From: Stieleria magnilauensis
Lineage (GTDB): Bacteria; Planctomycetota; Planctomycetia; Pirellulales; Pirellulaceae
Direction of reading: 5' to 3'
Assembly: GCA_007753675.1 (NCBI GenBank)
Contig: CP036432.1
Span: 5,368,394 to 5,432,393 of the forward strand
DNA: 64,000 nucleotides
Below are positions 1-64,000 of the stretch, one piece after another. The notes under the pieces were generated by a model that was not told the DNA's origin, searched no databases, and saw nothing but the letters and a program-made list of their open reading frames with translations. The translations under genes were made by a program, and so were the position numbers. Every line of letters starts with the position of its first letter. Within the stretch, counting starts at the first letter, position 1.

Positions 1-862
1 TGCGTTTGATCCGAATGTAAAGTGCCTCGCGATCGCGCGGGTCGGCTCCCACGCGGACCCGCAAGCGGTATCTGCCGCGGATCGGAATCAATTGATCGTT
101 CCAAGGGTGCCGCAAGGCTTCGTCGCTGCGCATCCCCTGATTCATCGTGATGATGCCGTCTTCGGTGAGGATCGTCTCGCGTGAATGCTTGATGTACTCG
201 ATGCCGCCGGTGCTGTCCTCGTATTGCATCCGATTGCGACGTGTCGGAACCGGCGGCGGCCCGGTGATCACCGCCTTGTTTGCGACCATGGCAGCGACGT
301 CAAAATACTTTTCCATCAGCGACGGGTCCAACAACAATGCCTTGCTGACCGTGTCAAACCCGTTCATCGTTCCGTCGGGCGGCAACAAGTCTTGCGGTCC
401 TTCGCCGGGCAGGAATTCGACCGCCAGCAAGTCGCCGACAATGTTGGCGTACTCCCTGCGATTGAGTCGTCGCATCAACTCACGGCCGCCGGTGCTTTTG
501 GAAAGCGTCGCCGCGTGCTTCAATTCGTTTCCGATCCAGTCGACGACTCGTGCAACCAACGCGCCGGGCGGTTGGCGTTCGTCCTGCGGAGGCATTTCTC
601 CCAGGTTCAGGTTGTCCATCACCTCGATCCATTTCGCCGCCGTCTGCGAATCGGTGAAGTCCGGCGTCAGCGTGTCCAGCCGCAACTCGCCCTCTTGAGT
701 GTCTGGGCCGTGGCAATCCACACAGAATGACTGCACCAGCTTCGTCACGGCATCGTCGTCCGTCGCCACGTCAAGTGGTTCGGCAGCCTTCGCGACGCTG
801 CACGAAAGCAGGACAAGGCTGCAAAGCAGGATGGCAAATCGACGGGGCCGAGGTTGGTTCAT
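1..862 (-). CDS. Planctomycete cytochrome c / DUF1587 (PSCyt1-PSD) protein, C-terminus outside window
   Basis: The reading frame is open from an ATG at 862 down to the left window edge, so only about 287 N-terminal residues are present. Residues 1-27 form a hydrophobic signal peptide ending near AKA-AE. A single c-type haem motif, CVDCH, lies at residues 47-51. Around residue 130 the text RRLNRREYANIVGDLLA matches the start of DUF1587, which in planctomycetes follows the PSCyt1 haem domain and precedes DUF1592/1588/1585. These large secreted haem proteins are abundant in Rhodopirellula-like genomes. Their biochemical role is unproven, although a role in oxidative or polysaccharide metabolism is often suggested. 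The next gene upstream (FGE-LRR) ends 16 bp away on the same strand, so the two may be co-transcribed. Confidence 0.85.
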   Translation of the reverse strand, partial: MNQPRPRRFAILLCSLVLLSCSVAKAAEPLDVATDDDAVTKLVQSFCVDCHGPDTQEGELRLDTLTPDFTDSQTAAKWIEVMDNLNLGEMPPQDERQPPGALVARVVDWIGNELKHAATLSKSTGGRELMRRLNRREYANIVGDLLAVEFLPGEGPQDLLPPDGTMNGFDTVSKALLLDPSLMEKYFDVAAMVANKAVITGPPPVPTRRNRMQYEDSTGGIEYIKHSRETILTEDGIITMNQGMRSDEALRHPWNDQLIPIRGRYRLRVRVGADPRDREALYIRIKR

Positions 863-878
863 GGACACTTACGCCACT

Positions 879-3293
879 TTAGTCTAGCGAGACGGTGAAG
901 GGGATGACGTTGGTTTTGGGCATCAGCTCGTCAAGCTCGTTGATCGTCTGTTCGGTGAGTCCGGTGTCATTGCGAGGCAACCACAGTTCTTTCAGCCATG
1001 TGGCGGCCTGCATCTTCATCATGCCGTCGTTGGTCAACGCCGACGGAGGCCGAACGCCACGATGGGCAAGGCGTAACTTTTCAACGCTTTTTGCACTCGC
1101 CAGGTACTCAAACGCCACGTCCTCCAGCCCCGGAGTCCGAAGCGAAAGATCGCGCAAGTCGGGCAATTGGGACAACGGCCCCAACCCCGATCCGGTGACT
1201 TGATCCGACGTGATCGTCAATCGCGTCAATCGATTGATGCGTCCGAGAGACTTGAGCCCTTGATCGGTCAACGCGTTTGACGTCAGGTCCAATTCCCGGA
1301 TCGAAAACGCTTTGGACAACTCGGCGACTCCGGCGTCGGTCAGCCCATCGCGTTCGCCAGAATCCTCGTTGCCCAGACGCACGGATTCCAGACGCGGAAT
1401 CGTCCCCAGGGCTTTGGCGGCGACATCACCGGCCGGGCTGCCCGTCATGTTGACCTCACGCAGTTGCTGCAGTTTCGCCAGCGGCAACATTTTGGAGTCG
1501 GTGATGCCGGGGCAACGTTGCAGACTCAACTGCCGAAGCTCGTCCAGGACTGCGATCCGCTCGATCGACGCGCCGCTAAGCTGTGACTGGCCATCGAGCG
1601 TGAGCGAGCGAAGGTGTGGAAACCCTGTCAAGTTGGCGGCGTGCTCATCCGTCATCGCGCCGGCACTGCGAAACGGTGCGGTACTGGCCAGCGTCGTCAG
1701 CGGACAGCCCTGAAAATGTATCAAGTACGCCCCGGTCGCTTCGTTCTCCCAGGCCAGCAAGGTTTCCAAATTGCGGTTCCGACCCAGCCGGCTGAGCCCC
1801 TCGTCGGTCAACCCACCGGCGGTGCCAAAGCATTGAAACTCCCGAAGCGATGTGAAGCCGGCGAGCGCCGCCAGGTGCTGATCGTTCAATGACGCGTCGC
1901 GGGGAAAACGCAGCACCTGCAACGCCTTCATCCGCGTCAACACGGACAGATCAAGGGTTTCGATTCCCAGACCGCTTTTGAACTCCAGAACCTGCAAGTG
2001 TTTTAAATTCGCGATCGCATCGAGTCCATCCTGAGAGAGTTTGGCGTCGCGGTCCCGCCATCCGATGCGAAGCCGCTGCAGATCGGGCAGCTTCGCCAAG
2101 CTGTGAAATACGGATTCGTCAACGTTTGTCCCTTCAAGCCGAACTTCGATATCCAGCCCCCGCGACGCAAAACGTTTTCCACCGGCCGCTTCGATCGCAG
2201 CGATCGCCGCCTGTTCCGCCTCGTAGGCTTCCCGGGCCGCCGTCGACTGCTGCGGGCCGGCATCACGGACGATGCGAAATCCCACGTAACAAGCCGCGTC
2301 GTCGGCATCCCAAGGAATTCGCGCGGACGATCGACACGACAGATCACCGTTGTACCAGCAGCCTCCGCGCAGGACGTGGAAATCATTGGTGGTCGTTTGC
2401 GGTCGATCTCGATTGACGGGGTCCACCGCAACGCCATTGGGCTGATCAAATTTCGGGCGATCGTAATCTTTGTAAATCGTGTCAAGCCAAAGGTCTTCAC
2501 ACCACTCCCAGACGTTGCCGTGCATGTCGGCAATGCCCCAGGGATTGCGAGCGTAGCTGCCCACCGGCGCCGTAAAGACATAGCCGTCCGTCGGATCCTT
2601 GTCCCAGTCGAGCAACCATTGTCGCTCCGCGGCGTGCTTGCGGTGTTGTTCCAATTCGACGTGACCGAGATTGGCGTGCCGGTGCGAGACCCCTTGGGCG
2701 GAATCCCCGAACGAGAACCAAGTCGATGTGCCGGCGCGGCAGGCGAATTCCCATTCCGCTTCGGTCGGCAATCGATAGCGAACGCCGTCCCGTTGACTGA
2801 GCCACTGACAATACGCCTTGGCGTCGGTCAGACTGACCCCGACGACCGGATGCTCATCAGTCTGCTCGAATCCCGGATCCTCCCAGCTGAACTTTGCGTC
2901 TCGCACAAAATCATGGGACTGATACAGCGGCTTGTCTTCCGGCGTCGGTTGCCATCCGACCATTTCGGCCAGCCCGCGTTGGGCCGTGGTCTGATAGCCG
3001 GTGGCCTCGACGAATCGCCGGAATTGCCCGACCGTGACCTCCGTCTCGGCGATCCAATAGGGCTTGGTCACCCACGTCACATGTGCAGGGCTTTCGGCGT
3101 TTCCGTAGCCTTGCCCGGTCGTCGACAGCGGGAACGCCTGCTGCAACGTGCGTTCGCCACCATCCATGCCTTGAACGAAACGCCCGCCGTCGATCAAGCG
3201 AAACGTCATGCCGTCCGCGCCGGCGGGTTCCTGGCCGACAACCCACGGCGACACAAACCAACAGCAACAAAGCCAAACCAGCAAGACCCGCAT
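879..3293 (-). CDS. Secreted FGE-sulfatase-domain protein with C-terminal leucine-rich repeats
   Basis: The 804-residue product starts with a signal peptide (about residues 1-20, ending VVGQ). Residues ~29-345 form a formylglycine-generating-enzyme-like (SUMF1/FGE-sulfatase) domain: GGRFVQG near the start, YRLPTEAEWEFACRAG in the middle, GNVWEWCED, and GFRIVRD at the end. From ~375 to the C-terminus there are irregular leucine-rich repeats of the L..L.L..C..IT type. In true FGE two cysteines bind copper near the C-terminus; here only the one in LSCRSSAR is obvious and the second position appears to be Ser, so formylglycine-forming activity is doubtful. FGE-LRR fusions are typical of planctomycetes, and the LRR part probably binds a partner outside the cytoplasm. 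It lies just upstream of the PSCyt gene on the same strand. Confidence 0.85.
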   Translation of the reverse strand: MRVLLVWLCCCWFVSPWVVGQEPAGADGMTFRLIDGGRFVQGMDGGERTLQQAFPLSTTGQGYGNAESPAHVTWVTKPYWIAETEVTVGQFRRFVEATGYQTTAQRGLAEMVGWQPTPEDKPLYQSHDFVRDAKFSWEDPGFEQTDEHPVVGVSLTDAKAYCQWLSQRDGVRYRLPTEAEWEFACRAGTSTWFSFGDSAQGVSHRHANLGHVELEQHRKHAAERQWLLDWDKDPTDGYVFTAPVGSYARNPWGIADMHGNVWEWCEDLWLDTIYKDYDRPKFDQPNGVAVDPVNRDRPQTTTNDFHVLRGGCWYNGDLSCRSSARIPWDADDAACYVGFRIVRDAGPQQSTAAREAYEAEQAAIAAIEAAGGKRFASRGLDIEVRLEGTNVDESVFHSLAKLPDLQRLRIGWRDRDAKLSQDGLDAIANLKHLQVLEFKSGLGIETLDLSVLTRMKALQVLRFPRDASLNDQHLAALAGFTSLREFQCFGTAGGLTDEGLSRLGRNRNLETLLAWENEATGAYLIHFQGCPLTTLASTAPFRSAGAMTDEHAANLTGFPHLRSLTLDGQSQLSGASIERIAVLDELRQLSLQRCPGITDSKMLPLAKLQQLREVNMTGSPAGDVAAKALGTIPRLESVRLGNEDSGERDGLTDAGVAELSKAFSIRELDLTSNALTDQGLKSLGRINRLTRLTITSDQVTGSGLGPLSQLPDLRDLSLRTPGLEDVAFEYLASAKSVEKLRLAHRGVRPPSALTNDGMMKMQAATWLKELWLPRNDTGLTEQTINELDELMPKTNVIPFTVSLD

Positions 3294-3399
3294 GGATCGA
3301 ACTCAAGGTGGGGAAGTGAAACAATAAACAGCCAGATCCATCGTCAAGCGTGAAACCACCGTCGTCGGTACGCATCGGCGCCCCGACGTCGCAGCGGTT

Positions 3400-4380
3400 T
3401 CATCGAGACGCCTTCTCTGCAGCGTTCTCTGCAGCGTTCTCTGCAGTGCGACCGACGACCGCTTGGTGAGCCACACGACGCAGGAACACGGCGTCGTCTT
3501 CCGACACACCCTTCGGCCGATACGACGTTTCGGACGCATCGTTTCCGGTCAGCACCTCGTACCAAACCAAACCGGCCAAGAAACACCCCTTGGTATTGCC
3601 GTGCTTGAAATCCAGTCGAAGCTCCTGCTTGTCGCCGCTGGTCCGCCAATGCCAACCGGTGACCAAGGAATGCGTCTGTTTCGGCAAATTCGGATACACC
3701 GGGTGGTCATAATTGTAATCAGGATCGCGCACCAAGACGTCGCGGCCCGCAGTGTTTCTCGCTAATTGGAACGCGGCACCGACGGGAAGGATTCGGCTGT
3801 CGAACTGGTCGGCGACATCGTCATAGGTCGACGCCAAACGTTCGTACATTTGCTGCTGCGTCAATCCGTCGGATTTCAGCAACGGCGAATCGGGGCGATA
3901 CGCCCACGTCTGGTGGATCAAAATCTCTGCCTTGGGCGCGTGCTCCCTGACGACCGCCACCAATTGTTCGATGTAGGGATGGTACGTCTCGGGCTTGTAG
4001 CTGAGCGCGCTCATCTGCTGCAGTGTCACGAAATCCCACTGATCGGCTGCCAGGTAGTCTTGCAAGCTGTATCGTTTCCCGCCTTCGCCCCTGTAAGGCT
4101 TCTCGCTCGGATCCGTTGCCGATTTGGCTGCCAGATCCGCATGTTTCTGCAACGTGCAGCCGCCGATGTTTGCCGTTCCGATCACGATCCGGCACCTGCT
4201 GTCCGCTTCGGCGATCGCTTCGAGATACCGGCAAGCGTTCTGAGCAAAACTGTTTCCGATCGTTAGCACGCGGACAGTCCGAACGTCCGCTTCCTGGGCA
4301 CTGGCGCGGGTGCCAACGTCGAACACTCCGTGGGCGATGCAACACACCACGACGAAACACACTTTAAAACCTTTCATCAT
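3400..4380 (-). CDS. Secreted SGNH-hydrolase-like protein (DUF4886 type)
   Basis: After an N-terminal hydrophobic signal ending near RASAQ, the protein has VRVLTIGNSFAQNA, the block I GNS motif of the SGNH/GDSL-like DUF4886 family. WDFVTLQQMSAL and ILIHQTWAYRPDSP follow and also match that family. These are probable esterases or carbohydrate-active hydrolases. I chose the ATG at 4380, with AGGAG 11 bases upstream; an ATG at 4404 is possible. The extreme C-terminus is a run of AEN-AAEN-AAEK encoded by three direct copies of a 12-base CAGCGTTCTCTG-like unit at about 3415-3450, probably a slippage product. No operon partner is obvious. Confidence 0.75.
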   Translation of the reverse strand: MMKGFKVCFVVVCCIAHGVFDVGTRASAQEADVRTVRVLTIGNSFAQNACRYLEAIAEADSRCRIVIGTANIGGCTLQKHADLAAKSATDPSEKPYRGEGGKRYSLQDYLAADQWDFVTLQQMSALSYKPETYHPYIEQLVAVVREHAPKAEILIHQTWAYRPDSPLLKSDGLTQQQMYERLASTYDDVADQFDSRILPVGAAFQLARNTAGRDVLVRDPDYNYDHPVYPNLPKQTHSLVTGWHWRTSGDKQELRLDFKHGNTKGCFLAGLVWYEVLTGNDASETSYRPKGVSEDDAVFLRRVAHQAVVGRTAENAAENAAEKASR

Positions 4381-4570
4381 CCGATTCGGAGCTCCTGCAA
4401 CCAACTGAGATTTCCTGACGTGAATCTTTTCGATGCGAAACGTTTTCGATTGTCTGAACGATCAGATAATCGCCGCTGCGATCGGCGAACGGTTCTGCAC
4501 GGCATCCGACGCAGTGTAACACGGCTGGCGGGCGTTTGGCCGCGGATCGGAGCCGGAAACGAGCGAGGAC

Positions 4571-4798
4571 AACGCTGTGAAGCGTATTTTTAGCGGTAGG
4601 GCGCGAGCCCTCCGGTATTTCGACAAGGTATTGACCAGCGCAGGGCCCGTAGGCTTGCGCCAAACGGCTGATCATCAATTGACATCAGGCGGTTCGCGCC
4701 AGCGCGAGCGGCGCCCATCAATGTCGATTTGGCGGTATTGGGCTTGCGCCCTGCCGCGAACACCTCGTAAACGCTTGAAATAAATGCTTCACCGCGTT
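4571..4798. repeat. Palindromic MITE-like element, long copy (family A)
   Basis: The 228-bp stretch begins with AACGCTGTGAAGC and ends with the inverted sequence (TAAATGCTTCACCGCGTT). Inside the left end is TAGCGGTAGGGCGCGAGCCC; near the right end is GGGCTTGCGCCCTGCCG, then a CACCTCGT tract. The same ends, interior and order occur at 19060-19188, and a shortened version at 10991-11077. It contains no credible gene. Confidence 0.75.
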
Positions 4799-4899
4799 CG
4801 ATCGCGAGGGTGTTTTCCCTTGGACGGACAAGGCGTTCGGCTTACCATGGCAGACGCCTTGGCCAACCCACTCGACGTGAAAACAACAGAGACTCCGTA

Positions 4900-5625
4900 A
4901 TGAAGACACCATCGATCGCCGCTTGCATGCTCCTGCTATCAGCTTGCTTGGCCGTACCGAACCTGCTCGCCGACGATCGGGGCACCCTGATCTTTGCCGA
5001 CGACTTTGAGCGCAACGAGTCCCAAGAAGCGAAAGACGAAGTCGGCAACGGCTGGGGGACCAACAGCGAGCGACGCGCCGGCGGAAACAAGCAAGTCGAT
5101 CTCCGAGACGGCGCGATGTACATCTACCTGCACAAGGATGCCGACCACGGCGTCTCCGTCACCCATCCGGCCGAATTCCGCAACGGTTCGGTCGAAGTGA
5201 AGTTTATGTTGGAGCACGAAAAAGACACCCTCGGCCTAAACTTTGCCGACTTGCAGTGCAAAGAGGTCTGGGCGGGGCATCTGTTCAAAGTGGTCATCGG
5301 CATCAAACAAACCGAGCTGGCTGATTTGAAGACCGGTGTCATGGACCTGAAAACGCGTGAGGCCCGCCAAGCCGACACGCTCACCGCTGCCCAGAAAGCC
5401 GAGCTGAAGACAAAATCAAAAAAGTTCGTCCACCCGCTGGAAACAGGAACCTGGTACACCGCCGTCGCGACCATCAACGGCGACACCTTGAGCGTGTCGA
5501 TCGATGGCAAGGAAGTCGGCTCGTTCTCCTCACCAGGCATCGCCCACCCCACCAAGCGAATGCTGCGACTGGCCGTCCACCGAAACGTCGTCGTGGACGA
5601 TCTGAAGATTTATGCGCGCCATTGA
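4900..5625 (+). CDS. Secreted LamG/concanavalin-like domain protein
   Basis: The 241-residue product starts at ATG 4900 with a typical signal peptide (MKTPSIAACMLLLSACLAVP, cleavage near LLADD). The mature part begins TLIFADDFERNE, the pattern that opens many planctomycete beta-sandwich proteins of the DUF1080/LamG type. It includes GSVEVKFMLEH and ends in VVVDDLKIYARH, where the closing DDLKI strand is typical of these folds. They bind or hydrolyse polysaccharides outside the cytoplasm; no catalytic residues can be assigned here. A frame extending upstream to 4810 lacks a signal peptide and is less likely. The MscS-type gene follows 82 bp downstream on the same strand. Confidence 0.75.
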   Translation: MKTPSIAACMLLLSACLAVPNLLADDRGTLIFADDFERNESQEAKDEVGNGWGTNSERRAGGNKQVDLRDGAMYIYLHKDADHGVSVTHPAEFRNGSVEVKFMLEHEKDTLGLNFADLQCKEVWAGHLFKVVIGIKQTELADLKTGVMDLKTREARQADTLTAAQKAELKTKSKKFVHPLETGTWYTAVATINGDTLSVSIDGKEVGSFSSPGIAHPTKRMLRLAVHRNVVVDDLKIYARH

Positions 5626-5707
5626 CGTGAAACATGAATCTTGACTCGCGATCGGCTCGGCCCGTATCTACAGACTTGGCAAACTTCGCAATCCCCTTGG
5701 ATTCACA

Positions 5708-8560
5708 ATGTCCGGTCTGTGTCTCCCCCGTCGTCCGCTTTACTGTTCCACGTGCCTGGTCGCGTTGACAATCTGGGCGACGTGCGCCGCAGCCCAAAAC
5801 AACGCCCGGTGGCCGCCGTCACCCCGGCCATTGCTGCAGGTCCCGGTTAATGCTGGCAAAACGAGTTCCGGCAGCATGGCGACCGAGAAGGGGTCCGCCG
5901 AAGATCACCAAGGCGAAGGTTTTTCGCCCGAAGTCGCCTTGCAAATCGCACAGTGGAATCGCGACCTGTCCGAGCGCTCCACACCGGTCCTGGCCAAGAT
6001 TGCCAGCCAAAATGCCGACCTTGCCGAGCAGCTTTCTAAGCTCGGATTTTCGGTTCGCACTCTGCAGCAGCGACTCGACGCGGCCGAGCAAAAACTCGAG
6101 GACATCCAATCCGACTACCAATCCGTCAGCGGAAAATTGGCCGAGTATGGATTGACGCCCACCATCGGGCTGTTGCTGCGACACCGCAAGGAACAGTTGG
6201 ATTCCTGGCAAACGCAAGACAACGAGAACCACTTCGCGCGAGCCGAACTGCAGCGTACCCAGCAGGAAGCCTTGGAGCTGGAATTGATCCTCGGCGGCGA
6301 AGGACAATTACAACAGCAAGCCGATCAGATGCTGGCTGAAACCAGCGATGCCAGCGGCCAGTCGCCGACACCGCTGTTGCGGCAGCAAGTGCTCGACTTG
6401 TTGACCCATCGATCGCAATTGGTCGACCAGCTGAAGCAATCGTATCGCAAGTATCATCGCAACCTGGATCGGCTTGATTCGACCGCGTCGGCCACCAGTG
6501 CCACGACCGCAGAGTTTCGCAAGCTGATCAATCGCCACGCGACATGGATTCGCAGCGGCGATCCGATCGGGATTCAAGACTTCGCCGACGCCAAGGCCGG
6601 GATTGCCGCGTTGCTCGAATTTCGCCATACCCGACAACTGGGACGCGACCTAAAACGCAAACTTTCCGACGACCAGATTTCGGGAATCCTGTTGTCGGCG
6701 TTCATCGGGCTGATGTTTGCCCTACGGTGGCGGCTAAAAAGCTGGTTGGTGGCGATCGGTCTGAAATCCAAACTGCGAACGGCCGGAAAGACCCGCGTGG
6801 TCGCAGCCGGCGCATTGACACTCGGCGTCGCCGTGGTGGTACCGCTGCAAGGATACGCGACCGCCTGGTGGCTGAATCAGGGAATCGTTTCTGAATTGAT
6901 CATCCAGGTCGCCAGTGGTTTGTTTGCCGCCAGCCTGATCGGGCTGTTGGTCGAACTGCCGCGTCAGTTGCTACGGCCGTTCGGTCTGGTCGACAAACAC
7001 CTGTCGAAAACGTTTTCCACCCGCGCCGAAGCGTTCAAGGATTGGTCGATCGCGGGGTTGATGTTGGTCCCCGGTACCTTTGCAATCACGATGCTTGTAC
7101 AAATCGACCATGGCATCTGGCGTGATTCACTGGGGCGATTCGGCTTTCTGACGATGATGCTGGTCGTGGCCGGTTTGGCGCACTTCGCGTTGCGACCCGG
7201 AAAAGGGTTCCTTTGTCCGGCGATCGAAGCTTTTGGAGGCCGATTGGCGACCGGTTTCGGACACCTCTGGTACGCGCTCGCCTTGGGGTTTCCGATCCTA
7301 ATGGGAATCCTGTCCTCGCTCGGCTACGGCTACACCGCCAGCGAGTTGATCAAGCGTGCGACGTGGTCGGCGATCTTGGTAATGACCGCGGCCGTGGTCT
7401 GGAAGATCGGCCAACTCGGGTTCCAACAGATTTGGCGCAACCTGACTCAACCCAAAGTCGAACCCAGGTACGACGAGTACGGATTGATCGAAGAGCCCGA
7501 AGTCGCGGAGGAGGTCAATGAAACACACGTCGTGTTGAAGCACCAAATCGGTTTCTTGGGTCAATGTGTCGCCGGCGTTGCGTTGGTCTCGTGCTTCGTC
7601 GCCTTGTGGGTGGACGTGATTCCGAACATGAGTCTGGCGAATCCCGTTTTGTGGACCGTCCAAGATACCGTGACCCATTACGCCGATGACGGCCAGGGTC
7701 AAACGGTGGCAAGCTCCGTGCTGCAAGCCACTCCCGTCACGCTGTTGAACGTGGTTTGGGCCGCCGCGATCTTATTTGTCGCGATTCACATTTCGCGTTT
7801 GTTGCCGAATTTGTTCGACGCCCTGGTGCTACAACGCGTGGACTATGACGAAGGCATGGAGCATCTGATTTTGGTGCTAGGACGGTGCATCCTGTTCGCG
7901 ATCGGCTGCTTCGTCGCCTGCCGATTGATCGGCATCCGCTGGATGACGATCCAATGGTTGATGGTCGGGATCACGATCGGCATCGGTTTCGGGTTGCAAG
8001 ACATCGTGCGAAATATCTTGGGCGGCTTGGTCGTTCTGTTCGCGCGACCGGTCAACGTGGGTGATCGTGTTACGGTCGGACGACTGACCGGACGGATCGC
8101 CAGCCAAACCCTGCGCACCACCATCCTCGCCGACGATGAAGGCCGCGAGTTGCAGATCCCCAACCGAAAATTCCTCAGCGACGAAGTCACCAATTGGCGT
8201 GGTGCCGGGAAATTGACCACAGTCGCGATCGAAGTCACCGTGCGACGCGAAGAACGCCCGATCGACATCGGACGCATGATCGGCGAATGGGCATCCGCTG
8301 AACGAGAGGTGTTGCAGTCTCCCGGTCCCCAAGTCACGTTGGTCTGCATCGCCAAGAAAACGCAACGTTATGAGTTGCACGTTTGGACGGAAGCCCAGCA
8401 CGACGCCAAGCAAGTGCAACGGGCATTGCTGGAAACGGTCCGCAGCAACCTCCGCGAACGCAACCTGCTGGCAAAAACGCAGCCGACCCAACCGGCCATC
8501 CGCCACGCCGACCCCGATTCCCAAATCGATGCGACGCGTCCCAAACGTCGCTCCGCGTGA
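5708..8560 (+). CDS. Large MscS/MscK-type mechanosensitive channel
   Basis: The 950-residue protein has an N-terminal signal-like segment, a long periplasmic helical region (~residues 70-320, rich in Gln/Leu heptads such as LEDIQSDYQSVSGKLAEY), about ten hydrophobic segments between ~330 and ~770, and a C-terminal MscS core. The pore-lining helix region reads GITIGIGFGLQDIVRNILGG and is followed by the beta domain (RPVNVGDRVTVGRLTGRI, then LQIPNRKFLSDEVTNW). This order is that of MscK/YbdG-class channels with extra N-terminal domains. Such channels open on membrane tension to release solutes during osmotic downshock. The C-terminal ~70 residues are charged and probably cytoplasmic. Confidence 0.9.
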   Translation: MSGLCLPRRPLYCSTCLVALTIWATCAAAQNNARWPPSPRPLLQVPVNAGKTSSGSMATEKGSAEDHQGEGFSPEVALQIAQWNRDLSERSTPVLAKIASQNADLAEQLSKLGFSVRTLQQRLDAAEQKLEDIQSDYQSVSGKLAEYGLTPTIGLLLRHRKEQLDSWQTQDNENHFARAELQRTQQEALELELILGGEGQLQQQADQMLAETSDASGQSPTPLLRQQVLDLLTHRSQLVDQLKQSYRKYHRNLDRLDSTASATSATTAEFRKLINRHATWIRSGDPIGIQDFADAKAGIAALLEFRHTRQLGRDLKRKLSDDQISGILLSAFIGLMFALRWRLKSWLVAIGLKSKLRTAGKTRVVAAGALTLGVAVVVPLQGYATAWWLNQGIVSELIIQVASGLFAASLIGLLVELPRQLLRPFGLVDKHLSKTFSTRAEAFKDWSIAGLMLVPGTFAITMLVQIDHGIWRDSLGRFGFLTMMLVVAGLAHFALRPGKGFLCPAIEAFGGRLATGFGHLWYALALGFPILMGILSSLGYGYTASELIKRATWSAILVMTAAVVWKIGQLGFQQIWRNLTQPKVEPRYDEYGLIEEPEVAEEVNETHVVLKHQIGFLGQCVAGVALVSCFVALWVDVIPNMSLANPVLWTVQDTVTHYADDGQGQTVASSVLQATPVTLLNVVWAAAILFVAIHISRLLPNLFDALVLQRVDYDEGMEHLILVLGRCILFAIGCFVACRLIGIRWMTIQWLMVGITIGIGFGLQDIVRNILGGLVVLFARPVNVGDRVTVGRLTGRIASQTLRTTILADDEGRELQIPNRKFLSDEVTNWRGAGKLTTVAIEVTVRREERPIDIGRMIGEWASAEREVLQSPGPQVTLVCIAKKTQRYELHVWTEAQHDAKQVQRALLETVRSNLRERNLLAKTQPTQPAIRHADPDSQIDATRPKRRSA

Positions 8561-8871
8561 CCGCCGTCTTTTCCCATCGACGAACGGTCTGCCGTCTCAG
8601 AACGCTAGCCCCGCATCATCTGGTAACACAGTGCCGCTAAGATCGCTCGCAGGTTGGCAGGGTAATGGCTGGTTGCAACCATCACTTCGCAAAACAAGAA
8701 CTTGCCAGGCGTGACGATGTGGCCGATGACTTCGCCGTCGAAATTTCGTTTTTTGAATACCGGTCAGCCAATGCTGCGCGATAGTGATCGATGATCGGCG
8801 TCTTAGACAGGCAACCGCACCCCGGCTGAATCAAACCCGTCAAACCGCTGACGCATCGCCTTTTCTGAGAC
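8561..8871. other. Intergenic region, no supported gene
   Basis: About 310 bp lie between the channel gene and the convergent kinase gene. No frame has a plausible start, ribosome binding site and family match. One minus-strand stretch near 8640-8740 reads like coding sequence (GEVIGHIVTPGKFLFCEVMV) but has no start, so a decayed gene fragment is possible. Confidence 0.4.
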
Positions 8872-10374
8872 TCACTGATACGCGTTGTATTGCACGCCTT
8901 GAGATCGCACGGGAGGCCGCGGTGGCACGTGACCGGATGGCTGGTGTGGATGTGCAGGAGGCTGCAAGTGGGGCGGCCGGTGCATGGGCGGCGCGGCATC
9001 GCCGGTTAACGGCTGTCCTTGTGACGGGGACTGTGTTTGCGTGAATGGCGAATGCTTCACCAACGAGGGTTCGGCCGTTTCGCTCTCAAAAAAAGAACCG
9101 GGAAGGTTTTCGGCGGGAATAATTTCGATCCCGGTGAACCAGATGGCACAAGCTAGAACCCCCAATGCCATGAGGGATTTCAGCCAGCGGAAACTAAAGT
9201 GGTAGCTCGGTTGCTGCCCGACACGTCGTGACGCGCGTTCAAGAAACCCCAGACCGATGAGTACCAATCGCAGCAGTGCCACGACCGTTGCGGTGATCCC
9301 GCCAACGACTTGGTTCACCCATTTCAAACCGCTTTCCGCTGCACGACGCCCGGTGAGGTTTATGTGATCACCCGATTTGGTCAAGAGTCTCGCAAGACTG
9401 TCATGCTGCGCGTAGGGCGAAAGCGCGTTGCAGACGGAGTCGAACGAACTAGGCCGCAGGTCGGGTGATTTGTTGAGCATTTGAGTGACCAAAGTGGTCA
9501 CTGCCCGAGGCACATCGCGCCGAAACTGCTTGATCGGCGGCGGATCCGCCTCCAGATGAGCCAGAATCTTTGACGCCAGCGTAGAGTTTTCTGTCGTCGA
9601 GAAAGGGGCTTGGCCGGTCAATAGAAAATAAAAGGTACACCCGAGGCTATACAGGTCGGCGCGAAAATCCACGTGACGAGAATCGACCGCCTGTTCGGGC
9701 GCAATGTAGTCGAGCGTCCCCATGATTTGACCGGTTTCAGTTAGCGATTCTCCGGTGACCGAACAACGTGCCAGTCCCAGGTCCAAGACGCGCACGTTTC
9801 CATTGCTGTCCAGCATGATATTGGCCGGCTTGATGTCGCGATGGATGGTGTGATTGTCGACAATGAATTGAAGCGCATTTGCCGTCTGGTAGATGATCTC
9901 GCTGGCCTCCGCAACCGACAGCGGGCCACGCCGCCGAACGAGTGCCCTCAAGTCTTCGCCGTCAACGAAATCGGTCACCAGAAACATCTTCCCTCCGACA
10001 ATGCCGCCGTCGGTGCATCGCACGAGATTGGAATGTCGAAGACGCGCGGCGATTTTGGCCTCACGCTGAAATCGGTCCAGCGACTGCCGGTCATTCGTGT
10101 CGATGTGCTGCAAAACCTTGATCGCAACCGGCAACTCCAACCATCGATGCACGGCGTAGTAGACTTGACCGTACGCTCCTTGACCGATCAGACGTTGGAT
10201 ATCGTATTGGCCAATCAACTGACCGCTCCAATTGTCTGATTTTGCTCCGGACCCCGACAACCCAGAGTCTTGAAAGGAATCAACGCTGCTCGACGGATGA
10301 TGGATTGGATACTGAATTGTTGGATCACTCACTTCACTGAACCCGGCCTTGCCCTCGACGCTTGCCACAACCAT
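8872..10374 (-). CDS. Membrane-anchored Ser/Thr protein kinase
   Basis: The 500-residue protein has a full Hanks-type kinase domain at ~55-325: glycine loop LIGQGAYGQVY, catalytic Lys86 in VAIKVL, HRDIKPANIML with Asp180, and a DLGLAR magnesium motif at ~198 (DLG instead of DFG, common in planctomycetes), then APEQ. One transmembrane helix at ~395-417 (LMALGVLACAIWFTG) is followed by a Pro/His/Gln-rich tail that would be extracytoplasmic. The domain order fits PknB-like signalling kinases. No phosphatase or obvious substrate gene is adjacent. About 55 disordered residues precede the kinase domain. Confidence 0.92.
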   Translation of the reverse strand: MVVASVEGKAGFSEVSDPTIQYPIHHPSSSVDSFQDSGLSGSGAKSDNWSGQLIGQYDIQRLIGQGAYGQVYYAVHRWLELPVAIKVLQHIDTNDRQSLDRFQREAKIAARLRHSNLVRCTDGGIVGGKMFLVTDFVDGEDLRALVRRRGPLSVAEASEIIYQTANALQFIVDNHTIHRDIKPANIMLDSNGNVRVLDLGLARCSVTGESLTETGQIMGTLDYIAPEQAVDSRHVDFRADLYSLGCTFYFLLTGQAPFSTTENSTLASKILAHLEADPPPIKQFRRDVPRAVTTLVTQMLNKSPDLRPSSFDSVCNALSPYAQHDSLARLLTKSGDHINLTGRRAAESGLKWVNQVVGGITATVVALLRLVLIGLGFLERASRRVGQQPSYHFSFRWLKSLMALGVLACAIWFTGIEIIPAENLPGSFFESETAEPSLVKHSPFTQTQSPSQGQPLTGDAAPPMHRPPHLQPPAHPHQPSGHVPPRPPVRSQGVQYNAYQ

Positions 10375-10630
10375 CTGTCACCCGGCGAACCATCCGAGCC
10401 AACTTCCGATGCGCTCCGACGCACCGGTGGTGTTGCAAACATGGGACAGTCAATCTGCTGGCGGACCGTTAGGATGCAATCAGGAGGGTGGTCACGACCG
10501 TTGCCGTTCCGATTGCTCCGGATATGACGTCTTCATGCTCACGCCCTCAACAGGCCATGCAGCAAAGATACCCCTTCTGCGTTGTTGTCCGATACCAACA
10601 GGGGTTCATGGGAATTGAAACCGAAACCAT

Positions 10631-10813
10631 TCAGTGGCTTTTCACGAGAACGATCAAGGCTTGAATCACGCCGAGGCCGATGAGGAGTCCCAAGACCCAC
10701 ATCACTGGTTTCATCAAACGGGGTCCGGACGCCTTCCGATGTCGCCGATTCCGCTTGTCCGGCCGCTTTCGATTCTTCTTAGCTAGTTTACTGGTCGAGG
10801 TGTGGAGAGTCAT
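10631..10813 (-). CDS. Small basic single-pass membrane protein
   Basis: The 60-residue product has a strongly basic N-terminal half (KKNRKRPDKRNRRHRK) and one C-terminal hydrophobic helix (MWVLGLLIGLGVIQALIVLV). It begins 6 bp after the stop of the MNPYTPP gene on the same strand, so the two probably form a small operon. No family is recognised. The clean TM helix and the spacing support a real gene, but it is short. Confidence 0.5.
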   Translation of the reverse strand: MTLHTSTSKLAKKNRKRPDKRNRRHRKASGPRLMKPVMWVLGLLIGLGVIQALIVLVKSH

Positions 10814-10819
10814 GACGCG

Positions 10820-10957
10820 TCACCCTGCGAATAGTGCCACGAAGTAGACGGAAAAGATGGCGATCGTCAGCGCCATCCCCGCCCAGGCGATCGGAGATTG
10901 ATCCGGCGAAGGAGGATCTCGATGCTCGGTTTCGGTTGGAGGTGTGTAGGGGTTCAT
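10820..10957 (-). CDS. MNPYxPP small membrane protein
   Basis: The ATG at 10957 gives 45 residues: MNPYTPPTETEHRD, a proline/acid-rich cytoplasmic-looking segment, and a C-terminal TM helix (AGMALTIAIFSVYFVALFAG). Many planctomycete genomes encode short proteins that start MNPYxxP and carry a membrane segment; a second one with the same start lies at 61720-61887 in this window. An upstream start at 11005 would add residues encoded in a repeat, so I prefer the internal ATG. Function unknown. Confidence 0.55.
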   Translation of the reverse strand: MNPYTPPTETEHRDPPSPDQSPIAWAGMALTIAIFSVYFVALFAG

Positions 10958-10990
10958 GGGACTCGCCAGTTTACCATAACCCTGCCCCCC

Positions 10991-11077
10991 TACGCTGTGA
11001 AACATTTTTTCACCGGCAGGTCACGACCCCTCGGCAATCACCTCGTCAATTGCAGAAAACAGATGCTTCACAGCGTT
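10991..11077. repeat. Palindromic MITE-like element, short copy (family A)
   Basis: The ends are ACGCTGTGAAACATTTTTT and the inverted ACAGATGCTTCACAGCGT, matching the ends of the copies at 4571 and 19060. The CACCTCGTCAA tract before the right end is also shared. The middle is largely deleted, so this is a minimal version of about 86 bp. Confidence 0.65.
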
Positions 11078-11100
11078 CCCTGCCTCCATGCCCAGCACCT

Positions 11101-13461
11101 TCACTTCGCGACAAAGGTGACGAGCTGCACGGAAGTGATCGTCGTGCCGGGCTGCGCGGTGATTTGCACCCGATTTTCGCCGCGAATCATCGATGGGTCC
11201 ACCTGCACATCCAAGGGCGCGAAGAACTCGCTGAACTCGGCAGCGTCCCCGACGTCGATCGCGACCGGCGTTCCATTGATTCCGACGGAGAGTGGTTGAG
11301 TGAGGCCGCCGCCACGATGAACGCCGATGACAACCCTCGCCGATGCAAGCTCGTTCGCTTCACCGATCTTCACATCGAACGTCACCGGATCTCCCTGACT
11401 CTTCACGGCAGTTGCCGTCGCATAGTGACGCTGCATCACCAGCTGCTTTGCCGGAGTGAGTTCCTGATCCAGCTTCAGACGGACAACCGTGGTCTCATTC
11501 ACGTCGACCGGAATCGCCGCCGCGTCGACATCGTGCTCCGGCTCAAACACGACTTCGCCCTGGTGGTAATTCAGCCGCGTTTGAGTCGCCCCAACCGCGC
11601 CCATTCGTTCTGCGGCACCCGATAGATCGACGGCAATCTGTCGGCCACCCATGTTGGTCACAGCGATCGAAATGCGGTTGCCATCATGCACCGCAACCAC
11701 ATCCAACCATCGGCGATTGAATTCCACCGGCAGACGTCGACCGTCGAAGTCCCGCCACAGTTCAAAGTAATTGGCAATCGTCGTGGGCTCGAAGTCGTCG
11801 ATGGTCTTGTGCCGGGTTCGATCTTCCTTCGGCGTAAACGCCGCGTCGCCGCTGTACGGATTCCACGACATATGCAAAAAGATGAACGGCACAAACAGAT
11901 CAATCTGGTCCGGCCGCTGCATCGACTTGGTCAGATACGCATTCCACGCGAGCAATCGCAGCCAATTGTCGGACGGCTGCCGCCCATTCTGCAGTGAGCC
12001 ACACTCGGTAATCAGGATGGGCAGCACGTTGTCGGCCTTGTGCATGTGGGCCCGCAGCATGTCCAGGATCGCTTCATATCGGCCCAGCAGATAGTTGGAA
12101 TAGCCGGTTCCGCGACGCTCGTATGCGCCCAGCATCAGCGCGTTTTCGTAAAAGTGGTGCGAGAAGAAATCGAGGTGGCCGCGTGTCTCTTCGATAAACC
12201 GAGCCTGATTTCGATACAGTTCAAAGTCTTTGACTTGTAGTTGCATGTAAGCCGACGACGGGCCTCCGACCTTCACGTCCCCGGCGCGCCGATGGACCGC
12301 GTCGGCAACGCGATTGTGAAAGTCCGCGAGCAGCCCCCAGCCGTCGATACCTTGCTTTTCCTGCCAGTGATGAGCCCACTCGGACTGGACGCTGCTTTCG
12401 TTCTTGACTTCCCACCACTCCGCCGTGAATCCGCCGTCTTTGATTTGGTCTTCGACGTAAGCGGCTGCAAGTTCCGCCGCATCATCGAAATGCTCGACCT
12501 TGGGCGTCCCTCGCCCGACCAGTGGCACGGACATGAAATCAGGCCAATCGTTGAAACAATACGCAAAGGGAATCGTTTTGAACTCGGCAATTGTATTTCG
12601 GTGTCTCTGACCGGCGTCGTATTGATCGAAGAACGACAAATCGGCGGCACCCGGTTGATCCGCTCTCTCTTTGAGCGGCTCCCAGTTTCCCCAGGCACGC
12701 GTGATTCCGGGGTTGAACTTGAACGCACCACGTCCCGGCAAGAAATTTCGCTCCGCAGCCCAACGCTCAAATGACTGATCCACGACACCTGGCGTTTCAT
12801 GCATGCGGAACCAACGCCCGCGCTGCAATTCGCTCGTTCCGCCGATCGACAGTTCATGGTCGGTGTCGATGTCAATCTCCACTCGCTGGCGAGGCAACTC
12901 TGATCCGAGGTCGCGATAAGGAATCGTGTCGAACTCAGGCGGAATTTGCCGCTGGGCGATAAACACCAGATCATCGATTCGGCAACTGGCCTCCTTGTCC
13001 TTCATCAAAAACCGAATCTTCATTCTGCCCGGCGGCTCGTCTAACAATGGGATCGACGGCATCTGGACTCGATAAAAGTCCTTGACCTGCTGACTGCGAG
13101 GCGGAGCTTTGTCGGGCGAAAAAGGAAACACATAAACCTCTTTGACTCGATCGAGATGGTCCCCGTGAAACGAAAAGTGGCGGAACAGCCCCGCGACCCG
13201 CTCGGCACCCTCTGGCAGCAAGACCTCGTCGCCATGTCGGATCTCTTTCGTCTCCGTCATGACCGTGACTTCTTTCAAGCCGCGATCCCGCCCCGATCCG
13301 ACGAACTTGGTTTCACGCCCTTCAAGAAACGTGTCAAACAAATAGTCGTGCGTCGCCTTCTGGTCCCGGCCTTCGCTGCTGAGCGTTTGAGCGTGAGAGG
13401 TCGCCGCGGTGACAATGGCCACAGATCCAATCAGGAGGAACAGTCGACAAGAGTACGGCAT
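11101..13461 (-). CDS. Secreted GH86-like beta-agarase/beta-porphyranase
   Basis: The 786-residue product has a signal peptide (~1-25). A catalytic (beta/alpha)8 barrel lies around residues 210-600, with FNDWPDFMS, WWEVKNESS and LPILITECGS. In clan GH-A the acid/base Glu follows Asn (here KNE, Glu355) and the nucleophile Glu ends a later strand (ITE, Glu486). The 131-residue spacing resembles GH86 enzymes. Two beta-sandwich-like regions follow, as in GH86. The family cleaves agar or porphyran, galactans of red algae. It sits just downstream of a sulfatase and another putative glycoside hydrolase on the same strand, which supports sulfated galactan as substrate. Agar versus porphyran versus another galactan cannot be decided from the sequence. 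Confidence 0.72.
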   Translation of the reverse strand: MPYSCRLFLLIGSVAIVTAATSHAQTLSSEGRDQKATHDYLFDTFLEGRETKFVGSGRDRGLKEVTVMTETKEIRHGDEVLLPEGAERVAGLFRHFSFHGDHLDRVKEVYVFPFSPDKAPPRSQQVKDFYRVQMPSIPLLDEPPGRMKIRFLMKDKEASCRIDDLVFIAQRQIPPEFDTIPYRDLGSELPRQRVEIDIDTDHELSIGGTSELQRGRWFRMHETPGVVDQSFERWAAERNFLPGRGAFKFNPGITRAWGNWEPLKERADQPGAADLSFFDQYDAGQRHRNTIAEFKTIPFAYCFNDWPDFMSVPLVGRGTPKVEHFDDAAELAAAYVEDQIKDGGFTAEWWEVKNESSVQSEWAHHWQEKQGIDGWGLLADFHNRVADAVHRRAGDVKVGGPSSAYMQLQVKDFELYRNQARFIEETRGHLDFFSHHFYENALMLGAYERRGTGYSNYLLGRYEAILDMLRAHMHKADNVLPILITECGSLQNGRQPSDNWLRLLAWNAYLTKSMQRPDQIDLFVPFIFLHMSWNPYSGDAAFTPKEDRTRHKTIDDFEPTTIANYFELWRDFDGRRLPVEFNRRWLDVVAVHDGNRISIAVTNMGGRQIAVDLSGAAERMGAVGATQTRLNYHQGEVVFEPEHDVDAAAIPVDVNETTVVRLKLDQELTPAKQLVMQRHYATATAVKSQGDPVTFDVKIGEANELASARVVIGVHRGGGLTQPLSVGINGTPVAIDVGDAAEFSEFFAPLDVQVDPSMIRGENRVQITAQPGTTITSVQLVTFVAK

Positions 13462-13531
13462 CGCATTGATCGTGTAAGTGACAAGTGAATGGAAATCGCT
13501 GGCCGTTCGGCCTCGGGCAAGGGCTCACGCC

Positions 13532-14989
13532 CTATTTGAAGTTGCCCTTGACCGTCGGTTCGTAACCGGATTCCGTGGCTGCCTTTGGAATCGCCTCCAA
13601 GAAAAACCGGTCACGTTGCTTGTGATAGTCGATGTAGCCCAGCATGCGGCATGGGACGTTCGCTTCGTCCCAACGCTCCCAGCTTTCTCGCAACGCCTTC
13701 GAGCGATCTGGCTGGGACGCGATCAAATCGTTCGTTTCCGAGACATCGTCCGGCAAGAAGAACAGTTGCGGAGTGTCGCTTTCGTTGTCTTGGACCTGCT
13801 TGGTTCCGTCCGCGGCAAGTACCGACCACTTCGTTCCGCTGCGCCAGTAGAGAGCCTCGTGAGGAACACCTCCTTGATCGCCGCTGACAAACGGCAGCAA
13901 GTCGACGCCTTCCATCGCCTGCTTGCCCCCGGGACTTCCGCCTGCCGCAGCGACGGCCGTACGGGAGATGTCGATCGAGATCACTGGCGAGTCGAAGCTG
14001 GTTCCAGCTGGGATTTTGGCTGGCCACGATGCAATGAACGGAACGTGGACGCCACCGTCGTAGAGGTCTCCTTTGCCGCCGCGAAAGGGTTGGTTGGAAG
14101 AACCGTTCCACTTCCCAGGCTTTTGTTTGGATGCTTGCGGCCCGCCGTTGTCACTGAGGAAAAAGACCAGCGTGTTGTCGCGCAAGCCATTCTTCTCGAC
14201 CGCCGTGATCACTTCACCGATGCCGCGGTCCATCACGTCGACCATGGCGGCATAAGTCCGCCGCTTCTTGTCCGGAATGTGCTTGTATCTCTCGATGTCT
14301 TCGGCAGGTGCCTGCAACGGGGCGTGCGGCGCATTGTAAGCCACGTACAAAAAGAACGGCTTGTCCTTGTGGTCATTGACAAATCGGGCGGCGTCTCGGC
14401 TGAGTGCAGTGGTCAGATAGCCGTCGAATGTTGCGGGTTTGTCGTTACGCGTCAGTCCTTGCAGATAGCCCTCCTTGACCGGTTTGGTTAAATCAATTTG
14501 AAAGTAATCATGCCCGCCACCGAGAAACCCGTAGAAGTAATCGAATCCACGGTTGTTGGGATGAAACGGCTCGGCTGCCCCAAGGTGCCATTTGCCGACA
14601 CACCCCGTGACGTAGCCCGCGTTCTGCAATCGCTTGGGAAACAGCGTCACGTCCGGATCGATGCCCATGATCGGATTGGACGGATCGAAAGCAGGGTTCG
14701 TTTCGAATCCGATACGATGTTGGTATCGACCGGAAAGCAGAGCGGCACGCGTCGGCCCGCAAAACGGATGGTTGGCGTAACCCTGCCGGAACACAACACC
14801 TGACGCGGCAAGGGCGTCCAAGTTGGGCGTCAAGATCTCTTTGGACCCTGTAAATCCGGCGTCTGCGTAGCCCATGTCATCGGCCATGATGACGATGATG
14901 TTGGGCTTTTCGGCCGCAAACGATCGGGCGACGGCAAACAGCAACAGAGCAATCGAAAACGAAGTTCGATGACGGATCAAAAAGCTCAT
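13532..14989 (-). CDS. Secreted formylglycine-dependent sulfatase
   Basis: The 485-residue protein has a signal peptide ending ARSFA-AEK. Sulfatase signatures follow: [14 protein letters not shown] with metal-binding Asp37/Asp38, and [12 protein letters not shown], the C-x-P-x-R motif in which Cys77 is converted to formylglycine. GKWHLG and a C-terminal FLSDNGGP block complete the S1-type pattern. Its start overlaps the stop of the upstream glycoside hydrolase (ATGA, 14986-14989), implying translational coupling. It probably removes sulfate from galactan chains or oligosaccharides before or after GH86 cleavage. A separate maturase is needed; the FGE-LRR protein at 879-3293 is not an obvious candidate because of its unusual cysteines. 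Confidence 0.92.
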
Positions 14990-16617
14990 TCTTCGTCCTT
15001 AAGGTCACAGATCAGGATGCGAAACCCATTTCCAGCCGGAACGTCTACCGACGGCCATTGGGTCATTTTCATTTCAAACGGTTCACCATACTCTCCGCTG
15101 AACGGATCGAACCAAACAAGCTTCATCGTGTCGCCACGGTCTTTGGGCGGGCGCAAACCCAGATAATCACACTCTTTCGGCACGTAATACAAGAATCGAT
15201 CTTTGCCGTTGTGCAGACAGAATCCCGCATTGCTCTTCTTTTCCCCGGCGATCAACTGATCGATCTGGTAGCGATCGACAAAGCCTCGCAGATGCCGGTA
15301 ATAATCCAGCCGTGGACGGTCGCCAGGATCGAGCGATTCGATGTCGGCGATGACGACGTTCCAGGCAGCCCCCTGCCAATAATGTGTCGGAAAGGTGCCG
15401 GCAAACACGCATTGATACGCGCGTTCCAGGCACACTTCCGGTGACGTGTAATTCCCCGTGAACACAACATAGGGACTTCGTTCGTACCCACCGTGCTCGA
15501 TATTCAGAATCGGCTTGCCCGGAATCGCCTCGCAGACATTCCGCATCACGCCGTAAAGTTCTGAACTCCACAATTGAACCGAAACGAAGTCGACTTGCTC
15601 GGGGAACTTGCGGCAGTAACCGTAGTCGTGAACCGTGACCAGCCGATCATAAGCGTCGTTGTCGCGTAGCCGCTGAATTCGGTCGGTGATATAGCTCACA
15701 TCGTTGTGACCGTAGCCAAGAGCTTCCTTCGAGATATCCCAAACCAGATTAGGGTAACCCTGGTAGCGGCGAACGACATAGTCGAAATAACGATTGTCGG
15801 CCTCAGACTTCGCCTCCGGCCACGCCACTCGCTTGTTCCAGACGTAAATCATCAGGTGGGCAACGATCCCTTTCTGATCGAGATAGTCAAGGACGCGGTC
15901 GAGCCGCTGGAAGTATTCGATGTTCAGACCACTGTGATCGGGTTCCTGGTTTGTGCCTTTGAACGGAAACACACGCGGGCTTCCGAAGTCGTATTGCGGA
16001 TCGAGTGAAGCGTCTTTCGCCCAGTTGACGTCGTAGGCGAAGACGTTCATCACGATTTGATTGAATCCATTGTCCGCCAGGGTATCGACCAGCATTCGCG
16101 TTTTCGGGATATCGTTCGCATTCTCGGCATCGAGCGCGAACAACCAATCCGCTTCGAAGGCGATCGGATAGTTGCTGTCGCCATTCTGATGAACGAATCT
16201 CCGTTTCGACTCGGAATCCACAAGGACAGCCCCTCGACGTCCTTCGCCCGCTGACCGCACCGACAGCGATCCGTCTTTGCCGTCCAATCCGGACAACGAG
16301 GAAGACGTTTCGTAGCTCCACTCGCCGTTCGAGGGCGGTGTAAAACGAATCACGTACTCATTGCCGCCGTCGTAGAAGCCGGCAACCGCCATCGACTTGC
16401 CGGACCGATCGGAAAACGTCGCCGAGAAATCGACGTCGACCGGCTGTTCGGGTACCGACGCGACCGTAAACCGAATGTCAACGATGTCCCACTGCTCCGC
16501 GGCGATCGTTTGTTGCGGTTCGTAGCGGACAGCTTCACGTGCGGTCGCAGCGGGGACACCACCAAGCACGGCGAAAGGAACAGCGACAACCAAAGCAACA
16601 AGTTTGAACGGCGACAT
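14986..16617 (-). CDS. Secreted putative glycoside hydrolase with N-terminal DUF5060
   Basis: The 543-residue protein has a signal peptide (~1-26, ending AATA-RE). A beta-sandwich of about 80 residues follows ([13 protein letters not shown] to [10 protein letters not shown]) that resembles DUF5060. Next comes a barrel-like region with [27 protein letters not shown] and [14 protein letters not shown]. The two Glu residues in SKEALG and NIEHGG are reasonable clan GH-A acid/base and nucleophile candidates. The C-terminal beta domain ends near the stop. It is the first gene of a three-gene minus-strand group with the sulfatase and GH86-like enzyme. Substrate not determinable; DUF4038-type families act on varied plant or algal glycans. 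Confidence 0.65.
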
Positions 16618-16931
16618 GGTGGCGTAGCGAACAGCACTGAAGTGAAGGGAGACGTTTCCAATGGCAAGGACGATCCGGCTTGCCGTCTCATTGTATTTCC
16701 CCGGTTCATTCTGAGATCAGGGATTTTGCACTCCATAGCCAAACACGCACCCTGCATGTCTTTTCTTAACCTGACCTGACGGCCGTCGATCCCACCGCTG
16801 CCTCCCGACAAACGCACGATGTAAGTGCTCCGTCAACTTTTAGATGTAGGGTGCCGCGGAAAAGGGGTCAGTCCCCGTCTTTTGCCGTGCGGGTACCTTG
16901 GCAGAACGAACACCGATTTCGAAGGACGCCA

Positions 16932-17337
16932 ATCACGTAGGGACGTCGATTGTATTACTGAGCGACTTTTGGGCAGGCACCGCTCTGCGGTGCACACCGC
17001 AGAGCGGTGCCACAATAAAGCCCGGAGTCGCGAAGCGCACTCCGGGTGGAGGCGCAGAGGACAGGGGAACCCCAGCGGGGTTCAACAAACGGCGCGGCAC
17101 AATCCGGGGTGCGCAAACGGCGGCGTGAACCAGGCGAACCGTGTTGCTCTGCTCAACCCCGTTGGGGTTGGCGGCCTGTTGGCGACAGGAACTTGGGGTG
17201 CGCGGGCGCGACCCCAAGCTTTGATGTGGCACGCCGCTGGCGTGCGGGCCGCAGGAGCGGTTGTCGCTCGCGAGTCGTTCGCACAACGCGGTACGGCGAG
17301 AAATTCGTCAGTAATACAATCGACGTCCCAACGTGAT
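16932..17337. repeat. 406-bp mosaic element with 30-bp terminal inverted repeats (family B)
   Basis: Positions 16932-16961 and 17308-17337 are inverted copies with one mismatch; the shared core is GGGACGTCGATTGTATTACT. Between them lies a chain of separate perfect palindromes: 16976-17011 (17-bp arms built on GGCACCGCTCTGCGGTG), 17021-17046 (CCCGGAGT arms), 17068-17083 (GAACCCC arms), 17154-17170 (CAACCCC arms) and 17192-17218 (CTTGGGGT arms). No real gene is present; apparent frames are side effects of high GC. It ends 6 bp from the stop of the next minus-strand gene. Confidence 0.75.
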
Positions 17338-17343
17338 GCTGGC

Positions 17344-17637
17344 TTACTCGGATCCGGTGCGGAACCGATACCAAAAAGCACCATCGTTCAGCCCGACGGC
17401 TGGCAAGTCTTTCGATTCGGCGGAGTCAGACTGCAGGTCATTAAGCTCGAGCGTCGGAACCTTGCCGCCCAAGTTTTGTGGATCCATCTCCGACAAAATC
17501 TGATACTGCTTTGGAAACTGGTCTTTCAGTCGAATCGTCTCGGCGTAGGTTCGATTCCCCCAGACCTTGAATTGGCGACTATCGGCATTCTCGGCCCTGC
17601 CTCTACCATGATGGCGAGACTGAACCATCCGAGACAA
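17344..17637 (-). CDS. Hypothetical protein, possibly truncated by the neighbouring repeat element
   Basis: The 97-residue frame begins 9 bp after the stop of the 17646-18659 gene and ends 6 bp before the end of the 406-bp inverted-repeat element. The central part (RLKDQFPKQYQILSEMDPQN) reads like a soluble protein. No family recognised. The first ~15 residues overlap a 29-bp sequence that also occurs downstream of the IS110 gene, so the true start is uncertain. The product may be a decayed gene or the partner of the upstream gene. Confidence 0.4.
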   Translation of the reverse strand: MSRMVQSRHHGRGRAENADSRQFKVWGNRTYAETIRLKDQFPKQYQILSEMDPQNLGGKVPTLELNDLQSDSAESKDLPAVGLNDGAFWYRFRTGSE

Positions 17638-17645
17638 CTGATCGG

Positions 17646-18659
17646 TTATTTCTTCTTTGAGCGTTCCTTCGACAGATCCTTGATTTCGTCAGTCAAGTCT
17701 TTGAACCCTGCTTTGAGTTCGTCACGCATGAAAAACAGGCCGATTCCGGCTGCCAAGCCTCCGGTCAGAATGCGTGCCTTGGTCGTCGCACGAATCAGCG
17801 TTCCTTGAGCCACCTTCTTCTCAGCTTGCTGGGTGGCAACTTTCAGTGAACTTCGGGCAACGTTTTTTGCTTGGCGATTCGTCAACGTGCCGCCGGCGTT
17901 TTGCTTCATGTAATTGCCGACTCGGCTCGCGTGTCTCGTTTCCACTTCCGCCGTCTTCTTGATGGAGTTGTTCAACAGGTCCGTTGCCTTTTTCGTCATC
18001 TTTTCTGCGGCTTTACTCTGTGACTTGTTTACCAAGTACGAAACGCCGCCGTTGGTCAATGCTGATGATGTCCATGCGAGGACCTGCGACTTGCTGACCT
18101 CTCCCAGCGCAGAAGCGAACGCGCAACTCAATCCATAAGACGAACCTGCAACGGTCAGCACCAGCACTGGAGCCGCGACGAACGAAAGTCCGACGCAAAA
18201 ACTTGCATTGGCGGCAACCTTGACGACGTTGGCCCGGCGTCGGCTGCGTTCGAGAACGTCTTTGACCATCTCGTTGGTTTCAGCGACCGACTTTGCTTTA
18301 AATTGCACATTGGAACGTGCGCCGGCGGTTTGTCGCTCAAGTTCCTTCATGTACTTGGCCAACACCGCCGGACCGCTCAGTGCCGCCCGCAAAAAACCCG
18401 TCGTCTTGATCTTGTAGTACTGACGTGTGGTGGAGGCCACCTGGCTATCAAGAAACACCAATTCGCGATGCCCCAACGGCTCCTTTTGCAGTACCCAGCC
18501 GATACCATTGACCAGCTTTTCGGCAATCGTGTCGTCGTCCTTGACCCACTTACTGCTGGTGTGACGATCAATCGCTAACGCGCTGGCACAGTTCAAGAGC
18601 AACGAGTCGGCTTGGTCGAGGTCAATCAACGCAACTTTCGGCAGCTTACTCTGGGGCAT
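17646..18659 (-). CDS. Hypothetical Lys/Ala-rich protein with central hydrophobic region
   Basis: From the ATG at 18659 (MPQSKLPKVALIDLDQAD) the product has 337 residues. The N-terminal ~110 residues are mixed alpha/beta in character. A central hydrophobic stretch of ~40 residues (FCVGLSFVAAPVLVLTVAGS onward) could be a helical hairpin in the membrane. A long Lys/Ala/Gln-rich helical region follows, with a second short hydrophobic helix (LTGGLAAGIGLFF) and a very basic tail ending KERSKKK. An upstream ATG at 18764 is less likely. The layout resembles pore-forming or membrane-associated effectors, but nothing in the sequence proves this. Confidence 0.6.
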   Translation of the reverse strand: MPQSKLPKVALIDLDQADSLLLNCASALAIDRHTSSKWVKDDDTIAEKLVNGIGWVLQKEPLGHRELVFLDSQVASTTRQYYKIKTTGFLRAALSGPAVLAKYMKELERQTAGARSNVQFKAKSVAETNEMVKDVLERSRRRANVVKVAANASFCVGLSFVAAPVLVLTVAGSSYGLSCAFASALGEVSKSQVLAWTSSALTNGGVSYLVNKSQSKAAEKMTKKATDLLNNSIKKTAEVETRHASRVGNYMKQNAGGTLTNRQAKNVARSSLKVATQQAEKKVAQGTLIRATTKARILTGGLAAGIGLFFMRDELKAGFKDLTDEIKDLSKERSKKK

Positions 18660-19699
18660 AGCAACATCACCTGCACTGCTGAGAGGACAGAATCGCATGA
18701 GTTGAACAGACCGATCCCCGCGCAAAGGCCTTCCCATACGACCGTTCTCGTTGCAGCGGGCCAAATGTTACGTCAAAATGCCGAACTATCTCAGAATACT
18801 TTTTGCCTCGACGTTTCTGGGGATGCCCTGAACATCATTCTGCCAAGACGTGTTCGCAGCGAGGCGACGATTCCTGTCCGATGAAGCGTGATGCGAGCGG
18901 GGCAGAACAGCGGCCTTAGCGAGGCGGCGTCGCGAGCTATCTCGGCGCGTGGATGACGCCGATGAACTGCGTGCAAGAGACTTCGGAAGCAGACGGTTTG
19001 GAGAAGGAGAGCGGACGCAGTGAGCGCGGGGGCTGGACCTCGCTGCGATCCCGTCCGGCAACGCTGTGAAGCATTTTTAGCGGTAGGGCGCGAGCCCTCC
19101 GGTGCTTCGGGAACGAGGAGCGACCGGAGGGCTTGCGCCCTGCCGGTAACACCTCGTCAAACGCAGGGAATAAATGCTTCACAGCGTTGCCCGTCCGGGG
19201 TCGTGGAGTGGGGACGGGACGTGGGCCGGAGGTGGCGCTGACCTCCGGCTACTCGCCGTGATCGCTCCGGAATGAAGACATTGCCTCGACGCGAGAAATT
19301 GATGTCGTGTTGAACGACTGACGGAGATCGATCCCCGTTCCTCCGCACGCGCGGATCGATCGCAATTCGTTCGCGCTGCTGACCGACGCCAGTTCTGCCG
19401 CAGCACATTCATTCGTGTTATTCGTGCCATTCGTGGACAACTCTTCTCCGCTGGTTCCGTAAATGCCCAACGCCTGATATTCGTTTGACATCAGCCGGTT
19501 CGAATTGAACGACGATTCGGTCCGGCGATGCCAGAACCACACCGATCCAACGCTCACGCGAGCTTTGCTTCAGCCAGTCATTGGAAAAACTCGTGATTCG
19601 GGCCATTTTTCGCTTGCAGGGCTAGTCGAAAACACGTCCTTGGGGGTACCCACTATACTCAGGGTGCACCACCCCCCCCACCCTCCAGAGGATCGAGCT
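18660..19699. other. Gene-poor 1-kb region with dispersed repeats
   Basis: No frame in this kilobase has a credible start and family match. It contains the family-A palindromic element at 19060-19188. At about 19400-19440 there is a run of CACGAATGGCACGAATAAC-like direct repeats. A C-rich stretch (about 19666-19685) sits just before the LEPR-XLL gene. Confidence 0.55.
19060..19188. repeat. Palindromic MITE-like element, mid-size copy (family A)
   Basis: The 129-bp copy is the cleanest of the three. The ends are AACGCTGTGAAGCATTT and its exact inverse (AAATGCTTCACAGCGTT). The interior has AGCGGTAGGGCGCGAGCCC and the matching GGGCTTGCGCCCTGCCG, then CACCTCGTCAAACGCAGG. Confidence 0.8.
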
Positions 19700-22057
19700 A
19701 TGAGACTGCAGCGTCAACGTGTCCGAAACCGTGCCCTCCGACCTGAGAACCTGGAGCCACGGATGGTGCTCAGTGCCAACCCGTTGATTGCGGGAGCGGC
19801 CGAATCCGGATTGCATGTGGTTCCCTTCGAAGTCAACGGGGGCGGTCCGGCGCCTGGCGGCATTCCGCTGTTCCCCGGAGTGTCGGCCGAACACTTTGCC
19901 ACCGGACAGGCCACGCGGTTGGGCGAGTATTCCGGATCCGCGTCATTCGAAATCGTGGAATACGTCCCGCTTGCACCGACTGGCACGTTCAAAAGCGATG
20001 CCCCCTTCGAGTTCACCGCTTCCAACGGTGACAAGATCGTTTTCGACTACGGCGCCGAAGCCCCCGGCGTCTTCTCGATCACGCCGCAAGCCGACGGCAA
20101 CATCGTCGTGGAGTTTGTCGCTGAGTTCACGCTCGTTCCCGGAGAGAGCACCGGGCGGTTCGCGAAATACACCGACGGCAGCTTCACCATGATCGCGGTG
20201 ACCGAGCCGTTCTCGGGTGTGCCGCTGCCGACCGGGTTTACGGTTCCGTTCGACTACAGTTGGACCGGTGAAGGCAGCATCTCGTATCCCGTCGGTAGCG
20301 TATTTGAGGTGACGACACTCGCCGATGACGGGCCCGGATCGTTACGCGAAGCGATCGAAGAGGCGAACGACACCCCCGGGATCGACACCATCGAATTCGC
20401 CGAGGATGTCAGCGGCAAGATCGCCTTGGAAAGCCAGCTGGTCATCCAGGACGACCTCACGATCCTGGGTCCGGGCGCCCGTGAGCTGAAGGTCAGCGGC
20501 GAACACGACTCCCGAGTCTTTTCGATCGATCCCTACCCACTCGACGTTCCGTTCGGTGCACTACCCGATGTGCGGCCCGCGGTCGAGATCCATGACCTGA
20601 CGATCGCAAACGGACTGGCCGGCGATGCACCCGGCATTCCGACCGCACTCGGATTCCCCGCATTCGCCTTCGGCGGAGGCATCTACAATCGTGGCGGCGA
20701 TCTGGTCTTGGAATCGGTCAGCATGACGCACAACCAGGCCGGAATCGAATCCTCCCCGTTGGCCGCCGGCGGAGCCATCGCCAACGAGTTCGGCGGAACG
20801 ATTTCCGTCAATGAAAGTTCCTTCGTCGGAAACCGTGCCGTCGCCATCAACGTCGCCGCCGGTGGCGCGATCACTCAAGACGTCGGTCCGACGCCCGACG
20901 GCACCGGCACCCGTTCGGCCGCGGCGGTGGTCACCGACAGCAAGTTCACCCGCAACGTCGCCGAAGCGATACAGAATGATCCCGAAGCCGCCGTGCCCTT
21001 CGAAGTCTTTGCGGGCTTCGGCATGGGAGGCGGGATCTTTAACTTGGCGAGCGACTTGTTCGTCCTTGACAGCAGTTTCAAACGGAACCAGGCGATCGGT
21101 GGCGAGGGAGTCGGTAACAACGCCGGCGGTCCGGGCGTCGGCGGTGCGATCTTCTCGGACGACTTCAGCCCCTTCGTCGTTCCCGAAGTCGCCGTGCCCG
21201 GTCAAGACGCGCGGGTGTTCGTCGAAGGCAGCGACTTTTCGAACAACCGTGCCCGCGGTGGTGCGGGAAGCGGTGAAGGTGACGGCGGAAACGGCTACGG
21301 TGGTGCCGTCGCGGCAAGCATCTCGTTCTTCCCCGATGCCGGTGAACTGACCGACAACGACTTCCGCCGCAACACCGCTCAAGGCGGACAAGGCGGCAGG
21401 CGCGGCGGTGACGGCGGAAGTGGGGTCGGCGGAGGCGTCGCGGCGCTCGCCGGCGCCAGCTTGCAGATCGACGCAGGCGTGTTCGTCGGCAACGCTGCCA
21501 AAGGTGGCAACGGTGGTCGCGGAGGTGATGGCGGCAACGGACTCGGCGGCGGCATCGGGCTGTCGCTGTTGGACACCTCCGTTGCGTCACCCTTCGAAGG
21601 GTTCCCATTCATCCCTGCGGCAAGCGTCAATGACACGTTGCTGTTGCGAAACCGTGCCGTCGGCGGCAACGGAGGACGCGGCGGCGACGGCGGCAACGGA
21701 CTCGGCGGTGCGATCGGAAGTGAAGGCGGTGCGACGGCGCTCGTCGATGAAGCGATCGTGTTGTTCAACGCGGCCGTCGGCGGCAGGGGCCACGGCCGCT
21801 CTGGCGACGGAGGCGACGGGCTCGGCGGCGGCATTTACAACGGCGACGCCACGACGGTGCTGACCGGAAGCCAGATCCGACTCAACGCGGCTTGGGGAGG
21901 CCGTGGCGGACGCTTCTTCGGGCGTGGCGACGGACTCGGTGGCGGCATCTACAACGCCGAAGCCGGTTCGTTCAGCATCGACACCGAATCCCTCCGCAAC
22001 ACCCGCTGGAACATCCTCGACGACATCTTCGGAGACCTGGATCTACTGGAGGAATAA
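19700..22057 (+). CDS. LEPR-XLL protein with CSLREAI-type and Gly-rich beta-helix region
   Basis: I place the start at ATG 19700 (MRLQRQRVRNRALRP), preceded by an AGAGGA-like ribosome binding site. This gives 785 residues. ENLEPRMVLSA at ~16-26 is the planctomycete LEPR-XLL surface/export motif. After ~200 residues comes VTTLADDGPGSLREAIEEAN, the conserved opening of right-handed parallel beta-helix repeat proteins. From ~400 on, repeats rich in GGNGGRGGDGGNGLGGGI recur every ~45-70 residues, punctuated by strand-like L.. D..F..N.A segments. The protein is most likely exported and displayed on the cell surface as an elongated beta-helix. No enzyme residues are evident; adhesion or matrix function is only an inference. 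Confidence 0.8.
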   Translation: MRLQRQRVRNRALRPENLEPRMVLSANPLIAGAAESGLHVVPFEVNGGGPAPGGIPLFPGVSAEHFATGQATRLGEYSGSASFEIVEYVPLAPTGTFKSDAPFEFTASNGDKIVFDYGAEAPGVFSITPQADGNIVVEFVAEFTLVPGESTGRFAKYTDGSFTMIAVTEPFSGVPLPTGFTVPFDYSWTGEGSISYPVGSVFEVTTLADDGPGSLREAIEEANDTPGIDTIEFAEDVSGKIALESQLVIQDDLTILGPGARELKVSGEHDSRVFSIDPYPLDVPFGALPDVRPAVEIHDLTIANGLAGDAPGIPTALGFPAFAFGGGIYNRGGDLVLESVSMTHNQAGIESSPLAAGGAIANEFGGTISVNESSFVGNRAVAINVAAGGAITQDVGPTPDGTGTRSAAAVVTDSKFTRNVAEAIQNDPEAAVPFEVFAGFGMGGGIFNLASDLFVLDSSFKRNQAIGGEGVGNNAGGPGVGGAIFSDDFSPFVVPEVAVPGQDARVFVEGSDFSNNRARGGAGSGEGDGGNGYGGAVAASISFFPDAGELTDNDFRRNTAQGGQGGRRGGDGGSGVGGGVAALAGASLQIDAGVFVGNAAKGGNGGRGGDGGNGLGGGIGLSLLDTSVASPFEGFPFIPAASVNDTLLLRNRAVGGNGGRGGDGGNGLGGAIGSEGGATALVDEAIVLFNAAVGGRGHGRSGDGGDGLGGGIYNGDATTVLTGSQIRLNAAWGGRGGRFFGRGDGLGGGIYNAEAGSFSIDTESLRNTRWNILDDIFGDLDLLEE

Positions 22058-22147
22058 CGACCGCGTCCAGCACCCGTTGACACGCAAACAAGGGCGTCCG
22101 CCGCGACGCCCTCGAACCGTCGGGCACGACTGCCGAACTATGCGCTA

Positions 22148-22517
22148 GCCGCACGGCGCTAGCCGCGGTTCCAAACGCCAAGTCTTGCATTAGCATCAGC
22201 CGCACGGCGCTAGCCGCGGTTCCAGCGCCAAGTCTTGCATTAGCATTAGCCGCACGGCGCTAGCCGCGGTTCCCAGCGCCAAGTCTTGCATTAGCATTAG
22301 CCGCACGGCGCTAGCCGCGGTTCCCAGCGCCAAGTCTTGCATTAGTATCAGCCGCACGGCGCTAGCCGCGGTTCCAGCGCCAAGTCTTGCATTAGCATCA
22401 GCCGCACGGCGCTAGCCGCGGTTCCCAGCGCCAAGTCTTGCATTAGCATTAGCCGCACGGCGCTAGCCGCGGTTCCCAGCGCCAAGTCTTGCATTAGTAT
22501 TAGCCGCACGGCGCTAG
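22148..22517. repeat. Tandem array of eight 51-bp palindromic (REP) units
   Basis: The motif GCCGCACGGCGCTAG starts at 22148, 22199, 22249, 22300, 22351, 22401, 22452 and 22503, a period of 50-51 bp. Each unit contains the hairpin-forming core CGGCGCTAGCCGCGGTTC followed by CAGCGCCAAGTCTTGCATTAG. The units are near-identical and head-to-tail, with no unique spacers. The eighth unit is cut at its CTAG by the IS1182 element and resumes at 24511. Confidence 0.9.
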
Positions 22518-24510
22518 CGGCCTGTCGATTTAGTTCCTGGGGACGGTTGATTCGATTTTGGTTCCGGACGAGGCTTTTATGGTGCTATGCGGGGCATCCA
22601 GAGTCGTTGGTAAGCGTGTTGACGGGATCGTGGCGTTCGCTTGTGGCGGATTTCGTTCGAAATGCCCCCTATCTCCCCTAGTTTGCTGTTCCGAGCGATT
22701 GTGTCGCCGCGGCGGCGCGCAGCTTCGCCAAGTAACTCATGATTTTCTTCAGATTGAATCCGGTCGCCGCCCAGCGCCATTCTTGATTCACACCTGCGAT
22801 ACCTCGAAGCAGGAATCGCCGCATATCAAGCGTGCTCTTGATCACGGCGAAAGGCGTTTCACCGAAATGCTGACGACGAGAGTAAGCCTCTTTGGCTGCA
22901 GGCGTTTCCATTCGCGCACGCTGCCGACGTCGCGCTCCTTCATGCTCATCATGCATCGTCTCGCGACCACGTGGCGGGCCAGGCTTGCGACCACGTCGCT
23001 TGCCCGCTCGCTTGTCCGACGAGGTCGCTTCGCTGGACTCCTGGGACGATGCCTCGCTGCTGCTTGCCTCGTCTTTTGGCTTCACGTTCTTGCGACAACG
23101 CCCAGCCAGCGTGCAGCCCTCGCATTCAAAACAGGTGTAAACCTTTCGCTGCACCGGAGAGCCGTCGCCATGCGTCGTGTTCTCGGTCGTCCGATGTGAA
23201 AGCACTTTGCCTGCCGGGCAGTAATAGCAGTCGTTCGCTTCGTCGTACACAAACGCTGCTTTGTCAAATCGTTTGGTTTGTGGATTAACCGGCAACTGAT
23301 CAATCTGATCGGCGGCAACGGGCTCAGTCAAATCCGAACGCTCGGCAGGGTTGTTCTCGCGATTGGTTTCGGCAAGCGGGCCAATCAGTTCGATCTGTTT
23401 TTCCTCAGCCGCAGTGAGGTTTTTGCCCGTCGTGTAAGCCGAGTCAGCCATGACTCGCTTAATGTCAATTCCAAAGTCGTTGGCCACACAGTCGACGATG
23501 GTGGCAAATTCGTGGTGTTCGACGTTGCCGATCAAGACGTCCGCCGCAACGATCAGGCCGCTCTGCGTTTCGGTCGTCGCCATCGGAGTAAAGTTGGCTG
23601 CGTAACCACCCTCCTTATTGGGAAGAATGCGACTGTCCGTGTCAGTCTTGGGTAACTGGGCGGGGCCCTTCGTCCCATTTTTCCTGCGGACTTCGTCCAT
23701 CGCATTGACCGTCTCCAGATGAGCGGCCAGTTGTGAGCGGCGTGACTTCAAGTTGGCGACGGCGGCGGGGAGGCGGTCCGCCGAAACGTCCTGGCCGATG
23801 AGATCTTCGTCGCATGCGTCGTTGACTTCGAAGGTTTCCAGGGCCTCATCAATTTGCGCGTCAAGTTCTTCGAGTGCTTTGGCTAATCGTTTGGCCGTCC
23901 AAGTCTTGTATTTGTTGGCGTCAGCCAGGATGCGTGTGCCGTCGATGCACAGTTCCGAGAGATTGGCGATCCCCAGGTTGATCGCCAGCTTGACCATTTG
24001 TTTGAAGATGCCTTTGACTGCATCACTATTGTTTCGGCGGAAGTCGCTGATCGTGCTGTGATCGATGCGGCGACCGCTGCTAAGCCAGATAAAATCGATC
24101 GAATGCTTGAGTTCGTATTCAATGTTCCGGCTGGATCGGATTCGCCGAATCATGGCAAACAGCAGGATCTTTGCCATTACGCTGGGATGGATCGGCGGCT
24201 GACCGAATCCGCCGTTGTAGGCCGCCTCCCAATCAGTCCAGTCCATCTGATCGAGAATCTCGTCGACCAAGCGAACGGGATGATCCTGAGGGATGAGTTC
24301 CTCCAGGGCGGTGGGAATGAGGACCAGTTGCCCGCGTGGTGTAGGAGCTTCCTGCCAATAGCTGGTCTTGGGTTGTCTCTGGCTCACTGGGCAAGCCTCC
24401 CTGCGTGAGAAGTGAATCGCGACGACGATCCGCCAAGAATAGCAAACATCGTGACGATGCCTACTAAGCCACCTCCCCTCGTTTTGTGGATACACTAAAC
24501 CGACAGGCCG
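22518..24510 (-). mobile_element. IS1182-family insertion sequence
   Basis: The element is 1993 bp, with inverted ends CGGCCTGTCGRTTTAGT (left R=A, right R=G). It is flanked by CTAG at 22514-22517 and 24511-24514, a 4-bp target duplication within the palindromic repeat. One transposase gene fills the element. Confidence 0.9.
22678..24387 (-). CDS. IS1182-family transposase
   Basis: The product is 569 residues from a GTG at 24387, which has GGGAGG 7-8 bases upstream; an in-frame ATG at 24495 lies inside the terminal repeat and is less likely. The N-terminal part (PTALEELIPQDHPVRLVDEI, FGQPPIHPSVMAKILLF) is the DUF772 domain. LCIDGTRILADANKY and RVMADSAYTTGKN hold DDE catalytic acids. A C-terminal cysteine cluster (YYCPAGK, CFECEGCTLAGRC) precedes the HFGETPFAVIKSTLDMRRF block with the final Glu. 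A Ser/Glu-rich then Arg/Lys-rich linker lies between. The gene looks intact. Confidence 0.92.
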   Translation of the reverse strand: MSQRQPKTSYWQEAPTPRGQLVLIPTALEELIPQDHPVRLVDEILDQMDWTDWEAAYNGGFGQPPIHPSVMAKILLFAMIRRIRSSRNIEYELKHSIDFIWLSSGRRIDHSTISDFRRNNSDAVKGIFKQMVKLAINLGIANLSELCIDGTRILADANKYKTWTAKRLAKALEELDAQIDEALETFEVNDACDEDLIGQDVSADRLPAAVANLKSRRSQLAAHLETVNAMDEVRRKNGTKGPAQLPKTDTDSRILPNKEGGYAANFTPMATTETQSGLIVAADVLIGNVEHHEFATIVDCVANDFGIDIKRVMADSAYTTGKNLTAAEEKQIELIGPLAETNRENNPAERSDLTEPVAADQIDQLPVNPQTKRFDKAAFVYDEANDCYYCPAGKVLSHRTTENTTHGDGSPVQRKVYTCFECEGCTLAGRCRKNVKPKDEASSSEASSQESSEATSSDKRAGKRRGRKPGPPRGRETMHDEHEGARRRQRARMETPAAKEAYSRRQHFGETPFAVIKSTLDMRRFLLRGIAGVNQEWRWAATGFNLKKIMSYLAKLRAAAATQSLGTAN

Positions 24511-24564
24511 CTAGCCGCGGTTCCCACGAGTTACTGCAAGAACCGCGGCTAGCGCCGTGCGGCT
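24511..24564. repeat. Inverted REP pair upstream of the RAYT gene
   Basis: The eighth array unit resumes at the CTAG (24511, CTAGCCGCGGTTCCC). At 24540-24564 the same core recurs in the opposite orientation (GAACCGCGGCTAGCGCCGTG). A head-to-head REP pair next to a RAYT is the typical REPtron arrangement. Confidence 0.8.
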
Positions 24565-24614
24565 GATGAAGGTGGCGTTCGGCGGAAGAGCTCTGTTCAA
24601 GCGAGACGAGATCC

Positions 24615-25103
24615 ATGTCAACAGACGAACCGATTTCATTTTTCATCACCTGGACGGTTTATGGAACGTTCCTTCAAGGTGATTCGCGATGGTGGAATAA
24701 ACGAACTCGTGGAGAACAAAAGCCGCAGCCCTTGCTCGAACAGTGGCATCGCGACCGCTTGAACCACAGCGTGATTCTGTTGACCGGGGCACATCGCGAA
24801 GCCGTTGAATTGGCGATTCAAGAGCATTGCGACCATCGTGTCTGGAGAAACTGGAGTTGTAATGCACGTTCCAATCACGTTCATGTTGTCGTCACGGCGG
24901 ACGGATACTCGGGCCGAACCGTGCGTGATCAACTCAAGGCGAATGCCACACGAAAACTCCGGCAGTTGTCAGCGGAGTTCAGGGATCGGCCGGTCTGGTC
25001 TGTCGGAGGCGATTAAAAGTGCATCAACACCGAAGCAGGTTTGGAACAAGCCATCCGCTACGTCCAAGAAGCCCAAGACCAAAAACATCGCGACAAGCCC
25101 TAA
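24615..25103 (+). pseudogene. REP-associated tyrosine transposase (RAYT) with in-frame stop
   Basis: The first part (24615-25016, 133 residues) begins MSTDEPISFFITWTVYGTFL, typical of the Y1/IS200-like transposase family. It contains NHVHVVV, the HUH metal-binding motif. A TAA at 25014-25016 interrupts the frame after GGD. The same frame then continues with KCINTEAGLEQAIRYVQEAQ to a TAA at 25101-25103. The YVQEAQ segment carries the expected catalytic Tyr and Gln, so the stop removes the active site. RAYTs move or maintain REP palindromes, and this one lies beside them. Readthrough cannot be excluded, but a dead gene is the simplest reading. Confidence 0.85.
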
Positions 25104-25458
25104 CCTCCGCAAACTAACTGCCAGCCGCCCGCACCAGTTCCGCAACACAATCAGCCGAAAGGGCGCTAGCCCCGGTTCTGCGAGTCCACACAACGTTACC
25201 AAGACAAAGCCCGACTTGGCGGTGTTACACGTTAGCCGGATGAATTATCGTCACTCGCGGCGGATCGATCACCTGGGCGCGAAAGCAAAGCGAAATAAAA
25301 CGCCTCGGTACTCCACTGCGATTCAGATCCCTTCTCATCCATCCCGCCAACAAAACAAGCCGCAGGTCGCTACCACCCAATGTGATCATCAAGGCTACTC
25401 ATTAGAGGCACAACGCCTATCACTTGACGGCCCGCTCCTTCCCCAACCATTGTGATTC
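25104..25458. other. Intergenic region with a degenerate REP
   Basis: A partial copy of the palindromic core (GCGCTAGCCCCGGTTC) lies at 25163-25178, downstream of the RAYT remnant. No supported gene is seen in either strand. Confidence 0.5.
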
Positions 25459-26058
25459 TCAATCACGGCGACGGCGATTTCTGGCCAGCCCAAGGAATGC
25501 GGCGCATCCCCAAAGCATGAAAGACGAGGGTTCAGGAACTACTCCAGGAGGACTGCCAGAAGTCGATTGAACAACGAAGTCGATGCGATAGTCACCTCCG
25601 CCAGATTTTCCGTCGTTGTCCCACTCGTAGGACCCGGCCGGAAGCGGTGTGGGATCAATGAGCGGAAAGGGACTGGCTAGCGATCTCGCTGTGTCAGATA
25701 GATTAAAACTGACCGTTCCTGTAGCGGCACCGCGATTTAAGTTGAGATAGAATCCTCCATCGGGTACTTGAAAACGCATGAATGAGAGAGAATCTTCAAG
25801 GAAAGTAAATGTTCCGGATGCAAGCTGCGTACCCGAAGCAATTTCAAATTTGAAATCGTCAAAATCACTTCCGCTGTTATTTCCAAGAATCGTGTTCGTA
25901 CCAACACTGAGGACCCCCAGGTCAAAAAAGCTACCGGTTGGCAAATCCCCGTCCACTGCCTCGTCATAGATGACACCCGCATCCAAGCGATCCACATTGA
26001 ACGCCGTGGCAAAAAGAAGGGCAAGAGCTGAGTATCTTAGAATGGATCTGTTGAACAT
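25459..26058 (-). CDS. PEP-CTERM sorting-domain protein
   Basis: The ATG at 26058 gives 199 residues with a signal peptide (MFNRSILRYSALALLFATAF, cleavage near DRLDAG). The middle is beta-rich (TNTILGNNSGSDFDDFKFEI). The C-terminus is a canonical PEP-CTERM signal: VVPEPSSFMLWGCAAFLGLA followed by the basic tail RNRRRRD. Such proteins are exported and processed by an exosortase, and are usually linked to exopolysaccharide. A longer start at 26127 would put residues ahead of the signal peptide. No exosortase gene is in the window. Confidence 0.85.
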   Translation of the reverse strand: MFNRSILRYSALALLFATAFNVDRLDAGVIYDEAVDGDLPTGSFFDLGVLSVGTNTILGNNSGSDFDDFKFEIASGTQLASGTFTFLEDSLSFMRFQVPDGGFYLNLNRGAATGTVSFNLSDTARSLASPFPLIDPTPLPAGSYEWDNDGKSGGGDYRIDFVVQSTSGSPPGVVPEPSSFMLWGCAAFLGLARNRRRRD

Positions 26059-26598
26059 CGGTTTGAGTGTCCTCTTGTGGATTGCTTCGCGTACATAGAA
26101 AGGACTCAGGCCTGCTCGATGTTTCAACCTGCCGTGCAGATTTCATCTAGGCCACTACCTTCCATTCGTCTAAACGAAAACACACCCTCACCCACAACCA
26201 CCTTTTCAGAAATCATCCGGCGAAGCATCGAAGCAATTGATCTCTCGCGCAGTGCGTGACACAGGACTCCGCGCTATTTCCCTCTTTCGCTCGAATTTTC
26301 CTGCCTCCATCTTCCTGCCCAAAACTTCCTCCCGCGAAGCGCCGGCGAAAGTTCTGCGCACCAACGCAGCAGGGAAAAGTAAAGTCATCAGCACGAATTT
26401 CTCGCTAACGAAAAAACACCCGCGAACCACAACTGCTTTTTTCGGTTTTCTCTCGATTAATCCATTCCGCCTCGCAGAAACCGCGAATGTGGTCGGTTTC
26501 CTGCGCGGAAGCTTGAATCCACCTGATCGGGGTGATATCGTCTGTTCAGTGAGGGGGCGTTCACTTCTTTGACGATTCAATTCGGGTGGCGCGAAATC
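26059..26598. other. Divergent intergenic region, no gene seen
   Basis: About 540 bp separate the PEP-CTERM gene (minus) from the sigma-factor gene (plus). It should hold both promoters, but I cannot assign -35/-10 elements with confidence. Apparent long minus-strand frames that continue from here to 27.4 kb are antisense shadows of the kinase gene. Confidence 0.5.
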
Positions 26599-27192
26599 AT
26601 GAGTGGCACGGTTTCCTTTGAACGGCTGGCGGCGGAGGCTCGCGACGGGTGCGATGATGCACTCGGTGAATTGCTGCAGCGGCTGCGGCCTTACATGCTC
26701 AGCGTCGCCAACGACCTGGTCGACAGCCGCATTCGCCCCAAATGCAGCGGGTCGGATCTGGTTCAGGATGCGACCCTCCGCGCGACCACCCACCTTCGTC
26801 ACTTCCAGGGGAAGAGCGAACGAGAATTGCTGCGGTGGATCGTGGCGATCCTGAAACACCGGATGGTCGACGTGCAGCGCGCCTACGTCACCTCGGCGAA
26901 ACGAAACGTCGTCGCCGAACAACCGCTCGACGCTGCACCGACGCAGATGCTGGTCGCCGCGACCTCTGCGCCGCGCGAACGGCGGATGAGTCGGTTGATC
27001 GTTCACGTCAACCGGCTCGAAGAGTCCTCGCGCCGCATCGTTCTGCTGCACTATCGCGAGGGCCTTTCGTTTGCCGAGATCGGTCGACGACTCGGCGTTT
27101 CGCACGAAACGGTTCGCAAGCGATGGTATGTGGCGCTGCGAGAACTCGAGGCAATCCTGGCGGACGAGCTCGAGTATTGTGACGTAGACTAA
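26599..27192 (+). CDS. ECF-type RNA polymerase sigma factor (planctomycete-specific group)
   Basis: The 197-residue protein starts at ATG 26599; a TTG at 26569 would add ten residues. Region 2 runs from LLQRLRPYMLSVANDLVDSR through GSDLVQDATLRA and ELLRWIVAILKHRMVD. Region 4 has REGLSFAEIGRRLGVSHETV with a clear helix-turn-helix. It lies 13 bp upstream of a WD40 Ser/Thr kinase, a pairing seen repeatedly in planctomycetes. The kinase may control the sigma factor by phosphorylation, but that is inference from gene order. No anti-sigma factor gene is nearby. Confidence 0.9.
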   Translation: MSGTVSFERLAAEARDGCDDALGELLQRLRPYMLSVANDLVDSRIRPKCSGSDLVQDATLRATTHLRHFQGKSERELLRWIVAILKHRMVDVQRAYVTSAKRNVVAEQPLDAAPTQMLVAATSAPRERRMSRLIVHVNRLEESSRRIVLLHYREGLSFAEIGRRLGVSHETVRKRWYVALRELEAILADELEYCDVD

Positions 27193-27205
27193 TCGGCGGT
27201 TCGGA

Positions 27206-30200
27206 ATGACCCTTGATGATTCGACACAAGCGATACCGGAAGTGGGATTCGATTCCGAATCCTCGGTCCGCCGAGCTTTCGAGCGGCTCAGTGAAGCTTT
27301 TTCCGACGACGGTGATCGATCGTTCCCCTCGAGTTTCCGGGCCGTGCTGACCGGTTTCCAGGCCGACGGTGACGCCATCCGGCTCGGACGATTCACACTG
27401 GTCGAGTTGCTCGGCGAGGGAACCTTTGCGTCTGTTTATCGGGCGCGAGACGACTTACTCCAGCGCGACGTCGCGCTGAAGATCCCCAAGCCCGAAGTGC
27501 TGCTGTCCGAGCCGCGACTGAATCGCTTTCTTAATGAAGCCCGGATCCTGTCGCGGTTGCACCATCCCAACATCGTCCCCGTGCTGGATGCCAAGGCGGA
27601 CAACTTCGAATTCTTCATCGCTCGGGAATACTGCGAGGGGCCGAATCTGGCCGAGTGGCTCGCCGGCCGGGACGAACCGATGGAGCCGCGGACGGCCGCC
27701 GAAATCGTGACCCGCCTGGCCAAGGCCGCCCAGCACGCCAACGATCAAGGCGTCTTGCACCGCGACATCAAACCGTCCAACGTCCTGTTGCAGCCACGCG
27801 AAGACGGTCACGGAGGGTTTCCCTACACGGTGCTGTTATCCGACTTCGGGCTCGCCAAAGTCTTCGATCAACAAGACGGAAACGGGACCGCGACGGGGAC
27901 GATGGTCGGAACGCCGTGCTACATGGCTCCGGAACAAGCTCGCGGAAACGCCGAAGTCGATTCGTCGGCCGAAGTCTATTCGCTGGGCGTGACGCTGTAT
28001 GAGCTGCTCACCAAGTCGGTGCCGCTGCGGTCAGACGACCACGTCGAATTCATGACGATGATCAGCCAGTCGGTTCCCGATTCGGTTCGAAAACGCAACC
28101 GGGAGGTACCGCGTGATCTGGAAGCGATCACGATGAAGTGTTTGGAAAAGACACCGGCGAAGCGATATGCGACCCCGTCGGATCTCGCGCTGGACCTCGA
28201 GAGATTCCTGCGGCACGAAGCGGTCACCGCGCGTCGTTCGGGGCCGGGGCGGACGCTCTGGCGATGGATCCGCTGTCATCCGACGCTTGCAACGCTTGCC
28301 GCGACGGTGCTGATTGCCGCTTCGATCGTTTACGCCACGCTGCTCAATCGTGATGCGCGGGTGACAGCGGTCAACGCCACGTTGAAAGAATCGTTGGTAA
28401 GGGCCGAAGCGAGTCGACGGTACGCCGAGCAGTTGGCGTACGCGTCGGACATGCGATTGGCCGGACGTGCGTTGGCCGACGGAGATGTCCGTCAACTCCG
28501 TCGCCTCGTCGAACGACATCGACCAGATCCCCATTCGGGCGAAACTCCGGGGTTTGAGTGGCAGGTGCTCAAGCGCGCCGCCGAGTTGGAGTGCCGGCAG
28601 ATCAACGACAGCTTCGCTCCCGTGAATTGCGTTCGCTTTTCCAGCGACGGTCGATGGCTGGCGACCTGCGGCAATGATGGCTTCTTGCGGCTCTATGATG
28701 CGAAGACCCTCGACAACCATTCGACGCGGTTTGTCGGGTTCGGCGAGGTGGCGAGTCTTGCGTTCTCGCCCGACAGCGGGACGATCGCGACGGCGCATGC
28801 CGACGGTAGCGTTGTCATTCGTGCTTGCGACTCGGGTGAGCAGCTTAGGTTGATCGAAGCTCATCAGGGACAGACCAATACGATCTTGTTTTCACCCGAC
28901 GGCGCGTCTTTATTTACCGGAGGAGCCGATGGGGTGATCCGGGTTTGGGATTCTGAAACGGGAGCGTGCCTGGGGGAACTCTTGGGACACCTCAAATCCG
29001 TCGACGAAATCGCGATCGGGGGAGACGGGCGATTGTTGGCATCGGTCAGCCGTGATCGCACGCTCCGTCTTTGGGAAGTGGGCGAGCGTGAAGCGATGGA
29101 GCAGCTTCAGGTCCTCGAATCGCCGTATCGCTTCACCAGTGTCGGCCTCTCGCCGGACGCAAGGTGGTTGAGCGTTGGAACGCTGCACGAAGGGACGCTC
29201 GTCTTCCCACCGACCGATCGCTCGGCGACGAGCGTGTCACCACATTTGGATCCGGTGGAGTCGGTGGCTTTCGATCCGACGGGACGCTGGGCGGCCGATG
29301 GCGATCGCGCCGGCGTGATCCGTTTTTGGCCGATCAATGGCTCGGCAACTCCGCCTTGGGCCGGTCACCCGATCACGCCGATCAGTTGGTGCGGTCATGG
29401 CGACAAAATCCGATCGATTTCGTTTTCATCCGATGGCGAGTTTCTCGCGACCGCGTCCAAAGACGGCGTCGTGAAGGTCTGGGCGATCAACGATGTGATC
29501 GAATCCAACGTCGCACCACTCGGTCGGGGATTCCGCATCGAAAAAATCTCACACCTCGATGACGCGACATTCGTGACCGCGGACGCCTCTGTGCCGGCGA
29601 TCCTTCGCAAGTGGGATTATGCGACCAACAGCGAGTTGATGCATGTGACGGCGGCCGAGCGAGTCTTCTCGATGGGTGCCACGCGTGACGGCGGCAGTCT
29701 GTTCCTGGGGTACCTGTCGGGAAAGATCGATCAGCTCGATGCGAAGCGTCTGAAGACGCAACGGCGGATCGAATCGATCGACTCTCCGATCCTGGGACTC
29801 GTCGTTTCGGGAGGCGACGAGCTTCTCTGCGCGTGGACCGATCGGGGCTTGCACTGGTTCGATCTTCCGTCGCTCGAGCGGGTCGAAGGCTTGCCGGATC
29901 GGCGCTGCAACGCGGTCGCCATGTCGGACGACGGACGTTGGTTTGCTTTGGGAGCCAAGCCGGAAGACACGATCGAGATTTGGGATTTACGTCAGCGCGT
30001 GTTGGCACGCGTCTTGCCCTCGTCCGGAGGCTCTGTGAATGCGCTCTGTTTCGCGCCCGACCACAAGACACTCGCCGCCGCCGACGACTTGAGGGGCATC
30101 AAGTTATGGAATGTTGCGACGGGAAAGCGAGTGATGACACTTGAAGGCGAAACGGGGCGGCTCAATGATCTGGCTTTCTTCCCGGATCAGAAGCGACTGG

Positions 30201-30406
30201 TGAGTGTCGCCGTCAATCGCGCCATTCGCATTTGGCATCTGCCTACGGCAAGACAGTTGCTTGAGCTGCGTCCGCCGACGAATCACGCGATGGTTCCCGG
30301 AAACGTGGTGCTCGTTTCGCCGGATGGCAGGAAGGTGATCGTCTGTCTGACATCGCTTCGCGCCCATGTTTATGGAGCAGGCACTGGCAAGACAAAGTCA
30401 CCTTGA
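27206..30406 (+). CDS. Transmembrane Ser/Thr protein kinase with WD40 repeats
   Basis: The 1066-residue protein has a Hanks-type kinase domain at ~60-320: LLGEGTFASVYRARDD, DVALKIPKPEV, HRDIKPSNVLL, SDFGLAK and GTPCYMAPEQARG, all intact. A transmembrane helix (TLAATVLIAASIVYATLL) at ~360-380 is followed by a short coiled-coil segment. WD40-type repeats run from ~470 to the C-terminus (for example FSPDGASLFTGGADGVIRVW, LASVSRDRTLRLW, IRSISFSSDGEFLATASKDG). The propeller would be outside the cytoplasmic kinase. It directly follows the ECF sigma gene and is probably co-transcribed. This STK-WD40 plus sigma unit is common in planctomycetes and presumed to be a signalling module. Confidence 0.93.
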   Translation: MTLDDSTQAIPEVGFDSESSVRRAFERLSEAFSDDGDRSFPSSFRAVLTGFQADGDAIRLGRFTLVELLGEGTFASVYRARDDLLQRDVALKIPKPEVLLSEPRLNRFLNEARILSRLHHPNIVPVLDAKADNFEFFIAREYCEGPNLAEWLAGRDEPMEPRTAAEIVTRLAKAAQHANDQGVLHRDIKPSNVLLQPREDGHGGFPYTVLLSDFGLAKVFDQQDGNGTATGTMVGTPCYMAPEQARGNAEVDSSAEVYSLGVTLYELLTKSVPLRSDDHVEFMTMISQSVPDSVRKRNREVPRDLEAITMKCLEKTPAKRYATPSDLALDLERFLRHEAVTARRSGPGRTLWRWIRCHPTLATLAATVLIAASIVYATLLNRDARVTAVNATLKESLVRAEASRRYAEQLAYASDMRLAGRALADGDVRQLRRLVERHRPDPHSGETPGFEWQVLKRAAELECRQINDSFAPVNCVRFSSDGRWLATCGNDGFLRLYDAKTLDNHSTRFVGFGEVASLAFSPDSGTIATAHADGSVVIRACDSGEQLRLIEAHQGQTNTILFSPDGASLFTGGADGVIRVWDSETGACLGELLGHLKSVDEIAIGGDGRLLASVSRDRTLRLWEVGEREAMEQLQVLESPYRFTSVGLSPDARWLSVGTLHEGTLVFPPTDRSATSVSPHLDPVESVAFDPTGRWAADGDRAGVIRFWPINGSATPPWAGHPITPISWCGHGDKIRSISFSSDGEFLATASKDGVVKVWAINDVIESNVAPLGRGFRIEKISHLDDATFVTADASVPAILRKWDYATNSELMHVTAAERVFSMGATRDGGSLFLGYLSGKIDQLDAKRLKTQRRIESIDSPILGLVVSGGDELLCAWTDRGLHWFDLPSLERVEGLPDRRCNAVAMSDDGRWFALGAKPEDTIEIWDLRQRVLARVLPSSGGSVNALCFAPDHKTLAAADDLRGIKLWNVATGKRVMTLEGETGRLNDLAFFPDQKRLVSVAVNRAIRIWHLPTARQLLELRPPTNHAMVPGNVVLVSPDGRKVIVCLTSLRAHVYGAGTGKTKSP

Positions 30407-30448
30407 CCGGCGCCGTCGAAGCAAACAGAACCCGACGAGACGATGGAG

Positions 30449-30503
30449 TACCGAAGGAGGGACTCGAACCCTCACTCCCTTGCGGGAACTGGATTTTGAA
30501 TCA
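30449..30503 (-). other. 3' half of tRNA-Leu(CAA): probable attachment-site scar
   Basis: On the minus strand this reads from the anticodon arm (TGATTCAAAATCCA, anticodon CAA) through a Leu-type long variable arm (CCCGCAAGGG) and T-arm (GAGGGTTCGAGTCCCTC) to the acceptor strand CTTCGGT plus discriminator A. The matching D-arm and a proper 5' acceptor half are missing, so this is not a functional tRNA. Such 3'-half copies are left at the far end of elements that integrate into a tRNA gene; the complete gene would lie at the other end of the element, right of this window. Confidence 0.75.
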
Positions 30504-30725
30504 CTCTTGCCTCGGTAAGCCGTCAATCAGCCTCGGTGACCCTTCTAAAACCATTGGTTTTTGAGGTTTTGCTTCGGCGCTTTTGACCAAAAATCGAGTT
30601 TTGGTGACCAAAGTGGTGACCAAATAGGTGACCAAACTGGTGACCAAATTTGTGCCCTCGCATGAGCGATCGTGCGAGGGCTTTTTCGTGCGCTGGATTA
30701 ACGATCGGCCAACGAAAAATCCAAA
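30501..30725 (-). pseudogene. Probable C-terminal tail of a tyrosine integrase
   Basis: This minus-strand frame is open from 30725 to a TGA whose last base is at 30501, just touching the tRNA-Leu fragment. It encodes a short basic stretch and then four VT repeats (EGTNLVTSLVTYLVTTLVTK), ending SPRLIDGLPRQE. Its place against the attachment-site scar suggests the tail of an integrase whose catalytic part is gone. The four direct repeats of a GGTGACCAAA-like 11-12-mer at about 30600-30650 that encode the VT repeats could also be integrase arm-type sites. No catalytic R-H-R-Y residues are present. Confidence 0.35.
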
Positions 30726-30903
30726 TCATTTTCCTCGGCCAGCCACCGCCAGCCTGCCCCTAGCCTCGGTCAACCTGCTTCGTTTCATTCGAGCCGGTCA
30801 CCGCTCTGGAACCTCGTTTTTTCCGCTCTAGAGTTCTGCCATGCGACGTGATTGATGTTCGATGTCAATCACAGATTTTGGCAACACGATAGGAGCGGTG
30901 GAC

Positions 30904-31107
30904 ATGGAAGCGTTTTCGATTTTGGATTTGGCGAAGCGGATGGGGCTGGTGCCGGCGCAGGTGATTCATTTGGCGCGGCGCGGGTATGTCGACATCGATC
31001 AGATGTGGGCCGTCAAACGCTTTGGGATCCATGCCATCGTTTCTCGCGATGCCGCGGTCGTGCTCTGCATCACGCTCGGATTCAACCCGATGAAGGTGAT
31101 GGCATGA
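30904..31107 (+). CDS. Small hypothetical protein, element early operon
   Basis: 67 residues from ATG 30904 (MEAFSILDLAKRMGLVPAQV). The text fits a helix-turn-helix-like fold (LAKRMGLVPAQVIHLARRGY, then a second helix), which suggests a small DNA-binding or regulatory protein, but no family is recognised. Its last codons overlap the next gene (ATGA at 31104-31107). It is the first gene of a tightly overlapping plus-strand group just inside the tRNA-Leu scar. Confidence 0.55.
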   Translation: MEAFSILDLAKRMGLVPAQVIHLARRGYVDIDQMWAVKRFGIHAIVSRDAAVVLCITLGFNPMKVMA

Positions 31108-31280
31108 TCGGTCTCGCACTGCTGCTCGGACTTGCCAGCGTTTGGATGGGATCCCTGATCGTGGTGCTGTTCGTGATCGGCCATGCACCGCGAATCAACG
31201 GCGATGAACAAGACACGACGGAGCGATCGCAGGATGCGCCGGGCACGGATGCCTTTTTCGAGCATTGGGGTGATTGGTGA
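31104..31280 (+). CDS. Small single-pass membrane protein
   Basis: 58 residues: an N-terminal hydrophobic helix (MIGLALLLGLASVWMGSLIV) and a polar acidic tail (GDEQDTTERSQDAPGT). The start overlaps the previous stop (ATGA) and its stop overlaps the next start (TGATG), so translation is probably coupled. Function unknown. Confidence 0.55.
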   Translation: MIGLALLLGLASVWMGSLIVVLFVIGHAPRINGDEQDTTERSQDAPGTDAFFEHWGDW

Positions 31281-31696
31281 TGCGACGCGATCAGAAGTTT
31301 CGTGACCAGCCGTCGCTGTTTGGCGATCCGATTGCCGATGCGAATGGATCGTCGAACGGTCCGTGCCAATCGCCGGCGGCGGATGCGCGGGCTGTGGCAT
31401 CGAACTTGGCTCGTGCGTCGCATCCGGCGACCAGCAAGCTGGCGGCCGACACGTTGATCTCCGCCGGCAAGTTTGCGACCGACGAAGCGGCGGCGATGGA
31501 GTTGGTGGAGGCGTATCCGGGACGGACGGGATACGAACTGGACAAGATCGACGGAACGAATGATCGCCGGATCAGCAAGCGATTGGGCGGACTGGCAAAC
31601 AAGGGTTTACTCCGCCGCGGGAAGCGGCGGTTGTGTGGCGCGAAGGGATCGCAATGTGTGACCTGGTATGTGGTGGAAAACAATGATGGTGAATGA
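31280..31696 (+). CDS. Winged-helix-like hypothetical protein
   Basis: 138 residues from the ATG at 31280 (MRRDQKFRDQPSLFGDP). The first half is low in structure. The second (AMELVEAYPGRTGYELDK to ISKRLGGLANKGLLRRGKRR) has the helix spacing and basic wing of a winged-helix DNA-binding domain and ends CVTWYVVENN. A regulator or replication accessory of the element is likely. The start overlaps the previous stop. Confidence 0.6.
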   Translation: MRRDQKFRDQPSLFGDPIADANGSSNGPCQSPAADARAVASNLARASHPATSKLAADTLISAGKFATDEAAAMELVEAYPGRTGYELDKIDGTNDRRISKRLGGLANKGLLRRGKRRLCGAKGSQCVTWYVVENNDGE

Positions 31697-31940
31697 ACTT
31701 CCCGATGCGATCACGAATCCGCAAACGCCGCGCGACCAACGCGGCGACCGGATCGATGACGGCAACTGGTACCGGCTGACGCAGCATCGAACCAAGCCGG
31801 TGAAGGTGCTGGTGCGGTTGGATCCCGATCAAGACATCTTGCTCTGCCAGCCGCTCGGCGGCGGATTGTGGCAGCGCATCGACCAAATGGATCCCCAAAT
31901 CCGCTGGGAACGGCTGGAAGGAGACGAAGCACCATGTTAG
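31683..31940 (+). CDS. Hypothetical protein of element early operon
   Basis: 85 residues from ATG 31683, overlapping the previous gene by 14 bp. It begins MMVNELPDAITNPQTPRDQR and contains a beta-rich segment (KPVKVLVRLDPDQDILLCQP). No family recognised. Its stop overlaps the next start. Confidence 0.5.
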   Translation: MMVNELPDAITNPQTPRDQRGDRIDDGNWYRLTQHRTKPVKVLVRLDPDQDILLCQPLGGGLWQRIDQMDPQIRWERLEGDEAPC

Positions 31941-32287
31941 AGCTCGCCGACCCACCGAAGACGCAACCCAAGAGCGAACCCAAGCCGTCATCCGACCAGC
32001 GAAGCGATGGCGACAACCGACGACTCGTGTTCGGCATCCACGCCGGCCTGGAAGAATCGGCCGGAGGATACATCGCGTTGATCGTCGTCACCGCATCGTC
32101 CAAGGAAGAAGCCCTGCACCGCGTCTCGATGAAAGAGCGCCGGGCCAACTTCCTGATCGCCGAGTACTTGGGGCTGGAAGGCACCGACGAACTCGCCCGC
32201 GCCGAAGACGAATGGGCCAGCGCCATGCTCGAACAACACCTCTTCCGCCACGGCGGCAGCATCGCTCTCGGTAACGTCGAGAAGTAA
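31934..32287 (+). CDS. Hypothetical protein of element early operon
   Basis: 117 residues from ATG 31934, overlapping the previous stop. A Lys/Pro/Ser-rich N-terminus is followed by RRLVFGIHAGLEESAGGYIA and a helical segment (SSKEEALHRVSMKERRANFL). It ends just before a CCCTCCTCCCAGGAGGG hairpin at about 32288-32305 that may act as a terminator or processing site. No family recognised. Confidence 0.5.
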   Translation: MLELADPPKTQPKSEPKPSSDQRSDGDNRRLVFGIHAGLEESAGGYIALIVVTASSKEEALHRVSMKERRANFLIAEYLGLEGTDELARAEDEWASAMLEQHLFRHGGSIALGNVEK

Positions 32288-32394
32288 CCCTCCTCCCAGG
32301 AGGGTCGAGCGAAGCGAGGGGAGAACTATGGAAGTTTGAAGTCAGAAGTGTGAAGAGTGAAACCAACCGATTGACATCAGCCGCGACACGTAAG

Positions 32395-32520
32395 GGTCCG
32401 GGCCATCCCAACTCAATCCCACTCAGGCAACTCAGTACTCATCAACCCCAAATTCAGACTAACTCAGGCAAAAAAACAGGCCAACTCATACCAACTCATA
32501 CCAACTCAGGCAAATCACCA
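32395..32520. repeat. Iteron-like direct repeats upstream of the putative Rep gene
   Basis: Within about 125 bp the words CAACTCAGGCAA, CCAACTCATA (twice in tandem) and ACTCAGGCAAA recur six to seven times with irregular spacing. The tract lies directly upstream of the 32535 gene, the place where replication-initiator binding sites are often found. Confidence 0.5.
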
Positions 32521-32534
32521 CCACCACCAAACCC

Positions 32535-33548
32535 GTGCCACCTCCACCCCATCAACCCGAATTCGACTTCGACCGAGGCGACCGCCTGGCGTTGTTGGAC
32601 GCGTTGCCGCTTGCATCGGGCAGCGTCCACGACGGCCGGGCATCGGTCCGCGTCAGCGGCGCGACGGCCAAGAGCGTCTTGCGCGCGATCGAAGCCCACG
32701 GTCGAACGACGGGCCAATGCTGGGCATCGGCAACCACGATCGGCGCGGAGATCAACCGATCCGAGCGCACGGTCCGCCGCGCGATCGGCTACCTCGAGTC
32801 GATCGAGATGTTGATCATCGACCGCGCCGCCGGCAAATCCCCACGCTGCCGAATCAACTGGGGCGAAATCAGTCTCAAGACAAGTTCCAAGTCTCAAGTT
32901 CCAACTTCCAAGTCAAACAACTCCGACACGCATCACCCCACAAACCAACAACTTGAAACTCGGAACCTGAAACCTGAAACTCCTTCCCCGAACCCCGGAC
33001 TTTCGTCCGCGGACCCCGGACAGTTTGACAACGACCCCGGACACTCTGACAGGAACCCCGGACACAATGTCCGACGAAGCGTAAGGAAGCGTAAAAGAAA
33101 CCTTCCCCCTCCTTCCCCCAAATCGTCCGACGGGCCTCGTCGGAGCGAAGACGTCGCGGCACCCCAGGCGTCGTGGGGGGAGGTGGAGGCGGTTTTGTGT
33201 GGATTGTTGGGAGACTGGACCCGCGCCCTGCGGGACGCCCAGCGAAACGGAGTCGGACCTCGACACGTTCTCGATCTGGTCGGCCATTTTCACTGCCTCG
33301 GCTCCCGTGTGACCGCTGGAGCCCTCTACTGGCGACTGCGCCGCGCCCATCCGTCGCTACCGCCATCAGACGGCTGGCCGGTCGAGACACCCAAAGCCCC
33401 GCCGCCGCGGGCGCAGACAGCCAACGACGTCTTCATGCGGGTCGTCCGTCCCCGCCGGCGAGCCGGCCTAAGCGACGACCAAATCCGTCCCGAGCTCGAG
33501 CGAGCCCTCGTCGCCGCCGGTTTCGCCCCCGACGCGGAGAGAATCTGA
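32535..33548 (+). CDS. Replication-initiator-like protein with HTH_36-type domain and repetitive linker
   Basis: 337 residues from a GTG at 32535. Residues ~50-115 (GQCWASATTIGAEINRSERT, VRRAIGYLESIEMLIIDRAA) match the helix-turn-helix of phage replication initiators (HTH_36/DnaD-like N-domain). A low-complexity linker (~118-190) includes D/N-PG repeats encoded by five CCCCGGACA-like units. The C-terminal domain (~210-337) is helical (VEAVLCGLLGDWTRALRDAQ) and may bind replication partners. Iteron-like repeats just upstream support an initiator role, but this is inference. Its stop overlaps the next start (TGATG). Confidence 0.6.
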   Translation: MPPPPHQPEFDFDRGDRLALLDALPLASGSVHDGRASVRVSGATAKSVLRAIEAHGRTTGQCWASATTIGAEINRSERTVRRAIGYLESIEMLIIDRAAGKSPRCRINWGEISLKTSSKSQVPTSKSNNSDTHHPTNQQLETRNLKPETPSPNPGLSSADPGQFDNDPGHSDRNPGHNVRRSVRKRKRNLPPPSPKSSDGPRRSEDVAAPQASWGEVEAVLCGLLGDWTRALRDAQRNGVGPRHVLDLVGHFHCLGSRVTAGALYWRLRRAHPSLPPSDGWPVETPKAPPPRAQTANDVFMRVVRPRRRAGLSDDQIRPELERALVAAGFAPDAERI

Positions 33549-33871
33549 TGGGCAAAGTTGCAAGTAGCGAGCGACGAGATGCGAGCAAAACCAAACGACC
33601 TCTGACGACCAGACAGAAGTTGTCGCTGGCGATGCAAGACCCCGATCGCTGGGCGTGCCGCATCATCTACCAAGATCGCGACGGCAAACGGACCAAGCGC
33701 CTCATCAGCCCCATCCGCTGGATCGCAAAAAAACAAAACCTGCTGGCCCTCTGCATCAACCGCGAAGAGCCGCGGCACTTCACGATCACCGGCATCCAGT
33801 CCGTCGAACTCGTTGACGCATCCGATGTCCTGATGGGTGGTTCTACCGTCGCCGAAGCAGAGCCGATCTAA
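33548..33871 (+). CDS. Small WYL-like domain protein
   Basis: 107 residues starting MGKVASSERRDASKTKRPLT, with its start inside the previous stop. The central part (ACRIIYQDRDGKRTKRLISP then IRWIAKKQNLLALCINREEP and FTITGIQSVELV) has the strand order and basic residues of a WYL beta-barrel, a ligand-sensing domain often tied to phage and CRISPR regulators. The match is by eye. Confidence 0.5.
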   Translation: MGKVASSERRDASKTKRPLTTRQKLSLAMQDPDRWACRIIYQDRDGKRTKRLISPIRWIAKKQNLLALCINREEPRHFTITGIQSVELVDASDVLMGGSTVAEAEPI

Positions 33872-33872
33872 C

Positions 33873-34109
33873 ATGCTTGAAACCCACCGCATCGATCTGC
33901 AAATCGTGGAAGCAATCGAGTCACTTCGCGGCGGCGGAACGGTCGCCGAGATTCACCGGCGCATCAACGAACAATCTCAAGAAACGCTCTCGATCGATGC
34001 TGTAAAGCGGCATCTGCCAGGCTTGGTTCGGCTTGGCAGAGTTCGCGGAATTAAAGCGTTCTCCGATGAACGACTGGTGACCATTTGGGACACCAATGAT
34101 AGATCGTAG
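33873..34109 (+). CDS. Small winged-helix-like protein
   Basis: 78 residues from ATG 33873, one base after the previous stop. IVEAIESLRGGGTVAEIHRR, LSIDAVKRHLPGLVRLGRVR and ERLVTIWD fit a small winged-helix fold. Probably a regulator of the element; last gene of the plus-strand early group. Confidence 0.55.
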   Translation: MLETHRIDLQIVEAIESLRGGGTVAEIHRRINEQSQETLSIDAVKRHLPGLVRLGRVRGIKAFSDERLVTIWDTNDRS

Positions 34110-34138
34110 GCATCTACGATTGGCCGTACAGGACCAGG

Positions 34139-35107
34139 CTATCTCCGTTGAAGGTATCGTTGCTGTAGCTCGATTCCCCTGGGGCTGAGAACATTTGTGT
34201 TGGCTGGTGCGAGTGGTGGTAGAGATAATCCAGACTTCATACCCATTGGGAGCTGGTAGGTGTTCATGATCTCACCAGTTTCGGTAACGACTCGACTTTG
34301 GGGGACAACTTCGGTTCTAACCTCATGAGCAGTCTCCTTTGTTGATGGTTGCCCGTCTGCCGAAAAGTACTTTGTAACATTGACCGTTGATTCGGGAGGA
34401 TCGCTGGGAGTTGGAGGGGCAGCCGCCGCATCATTGAAAGCAAAATCGAGAACGACGAGTGTCAGCTTGGTAAGCTCCCTTTGCCCGCCGGGTAGTAGCC
34501 ATACGTACGTACCGCAATGACTTCCCACTTTGCAGCACATGCTGTTTTTACGTTTCGGCGGTTTGGAGCCACAGCCAAACCATTTACATTGCTGGAAACA
34601 TGCAGGAGTTGTCCTTCCAGTTCGTTGCGTGAATTCACCAATGGACTCACCCGCTACCGTTCCTGTGTAAAACTGCCGGAGAAGCAGGTCATTGTCGGGG
34701 CAGCCATCTTCTATTGTTGCACATCCAGCGTTCAGGAGTACCTGCTGGTATGCCGCACGCATAAGTTCAAGCCTACGTGCATCATAAACCGGCGTGAGTG
34801 TCCATGACTCCGACATTCCTCGTCCGCCCGCACTTGCAAGGCCAGCTCCTGTAAACGTATTCGACGAAAAACTGAGACTGCCATCCGCGCCAAGGCTATC
34901 GGAAACATCGGTTCCGCCCTGGTTGGGAAATGCGAAGAATGGAAGCGCACCGGGATCACTGGCAAACATTGCCAGATTATCCAGTACCTGTTGTTCATAG
35001 ATGTCAGTCAACGTCTCTGATTGGCGTATCGTGTTCTTGCGAAGTTGAACGTGAGTGCAGCCACACATAAGAAACAACGTTAGGACAGCAACAAAGCGAA
35101 CCGGCAT
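34139..35107 (-). CDS. Lipoprotein, planctomycete hypothetical
   Basis: 322 residues with a lipobox (TLFLMCGCTH, Cys17), so probably lipid-anchored. The next segment (LRKNTIRQSETLTDIYEQQV LDNLAMF, split here for length) is helical and conserved-looking. A Cys-rich middle (CFQQCKWFGCG, CCKVGSHCG) and an Ala/Pro-rich tract follow. I do not recognise a named family. It is convergent with the early operon and is likely cargo. The region is more AT-rich than the flanking chromosomal genes. Confidence 0.7.
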   Translation of the reverse strand: MPVRFVAVLTLFLMCGCTHVQLRKNTIRQSETLTDIYEQQVLDNLAMFASDPGALPFFAFPNQGGTDVSDSLGADGSLSFSSNTFTGAGLASAGGRGMSESWTLTPVYDARRLELMRAAYQQVLLNAGCATIEDGCPDNDLLLRQFYTGTVAGESIGEFTQRTGRTTPACFQQCKWFGCGSKPPKRKNSMCCKVGSHCGTYVWLLPGGQRELTKLTLVVLDFAFNDAAAAPPTPSDPPESTVNVTKYFSADGQPSTKETAHEVRTEVVPQSRVVTETGEIMNTYQLPMGMKSGLSLPPLAPANTNVLSPRGIELQQRYLQRR

Positions 35108-35673
35108 TTCATACTCCCTAAGAGAGGCCTATTGGTTTCCTGATTTCATGGGTTGTATCGGCAAGAAACGCCGCCCGTCCTACTGGAGCACTGCCCCCTC
35201 GCGAGGGGCTGCTTAATCGACAAGGTCCCCCTAAGCTCTGCCGCCGCTGCAAACAGATGCTTCGGCGGTAACAAGTGATCGCTACCAAACTCAGCGTTTC
35301 AGGTTCTATCAACGCAACTCGATCATTGACCTGTTTCGCAAGCCCACTTCGATGACGACGAAATGTGAAGTCAACGCGTTTCTCGCCAATTGCCGTGGAG
35401 CTAGATTGCCACCAGCCTTTCGCGTATCAGGAACCAAAACTGCTTGCTGGCCTTCGAGTTCAAATTTCTCTCGTATCAGCGGTGCCGATAGCCTGGAGCA
35501 AGTCAGCAGCGACGGGTACCGATAGTTTGCGAATCCACACCAACTTCTTGAATCATTCGGCCGTACTGGGCTTCAATGATGCCCCCAGCGAAGTTGTCCT
35601 GCTCTCGGACGTCATAAGGCTTAGCAAATGCAAGCCACTCGGCACTGCGACGGTGTCGGTAGCGAGCAAGTCG
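35108..35673. other. Intergenic region with no supported gene
   Basis: About 565 bp. A plus-strand frame of 123 codons at 35365-35736 overlaps the better-supported gene at 35674-36126 on the other strand and lacks a family match. A fragment AAACAGATGCTTCGGCGG at about 35251 resembles one end of the family-A repeat but has no partner. Confidence 0.4.
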
Positions 35674-36126
35674 TCAACTCCACTTCCACGGATTTGGGCG
35701 TCGACACGCAAGGATGATCCATCCAGCGAGGATTGAGAGATGGCACTTAAGGTCGACCACTATTTCTTCTGTTGGTGACGGGTTCCACAAAGTCTGCTTA
35801 GAGACTGCTGGAAAGACGATTGTGAGGAAGATGAATAATATCGCTGTAAAAAGATGAAACCCAATTACGCCGCCTGGGTTCGCTGCTCTTGGATCCATGA
35901 TTATCTGCTTCTGCTGGTCCAAGGCGGATTCTGTGGACTTTGGATTGTTCGCTGGCGCTGGTTTGAAATCGATGCTCTCCGCGCGAGCCGTTTGAGCTTT
36001 ATCAGCCAGTTCTTGAAACCGAAGGACGTCCTTCTGACTTAGTCCGGACCGATGAACGCCATTTACCGCGATGAGTTGTCCGTCGTCGTCGAGATGAAGA
36101 AGATGGCCGTTTACTTTGACTTTCAT
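35674..36126 (-). CDS. Hypothetical protein with two C-terminal membrane segments
   Basis: 150 residues starting MKVKVNGHLLHLDDDGQLIA. The N-terminal half is soluble and charged; two hydrophobic segments follow (IGFHLFTAILFIFLTIVFPA and HLSILAGWIILA). No family is recognised. The well-formed N-terminus and membrane helices support a real gene. Confidence 0.55.
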   Translation of the reverse strand: MKVKVNGHLLHLDDDGQLIAVNGVHRSGLSQKDVLRFQELADKAQTARAESIDFKPAPANNPKSTESALDQQKQIIMDPRAANPGGVIGFHLFTAILFIFLTIVFPAVSKQTLWNPSPTEEIVVDLKCHLSILAGWIILACRRPNPWKWS

Positions 36127-36686
36127 GTTTCGTCGTCTGAATCAAGAGAAATCTCAACATGTACTGCAGGAAATCAGTGCGCGTCAAAAATCTATTGAGA
36201 ACCTCATCCAAGATCAACGAGGGTATGTTCCTAGTCCTGATTGTCCCTGGTCTTGACAGCACGACGATCGCACCAAAATTAGGCTGGAGCATCTGAATTG
36301 TGCCACCCATGAATCAAGCGATCGCTGCTGAGTTGCTAGCCTGCCGCTTGAGCATCGCGGCCGGCGCTCTTTGTGGGTAGCACCAAACCGTGCGTCCATG
36401 ATGAGACAGTCGGTCTTTACGGCGAGGCCGTTCGATACGGGGCACGATTCCTGTGGTCGCGACGATTTTCTCCTCAGCAGATTGAACGACCAGCGGTTTT
36501 GGCTGGAGGGTTGTTCATGTTTCGTTCGCTGCCCGTCAAGGCAACATCGTTATGTTTCGTGACGTACCAATCCAACGACCTACTTACTCTGGTGGGTCCA
36601 GGAAGGCAACAAGGACCACCCTGATTTATTCGCCTAATTCCCCATGCTAGAATTCGGGGCTCTTTGTTTTTCGATGGGGTTAGGCA
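36127..36686. other. Intergenic region with a solo insertion-sequence end
   Basis: No supported gene. At 36261-36285 it contains one terminal repeat of the ISAs1 element found at 58301 (ACGACGATCGCACCAAAATT then AGGCT), without transposase or second end: the scar of an older insertion. Confidence 0.6.
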
Positions 36687-38285
36687 TTGAACCGATTCAA
36701 CTTTCACGATCATCTTCTTCGGCGGGATCACACGCTACACGGCGGAATCTTATTTGGCATCGAAGGCCATCGTATTGAGCTGCAGGGCCGAGCGACGAAG
36801 GTCTTACGATCACCTCGGCCGGTTGCAGAATGTGTCCAGGTGACCGGGATGACTCGCGGCCCCGTCATCGAGGCCGTGACGCGGATTAGTGGTGCATTTA
36901 GCAAGTTGGGAATTCCGAACTCGCCGGTCGAAATTCTGGTGAACCTGGCACCTGCCGCGCTGGAAAAGGGCGGTGCCTGGCTTGATTTGCCCTTGGCCGT
37001 GTTGATGCTTCAGGTCGCCGGCCTGCTGCCCGATTTACCGGAGGAGCAAGAGGATAAATTTGTCTTGTTCGGAGAGATCGGGATTCACGGCGGGCTCCGT
37101 CGCGTCCCCGGCGCGCTCTCACTTGCATTCAAAGCCCAAACCGGCCAGTCGTTGATCGTCCCCGGCGGCAATGAAAAGGAGTGTGCTCTGATTCTTGCGA
37201 AGCCTGGACATGAGGGCTGTGGAGTCTATCCAGCGGACACGCTGGAAGAAGTCCTCGAATTCTTCCGTGGCAAGAGCAAGTTGCGAAATGCATTGCGAGA
37301 GCCGATTCGATTTCAGCCCGTGATTGATAAGCCCGTCGACTTTGGGAAGATCCGTGGCCAAGAGGAAGCCAAGCGGGCAGCTGTCATCTCAGCAGCCGGC
37401 GGGCACAATTTGCTCCTGATCGGGCCGCCGGGCGAAGGGAAATCGCTACTCGCGTCAGCGATCCCCGGTATCTTGCCCCGATTGCGGGAATCCGAAATGG
37501 TTGAACTGACACGGATCTATTCAGCGGTCGGCTTGCTGGGTGACGACGGCAATGCGGTGACGCGACGACCGATTCGAAACGTGCATCACAGCGTCTCCAT
37601 GCCTGCACTGGTCGGTGGAGGTTCTGGCGTCCCTCGTCCTGGCGAAATCACGCTCGCTCATCATGGCGTTCTATTCTTGGACGAGCTTCCGGAATTCTCT
37701 CGCCGCACCCTGGAAGCACTGCGGCAACCACTTGAGTCGGGAGTCGTTCAGATCACTCGTGTTCAAGCAAGCCTCGAGTTTCCCGCGCAATTCACACTTG
37801 TTGCCGCAATGAACCCTTGCCCGTGCGGATACGCCGGCAGCGAACGATGCACCTGTGCAGCCAAAGAAGTCGACAAGTACCAACAAAAGATCAGTGGACC
37901 GCTACTCGACCGAATTGATTTGCAAGTCGCGATGCGGCCGCTGACAACTGACGAACGCTTTGCCAAAACGAATGATGGTGAATCCAAGCGACTGCGGGCA
38001 GTCGTGCAAACAGCTCGCGACAAACAAACCAAACGATTCGCAAACACTTCGATCAGCTGCAACGCGGCGATCCCAGGTGGTGCAGTCGCGGATTACTGTG
38101 AGTTCTCAGAAGACGGATTCTCCGAATACAAGAGGGTGCTGGAAGAAAGTTCCGTGACCACCAGGACATCAGACCGACTCGCACGGGTCTCAAGGACGAT
38201 TGCCGACCTTGAGGATCACAACCAGATTGAATCGTCGGATGTCTTGGAGGCAGAAAAGCTAATGATCAAGCTTGGTCAGGAATAA
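36687..38285 (+). CDS. comM: ComM/YifB-family Mg-chelatase-like AAA+ ATPase
   Basis: 532 residues. The N-terminal Lon-protease-like domain has VEILVNLAPAALEKGGAWLD. The AAA+ core has Walker A GPPGEGKS (nt ~37423-37446) and Walker B VLFLDELPEFSRRTLEALRQ. CPCGYAGSERCTC is the zinc-binding insertion typical of ComM, and a Mg_chelatase_C region closes the protein. ComM is a hexameric helicase that drives branch migration during natural transformation. Finding it between an element att scar and phage genes suggests cargo, or that the element boundary is more complex. The HIRAN gene follows 5 bp downstream. Confidence 0.88.
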   Translation: MNRFNFHDHLLRRDHTLHGGILFGIEGHRIELQGRATKVLRSPRPVAECVQVTGMTRGPVIEAVTRISGAFSKLGIPNSPVEILVNLAPAALEKGGAWLDLPLAVLMLQVAGLLPDLPEEQEDKFVLFGEIGIHGGLRRVPGALSLAFKAQTGQSLIVPGGNEKECALILAKPGHEGCGVYPADTLEEVLEFFRGKSKLRNALREPIRFQPVIDKPVDFGKIRGQEEAKRAAVISAAGGHNLLLIGPPGEGKSLLASAIPGILPRLRESEMVELTRIYSAVGLLGDDGNAVTRRPIRNVHHSVSMPALVGGGSGVPRPGEITLAHHGVLFLDELPEFSRRTLEALRQPLESGVVQITRVQASLEFPAQFTLVAAMNPCPCGYAGSERCTCAAKEVDKYQQKISGPLLDRIDLQVAMRPLTTDERFAKTNDGESKRLRAVVQTARDKQTKRFANTSISCNAAIPGGAVADYCEFSEDGFSEYKRVLEESSVTTRTSDRLARVSRTIADLEDHNQIESSDVLEAEKLMIKLGQE

Positions 38286-38290
38286 CGAGG

Positions 38291-39805
38291 ATGGATCCGT
38301 CGATGACAGAGGAAATGCTGGTCTTTATCTGCTCGTATTGCGAAAAGCCGATTCGGTATCAGGCGGCCCAACAAGGGCGTCGCGGCAAGTGCCCGAAGTG
38401 CGAAAAGCCTGTTGTGCTGGTCGACAACAAAAGCAAAGTCGCTGATGACGCTTTGTCGAGTTCCTGGTTCTATCAAAGAATGCGGCTTCTCCGCGGTCGC
38501 GAGGATGTCGGGCCGATCTCGGACCTTGAGTTTCTCGAGATGGTGAAAAAGGGGCACATTGCTGCGGGCGATGAAGTGAAGAGCCCCGAGTTGACCAAGG
38601 GGAAATGGGTCGAAGTCTCCAAATTGAAGCTCGCCGTCGTAAGCGAAAGGATCAACCAGCGTGACGCCGAAAGGAAGCGACGGACGAATGCGCAAATCCG
38701 TCAGCAAAAGGCTGATCAAGAAAACCGTGCGAAGCTGAAACGCGGGATTCGGTCCGCGATTGAATCCGGCCGCATTTCATCGCAACATCGACAGGCGATC
38801 GAAAACTTTGCTTTGGCAGCGGGGATTCCCGAAGACGAAGTGCAGGAGACGATCGCGTCTCAAAGCAAACAGCTCATCAGGGAGGTGTTTGAAGAAGCCT
38901 TGGAAGACGGAATTCTGGAACCAAGGGAAGAGCAACAGCTAAGCCAATTGGCGATATCGTTAGGCGTTGAACTGGAGTTTGCGAAGGAGGACGAACTTCG
39001 AATCTCGGTGTGTCGCTTGGCCTATGAATTGGATTCTGGGAACTTTGTCCCGCAAGATTCCGGTTCAGCTCCGTTCAAGATGGGAGCGAAGGAGGAGCTC
39101 TTGGCCCAATCCAAGGTCCACTGGCACGAGGTTGTGACGCTGAAGCGGCCAGCTGGCATTCCGCTGGGAGGTGACAACTACCTCAAGGAAATCGGATCTG
39201 GTGTTGCCTACCTGACCACAAAGCAAGTCTCGATGGTCGGTGCGCTTCAGTCAAAGAAGTTCACGTTGTCATCGGTGCAGCGCGTGACCCGGTACACCGA
39301 CGGCGTCTTGTTTAATCGTTCCTCCGGGAAGAGCGTCTTTGTCAAAATGCCGATGGATTCTGAGGCACCGGCGAGATTCGCGTTGATTGCCGAACACGCA
39401 TGCAGCGGTGAACCGGTGCTTGGCGTGATGCCATCAGCGGCATTCATTCCCAAGACCGCCACTGTCGATGCCGGCGCGACCGCTCCCAATCAGTCACAAA
39501 GGATCCAGCAATCGGGAACAGATCCCAGATACACGTTCCGAGTCGTAGGCGATTTCGTGGGAAATCGCGAGTCCTACATCCGCAAGCTCCGCCCAGGGGA
39601 CCCAATTGTGCTCGTTCGGGAGCCAACAAACGAGCACGATCCGCATGCCGTCGCAGTCTACGATTCAACACAACACCAACTCGGCTACCTAAAACGCGAT
39701 GTCGCCTATTGGTTCTCACCACTCCTGGGACGAAAGCCAGAAACAACGGCTCAGGTCCACTGCTTTTCGTCCGAAGGGTCATTGATCGTGGGCGTTTATC
39801 TATGA
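38291..39805 (+). CDS. Zinc-ribbon / GYF / HIRAN domain protein
   Basis: 504 residues. A zinc ribbon at 14-37 (Cys14, Cys17, Cys34, Cys37) is followed by a GYF_2-like segment (SSWFYQRMRLLRGREDVGPI to KGKWVEVSKL). Two helical repeats around 145-240 (GRISSQHRQAIENFALAAGI; DGILEPREEQQLSQLAISLG) resemble TerB/SHOCT-type modules. A beta-rich middle section comes next. The C-terminal HIRAN domain (~430-504: FRVVGDFVGNRESYIRKL, REPTNEHDPHAVAVYDS) binds DNA ends in other proteins such as HLTF. The gene is 5 bp downstream of comM and probably co-transcribed. A role in sensing or processing DNA is plausible but unproven. Confidence 0.75.
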   Translation: MDPSMTEEMLVFICSYCEKPIRYQAAQQGRRGKCPKCEKPVVLVDNKSKVADDALSSSWFYQRMRLLRGREDVGPISDLEFLEMVKKGHIAAGDEVKSPELTKGKWVEVSKLKLAVVSERINQRDAERKRRTNAQIRQQKADQENRAKLKRGIRSAIESGRISSQHRQAIENFALAAGIPEDEVQETIASQSKQLIREVFEEALEDGILEPREEQQLSQLAISLGVELEFAKEDELRISVCRLAYELDSGNFVPQDSGSAPFKMGAKEELLAQSKVHWHEVVTLKRPAGIPLGGDNYLKEIGSGVAYLTTKQVSMVGALQSKKFTLSSVQRVTRYTDGVLFNRSSGKSVFVKMPMDSEAPARFALIAEHACSGEPVLGVMPSAAFIPKTATVDAGATAPNQSQRIQQSGTDPRYTFRVVGDFVGNRESYIRKLRPGDPIVLVREPTNEHDPHAVAVYDSTQHQLGYLKRDVAYWFSPLLGRKPETTAQVHCFSSEGSLIVGVYL

Positions 39806-40129
39806 CCAAACGCGGTTACTCGATCACCAACAGTCCACGTCGATACACAATGTACTGTCGCAGGCACAACCTGGCGGAAAAAAACGCTGTCGTTGAAACT
39901 GGAACAAAGCAATCAACCGAAGTCGGCCTCCGGAGCGTGCTAGACGCAAATTTACCGTTGCCGGTTGACGGAAGATGCTCAGGTGCAAGAACATTCCAGT
40001 CCCGTTCCCGTCAGCATCCTCAAAGCGGATACTGATCTTCAGTACGGGGCACGGAGCACGACGAGCACGACTGATTTAGGCCAGATGTGACCATTGGATT
40101 CCCGTTGACTATCACCTCCTACCATCCTC
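39806..40129. other. Intergenic region, nothing clear
   Basis: About 320 bp. A 77-codon frame starting at 39802 overlaps the HIRAN stop (ATGA) but has no family match and unusual composition, so it is not called as a gene. Confidence 0.4.
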
Positions 40130-40957
40130 ATGAGATACCCGCAACCAGATAACGAAGATGAGTTTGAGGACTTTTGCCTGCGTTTCTACCGGAAACATTT
40201 AGATCGTCAAAACCTGAAACGCTACGGGAAACGCGGTGAATCGCAGGATGGTGTGGACATTTTTGATCCGCTGTGTCTCAAACCAGCATCTGCCGTTCAA
40301 TGTAAACATCACGAACCGTACAAAACGCTGCCTCCCCAGAAGATCAAAGATGAAGTTGCCAAAGCAGAAAACTTTCCGCATCCACTCAGCCACTACATAA
40401 TTGCGACTACGGCCAAAAAAACCAAAAACGCACAGAATTGTATTGCAACACTGAACCGCCGAAAAACCAAGAAGTTCACGGTTGAGATTCACTTCTGGGA
40501 AGACATCTGCGAACTACTCTCCCAGTTTCACCGAGTTCAAGCGGAGATCATTGTCTATGGTCAAAGCATCCTTGCCGGTGCCATGGAGCAAATTCCGAGA
40601 GCACATCAAATAGCTCCACTCGTAGAGAAACTTTTGAAGGATCGCAGGCTCGATGCCGCGAAGTACGAGCTTGAAAAACTGGATGCACTCAATTCAACCG
40701 GAAACCTTTCTCTTGAGGACCAGTACCGCTACCTACGATTAAAAGGCAAGGTGGCGGTTGAAAACGGGCAGTACTCTGAAGCGGGCAAGTGTTTTCTTTC
40801 AGCGTTTGACAAGTCTCCAGACTCAGACGAAGCGAAGCAAAATCACGTATACGGTGTGTTCCTGCAAGGCAAGCCGAATGAGGCACACGAACTAGCGAGA
40901 CAATATTTTGACGACGGTCTACGCAATGCCGTAATGGCAAGTCATCTTGTACATACT
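40130..40957 (+). pseudogene. N-terminal part of a split nuclease-TPR-GreAB-C-PIN gene
   Basis: This is the first 276 codons of a larger gene interrupted by IS21 at 40958. Residues ~9-140 form a restriction-endonuclease-like (Mrr/PD-(D/E)xK) domain: GESQDGVDIFDP with Asp43 and AVQCKH with the Gln57-x-Lys59 pair. From ~165 on, helical TPR-like repeats begin (LKDRRLDAAKYELEKLDALN; YRYLRLKGKVAVENGQYSEA). As it stands the frame runs into the IS and stops at 40987. If IS21 and one ATACT copy are removed, it joins the part at 43553 in frame as ...SHLVHTADSLEDVDAY..., giving one 1224-residue protein. Confidence 0.88.
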
Positions 40958-40983
40958 TGTTCGGCGACAATTGGTTCTCCGCT

Positions 40984-43392
40984 TTAGCGACAACTAGAAT
41001 TCCCGATCACGAAGTCGATTTTTGTTTCGAACCCTTTCGTGATTGTCCAGCTGATTTGGTTTGCCTGGCGGTCTCCACGCGATAGCTCGGCACGTTCAAC
41101 TCGATGATCACGCTGTGGTGAACCAATCGGTCGATCGCCGCGGCCGTCGTCATCGCATCTTTGAAAATTTGGTCCCACTTGCTGAACGCCAGGTTGCTCG
41201 TCAACAACACGCTGCCCCGTTCGTAGCGTTCCGCCAACAGCGTGAACAGCACCTCCATCTCCTCTCGATCCTGTTGCACGTAACCCAAGTCGTCGATCAG
41301 TAGACCTTCGTAGCGTGACAGCTTCTTGATGAACTTCTGCAACCGAAGATCCCGTTTGGCGATCAGCAACTGTTGCACCAGCAGGCTGCAAGTCGTCAGC
41401 AACATGCTTCGGCCTTGCTGCACGAGTTGATTCGCAAGTGCACAAAGCGCATGACTTTTCCCGGCACCGGGCCGCCCAAAAATCAGGACGTTCTCCCGAC
41501 GGTCCAAGAACGATCCTTCCCGAAGACTTTCCAGTTGCCGCGTCACCGACAACGGCAAACGATCGAACTTGAATGTCTCCCAGGTCTTGCCCAACGGAAG
41601 TCGGGAATTCGTCATTAGACGCTTGATCCGACTCTCGTGGCGGGCCTGGCATTCCAGGTCCGTCAGTTCCGCCAGGTACTCGACATGGCTCAGGTCCTCC
41701 GCTGCCGCGCGGTCGGCCGACGATTGAAACTGGTCGCGAAACATCGGCAGTCGCAAGCTGCGGAACTGCTCGGTCAGGCGTTCCTCCATCGGGCCGCTGT
41801 CGACTTGCGCCGTCTCTGGCGGGGTCGTCTTGCAGGTCCGCTTTGATGGGGATTGGGTCGCCTTTGTTTGACGCTTGCTGGTGGTAGTAGGGCGGTTCAT
41901 CGTTTGGACTCTCCTTGTCGAACGTGTGAAGTAATACATCAAAGTCGTTCAAGTCGGGCGGATCGACGTCGATGTCGGTCGCCGGCTTGATTTCGATCGC
42001 TTCGCGCACCATCTGCCGAATAAGCTCGACATCAATGGATTGCCCCGATTGGATTTGGTGACGCAGCGCATCCTGCACTGCGTCTTGGCTCTCGCGAGCC
42101 GCGATTTGCAGGAGCTGCAGGTAGTTTCGCACCGCAACCTTCCCGCTGTGAGCATCACACAACATGTCATACGCGATCCGAAAGTGACTCGTCGGGAACA
42201 TGTCTTGCCGATACTTGTAGTTCTCAAATGCCCCCGGTTTGCGGACCAGTGAATCGATCACGTGGCGATAATTAATCGCCGAACCGCCGACACCGATCAG
42301 TCGAGGCATCCGCTGCACTTCAATGCCGTGGTGCGTTACATCGATCCATTCGGCACTGATCCTCACGTCGACCTTGTGCTTGATCAGACGACTGGGGACG
42401 GAGTAGACATTCTTCTTCACCTTGATCGTACTGCTACTGTCAACGGTGAGCCCCCGCTGGATGTCATCGGTATCGAGCCTGTGATCGGGAAGTCGGCTCA
42501 AATGCGACTGTTCGATTTCGAAACGGTCCTTGCGAGCGAGGTTGCTTCGCGTGATCAGAGCTCGCACGAAGTCCATGTAGGCTTTGCGGCTGGCGAAGTC
42601 GCGGCTGCCGCGTAGCAGCAGTGCTTGGTCGATTCGGTTCTTGAGATGACCGTGAGACGATTCGACATCACCGTTCTCGTTGGCGCAACGAACGTTGATC
42701 CGCTCCGGTTCGACTCTGTAATGATCCATCAATGCCGAATACCGCGCCGTGAGTTCCTTGCGTGATGAATGGTTGTTGACCGCGGCGCTGAGGCTGTCGG
42801 TGCGATGACGCTCGGGGACGCCACCGAATTCCCAGAACGCATTCTGGATGCCTTCGCTGAGTGCCTCGAATGATTCGGAGAAGCAGAGCGTGACGGACTC
42901 GACGTTGGAGTAGGTCAACACGCAGTGGTACAGCATGTGCTCAAAAGACACTCCCGCAATCGTGACATGAAGTTCGTTCATGACGGTGAAGTCACTCGCG
43001 GCAAGGCGAGCAGGGTGATGCTCTTGTGGAAACATGACCGGTTTTCCGGGGCCATGCATGCTGCGCCACTTCCTCACACGCCGTTCGAAAGTTCTGCGAG
43101 TCGAGTCCGGATAGAGGCCGGGATAGCAATCTTGCAGCCACTGGAAAAGGGTCTTCGCTTGGAGTCGAGGTTCGGCCTCGAGTTTGCGTTGCACCTCGTC
43201 CCAGACTCCGGCGAACGGGTCGATTCGAGTTCGGTACGTCCGCGGCTTCTTGCACTCCGAAGGGAGCCGGTCGTCGTCTCGATAATGCCTTGCTGTTTTC
43301 TCATCCATTTCAGTCATCCTTGACGAGGCGGCCAGCGACTTGCCTGATGCTAGCAACCGCCGCAGTTCTTTAACTTGTCCGTCCGTGACCAT
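40984..43392 (-). CDS. istA: IS21 transposase IstA (frame stays open through istB)
   Basis: The N-terminal part is typical IstA: helix-turn-helix segments at ~1-60 (VKELRRLLASGKSLAASSRM), a DDE-type integrase core with LAASDFTVMNELHVTIAG (Asp), YSNVESVTLCFSESFE, HRTDSLSAAVNNHSS and ENGDVESSHGHLKNRI (Glu), and a C-terminal domain near KKNVYSVPSRLIKHKVDVRI. Usual IstA length is ~500-550; here the frame has no stop until 40984, giving 802 codons. From about residue 484 on it is read across istB in another frame (Asp/Gly/Arg-rich nonsense). Either the normal stop was lost by a small indel near 41.9 kb, or the extension is fortuitous. Confidence 0.85.
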   Translation of the reverse strand: MVTDGQVKELRRLLASGKSLAASSRMTEMDEKTARHYRDDDRLPSECKKPRTYRTRIDPFAGVWDEVQRKLEAEPRLQAKTLFQWLQDCYPGLYPDSTRRTFERRVRKWRSMHGPGKPVMFPQEHHPARLAASDFTVMNELHVTIAGVSFEHMLYHCVLTYSNVESVTLCFSESFEALSEGIQNAFWEFGGVPERHRTDSLSAAVNNHSSRKELTARYSALMDHYRVEPERINVRCANENGDVESSHGHLKNRIDQALLLRGSRDFASRKAYMDFVRALITRSNLARKDRFEIEQSHLSRLPDHRLDTDDIQRGLTVDSSSTIKVKKNVYSVPSRLIKHKVDVRISAEWIDVTHHGIEVQRMPRLIGVGGSAINYRHVIDSLVRKPGAFENYKYRQDMFPTSHFRIAYDMLCDAHSGKVAVRNYLQLLQIAARESQDAVQDALRHQIQSGQSIDVELIRQMVREAIEIKPATDIDVDPPDLNDFDVLLHTFDKESPNDEPPYYHQQASNKGDPIPIKADLQDDPARDGASRQRPDGGTPDRAVPQLATADVSRPVSIVGRPRGSGGPEPCRVPGGTDGPGMPGPPRESDQASNDEFPTSVGQDLGDIQVRSFAVVGDAATGKSSGRIVLGPSGERPDFWAARCREKSCALCTCESTRAARPKHVADDLQPAGATVADRQTGSSVAEVHQEAVTLRRSTDRRLGLRATGSRGDGGAVHAVGGTLRTGQRVVDEQPGVQQVGPNFQRCDDDGRGDRPIGSPQRDHRVERAELSRGDRQANQISWTITKGFETKIDFVIGNSSCR
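41007..41900 (-). CDS. istB: IS21 helper ATPase IstB
   Basis: 297 residues from ATG 41900 (MNRPTTTSKRQTKATQSPSK); an ATG at 41942 would extend it. IstB signatures are complete: IFGRPGAGKSHALCALANQL (Walker A), LLIDDLGYVQQDREEMEVLF (Walker B and IstB-specific motif) and GSVLLTSNLAFSKWDQIFKD. IstB is the AAA+ regulator that selects target DNA and remodels the IstA transpososome. The gene lies within the distal open frame of istA. Confidence 0.93.
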   Translation of the reverse strand: MNRPTTTSKRQTKATQSPSKRTCKTTPPETAQVDSGPMEERLTEQFRSLRLPMFRDQFQSSADRAAAEDLSHVEYLAELTDLECQARHESRIKRLMTNSRLPLGKTWETFKFDRLPLSVTRQLESLREGSFLDRRENVLIFGRPGAGKSHALCALANQLVQQGRSMLLTTCSLLVQQLLIAKRDLRLQKFIKKLSRYEGLLIDDLGYVQQDREEMEVLFTLLAERYERGSVLLTSNLAFSKWDQIFKDAMTTAAAIDRLVHHSVIIELNVPSYRVETARQTKSAGQSRKGSKQKSTS

Positions 43393-43552
43393 CGCAATCT
43401 CCGTGGAAACAAGGAGTTACGATGATGACCCGAATCCCAAAATCCGGGAATTCTAATTGTCGCTGGCCGAAAACAAGCCAACATGAGATCGCCTCAACCC
43501 GGGAAAGCTAATTGTCGGTAACCGGGAAAACCAATTGTCGCTAGACAATACT

Positions 43553-46399
43553 GCAGATTCATTGGAAGACGTCGACGCCTACCTTGCTGAAATTGAAACA
43601 CTGGCTAAATCGGATGACAATTTATGTGTTGCACTTGCCTACAAATTTTCAGCGGGCAAACAATACGAGAAAGCGCGCGAGTTCACGGACCGTGCGTTGG
43701 AGATAGACTCCGAGTCTCCATACGCCTACCTCGCTGATGCCTGCATCGCTCACGAAGAGGCAATTCATGGTGCATGGCAGGCACGTCGCTCGAACCTCGA
43801 ACTAGCGTTAAAACAGTATACAACGGCAATCGACCTTGCTACGGAACGCGACTGTCCGAATTTGCTCCCTGAGTCCTTCGCACACCGAGGGGCAGTGAAT
43901 TTCCTTCTCGATAATCTGGATGCTGCAGCTTCCGACCATCAAAAAGCTGCTGCCTGTGAAACTCAATCATCCGGCTATGTTGCAAGGGCAGCATCGTTCT
44001 TTCTTCATACGAGAATGTACGAGGAAGCATGGAAGCTTCGTGACAAACTGGATCTCGACACTTTGGAAGGTGAGTTTCTTGCGGTTGGCATTGAGTACCA
44101 CAATTCCGATGGCGAGACGAAGCGAGAGTGCATAAAGCAGATGCTTGAGCTCGCAAATCAGGAGTGGGAACGAAGTCTTGAGTGCCGATTCCATGCGATT
44201 CAATGGGCGATCGGGATCCAAGACTACGAACTTGGGAAGACATGCGTTACGGATGAATTTCTGAAGTCACATCCTTTGCAAGCACATACGTTACTGGGTT
44301 GGATTTACCAGGTAACCAACGAAATTGACAAGGCTAAACAAGAGACCTCTTTTGCGTTGGAGCAGAGCACGGAGTCAGTTCATCGCCAAGAGCTAGAGTT
44401 GCTCGCATCGCTCCTGTTCGAGTTGGAGCAGTTCCCGGAAGCAGCGATGATCTTCGAGCAGGTTGTGACGCCAGGAGTCTTTGATGACTCAATGAAGCAG
44501 TACCTGACTTGTGCTCAGCATCTGGAGCGACATGATTGGCTTTTGCGGATTTGTGGGGAGCTTCGTGAATCCGAAGCACAAGATGACAAAGTGCGAAAGC
44601 TTGAGTTGCAGGTGCTATCCCAGTATCTACCGCAAGATGCTTTTGAGTTAGCCGGTAGGCATATTAAAACGGCCGATGACCCTCGCTTCTTTGTCGCGTT
44701 TCGGAACCTCTTGGCAGTTCGGCTCGACCGTTTAGAACAGCTTGATCTTGACCCCGACAATCTTCCAAAACCCTCCGAAATCGAACCAATCGAGGCAGCG
44801 ATTGTCACGATGCCATACATCGCTGGGGACAAGTTTGATCTCGCACTCGAATTCTTGTACGAACAACTCCGTCTGAATTTTGACAGCGAACATGCTCACG
44901 CGCAATACATCTTCTTCGTGCTCCAGCATGGTCAATACACAGGACTGGGGGTTGCCCCGGCTCGCATAGCAAAAGATACAGCCGTGCTCCTGAAAAAGGC
45001 AGGCAAGTCCGACCAGTGGATTACTTTTGAAAACGACCGGCCCAAGGCGAGCAGAGGTGAATTTGCTTCCGATAGCCCAATTGGTAAGACCTTGCTGGGC
45101 CGCGCTGTCGGTGATCACATCGAACTCCCTGGGTGTTTTCAAGAAGAAACTGCCGAAGTAGCCGAATTGCAGACAAAGCAGTTGCGGGCGTTTCAGGATT
45201 CAATCGGCAATTTCCGCAAGAGATTCCCCGACACGTCTTTGTTGCAGGAATTTTCAGGATTCAAAGACGATGGTCAGCTCAATTTTGAGCCACTCGTAAG
45301 CAATTTAGAGAAACGTCGTGATCACATCGACCACTGTATTCGAGCATACCGCGACGAGAGCTTAACGATCCACTTCCTGGCAGCTCAACTTGGTTTCAAC
45401 TTACCGCAAGCCTTACAGACTTTGGCTGGTCATCCCGATGGGTGCGTCAAGTGTTCGCGGACTACTCCACACGAGTTTCACCAACTTTCCGAGAAGGGAT
45501 TACAGCATTCCGCAATTGTGTTTGAGCTCACGGCGATCGCGACATGTTGGCATGCTGATGTGTGGGAAGACATGCCAATCGTTGATCGAATGATTGTTGC
45601 TCAGTCAACAGTCGAAGAGGTGGATCAATGGATAGATCGCGCAAAGGGAGATAAGGCGTCGAGCTACATGAATCTCAGTGAGGATGGCAAGCTTGTCATG
45701 ACCGAGATTTCTGATGAAGAAAAACAATCACGAGTCGATGGTCTGCAAAAGATGCGCGATTGGATTGCTTCAAATTGCCATGTTCAGTCCTCTAGTTCTA
45801 GCGCGGCAATCGACCCAGGACGACGCAAGCTGTACCGTGTAGCAATTGGCTTTCATGGCTTGGACTCAATTTGCATCGCTAGCGATCTAGGAATTCCCAT
45901 TTGGACCGACGACGCCGTGCTGGGGTTGATTGGCAAAGCCGACTTTGGTGTCGATTCGGTATGGACTCAACTCGTACTTAGTCAACAAGTGTTCGCTGGG
46001 AACTGCGATCAACAAACCTTCGATCGGCACACAGCAAAACTCGCATCGTGGGACTACACCCAACTCATCTGGCACGCTTCCACAGTTGTTGCAGCGGCAA
46101 AAGAATCTAAGTGGGATCCAAATCGCTGGCCATTAAAGCAGTGTTTGTCTTTGATCACCAACACAAATCACCCTCCAGTCCAAAGAGCACGTATTGTTGC
46201 CGATGCTCTCAAATTGCTGCGGCGATCAGATTGCCCTGACCTACTACAAAGCCGAGTAATTCAGGCGTTGCTGGATGCTTTGAACGATCCGGCGGGTGCA
46301 AGATATATCCTGCGCCAACTTGATTCTATATTTCGGGTTGATCCCTTTTCTGCCGACGCAATAGAAACTGAGATTCGCTATTGGCTAAGGCTGCGATAA
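43553..46399 (+). pseudogene. C-terminal part of the split nuclease-TPR-GreAB-C-PIN gene
   Basis: This continues the 40130 gene after the IS21 insertion. It first carries many TPR-like helical repeats (~residues 1-480 of this part). At nt ~45,050-45,130 GEFASDSPIGKTLLGRAVGD matches the C-terminal domain of GreA/GreB transcript-cleavage factors (SPLGxALLGxxxGD). A long helical stretch follows. At nt ~45,820-46,110 a PIN-like nuclease domain contains IGFHGLDSICIASDLGIPIW, TDDAVLGLIGKADFGVDSVW, with Asp residues where PIN active sites lie. A local start at nt 43535, inside the IS end, could let part of it be translated, but without the N-terminal nuclease. Confidence 0.85.
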
Positions 46400-46441
46400 C
46401 ATGAAACTCCGCATGAAAACGGACGAGGATAAGACTCTAGT

Positions 46442-48287
46442 CCTCAATCAAGCGAACGCTAGCGTGGATTTTGCGTGACGCTTTCGGATTTTTGAGGCGC
46501 AGCAGCACGCTTGGGAGCACTGCTCCTTATTGGAAATTCGCATGGTATCGTGCTCATAAATTCGCTTCTCTCGGGTTAGGCGTTAGCGGCGGTACCGAAG
46601 CATCCGGACTTCGGCTTCGTTGGTTTCGACGTGTCACGTTCGAAGCGGCATCGCAATATGGTCACTGAGTGTGAACAAGTTTTCGACGCCGAGACGGTAT
46701 GTCAAAATCCGCAGCTTCAGTTGACGCGATGAGCGGATGACTTGGGCCGGAATCTGGATCAACGAAGTCAAGAACGTCGAGAACTCCATTTTGATCACAC
46801 GATCACGAAGGCGTTTTCGCGTCTTTCTCTGCCCGGGATTCCCTTTGACGCGGACCATCATTCCACTCCAAAGCTTCAGCGTCCAGGCAAGAGAAGCAAT
46901 CAACATGTACGCCCAGTTGCTTTCCAGCGAATCCAGCGGCGCGGTCAATGCGTGACTCGCCTTGAGCTGGCTAATCGTGTTTTCCTGATCACAGCGATTG
47001 TTGCCGTCTCCGATCAGTTCACGCGACTGTTTTTCTTCCTTTGGTTCGTTGCTGATGTAGAAGAAGTACTTTTCGGTGCTGAACAAGAATTGCTGCCCAC
47101 TCGTGACGTCGATGTCTTTGCGAACGGCAACCATCCGGTAGGGACGCTTGCAATTGCCAGGCTGATACGGGAACTCGGCATAGCTTTCAGCACGCAGCTT
47201 CTTGTTCTCGTAGCCGTTTTCTACGACGATTTCCTCTTTGTAGTTGGGTCGTTTTGCACGCGGATTCTCAGAAGTCTTTTTCTGCCGCCGAAGCGGTTTC
47301 CATGCTGATTCGTCGAGGGAGTCGGCAATTGCGGTCAGTGTTTTGTTGGCGTCATAGCCAAACACGAAACGGACATCCTGCGCGTCCCATCGATCGAGAT
47401 GTTGGGTTGACGAAAAGTCCGTGTCGCCACGCAACAGGATCTTTCGAAACCCAGCATTGCGACATAGTTCGATCGCCCTGTCAAAGTAGAACGATGAGCC
47501 TTCACCGCTCGGGCGATTGCCGCTGCGGTTGGCCAGGTACAGTAACTCGTTGGTTTCCGCGAGCGTAACGACCAGTGGATGGTAGCCCCATTGTCCTTTG
47601 TAGTTGATTCCGATGCCCTCTTTCTTTTCACCGCAAGTCTCGACCATCGTGCCATCGGCTTCAATGGTGGCCTGCTCGAAGAACGCATCGGATTGTTGTT
47701 TCCAAACCTTCTTGCGTGCCACGTTGATTCCCTGCATCAATAGCAGTAGCTTGAAGCCATCAAAACGACGGCAAAAGTCACCAGCAGTTGTCGGATCGGG
47801 AATCCGTTCAGCGCCCAGTGCGTCCAGATACGCCTCGTCGGTGCGGCGATGCTCCAAATGTTCGAGGCAGGTCCCACCGGCCAATAGATTCAGGGCAATG
47901 TTGAGCACGTGATCGGCTTCGTCGTACGGCGCGTGAAGCTTGAACACCGGTGCGGACTGGTTGATGTGCTTTCGCAATCCGAGTTGCTCGACAAGCTGCA
48001 TGACCATGCCGATACCGCCACAGGAAACCGCCTCAACTTTCTCGGCCAGTTCGTACTTTGCCCGCAAGGGGCGAATCATGGGCGTATGTGTCTTACCCTT
48101 CTTCTTGTCGATACGTTGTAGAAGAACTCGCTTGCGGCGCAGCAACCGACGGCGTAAGTTGTCGTTCACTCGAAATCCTCCGTTGAGTGAGTGCGTTGAA
48201 GTTGTCGTTATCTCCAATACACCCGCAAAACGCCGAGGGTTTCGAGTTTTTTCAATTTTTCACCATCAAGCGTTCGCTTGATTGAGG
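46442..48287 (-). mobile_element. IS1380-family insertion sequence
   Basis: 1846 bp with inverted ends CCTCAATCAAGCGAACGCT. It is flanked by TCTAGT at 46436-46441 and 48288-48293, a 6-bp target duplication. It lies between the split gene and the phage-like genes. Confidence 0.9.
46634..48217 (-). CDS. IS1380-family transposase
   Basis: 527 residues. Family features are ALNLLAGGTCLEHLEHRRTD, PDPTTAGDFCRRF, QATIEADGTMVETCGEKKEG (catalytic Asp), KILLRGDTDFSSTQHLDRWD (second Asp) and DGNNRCDQENTISQLKASHA (Glu). The length is typical of the family and the gene looks intact. The assigned start (ATG 48217) is the first in frame inside the element. Confidence 0.93.
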   Translation of the reverse strand: MEITTTSTHSLNGGFRVNDNLRRRLLRRKRVLLQRIDKKKGKTHTPMIRPLRAKYELAEKVEAVSCGGIGMVMQLVEQLGLRKHINQSAPVFKLHAPYDEADHVLNIALNLLAGGTCLEHLEHRRTDEAYLDALGAERIPDPTTAGDFCRRFDGFKLLLLMQGINVARKKVWKQQSDAFFEQATIEADGTMVETCGEKKEGIGINYKGQWGYHPLVVTLAETNELLYLANRSGNRPSGEGSSFYFDRAIELCRNAGFRKILLRGDTDFSSTQHLDRWDAQDVRFVFGYDANKTLTAIADSLDESAWKPLRRQKKTSENPRAKRPNYKEEIVVENGYENKKLRAESYAEFPYQPGNCKRPYRMVAVRKDIDVTSGQQFLFSTEKYFFYISNEPKEEKQSRELIGDGNNRCDQENTISQLKASHALTAPLDSLESNWAYMLIASLAWTLKLWSGMMVRVKGNPGQRKTRKRLRDRVIKMEFSTFLTSLIQIPAQVIRSSRQLKLRILTYRLGVENLFTLSDHIAMPLRT

Positions 48288-48564
48288 TCTAGTAGCACTC
48301 CGCGCATTGACAATCGCCTACTCGGAGCGGGTGGGCAAAGTAGCGGATACGCTCCGGTGGCCGACACCGGTGCACTACTAGGTTTCCGTGCTTTTCTGGA
48401 ATTTGATCCGAACGACTGCTGTTCAACAGATGTAATTGCGCGGCCGTTATTTCCAACAAAATCCCTCTCCGCTTGCTGACGCGGAGGGGGCGGGGTGGGG
48501 TTTGTAGGATTCGGGAGATGTGGACTTTGGTAAGCCTCTCTCTTTGAATCTTCAGGCCAATCTT

Positions 48565-49206
48565 ATGCGTCGGGCTCTCTGCGGTGTCCTGCTTGTCGTT
48601 GTTGTTCTCTCTGCCGTCGGGTTTTCCGATGGGCCGATCCGGCGGCTGCTGTTTCGTAACGCGTCTGTTCCTCGGCAGGTGGAACGGAACGTCTGTACCG
48701 GACCGAATTGCTCAAGCGATTCGGTTGCGGAATCCGCGGAGGTGTCGCCGTGGGGTGTGGGTGAGTCGGTGCCGGCGGGCGCGGTGGTGATTGGCCCGTC
48801 ATCGCCGCCGGCGATTTCGCGGACACAGACGGCGAGGTTTGCAACACCAGCGGGTTCAATGCCGTTTGATGCGGCGGAGAACTTGATTGAGACAGAGGCG
48901 TCGGATGGGTTTCGGCGGGCGGTGATCAACGCGTCTCGTGAGGCCAGACGGAGCGGGATGATCACGGTGCGTGACGCCGCGCTGCTTCGCGTCGCCTTGA
49001 TCTCGCCCTCGTTCCGGCAAGCCGCCGAAGACCTTGCGGTGACGCAGATGGCCTTCTCCGGGGATCCCGCGGTGGATGATCTGCCGCGAAAGACGAGCGG
49101 GGAGATCGATCGCACTGCGATCGACTGGGAAGGCTTTGGGGCGTTCATGAAGGTGTTTATCCCATTGCTGATCGAATTGTTGATCGCCGTTGGTGTCGGG
49201 GCCTGA
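48565..49206 (+). CDS. Hypothetical protein with N- and C-terminal membrane segments
   Basis: 213 residues from ATG 48565 (MRRALCGVLLVVVVLSAVGF, a signal or TM segment). The middle is Ser/Pro/Val-rich, with a helical part (FRRAVINASREARRSGMITV RDAALL). The C-terminus has a second TM helix (FIPLLIELLIAVGVGA). It begins the late phage-like operon and ends 2 bp before the protease gene. Possible roles are lysis, envelope or virion accessory; none is proven. Confidence 0.6.
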   Translation: MRRALCGVLLVVVVLSAVGFSDGPIRRLLFRNASVPRQVERNVCTGPNCSSDSVAESAEVSPWGVGESVPAGAVVIGPSSPPAISRTQTARFATPAGSMPFDAAENLIETEASDGFRRAVINASREARRSGMITVRDAALLRVALISPSFRQAAEDLAVTQMAFSGDPAVDDLPRKTSGEIDRTAIDWEGFGAFMKVFIPLLIELLIAVGVGA

Positions 49207-49208
49207 GC

Positions 49209-50114
49209 ATGACCGAAACACTCGCTCTACCCGCGGACGTCGATCAGGCGTCGTATTCGAATGAACCGCTTGGACCGTCCAGCCGGGGCTGTTGCAAAGT
49301 CAGCAACGGAAACGTTTGCGGTTCGGGTTCCCTGGTCGGTGTTCGCAACGGCCGATCACTGATCCTGACCAATGCCCACGTCGCCGGCACGAAGCTGGGC
49401 AAGTCGATGCGGTGCACGTTCCCGCACGCCAACAACAAGACCGTGACCGCCACCGTGATCATGGCGGCCTACTCCGACCGGATCATGATGGACTGGGCCG
49501 TGCTGGAAGCGGATCGCAAGCTGGATCTGCCGCACGTGAAGCTGAGGAACCAAGTTCCCGAGGGTGAACACTATACCGGCGGGTATCCGCGCTGCCGCGG
49601 GCCGTATTACCAGCGGCTCGAAACGACTCGGATCACCCACAACGGGACCGTCTGGCGCTGGCAACCGATCAGCATCGGCGGACAGTCGGGCAGCGGTGTT
49701 CACAGCATCCGCGACAACCTGCAGTACGGATTGCTGACCTGGTCCTGGGGCGGCGACGGTGCCGGACAGACGATGCGTTCGGTCTGGCTGCAGTATGCCA
49801 ACCGCGCGGCTGTTGGCTTTCCACGGCCGCATGATTTGGTCGAGCTGAGTGATCGTGCGGAGGATCTGGAAGAAGGGTTCTTTCAGCAGACGAATATCAC
49901 GACGCTGCCGATCTGGGATCACCTGGATGACGGCGGTGATGATGAGCCGGATGACCCTGAGCCGAATCCGGAATTAGCCGAGTTTATGGTCAAGCAACTC
50001 GCCGAATGGCAATCGGAAGTTGCGAATGCGATGGAGCGGGTTCGGAAGTTTTTGCCAGAGGGGGGTGCAGACGACGGTGATGGGAACGATACCGGTCCGT
50101 TGTTTGGGTTGTGA
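49209..50114 (+). CDS. Trypsin-like (S1) serine protease in the phage-like operon
   Basis: 301 residues with no signal peptide. The catalytic triad is readable: His in ILTNAHVAGT (~residue 57), Asp in MMDWAVLEADR (~94) and Ser in IGGQSGSGVHSI (~160, GQSGSG instead of GDSGG). The C-terminal ~80 residues are very acidic (DDGGDDEPDDPEPNPELAEF), then a helix. In a phage setting it could mature virion proteins or act in exit from the host. The usual lambda-type prohead protease (gpC-like S49) is not seen here, so this enzyme is a candidate substitute. Confidence 0.78.
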   Translation: MTETLALPADVDQASYSNEPLGPSSRGCCKVSNGNVCGSGSLVGVRNGRSLILTNAHVAGTKLGKSMRCTFPHANNKTVTATVIMAAYSDRIMMDWAVLEADRKLDLPHVKLRNQVPEGEHYTGGYPRCRGPYYQRLETTRITHNGTVWRWQPISIGGQSGSGVHSIRDNLQYGLLTWSWGGDGAGQTMRSVWLQYANRAAVGFPRPHDLVELSDRAEDLEEGFFQQTNITTLPIWDHLDDGGDDEPDDPEPNPELAEFMVKQLAEWQSEVANAMERVRKFLPEGGADDGDGNDTGPLFGL

Positions 50115-50144
50115 TTGCCAGCGGGAAGCGTAAGCGAGCGGCGC

Positions 50145-50201
50145 GTGGGATAGGCTTCCAGCCTGTCGGTGTTGGGATGACAGGCTGGAAGCCTATCCCA
50201 C
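50145..50201. repeat. Perfect 23-bp-arm hairpin
   Basis: Arms at 50145-50167 and 50179-50201 (core GGATAGGCTTCCAGCCTGTC) are perfectly complementary with an 11-base loop. It lies between the protease and holin-like genes inside an otherwise continuous operon. It has no T-run after it, so it is more likely a dispersed palindromic repeat than an intrinsic terminator. Confidence 0.85.
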
Positions 50202-50291
50202 TGTTTGCAGACACGCGCCACTGGCTAACGCCATGTGCTGGGATGCATGCGGGATGTTTTTTGGGGATGCTAATTCAGGACGGAGCTTCAA

Positions 50292-50564
50292 TTGATTAGC
50301 GAAAATGAACCACCCTCTGGCTGGCATTGGGTCGCGGTTACGCTGGCCGGGGCGGTCGCGGTGCTGTGGCGCGTTCTGGTTTCGTTCGTGAAATCCGACA
50401 TGCAGAAGACTCAGCAAGAGCACACCAGCGCGATCGCGGAACTGAAGACCAGCAACGCTGACCTGAAGTCTCGATCCGACAAGTGCGAAGAGGATCGCGC
50501 CAACATTCGCGTCGAACTTGCCTCGGTCAAAACCGAACTTGAACTCATCAAGTCCAAGGAGTGA
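50292..50564 (+). CDS. Holin-like small TM and coiled-coil protein
   Basis: 90 residues from a TTG at 50292. One N-terminal TM helix (WHWVAVTLAGAVAVLWRVLV) and a long charged coiled coil (EHTSAIAELKTSNADLKSRS through LASVKTELELIKSKE). The layout is that of single-pass holins or Rz-like spanins. Function by position and shape only. The next gene begins 4 bp downstream. Confidence 0.5.
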   Translation: MISENEPPSGWHWVAVTLAGAVAVLWRVLVSFVKSDMQKTQQEHTSAIAELKTSNADLKSRSDKCEEDRANIRVELASVKTELELIKSKE

Positions 50565-50568
50565 TGCG

Positions 50569-51129
50569 ATGAGCGAAACGCTGCAAACTGCAATCCGATC
50601 CGTTCCGGATTGGCGCACGATGACGCCGGCCGAACTGCAGGCGGCGTTGACTGCCGTGACGCACGAAAAGAAACCCGAGAGCGAACGACGGTGGTCGATC
50701 GCGGGGATTTCGCGTGTGTTTGGTGCTGCAGTCGGCGAAGCGGTCTATCAGGCAATCCTCGCCGCGGGACTGACCGGCAATGCGGCTCGGTTTGCTGCGC
50801 TGGGTCTGGATGCGACCGATCCCCAGTGGTTGGCGATGGCTGACCAGTTGATCGTCTCGCCGGAACTGGCCGCCATCCCCGAATCGACGAAACAGCAACT
50901 GAAATGGATCGGCCACCAAGAAACCCGACTCTGGTCCGATCCGGTCACGCTGGATGAAATTAGAACCGCGAAAGTCGAGCTGATCGCCTCCGAGGATCGC
51001 TATGCGGCGTTTGCATCCATCGTCGCGCGGGCGAATGCCGCGGTTGGGGTGGCCGAGCTTGCGCTGAAAGCGAAAGCGTCACCGGCCAAGATTCTGTCCG
51101 ACGCGGGAGACGCGTGGAATGACGTTTGA
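50569..51129 (+). CDS. Phage-like hypothetical protein
   Basis: 186 residues from ATG 50569. It reads as a soluble helical protein (VYQAILAAGLTGNAARFAAL, IVARANAAVGVAELALKAKA). Preceded closely by the holin-like gene and overlapping the next gene by 11 bp. No family recognised; a structural or assembly protein is the likeliest class. Confidence 0.6.
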   Translation: MSETLQTAIRSVPDWRTMTPAELQAALTAVTHEKKPESERRWSIAGISRVFGAAVGEAVYQAILAAGLTGNAARFAALGLDATDPQWLAMADQLIVSPELAAIPESTKQQLKWIGHQETRLWSDPVTLDEIRTAKVELIASEDRYAAFASIVARANAAVGVAELALKAKASPAKILSDAGDAWNDV

Positions 51130-52213
51130 GGCACGCATCAACTTCCGCGAAACCGCCGGTCACGTCGCTGATCACGCCGGGGAAACCTACTGCCTGGGTT
51201 CCGACTATTTATCGACCGATGCCTATCCCGTTTCGCGAGATGGGTTGACCTTTGGCCACGAGGACAGCGGCGGAGTCTACACAACGGCTCGGCAAGGGTC
51301 TGACCTGGGAAGCCCGTACAACGCCGATCCGAACACGGCCGGCAGCGTGCGCTATAACTCTGGGAATTTCTTTGATTCGTTTCGGCTGGATCTTCCCCAC
51401 ACGGGAGTGTTTGCGATTCGCATCATCGCTGCCCGCCCTGACCTCGGATTCACCGACGGCTATTTCCGGCTGTACGACGGCGAGACGCTCGTGTACTCGG
51501 TGCCGACGACATTGGCCAACCACACGGTCGGCAACGTCACCGACATCATGGGCCGGCAAGTACATCACGCGACCGCGTCGGCGGCCGGCGGATTCAACGG
51601 ATCGGTCTTTGTTCACGACTTTGCCTCGACCACGCTGCGATTGATCGCCACCACCGACGACTACCTTTCCTATCTGGAGGTGATCGAACAGGCCTTCCGC
51701 CCAGCCATCAAGGTGGGGCCTCCCGATGCCAACCGTAATGACTTTGGCGGCGACGTCGGCTATCGGTTCACTCCGGTGCGTGACATTAGCGTGACACATC
51801 TGGGACGGCCGACCGACGCTTCGGCGGGCATGGCACAAGATCATGAAATCATGGTCTGGCGTGACAGTGATGCGGCACAGGTGACATCGTGCACGGTGAC
51901 GCCGGCCAGTACGCTGCTGAACGGGCATTACATTGAGCCCTGCACGCCAGTCACGCTGACCGCCGGCACCGCGTACAGGGTGTCGAGCTCGGAATTCGTG
52001 GGTGGCGACAGCTGGATCAACGATTACGCCGTTGCCGATTTCGACGCGTCGATGATGTCCATCGCCGGACGCTGTTACTCGGTCACGCCAGGCAGTTTCC
52101 CGAGTGCGGCCGGAGGCGCGGCGGGCAGCGGGTACGTCCACCAGAACTTGTACGAAACGATCGGCGGCGCGGCCCCCTCGTCGTTGCTGAAGATGATGGT
52201 GCACCACGGATGA
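51119..52213 (+). CDS. Tail-fibre/receptor-binding-like protein
   Basis: 364 residues. The N-terminal half is beta-rich (FRLDLPHTGVFAIRIIAARP). The C-terminal half has DISVTHLGRPTDASAGMAQD and GTAYRVSSSEFVGGDSW, resembling DUF4082/Ig-like beta-sandwich surface domains. Such domains in phage operons are usually fibre, baseplate or decoration parts. It overlaps the next gene by 4 bp (ATGA). Confidence 0.55.
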   Translation: MTFEARINFRETAGHVADHAGETYCLGSDYLSTDAYPVSRDGLTFGHEDSGGVYTTARQGSDLGSPYNADPNTAGSVRYNSGNFFDSFRLDLPHTGVFAIRIIAARPDLGFTDGYFRLYDGETLVYSVPTTLANHTVGNVTDIMGRQVHHATASAAGGFNGSVFVHDFASTTLRLIATTDDYLSYLEVIEQAFRPAIKVGPPDANRNDFGGDVGYRFTPVRDISVTHLGRPTDASAGMAQDHEIMVWRDSDAAQVTSCTVTPASTLLNGHYIEPCTPVTLTAGTAYRVSSSEFVGGDSWINDYAVADFDASMMSIAGRCYSVTPGSFPSAAGGAAGSGYVHQNLYETIGGAAPSSLLKMMVHHG

Positions 52214-53616
52214 GGCAAGTCACCCACGGCAGCGCCGATCAGTCGGTCTATCTGCAATTTCTTGACACGAACGGGCTGGCGTTGAGTCCAGCACCCACGT
52301 CTGCATCGGCCGGCATTGAAATCTGGTATCGGCGTCAGGGCGGCTTGAAAATCACGCTAAGCCTGGCCGACCTGTCAGCGGTCGATGATGCTCACAGCGA
52401 CGGTGGGATGCTGCACATCTCCGATGGTGTTGTCCGTGTCGACATGCCCGACGCCGCTTTCGCCGCGGGTGCCTCCGAAGTCTTGTTCGGCGGCTCGATC
52501 GACGGCGGGGTGGTCGTGAAGGAGACGATCGGGCTGATCGGTCACGACAACCAATCCGTTTACATTCCGTCACTGGCGTCGAACATGCGCGGAACCGACG
52601 GAGCGGCGCTGGCGTCCGCTTGGACGGCGACTCGTGCCGGATACATCGACTACCTGTCGGCCGGCCCGATCGCGACTCAGGCCAGTGTGGACAGCATTCA
52701 AAACTCCGTCCGGTCTTCGTTGGTCCTCCCGAAAGAATATCCACTCCCTGAGAGCGGAGCCCAGCGATTTCGCATCGATCTGTGGATCTACTCGCCCGAC
52801 GACGTGGGGATGGAGGATCCCGACGGGAATCTTGTCACGATCACGGTCAAGAACGCGGCCGGAGTCGATCGCTCGGGAAACCTGTACACGGTCGCATCGG
52901 GCGGCTTTCCCACGTCGTTCATGGCCCGCGACGGTGTTGGACAATTCCACGCGTATTTCGAGATCGATAGCGGCGATCCGCTTGAGCAGCTGAATTTCAA
53001 GGTCACCTACAGCGAAGATGGAAATTCGATGGTCGACGGAAACTCCACCGTCGTTGTCGCCGCCCCCAGTAACGACGGCGCGACGGTCAGCGGATTCGAC
53101 ATCGCGGCGCTGAAGCAGTTGTTCAACGTCAACGTCGATGAAACGGCGGTATCGGGATCGGTCGTCCAAGCCTCGCAGGGGGCTGCCGGCGGGGATGTCA
53201 GCGTCGATTCCTTCACCGCCAACGCGCTGCAGCAGCTGTCGGCGATCAAAGTTGTGTTGATGTCGTTGCTAGATCCGAAATCCAAGACATTGGTTCTGGT
53301 GCAGAACAAGGACTACACGTCGACCTCCGCAATCGGGCCGGTGCGGATCCAGATCGACCAGCCGGGTATTGCCGCCGGCGATGCCGTGCGATTGGGGATG
53401 ACCTTGCCCGGCGGCGTGACGCGTGATGTAACCGGCACAGTGGTCGATGACGCCGGAACGCTGTACGGCCAGATCGAGCTGAACAAAGTCGAACATACGA
53501 ACCTGCCGGCGGACAATTACGGCAAATACGAATTCGAACACATCAACGGGTCGGGTGAAGTGTCACCACTGCTGGCTGATCAGCGACTGGTCGTCTTGGC
53601 ATCCCACCCGAATTGA
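52210..53616 (+). CDS. Tail/baseplate-like structural protein
   Basis: 468 residues, mostly beta-structure, Asp/Gly/Ser/Val-rich (VVRVDMPDAAFAAGASEVLF, YIPSLASNMRGTDGAALASA), with a short helical stretch (ANALQQLSAIKVVLMSLLDP) near residue 340 and another beta domain at the end. No enzyme motif. The ATGA overlap with the previous gene suggests co-translation and a shared structure. Fibre or baseplate component by inference. Confidence 0.55.
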   Translation: MRQVTHGSADQSVYLQFLDTNGLALSPAPTSASAGIEIWYRRQGGLKITLSLADLSAVDDAHSDGGMLHISDGVVRVDMPDAAFAAGASEVLFGGSIDGGVVVKETIGLIGHDNQSVYIPSLASNMRGTDGAALASAWTATRAGYIDYLSAGPIATQASVDSIQNSVRSSLVLPKEYPLPESGAQRFRIDLWIYSPDDVGMEDPDGNLVTITVKNAAGVDRSGNLYTVASGGFPTSFMARDGVGQFHAYFEIDSGDPLEQLNFKVTYSEDGNSMVDGNSTVVVAAPSNDGATVSGFDIAALKQLFNVNVDETAVSGSVVQASQGAAGGDVSVDSFTANALQQLSAIKVVLMSLLDPKSKTLVLVQNKDYTSTSAIGPVRIQIDQPGIAAGDAVRLGMTLPGGVTRDVTGTVVDDAGTLYGQIELNKVEHTNLPADNYGKYEFEHINGSGEVSPLLADQRLVVLASHPN

Positions 53617-53636
53617 TCCCAGGCAGCGAATGATGG

Positions 53637-54167
53637 ATGTCAGACCACGATCCAACCCACGTCCTTGCGGAGACGATTTCGGATGCTGCGAAGGCGATCG
53701 GTGTTCATGAACGGACGCTCAAGAGTTGGCTGGCCGAGGGCGCACCGGCGAAGACCGACGCCGGCTACGACATCGAAGCGATCAAGACATGGAGAAAACT
53801 GAACCGCAAGTCATCGGAACTTGAACTCGCGGATCCCGACGAATTCAAGTTTCGCATGGCGATGGCGAAGCTGAAGGAACAAGAGGGCAAGGCCGACAAG
53901 GTCAGCTCCGAAGCGGTCATCACGGAATTCAAACGGCAGTTGCTTTCCGAAGGTTTGGTGCACAAATCTGCCGTAAACAACTATTTGGCGAGGGTGTTGT
54001 CGACGTGTCGAAATCAGATCCAAAAAATCCCCGCTCAATTGGCCGCCGGCTATGCCCCTGAGATTCAACGGGAACTGGAACGTGACTGTGCTCAACGCAT
54101 TGATATTGTCCTGCGTGCTCTGCGCACCCAGCTCGCCGATCTTCGCGAGATCGAACATGACGATTGA
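53637..54167 (+). CDS. Terminase small-subunit-like DNA-binding protein
   Basis: 176 residues. SDAAKAIGVHERTLKSWLAE is an N-terminal helix-turn-helix of the Nu1/excisionase class. A helical middle (EFKFRMAMAKLKEQEGKADK) and a C-terminal oligomerisation-like helix follow. It overlaps the start of the large terminase gene by 11 bp, as expected of a TerS-TerL pair. It would recognise pac/cos DNA. Confidence 0.75.
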   Translation: MSDHDPTHVLAETISDAAKAIGVHERTLKSWLAEGAPAKTDAGYDIEAIKTWRKLNRKSSELELADPDEFKFRMAMAKLKEQEGKADKVSSEAVITEFKRQLLSEGLVHKSAVNNYLARVLSTCRNQIQKIPAQLAAGYAPEIQRELERDCAQRIDIVLRALRTQLADLREIEHDD

Positions 54168-56151
54168 AGTGGAACCGTTTGTGCCCGACGACCGGACACT
54201 CGATTGCATCCTTCCCGTCGAGGCGATCAACACGTGGGAGTGGATGAAGGAGAACAGCTACACCAAGAAGGGCATCCCGTTCAACTACTTTGACTATCCC
54301 TGGGTGAAAGGGATCGCGGAGGCCTGGGACAATCCCAACGTCAAACGGATCTTCTTCATGGCCGGCAGCCGGCTGGGGAAGACCGAAGACGGGTTGTCGT
54401 TCATGCACGCGGCACAAGACCACAATCCTGACGTCGGGATGATCATCGGCCCGGACCAGAAGATCGTCGAAGAAACGATCGGGGACCGGTTTTGGCCGAT
54501 GCTGGAGAAGTCGCCAAAAACCCGTGGGTTGTGCCCGCACGTGGCTCGGCGTGCCAAACAGAAGGTCAAAACGTCAACCTTCACGATCTACGGGGCGTGG
54601 TCGGGATCCGCGTCGACCCTCGGCGACAAGGACCCGCGCTACATCGCGATGTTCGAAGTCGACAAGTACACCAAGGACAAGTCAGAAGAGGCGGATCCGT
54701 TCCTGTTGGCGATGGCGCGTGGCGAAGAGATCCCGGACCGAAAATTGTACGCCGAATCGACGCCGACGATCGAGGGCCAATCGCGGATCGGCAAGCACGT
54801 TGCGATGGCGACCAATCGTCGCTTTCACGTCCCCTGTCCGCACTGCGGCCATCACCAGGAATTGGTCTGGAATGAGGGCACGGACCGCTCGGCCGGCGGG
54901 TTGTGGTGGGACCGCGACGAGAACGGGGATTCCAACCCGAACATCGCCGCGAGAACGGCTGTGTACGTCTGCGAAGAATGCGGCGAAGACATCCGCGAGG
55001 AGCAGCGCCGCGAAATGATTCGCAAGGGCGTCTGGTGCGCCGAAGGCCAGTACGTCGATGCATCAGGTCAGTTGATCGGAACGCCGACCAACGACGGGCC
55101 CGACGAGTCGTTTCAGCTGTCCCGGCTGTACGGCCCGACGTTTTCGTTTTCCGACAACGCTCGGGCGTACGTCGAATCGAGGGGCGATTCGGAGGCCGAG
55201 CGGTCGTTCGAGAACAACTCGCGGGGAATGCCCTGGGTTCCGCTGGTGGTTCAGATGAAGTCCGAAGAGCTGGCCCAGCGGCTGTGTGTCGGCAACTGGG
55301 ACGTGGGAACGGTACCGAAGCCGGTGGTTTTCGTCACGACGGCGGTCGACGTCCAGCTGGACCATTTTGTCGTGGGCACCTTTGGCTGGGACCGGGACAA
55401 GATCGGGTATCTGATTCAACACGGAACGGTGCCGAGCTGGAGCGACGTCGCGACCTGGCTGCAGACGCCGTGGCCACACGAAGACGGCCATCCGATCCAC
55501 AGCCTGATGAACCTGATCGACTCCAAGGACGGGAACCGTCAAGAAGAAGTGTTTTCGTTCTGCATGTCGGTGAACCAGCCGCGCAGTCCTTGGGTTTGGC
55601 CGTTGGAGGGAGCCCGATACGGCAACATGGGGATCAAGATGTTCGGCAAGCGGGAGCTTGAGAACCGTTTCGGCGGAAGCAATTCAAAGAACCCCAATGA
55701 AATCTCCGGGCTGCAGTGCATCCAGGTCAATACGATGGTGACGCAAAACTGGTTGGACAACGCGATGGTCCGCCGGCTGCCGGGCGACCCGATGTCGATC
55801 ATGCTGCCACGTCAGGTGGTCGGTGACCTCGATCTGTTCGATCAGCTTCTCAACGAGCGCTACAACCCACTCGAAGGCAAGCACGTCCGGATCGACGAAT
55901 CAACGATCCCGGTCGACTTCCGCGACGTGTTCCGCTATGCGCGGACCGCGGCCGAAGTGTTCACCAACAGCAAGTGGGAGCGTCAACCCAAAGAGCGCCG
56001 CTTCCCGACCGAGAACCTGGACCAGCGGCTGCAGCGCCAAACCAAGCTCGCGTCATCCCCGAAACAGCAACCCGCCACGAAGCCATCCTCACCCGGTTTC
56101 GTCCGCAAGTCAAACACTCAAGGCCGTTTCATCCGGAGGCGAAGATCATGA
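54157..56151 (+). CDS. Phage terminase large subunit, GpA family
   Basis: 664 residues from ATG 54157; a frame start at 54052 lies inside the previous gene. It has the GpA-type ATPase motif MAGSRLGKTEDGLSF (Walker A) with IIGPDQKIVEETI, a zinc ribbon (CPHCGHHQ... CEECG) typical of GpA, and a nuclease half with VTTAVDVQLDHFVV and the C-terminal RYARTAAEVFTNSKWERQ. It cuts and pumps DNA into the prohead using ATP. The gene is intact. The next gene starts in its stop codon (ATGA). Confidence 0.93.
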   Translation: MTIEVEPFVPDDRTLDCILPVEAINTWEWMKENSYTKKGIPFNYFDYPWVKGIAEAWDNPNVKRIFFMAGSRLGKTEDGLSFMHAAQDHNPDVGMIIGPDQKIVEETIGDRFWPMLEKSPKTRGLCPHVARRAKQKVKTSTFTIYGAWSGSASTLGDKDPRYIAMFEVDKYTKDKSEEADPFLLAMARGEEIPDRKLYAESTPTIEGQSRIGKHVAMATNRRFHVPCPHCGHHQELVWNEGTDRSAGGLWWDRDENGDSNPNIAARTAVYVCEECGEDIREEQRREMIRKGVWCAEGQYVDASGQLIGTPTNDGPDESFQLSRLYGPTFSFSDNARAYVESRGDSEAERSFENNSRGMPWVPLVVQMKSEELAQRLCVGNWDVGTVPKPVVFVTTAVDVQLDHFVVGTFGWDRDKIGYLIQHGTVPSWSDVATWLQTPWPHEDGHPIHSLMNLIDSKDGNRQEEVFSFCMSVNQPRSPWVWPLEGARYGNMGIKMFGKRELENRFGGSNSKNPNEISGLQCIQVNTMVTQNWLDNAMVRRLPGDPMSIMLPRQVVGDLDLFDQLLNERYNPLEGKHVRIDESTIPVDFRDVFRYARTAAEVFTNSKWERQPKERRFPTENLDQRLQRQTKLASSPKQQPATKPSSPGFVRKSNTQGRFIRRRRS

Positions 56152-56357
56152 GCGACGACCTATGCCCAGTCTGTCAAAAAGGAACCCTGCGAGTCGAAAC
56201 GACCCGCGTCAACCGCAAGTTCAACACACGGACTCGGTACTACCGATGTGGCAATTGCGGGTACCGCCCGGAGCGGAAGAGTGTGGTGTCGCTTGACGTC
56301 GCTCCGGTGCGGATCGCGATGAGGAAATCGTGGTTGGGGCGGAAGGGGCGTGGGTAG
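56148..56357 (+). CDS. Small zinc-ribbon protein
   Basis: 69 residues with two CxxC pairs (CPVCQKGT and CGNCGYRP) spaced about 25 residues apart: a zinc ribbon like those in transcription or DNA-binding proteins. The tail is basic (RKSWLGRKGRG). It starts in the terminase stop (ATGA), so it is coupled to terminase. Function unknown. Confidence 0.65.
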   Translation: MSDDLCPVCQKGTLRVETTRVNRKFNTRTRYYRCGNCGYRPERKSVVSLDVAPVRIAMRKSWLGRKGRG

Positions 56358-56427
56358 AAGTGACTTTGCTGGGTGGAAAACTCAGTCGCGATTCGCAACT
56401 GCCCCCTTCTTTGCTCGAAAAGAGTCC

Positions 56428-56475
56428 TGACACCTTAGTTTTGACCTGACACCTTAGTTTTGACACCTTAGTTTC
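56428..56475. repeat. Triple direct repeat between terminase cassette and cargo genes
   Basis: The unit TGACACCTTAGTTTTGA occurs three times head-to-tail with small gaps. It marks the joint between the plus-strand phage genes and two minus-strand genes. Confidence 0.65.
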
Positions 56476-57493
56476 ATCCACCGGCCTCGTCGAAAGAACG
56501 CACTGACGAGGCCTTTTCAATAAATTTTCCGAATTCGTCAAATAGTTTTCCGCTGTCAGAGGTTACATGTTCTTTTGAAAATACATGCGCTGGAACATCA
56601 TCCCCATACCACCATGCAGCTTTCCAGCTGTACGAGATGGCTCGCGGTGCACTTGCCTTGGTGCCACCACCATACTGCGTATTTTTTCCCGCATCCGCGA
56701 TCCAGCGAGTTAGCTTACCTTTCTCGGCATCCTTCTCCTGTGTCCAGCGGATTTCGTTGATGACAATTGCGTTTGTATCACCATCCAGCAAATCTGCATC
56801 CTCTTTTGTGACTGCAATTTTACTCGGGCGGAACTCGTACCGTTTATCTAAAGTGCAGTGGAACCGATTCTTTCCAGGACCTTGAACGACCGCAATTATA
56901 TTGCCTTCTTGCGTTCGTTCTGCGGAAACAAGGTTTGAACTCAAGAAGTAGTGTTCTTCACAGAGTCCCCTGGCTTTTCCTGAACTAATCCCGTACGCAA
57001 ATTGGATCATCGCAAGTCGAGAGTCCAGGCATAAGCCTCTGAACCGATACTCTCCCTTCTCCTCATGTGGATCAACATCCTTCACAGGGCTGCCGCATTT
57101 GGTATACGACCACTTGTTCTTCGTGAAGAGCCGGTCGTTCGTGTAGAAAAAAGGCAGAAACTGTCCGTTCACAGTCGCATCGTTCGCAGACCAAACGCGG
57201 ACCTGCCTTTCCCCCGACTTATTGTGCCCTCTGGCATAGAAACCGACGAACTCAAAGACACCATTCGCGTTGGGCTTCGCACGACCATCGTTCATATATG
57301 AACCCGCGTAGCAAGTTGCGAATCGCGTCGCGGATTGAACCTCCATGTGCATCTCATCGATTATGGTTCCTGCAATATCTTCAGGTTTCTTGGCGGCCTC
57401 TCCAAGAATCCCCAGCTGCTGAGGATAACAGGCGGAAGGTATCATCAAGCTGACACCTAGAGCAACGATAAAAACTGTGTTGGCTTGATACAT
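56474..57493 (-). CDS. Secreted hypothetical protein (cargo gene)
   Basis: 339 residues with a signal peptide (MYQANTVFIVALGVSLMIPS, ending near CYPQ). The mature part is mixed alpha/beta with several Cys. The C-terminal end contains GKLFDEFGKFIEKASSV. No family recognised. It is on the opposite strand to the phage genes and more AT-rich, so it is probably a late insertion between terminase and gpW. Confidence 0.65.
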   Translation of the reverse strand: MYQANTVFIVALGVSLMIPSACYPQQLGILGEAAKKPEDIAGTIIDEMHMEVQSATRFATCYAGSYMNDGRAKPNANGVFEFVGFYARGHNKSGERQVRVWSANDATVNGQFLPFFYTNDRLFTKNKWSYTKCGSPVKDVDPHEEKGEYRFRGLCLDSRLAMIQFAYGISSGKARGLCEEHYFLSSNLVSAERTQEGNIIAVVQGPGKNRFHCTLDKRYEFRPSKIAVTKEDADLLDGDTNAIVINEIRWTQEKDAEKGKLTRWIADAGKNTQYGGGTKASAPRAISYSWKAAWWYGDDVPAHVFSKEHVTSDSGKLFDEFGKFIEKASSVRSFDEAGG

Positions 57494-57564
57494 GACATCT
57501 CCCGCCTAGAAAAGAGAATCGATTTGTGAAGGTTATGTGCAGGGTAATTCTTCGCTAAATACGG

Positions 57565-57939
57565 CTATGACGTCCATCGTAAAATCTGCGATGTCGCCGA
57601 CGCAATCCCATTGACCTGGACTGGTTTCTTCGCAACGCGGATCGCACTCATAGTGGATTGTGCCTGCGTGCGGACGCTCGAAAAACGATTCGTGCCGCCG
57701 CTAGTCACTTTGTTCCATGCGGCTATGTCGCTCGTGGAGTTTTGCCACTCGCTGTAGTCAGGACCGCATGTTCCGCTTGAGCTTTGGGGGAAACAAGTGA
57801 AACATCTGACGGAAGGACCCGTCGTGGGTGTGTACCGAGCGTTACATGTGGTGTCTCCCGCGTACACGCAGCAATCTTGAGCATTTGCTACCGAAACGGC
57901 AAACAAAGTCAACACGACGATAGCAATAGGCAATCGCAT
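57565..57939 (-). CDS. Small secreted Cys-rich hypothetical protein
   Basis: 124 residues from ATG 57939, with a signal peptide (MRLPIAIVVLTLFAVSVANA|Q). The mature N-terminus is Cys-rich (DCCVYAGDTTCNARY, CFTCFPQSSSGTCGPDY). The remainder is Ser/Thr/Ala-rich. No family recognised. Same strand and similar base composition as the upstream cargo gene. Confidence 0.6.
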   Translation of the reverse strand: MRLPIAIVVLTLFAVSVANAQDCCVYAGDTTCNARYTPTTGPSVRCFTCFPQSSSGTCGPDYSEWQNSTSDIAAWNKVTSGGTNRFSSVRTQAQSTMSAIRVAKKPVQVNGIASATSQILRWTS

Positions 57940-58300
57940 CTTCTCACCTCGAGTTTTCTGCGTGGTAAGATGCAGAGTGAAATGTGCTCGACTCGGTGTA
58001 GTTCTACTTTGCATGTCCGCGCAGAAGGCATAACAATCGACCGAACAGTGATTGCCCTGTCGCGTTTAAAGCTTGTCGTACTGGTGGGCGGGTGAGTGAC
58101 CAATCGTATAACCAGTCGTAGAGTGCAGAGTGGCTTGACTGGAAGTCAGTGTGCCCAGTTTTCTCGTTTATGTCGCCGACTGTGACTTTGCAAATCATCG
58201 CATGAGGGGGAAAAATCGCGTTGCCGCAGCTCATACATCGGCGGTTGAAGCAGTGAGAAGGTGGCACATATTCTCGCTGATAGGGAACTCCGATGCAAAT
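57940..58300. other. Intergenic region before ISAs1, no supported gene
   Basis: About 360 bp. A minus-strand frame crosses into the ISAs1 end but does not continue on the other side of the element when it is removed, so I do not call it a gene. Confidence 0.4.
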
Positions 58301-59598
58301 CCACGACGATCGCACCAAAATTAGGCTGCAAACAGGAGTTTTTCGAGAAAGTCAGTGTTCCAGCCAGCGATTTTGCGTTTCCGCTTGAGACTCTTCTTCC
58401 GAGTGTCCCGCTTGAGGAGCGTTGTGACAAACCGGCGAGCAGAGCTCATGTTCGACGTCGCGTTTTTGGTTCGGAGCCGACTGGAGTCTTCATGAAACAC
58501 CACATCGAGAACCCAGTGCATGCTCTCAATCCCCCAATGCTTACGCGCGCAATTTGAAAATTCACGCACCCTTGCCGGTCGGCTTGATATGTAATACCGG
58601 ACATCGCTTGATTGCTTGTCGCCACGAGTGGTGCATGTATTCGCTTGGCAAATACTTTTGGCTCCCTTCCATTGGTCGGTCAGTTCGCGGAGCGCTTCGG
58701 GAATCGGGCAAGTCGCATAGAAGCGTTCTTCGTCTCGCCCGGCCTGCTTTCCAAGCGTGGTGATGGTTCGAACACCGTGGTCTTTGAGCCCTTCGTTGTG
58801 GGCCATCTCAAAGTAGTCAGCGATGGCGGCGCAAAGCTTGGGATGGTTGTCCTTGACGGCGAACACATAGTCGCCACCTTCTTCGATGATCTTTTCAGCA
58901 ATCGACTTTTGGCATCCCATGGCATCGAGCGTCACGATCGAATTGCGCACGTCGATCAGATCGAGCAATTCGGGAATCGCCGTGATTTCGTTGGACTTGG
59001 AATCGACCTCGGTTTGTCCGAGCGTGACACTATGCTCGGTGGCCCAGGCACTGACGATGTGAATCGCGTTGGATTTTTCCGCATCGGTATAGGACCCTCG
59101 CACCGTCTTGCCATCGATCGCCACGTGGATGGGACCTGTGTGATTTTTGGAATCGCAATCGGAAGATGCATGGGCAAGTTCACAAAGGTGCGAGTGCCAC
59201 TGCAGAAGCGCCTTTTGAAACTCCGCGGGCTTTATCAACGACAGCACTCGCGTGATGGTGTCGTGAGAAGGGATTCCAGCTTCAAAGTCAGCGAACTTGG
59301 AGAGCCAGTCGAGTTTCTCTCCACCGAAGCTTTCGATCTCATCGGGACCATCCGCGCCTGCGATGACCGCCGCGACAACCAAGAATAGAATCGAGTTGAG
59401 CGGATGGATCGTCCGTCCGGCAACTCGCGGGTCGCTGACCTGATCAAAACACTCGTGAAACACGTCAATTTGGGAAGCCATTGCCATCTCCATACCAGGG
59501 CAGTGAAAAACCAGTCCGGCTGAATTTATTGGCAGAGGGGTTCACCAAGGCAAGACATCAACGAATACTGAAACCAGATTTTGGTGCGATCGTCGTGG
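58301..59598 (-). mobile_element. ISAs1-family insertion sequence
   Basis: 1298 bp with inverted ends CCACGACGATCGCACCAAAA. It is flanked by ATGCAAAT at 58293-58300 and 59599-59606, an 8-bp target duplication. A solo end of the same element lies at 36261-36285. Confidence 0.93.
58321..59493 (-). CDS. ISAs1-family transposase
   Basis: 390 residues. Matching ISAs1 features are FHECFDQVSDPRVAGRTIHP, AAVIAGADGPDEIESFG, GIPSHDTITRVLSLIKP, PIHVAIDGKTVRGSYTD (Asp), SIVTLDAMGCQKSIAEKIIE (second Asp) and HWGIESMHWVLDVVFHED. Length normal. The stop codon lies inside the terminal repeat, so the gene fills the element. Confidence 0.95.
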   Translation of the reverse strand: MEMAMASQIDVFHECFDQVSDPRVAGRTIHPLNSILFLVVAAVIAGADGPDEIESFGGEKLDWLSKFADFEAGIPSHDTITRVLSLIKPAEFQKALLQWHSHLCELAHASSDCDSKNHTGPIHVAIDGKTVRGSYTDAEKSNAIHIVSAWATEHSVTLGQTEVDSKSNEITAIPELLDLIDVRNSIVTLDAMGCQKSIAEKIIEEGGDYVFAVKDNHPKLCAAIADYFEMAHNEGLKDHGVRTITTLGKQAGRDEERFYATCPIPEALRELTDQWKGAKSICQANTCTTRGDKQSSDVRYYISSRPARVREFSNCARKHWGIESMHWVLDVVFHEDSSRLRTKNATSNMSSARRFVTTLLKRDTRKKSLKRKRKIAGWNTDFLEKLLFAA

Positions 59599-59745
59599 AT
59601 GCAAATCGAGGAACCGGGCTATCCCAGGCGGGGCGTTGTTTGTGTTCCACGGAGTCCCCAATGACCTTACTGAGCAGCGGAGGGAAGATCCTATCAATAG
59701 GATCTGAATCGTTGAGCTGATGCGCATCGCCGCCATGCTTAAATC

Positions 59746-59991
59746 ATGACAGACCACCTCTTCCTCCTCGAGCTGCAACAACTTCGCCGTGACGTCGTTG
59801 CCGCGATGCGGGCGACGTTTTCCGGTGGGAAACGTGGTACGGCGGAGTTTTCGATCCGCAATCGTAGCCATCGGATGGAGTCGCTGGAGGATTGCCGGAA
59901 GTTTCTACAGTGGATCAATGAGGAGATCGGGCGGTTGGAATCGGTCTCCAATAGGGTCCCCACTCGTCACCGGGCTCGATTGACCAAATGA
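59746..59991 (+). CDS. gpW-like head-tail joining protein
   Basis: 81 residues. The pattern LLELQQLRRDVVAAM, a beta hairpin (AEFSIRNRSHRME) and SLEDCRKFLQWINEEIGRLE is that of phage lambda gpW, a small protein that completes the head-tail connector. It sits directly before the portal gene with a 4-bp overlap (ATGA), as W precedes B in lambda-like phages. Confidence 0.78.
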   Translation: MTDHLFLLELQQLRRDVVAAMRATFSGGKRGTAEFSIRNRSHRMESLEDCRKFLQWINEEIGRLESVSNRVPTRHRARLTK

Positions 59992-61709
59992 TCGCTCTGA
60001 ACGGTTCAAAACGACATCGTAGGCCAGGGGACCGGAAGGCGGGTTCGCGGCTTGAGCGGGTTGCTTATGCGATCGACGAGGCGATCTTCACCGTTGCGCC
60101 GACTTGGGGTGAGCGGCGGATTGCTTCTCGGTTGAAACGCCGGCTGCTGGCCGAGCAGGCCACTCGAATGAAGGGGTTCGGGCGGCGGTCGCGTCATGCA
60201 CATCCGTCGGTTCGGTCCGCTCCGCATCGTGACGGACGTTGGTTCAATGATCACAGTGGGATCAATGATCAGTTGGAAGAAAGCCAGCAGGAGATGCAGT
60301 TCCGAGCTCGGGAGCTGTATCAGTCGAATCCTCATGCTCACGGCGCAATCGAGGGGCGTGTTTCGCACGAGATCGGAGTCGGACTCGGCTGTCGGCCGCA
60401 GATCACCGAAAGCAAGATCCTGGACAAGGAACAAGCGGATCTTGCCAATAAGACTCTTAAGAGGATCTGCAAACGCTGGAGCAATCGTGGCGTCGACCGC
60501 GCCCGTCGGCAATCGCTGGATGAAGCGCAGCGGCTGATCTGCCGAACCTACGCGATGTTCGGCGAAGCGTTCGTATTGTTCCGTGACGCTCCGTTCCAAG
60601 GCCCAATCGGATTGACGGTGGAAGTCATCGATCCAATGCGGGTCGAAACGCCCCCGGACTATCGCGACGACGAGAACGTGCGGATGGGGATTCGCTACCA
60701 CGCGAAGACCGATCAGATCGTCGGGTACTACATCCGCAAACAGGTCCAAAACGGTAAACGCTACGACGTCGAGTACGAATTCGTCCGACGTTACAACTCC
60801 GCCGGCCAAGAGCAAGTCGTCCACTTGTTCGAGTCGATGTTTCCTGGACAAAAGCGGGGCATCCCGTGGCTGTGCGCGGCGTTCGCGTTCCTGAAGGATC
60901 TGGACGACTTCCACGAAGCCGAATTGATCGGCAAGCAGATCGAAGCCTGCTTCGGGATCGTGATCAAAACCGGCAAACGCGGCGGCACGCCGGCGGAAAT
61001 CTCTGCGGGGATGGCGTCGGGCGAGTTCGACGAACAGGGCAACCCGTTCGAAGAGATCTTTCCGGGGATGGTCGAACGGATCAACAGTGACGATGACCTG
61101 GTCAAGGTCGATCCCTCGCGGCCTGGATCGACGTTCGCGCCGTTTGTGGAAGCTTCACTGCGGGCGATCGCGGCGGCGTTGAATTATCCGTACGAGCTGC
61201 TGGCCAAGAATTTCTTTCGGACGACGTATTCGAGCGGCCGGCTGGCGATGCTGGACGGTCGAATCGGGTTTCGGATGCGCGCCCAGGCGATGATCCACCA
61301 AGTGCTGAAGCCGCTGTGGCGTCGGATCGTTGACGATGCGTTCTTTTATGGGCACATGGACGACGTGACGGATGTGTTGACTTACACGCGGCATCCGGAA
61401 GAGTTCCACGATCATTCGTGGGGCGGGACGTCGTTTGGTGCCGTGGATCCCGAAAAGGAGGTTTCGGCACACGAGGTCGCGATCAACAGCGATCAGGAAA
61501 CGCTGTCGGAAGTTTATGCCGACAAGGATCAGGATTGGCTGGAGGGGATGCAGCAGCGGGATGTCGAGTTGCGCGAGAAGATCCGGCTGGAGATCGCTCG
61601 GGAGAAGTGGGAGGTTGAGGAGCGGGAACGGGCTGGGTTGCCAATCAAGCAGCGAGATGGGAGTGGGGAGGTGGGAGAGGGGGAGAAGACCGGTGGAGTA
61701 GCTGCGTGA
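59988..61709 (+). CDS. Phage portal protein, lambda family
   Basis: 573 residues. Lambda-type portal features are ARELYQSNPHAHGAIEGRVS, VFRDAPFQGPIGLTVEVIDP, GIPWLCAAFAFLKDLDDFHE and LAKNFFRTTYSSGRLAMLDG. The protein forms the dodecameric ring at the head vertex. The gene is full length, but the genes expected next in lambda-like order (head protease, decoration, major capsid) are not found before the IS110 gene, so the module is cut or rearranged here. Confidence 0.93.
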   Translation: MIALNGSKRHRRPGDRKAGSRLERVAYAIDEAIFTVAPTWGERRIASRLKRRLLAEQATRMKGFGRRSRHAHPSVRSAPHRDGRWFNDHSGINDQLEESQQEMQFRARELYQSNPHAHGAIEGRVSHEIGVGLGCRPQITESKILDKEQADLANKTLKRICKRWSNRGVDRARRQSLDEAQRLICRTYAMFGEAFVLFRDAPFQGPIGLTVEVIDPMRVETPPDYRDDENVRMGIRYHAKTDQIVGYYIRKQVQNGKRYDVEYEFVRRYNSAGQEQVVHLFESMFPGQKRGIPWLCAAFAFLKDLDDFHEAELIGKQIEACFGIVIKTGKRGGTPAEISAGMASGEFDEQGNPFEEIFPGMVERINSDDDLVKVDPSRPGSTFAPFVEASLRAIAAALNYPYELLAKNFFRTTYSSGRLAMLDGRIGFRMRAQAMIHQVLKPLWRRIVDDAFFYGHMDDVTDVLTYTRHPEEFHDHSWGGTSFGAVDPEKEVSAHEVAINSDQETLSEVYADKDQDWLEGMQQRDVELREKIRLEIAREKWEVEERERAGLPIKQRDGSGEVGEGEKTGGVAA

Positions 61710-61719
61710 AAAGAAGGCT

Positions 61720-61887
61720 CTATGATTGATTGACCATCGAGTTCAAGACCACGTTCGAGATGATAGCGCCAACCAGCGTGATCACCACCACCAAGAATAC
61801 GATTGTAATCCACTCGCCAACTGTATGCCGACCAAGTCGCTTTGGCACTGTGCCGTCAGAGTCGTGTGGTGGTATGTAGGGATTCAT
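61720..61887 (-). CDS. MNPYxPP small membrane protein
   Basis: 55 residues from the ATG at 61887: MNPYIPPHDSDGTVPKRLGR, then one TM helix (WITIVFLVVVITLVGAIISN). It shares the MNPYxPP start and layout with the gene at 10820-10957. It is convergent with the portal gene and separated from it by only 10 bp. Function unknown; a resident or cargo gene rather than a phage structural gene. Confidence 0.6.
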   Translation of the reverse strand: MNPYIPPHDSDGTVPKRLGRHTVGEWITIVFLVVVITLVGAIISNVVLNSMVNQS

Positions 61888-62028
61888 GGCGACTGCCATT
61901 CTATCACAATGCTGGCCCCCTCATCCCCAGCCCTGGTATGCCCCTAGATCGTGAAAAATCTAGACAAAGACCATTCGAGTGCTCAATTGGAAGAACTTTT
62001 CAACACTTCCAATTTGTAGAGAACTCAA

Positions 62029-63594
62029 ATGGCCGTTACGAAAAAATCTAGTCGAAAATCCGCCTGCAAGGCTACCAAGCGACGCTACATCGGAAAGCCA
62101 TCCGGTGTCATCCAGGAACGAGTCCAACAGGCAGGCCCTCAGAAATTCGGTATCGTTTCGGTGGACTGTGCCAAGCGACGGTCGATCTGGATGCTCTGTG
62201 ACTTCTTTGGTCGTGTCATTGTCGAACCAACTTCGGTCGAGCACAGTGCTGGCGCTCTCGCAGCAATGGTCCAACTCGTTGATGCAGCTTGTCAAGCCGA
62301 AGGGATCCTCGACTCCATTGTCGCCGTCGAGATGACCGGTGTCTACCACAAACCCGTGCAGCAAGCGTTTCGCAAAGCGGGGTACGACACAAGGACGGTT
62401 CACCCCTTCGCGTCTTCGCACTATCGAGAGACGCTTCACCCCAACAATAAGACTGACCCTAACGATCTCGAAGCGATTTTTCACGCCGCCATCAACGGAT
62501 ACGGATTGGCGATCTTGCCCGTTGATGAAACCCACCTGTCACTGCAACGTCTTTGTCGGCAGCGTCGCAATTTGGTCAAGCAACGCGCACGGGTGCAAGT
62601 ACAGTTGCGAGCGTTATTGCATCAATCCATGCCTGGCTACGCGGATCTTTGGGATGATGACAAACTCTTCAACTGATCGATTGCGATGATCATCGCGAAA
62701 CAATTCCCGTCTGACGAGGCGATCAAAAAAGCGAAGCAAACCGGCATGGCAAAGTACCTTCGCAAGAACAAGACTCGAGTTCAAAAAACAACACTCGACA
62801 AGATCTTTGCGTGGAGTGCTCAGGCAGTTCAACCCGATCCGTTGTACCCGTTGTTGACCAAGCAATGGAAACAGCTAAATGAGATACGCGAATTGCTCAA
62901 CGAACAGATCAGCCAGATTGAACAAGAAACGGCGCATTTTCTCGTGAAAACGCCATATATATTGCTTCTCTCTGTCACTGGGATCAACGTTGTTTCCGCA
63001 GGTGAGTATGCGGGCGAAGCTGCACCGATCGAGCACTATGCAACTGCCATTGCGATCAACGGACGCGCCGGGCTTTACCCTGCTCGCTACCAAAGTGATG
63101 AAATTGACCGAAGCGGTTCCGTCGCCAAAAACTGCAATCGTCGACTGCGTTCCGCTTGCATTCTCGTTGCAAAGAACTTGATCAAATGCCATCCGTACTA
63201 CCGTGGCTTGGCTGCTTTGTGGAAGAGCAAAGATATCTGCACGCTCGATCGCCAGTGTCGAATGGCTAACCGAGCTAACCGAATGGTTTTCCAGATCGTC
63301 AGCGGACGCCAAGTGTGGCGAGGTAAGCACGTCGACCGGGAGTGCCTGCTGAAAAAGCTATGGAAGTTTTATATCGAACACGGCACGCCGCTTGATCAAA
63401 CGGTTGCTGATATGAATGAAGCTCTCAAGTGGCTTCCCAAGTCGGTCTATAGCGAAGAAGCAAAACCCTTCGCCAAGCTGGCAAATAAAAAACGCCGCGG
63501 AGCCGTATCGATCGGCGATCTGCTCATTCCTCTTCTGGTTCGACTTGGAGTTCGTCAGGCATCTAAGGTAGAATCAAACTCGTCCGAAGCTTAG
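62029..63594 (+). pseudogene. IS110-family transposase interrupted by an in-frame TGA
   Basis: The first part (62029-62676) has the DEDD RuvC-like domain: FGIVSVDCAKRRSIWMLCDF (Asp), AVEMTGVYHKPVQQAF (Glu) and NKTDPNDLEAIFHAA (Asp pair). A TGA at 62674-62676 breaks the frame after DDDKLFN. In the same frame SIAMIIAKQFPSDEAIKKAK and the Transposase_20 domain follow (LSVTGINVVSAGEYAGEAAP, DRSGSVAKNCNRRLRSACIL) to 63594. The stop is one transition from CGA. Without readthrough the recombinase is inactive. The noncoding stretch downstream may hold the bridge RNA and right end. Confidence 0.85.
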
Positions 63595-64000
63595 GGCCCG
63601 CGTTGACTTGTCGTGCTTTCACTTGCACACTGATAACATCGTCTACAGCCCGAGGGCAGACGCGGCTTCTCGAAGCTGCAGTCAACAAGCCCGTGGAAGA
63701 AGTGTGATGCTCTGTCAGCGGTTCAAACGCCGGATAAGACAGTGTGAGGCTCCTAAGCTTCGGATATCTACCAGGGTGGCGAGACTGAACCATTCATGCT
63801 GACTGAGACGTGCTCAGCAAGCCGACAAGCCATTGGACTTTAAGACTAAAAAAAGTTACCGTAAGGTAATGCCGCTAGGCGTTCGCGCGCACCTCGCCAA
63901 TGCGAGCTAAATCAAGTTCGGCCATGACAGTGCTTCTCCCCCGCAAAGCCGGGGGAGAAGGGTGCCAGGGTAGGTGCGTGAGGGTGTGCGATGCCAGCGG
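63595..64000. other. IS110 downstream region and window end
   Basis: No gene seen. The ~200 bp after the transposase contain short inverted words (for example CACACTG ... CAGTGTG) and could form a structured RNA. A 29-bp sequence at 63767-63795 (TGGCGAGACTGAACCAT core) is nearly identical to one at 17602-17630. At 63933-63960 a perfect 11-bp-arm hairpin (CTTCTCCCCCG arms) lies near the window edge. IS110 boundaries could not be fixed. Confidence 0.5.

Follow-up and report, generated by a model that had tools for sequence, protein, structure and literature searches.

A TPR-GreA/B-C-PIN gene split by an IS21-like insertion in a Stieleria magnilauensis prophage, probably within an exchangeable defence cassette between inverted 21-bp sites

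The window, a 64,000-nucleotide stretch of the Stieleria magnilauensis genome (contig CP036432.1), carries a broken member of the published TPR-GreA/B-C-PIN family, in what is probably a new kind of exchangeable defence cassette. Family membership, the break, the slot, the unrelated cargoes within the same flanks elsewhere and the reversed cargo of Rhodopirellula sallentina are shown by the sequences themselves. Taken as a whole, it is likely that the gene encodes a family member with an Mrr-type effector, that it is a prophage cargo between inverted 21-bp sites, and that an IS21-like element broke into it recently. The part that is new with respect to the literature is the genomic setting; the protein architecture was already published by Kaur, Iyer, Burroughs and Aravind in 2021 (PMC8195603). 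We see an even chance for a wider reading, according to which this planctomycete family has an undescribed recombination system that uses convergent 21-bp hairpin sites, within prophages and at other places in the genome, to move and invert whole defence systems. The TPR-GreA/B-C-PIN gene would be among its cargoes and would gain independent contextual support as a true anti-phage system.

The interrupted gene and its protein

The gene and the element that divides it have the following parts; both ATACT copies were read in the sequence.
40130–40957, forward strand: N-terminal half of the gene, 276 codons, with a putative Mrr-type PD-(D/E)xK nuclease and the first TPRs
40953–40957: ATACT, left copy of the target duplication
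40958–43547, reverse strand: IS21-like insertion element, with ORFs 40984–43392 and 41007–41942 on the reverse strand
43548–43552: ATACT, right copy of the target duplication
43553–46399, forward strand: C-terminal half of the gene, 948 codons and stop, with TPRs, GreA/GreB-C domain, PIN domain and C-terminal tail
44945–45241 (approximate, from alignment), forward strand: GreA/GreB C-terminal-like domain, SPIGKTLLG motif at 45074
45518–45937, forward strand: PIN domain (PF20698, Pfam profile), first acidic position Glu (FELTA, 45521)

The coordinates of the halves give the full length of 1224 codons (276 + 948) reported in the initial annotation. Its proposal of one gene split by a precise IS21-like insertion with ATACT duplication, for which it had suggested seeking an uninterrupted orthologue, is borne out by Rhodopirellula sallentina SM41. 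The intact gene of that strain (L004 7173–10847) reads ...SHLVHT-ADTLEDV... without the insert. The two halves, 93.8% and 92.5% identical to it as proteins, align with it end to end and do not overlap. The dN/dS values between the window and R. sallentina, 0.14 and 0.21, indicate purifying selection. A second, distant intact homologue was found in G019 (1259 aa, 35% over the C-terminal half, same order).

The inserted element has a 49-nt imperfect terminal repeat at its ends, two overlapping reverse-strand ORFs and a 5-bp duplication; beside these features, we take it to be IS21-like partly from general knowledge of such elements. Five full-length copies, including the one in the split gene, are present in the genome, all displayed at 100% identity, and because both gene halves are also still open, the insertion looks recent. 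The split protein is most likely dead in S. magnilauensis, because its effector and sensing parts have been separated. The gene might instead still work as a two-part system, with halves that are translated separately and associate, in keeping with the two open halves and with a 954-codon frame with a TTG start that begins inside the end of the IS21-like element. However, the identity of the element copies points to a recent event, the break falls within the TPR scaffold, and no second genome with the split form was found among the few homologues; we give this explanation the slightest of chances.

Profile searches found the GreA/GreB-C and PIN domains that had been assigned by inspection together with the TPRs. 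The PIN domain matched PF20698 in Pfam at E 8.2e-27 (94.6 bits, cut-off 27.8). Its first acidic position is Glu in the window and in R. sallentina and Asp in the other five homologues, which makes the activity of the domain uncertain; the remaining three acidic positions, assigned visually, are all found in the window, and one of them varies across the family. As a single sequence, the GreA/GreB C-terminal-like domain scored below the Pfam cut-off for GreA_GreB (E 0.0067, 16.8 bits, cut-off 26.9), and a six-homologue profile compared with solved structures matched GreA (1grj) at E 3.7e-6 and GreB at 0.0057. Likewise, single Pfam models stayed below cut-off in the TPR region before this domain, and the whole-length profile matched TPR structures.

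The proposed Mrr-like nuclease (residues about 1–140) was upheld in its motif but not by Pfam. D43, Q57 and K59 are present in the window sequence and presumably form the D...QxK active-site motif of the Mrr type; D43, Q57, C58 and K59 are invariant in all four REase-type relatives aligned. The Pfam model Mrr_cat_2, however, remained sub-threshold (17.7 bits, cut-off 22), a model for influenza NS1, which is unrelated, did slightly better, likewise below its own cut-off, and a profile search of solved structures returned nothing convincing. The N-terminal half also matched phrog_8991, of unknown function (2.2e-18). A structure prediction from a two-sequence alignment, with a mean pLDDT of 38, was discarded. 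Among six aligned homologues the N-terminus is REase-type in four and different in two; by eye, it resembles SIR2 in L084 and a phosphorylase in L081.

The published family and its predicted function

The initial annotation had presented the gene as an undescribed system, a claim that we reject: Pfam names the family, and Kaur et al. describe TPR-GreA/B-C-PIN proteins whose N-terminal effectors, REases among them, are swappable, and propose nearly the same mechanism, in which polymerase binding and anti-invader action are likewise predictions (PMC8195603). The accompanying idea of a nuclease protein that watches transcription agrees with this published prediction. The window protein shares the constant core and its domain order, with a REase-type effector in a single stand-alone gene, but its copy is interrupted, sits between inverted sites in a slot of a prophage and has a PIN domain with Glu first. 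TPR-GreA/B-PIN systems are also named in the available part of a 2022 paper. In the accessible text on DefensePredictor (PMC13092281), the validated PIN-domain systems DS-3 and DS-5 are mentioned without stated membership of the TPR-GreA/B-C-PIN family, and the portion of PMC7159879 at hand contains nothing on this family.

In the mechanism of PMC8195603, the protein would attach to the secondary channel of RNA polymerase through its GreA/B-C domain and cleave the extruded transcript with its PIN domain; as a last resort, the TPR scaffold would set the Mrr nuclease free. Such a cargo may protect the host or the prophage against other phages. GreA/B-C domains bind RNA polymerase in known factors (PMC8195603), and the protein could accordingly be imagined as a host transcription quality-control factor outside defence. 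This is very unlikely in view of its patchy presence and of its place in a prophage slot that is occupied by IetAS in a relative: the C-terminal half matches three of 40 genomes (own included, one at 2.8e-4 only), and PF20698 matches four of 294 genomes of the phylum (own included, three above cut-off). For phage-borne copies, the C-terminal half had no match in 50,697 phage records, and four single-protein queries confirmed none in viral contigs; plasmids gave four weak matches.

The prophage slot and its 21-bp sites

The cassette is bounded by two hairpin sites and lies between replication and packaging genes of a prophage.
32535–33548, forward strand: O-like replication initiation protein of the prophage (E 5.6e-11)
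38291–39805, forward strand: HIRAN-domain protein (domain match), left slot flank
39917–39937, forward strand: left cassette-end site, 21-bp hairpin, variant b CCGAAGTCGGCCTCCGGAGCG; homology with a second flank copy ends at its inner edge
46437–48292, reverse strand: second insertion element, with a DDE_Tnp_1_4 transposase (46634–48217), just downstream of the gene and inside the cassette
48350–48370, reverse strand: right cassette-end site, inverted hairpin, variant a CCGGTGTCGGCCACCGGAGCG; flank homology restarts at its inner edge
48520–49206, forward strand: conserved 228-aa protein without Pfam match, right slot flank
54052–56151, forward strand: terminase large subunit gpA of the prophage (E 2.5e-51)
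59988–61709, forward strand: lambda-family portal protein of the prophage (E 3.8e-71)

The same flanks occur in five copies (the window, L016, L046, L049 and L132), of which the other four hold unrelated cargo. L132 (in G006) is the same prophage, 87–90% identical in blocks between 36865 and 56356, and carries the known defence pair IetA (9.3e-70) and IetS (6.1e-63) between its sites; the cargo of L016 consists of transposases only, and that of L049 of a kinase and a sigma factor. One prophage position thus holds differing cargo in the window and L132, with known defence genes in the latter, and the same flanks enclose yet other cargo in L016, L046 and L049. The integrated element with other conflict genes that had been proposed can therefore be described more strongly as a prophage slot with interchangeable cargo.

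The flank copies diverge at or near the sites. The window and L016 match as far as 39936, and the match resumes at 48350; on the right side homology with L046 and L132 also restarts at the inner edge of the site; on the left, homology of the window with L046 and L132 stops 90–115 bp short of the site. L046, L049 and L132 share both flanks at 87–94%, up to within the sites on each side of three unrelated cargoes. In L131 the left flank continues to within 11 bp of the site and is followed by a degenerate GTCGGCCACCGG; no cassette-end site was found there at four or fewer mismatches, and the contig ends before the right flank.

The site pattern is rare. Shuffling the window 100 times left a mean of 0.00 matches, and the pattern gave six sites in the 10.8 Mb of the own genome (reversed control 0), 68 against two in 14 genomes of the genus, and 128 against 16 in a family scan, in which some single sites are thus due to chance. 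Of the neighbouring sites at most 11 kb apart in the family, 27 of 40 pairs were convergent, 12 had the same orientation and one was divergent (binomial p 1.9e-8 against 25%); this p-value is a guide only, because the 11-kb limit was chosen after the list had been seen and the genomes are related. In R. sallentina, the cargo of the window lies within unrelated flanks and is inverted relative to the same end pair: both sites are identical to those of the window but swapped relative to the cargo. This inversion rests on one genome pair, and variant b occurs only at these two places in the genus (14 genomes) and family scan lists. G461 contains part of the left flank of R. sallentina (98%) up to and into a site; it was rejected as an empty slot for this cargo, as the right flank was not found there. 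Ends within a cassette were not more alike than ends of different cassettes (2.38 and 2.44 mismatches, p 0.40), giving no sign of co-evolving ends.

Nature of the cassettes

Many of the site pairs enclose known defence systems (Pycsar, Upx, ThsB, Avs2, E1-E2/JAB), and some enclose ordinary genes. With the main ORFs, 41 in all, PADLOC returned a match at E 1e-4 or better in 19 of 27 cassettes, though only via kinase-WD40 proteins in L049 and L068, mainly via a kinase in L077, and weakly in L051, L061, L064 and L066. Eight cassettes, the window included, had no match, and the cargo looks unrelated to defence in L063 (BlaR1-type peptidase) and, by eye, in L062. Two of ten flanking ORFs matched in a small control that had one ORF per locus, as against up to three per cassette, and in which the L073 ORF starts across the site. 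The common cargo of L051 and L066 (82.6%) ends 50–226 bp inside the sites or mid-cassette. Tyrosine recombinases were seen beside or inside L054, L066, L067 and L080 and not at the remaining site-bearing loci; no recombinase could be tied to the sites, and for this reason no enzyme is named.

Integron gene cassettes are mobile and bounded by short hairpin sites, with attC sites all in one orientation. The cassettes described here likewise have short hairpin sites at their ends, but the pair is inverted and neighbouring sites are mostly convergent. REP elements with RAYT transposases are short palindromes, often in alternating orientation. This resembles our sites, which differ in their few copies per genome and in the several kilobases between the arms. 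A RAYT/REP origin was rejected, as no site (at most four mismatches) lies within 1.5 kb of any of the six Y1 transposase loci in the own genome.

The hairpins could be ordinary REP-like intergenic repeats that mark the junctions only because they collect between genes. Homologous recombination between conserved prophage flanks would then exchange the cargo, a route suggested for the hotspots of P2 and P4. The sites do have other hairpin repeats nearby (both R. sallentina ends are accompanied by GCTCCGGTTTCATCGACCGGAGC-like ones), ordinary genes are enclosed in L049, L063 and L068, the flanks are alike over at least 1 kilobase per side, and homologous exchange at phage hotspots is speculated upon in the available text of Rousset et al. 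2022 (PMC9122126). Against this stand the low site counts, where REPs usually exceed 100 copies per genome according to the accessible part of PMC2817692, and R. sallentina, which flank recombination cannot explain because it has the cargo in common but not the flanks. We therefore regard this explanation as possible but rather unlikely. Still less probable are non-autonomous transposons with terminal inverted repeats and a transposase supplied from elsewhere. The inverted ends, a cargo size of mostly 3–8 kb and the lack of any transposase or recombinase seen in common among the cassettes would suit such elements, but no target duplication was found (in all 26 cassettes compared, the direct match at the junction is at most 1 bp), five flank copies have the slot in common, and conservation covers only about 22 bp, most of which is imposed by the search pattern.

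In our preferred reading, exchange between convergent sites, the cassettes would be flipped and swapped by a recombinase that works on the inner edge of each site. As far as the available text of PMC9122126 goes, its prophage hotspots are similar in having interchangeable anti-phage systems at a fixed position between replication and packaging genes. They differ in that here the cargo, inverted in one case, is bounded by short inverted sites, and such sites recur at further loci and also in other genera; a term search of the main text at hand found no 'inverted repeat'. Titles and the beginnings of abstracts in open-licence PubMed Central yielded no literature on such cassette-end sites, which is weak evidence.

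If the cassette reading is true, the 21-bp motif is an end marker of defence units in a planctomycete family, and it would offer a simple route to new systems in bacteria whose defence has been little studied. It would also raise the question of which enzyme swaps and flips the cassettes. The cargo without annotation (HD-CE with TPR, STAND-HEAT and others) would then form a short list of candidates, and the published TPR-GreA/B-C-PIN prediction would gain new support, with an intact gene existing in R. sallentina.

An interrupted TPR-GreA/B-C-PIN gene

Judged by its sequence, the window gene belongs, as a new but broken member, to a published family of predicted function. The initial annotation regarded it as one gene split by an insertion with target duplication, and this is borne out by the coordinates and by ATACT on both sides of the element:

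40130-40957, N-terminal half of the window gene
40958-43547, IS21-like element, flanked on both sides by ATACT
43553-46399, C-terminal half of the window gene
46437-48292, second insertion element, directly downstream of the window gene

A homologue spanning both halves was found in Rhodopirellula sallentina SM41 (locus L004, 7173-10847), where the gene is uninterrupted and the junction reads SHLVHT-ADTLEDV. The window halves match it with 93.8% and 92.5% identity, with no gap or overlap, and with dN/dS values of 0.14 and 0.21. A second intact homologue, in genome G019, shows 35% identity across the C-terminal half. Since five full-length copies of the IS21-like element, including the window copy, are displayed at 100% identity in its own genome, the insertion looks recent. 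On the reverse strand, the transposase frame of this element (40984-43392) is open for 802 codons, through the second ORF in the other frame; either its usual stop seems to be absent or the two ORFs overlap to an unusual extent.

Pfam model PF20698, 'PIN domain associated with the TPR-GreAB-C-PIN system', matched at 8.2e-27, and matches to TPR models, GreA_GreB (0.0067) and Mrr_cat_2 (0.0034) fell under their cut-offs, as did an unrelated influenza NS1 model in the N-terminal half (0.0014). Compared with solved structures, the GreA/B-C profile retrieved GreA (3.7e-6), GreB (0.0057) and, weakly, Gfh1, and the whole-length profile matched TPR structures; this search gave no convincing solved relative for the REase-type N-terminus. 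Residues G33, G36, Q39, G41, D43, Q57, C58 and K59 are kept in 4/4 REase-type N-termini, and the QDGVD and QCK motifs are present in that of the window. Among the six homologues of the family alignment the N-termini vary, which matches the prediction for the published system. At the first acidic position of the PIN domain, the window and R. sallentina have Glu, and all five other homologues have Asp; the remaining acidic positions, placed by eye, are kept in the window.

In the proposal of Kaur et al. 2021 (PMC8195603), the GreA/B-C domain would engage the polymerase beta-prime coiled coil and the PIN domain would cut the extruded transcript; should this fail, the N-terminal effector would act. 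The earlier idea of a system sensing disturbed transcription and degrading nucleic acids lies near this proposal and is for that reason not new. Neither a literature search by family name nor the accessible text on DefensePredictor (PMC13092281) yielded an experimental test of the family.

Hairpin sites and differing cargo in a prophage

The region is identified as a prophage by its O-like replication protein, gpA terminase and lambda-type portal. The block common to the window and R. sallentina (39922-46435 plus 48292-48372) has unrelated flanks and carries the same short hairpin at both ends in inverted orientation; cargo between two such convergent 21-bp sites is termed a cassette.

39917-39937, forward, left site (variant b)
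48350-48370, reverse, right site (variant a)

With two mismatches allowed, the pattern CCGRWGTCGGCCWCCGGAGCG and its reversed control gave 6 versus 0 sites in the own genome, 68 versus 2 in 14 genus genomes, and 128 versus 16 in 149 family genomes (51 with a match); because the control also gives 16, some single sites in the family scan are chance. Neighbouring sites up to 11 kb apart, a limit chosen after the list had been seen, were convergent in 27 of 40 cases, in the same direction in 12 and divergent in 1. Elsewhere in the window, self-comparison revealed a tandem array with a unit of ~51 bp (22146-22518).

The slot, with a HIRAN-domain protein gene on the left and a conserved 228-aa protein gene on the right, was compared in five copies: the window, L016 (second copy, same genome), L046 (G001), L049 (G003) and L132 (G006). 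Homology between the window and L016 extends up to 39936 and resumes from 48350; these positions are where the window sites have their inner edges. The other three have both flanks in common (87-94%), and homology stops within the sites on both sides in 3/3 comparisons; for L046 and L132 against the window, the right junction lies at the site and left homology ends 90-115 bp short. L132 and the window carry the same prophage, 87-90% alike in blocks that lie between 36865 and 56356.

Cargo of the other slot copies
L016: two transposases
L046: large STAND/HEAT-like protein (weak Pfam matches) and a small protein
L049: kinase-WD40 and sigma factor
L132: IetA (9.3e-70) and IetS (6.1e-63), antiparallel to the prophage, between sites with three mismatches

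In L131 (G013), the left flank stops no more than 11 bp short of the site and is followed by a degenerate GTCGGCCACCGG; the contig ends before any right flank is reached. A transposase unit at window 61910-63946, split into ORFs 62029-62676 and 62686-63594, occurs twice, inverted, in the L016 slot at >99% DNA identity, where it is open over 521 codons and forms the only large cargo.

L062 (1-14501) and L064 (1-7501) possibly represent a second prophage slot: they have common flanks (82% and 77%) and different cargo, homology ends 56-418 bp outside the sites, and a gpA terminase lies on one side of L064. L015 and L051, with one common flank (87%) next to different cargo, are possibly another. 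A gene for a 1600-residue protein, helicase-like by eye (L015 10341-15164; L051 5153-9961; two genomes, 87% DNA identity), lies 290-400 bp outside these cassettes of different cargo. In L147 (6827-8229, G461), related hairpins at a distance of ~1.4 kb bound the gene that adjoins the R. sallentina cassette on its left, and may delimit a smaller unit.

Putative movement of the cassettes

A putative recombinase acting on the inverted sites would move the cargo, which would account for the sharp ends, both orientations, inversion and cargo exchange. Tyrosine recombinases lie beside or inside four site-bearing loci. In L054, such a gene (10870-11895, reverse strand) ends no more than 5 bp from a hairpin site (10845-10875), as though this site adjoined the attachment region of the recombinase. 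That the cassettes are plain transposons is argued against by the junctions, where the direct match is at most 1 bp in 26/26 cassettes with no target duplication, and by the lack of a conserved flank beyond ~22 bp; a REP/RAYT origin of the sites is likewise disfavoured by their low copy number and by the finding of no Y1 transposase linked to them in the own genome.

The left site of the window is identical to the right site of R. sallentina (21/21) and vice versa, while the cargo next to the sites corresponds at like ends, left to left and right to right (85%). Outside the sites, likeness is no greater than for random 20-mers. In the genus and family site lists variant b is confined to these two places, and variant a is frequent. 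Inversion of the cargo at the inner site edge is the simplest reading of these sequences; a parallel change in the sites may instead have produced this single case.

Cargo and significance of the cassettes

PADLOC was applied to 41 main ORFs from 27 cassettes. Of the 27 convergent pairs, 25 were included; L078 and L132, in which the sites are recognised only when three mismatches are allowed, completed the set. The count excludes L004, which has the window's cargo, L052 (0.8 kb), L016, which has transposases, a 15-kb interval on G454 contig 9, and every locus lacking a convergent pair. Matches at 1e-4 or better were obtained for 19/27 cassettes.

PADLOC matches of the cassettes
L047: Upx, 3.7e-162, clear
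L074: ThsB, 3.6e-117, clear
L050: Pycsar cyclase, 8.3e-103, and TIR effector, 1.1e-110, clear
L070: Avs2, 2.9e-95, clear
L048: E1-E2, 2.9e-90, with JAB and patatin, clear
L132: IetA and IetS, clear
L076: NsnA, 9.6e-35, clear
L072, L073: ThsA-like, taken as SIR2 type, 1.6e-19 and 1.6e-12, clear
L015: Ppl, 1.5e-16, clear
L078: PifA/QatA type, 1.9e-13, clear
L075: Avs4, 4.7e-11, clear
L051, L061, L064, L066: weak matches
L049, L068: kinases only
L077: mainly kinase, and a weak restriction-type match
Window, L045, L046, L062, L063, L065, L067, L071: no match

Ten flanking control ORFs gave two matches, one E1-like and one weak; one of these ORFs (L073) begins across a site. As this control is small and unequal, the survey points to defence cargo between site pairs but does not measure an enrichment. 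L051 and L066 have common cargo (82.6%) across genera, the common part ending 50-226 bp inside the sites or mid-cassette.

Pfam detected HD-CE in L045 and L071 and a BlaR1 peptidase in L063. In L045 (1207-4615) and L071 (1939-5626), from different genera and lacking PADLOC matches, the HD-CE protein adjoins a 720-residue protein; the two are a candidate for an undescribed defence pair. Three different cassettes contain related insertion elements (window 46437-48292, L015 6188-8043, L045 4605-6459), and cassettes may therefore be favoured landing places; those of L015 and L045 are 90% alike, and the window and L015 transposases are near-identical.

The slot is a prophage defence hotspot of known kind. 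The cassette boundary is apparently new, and it is present in further genera of the family too.
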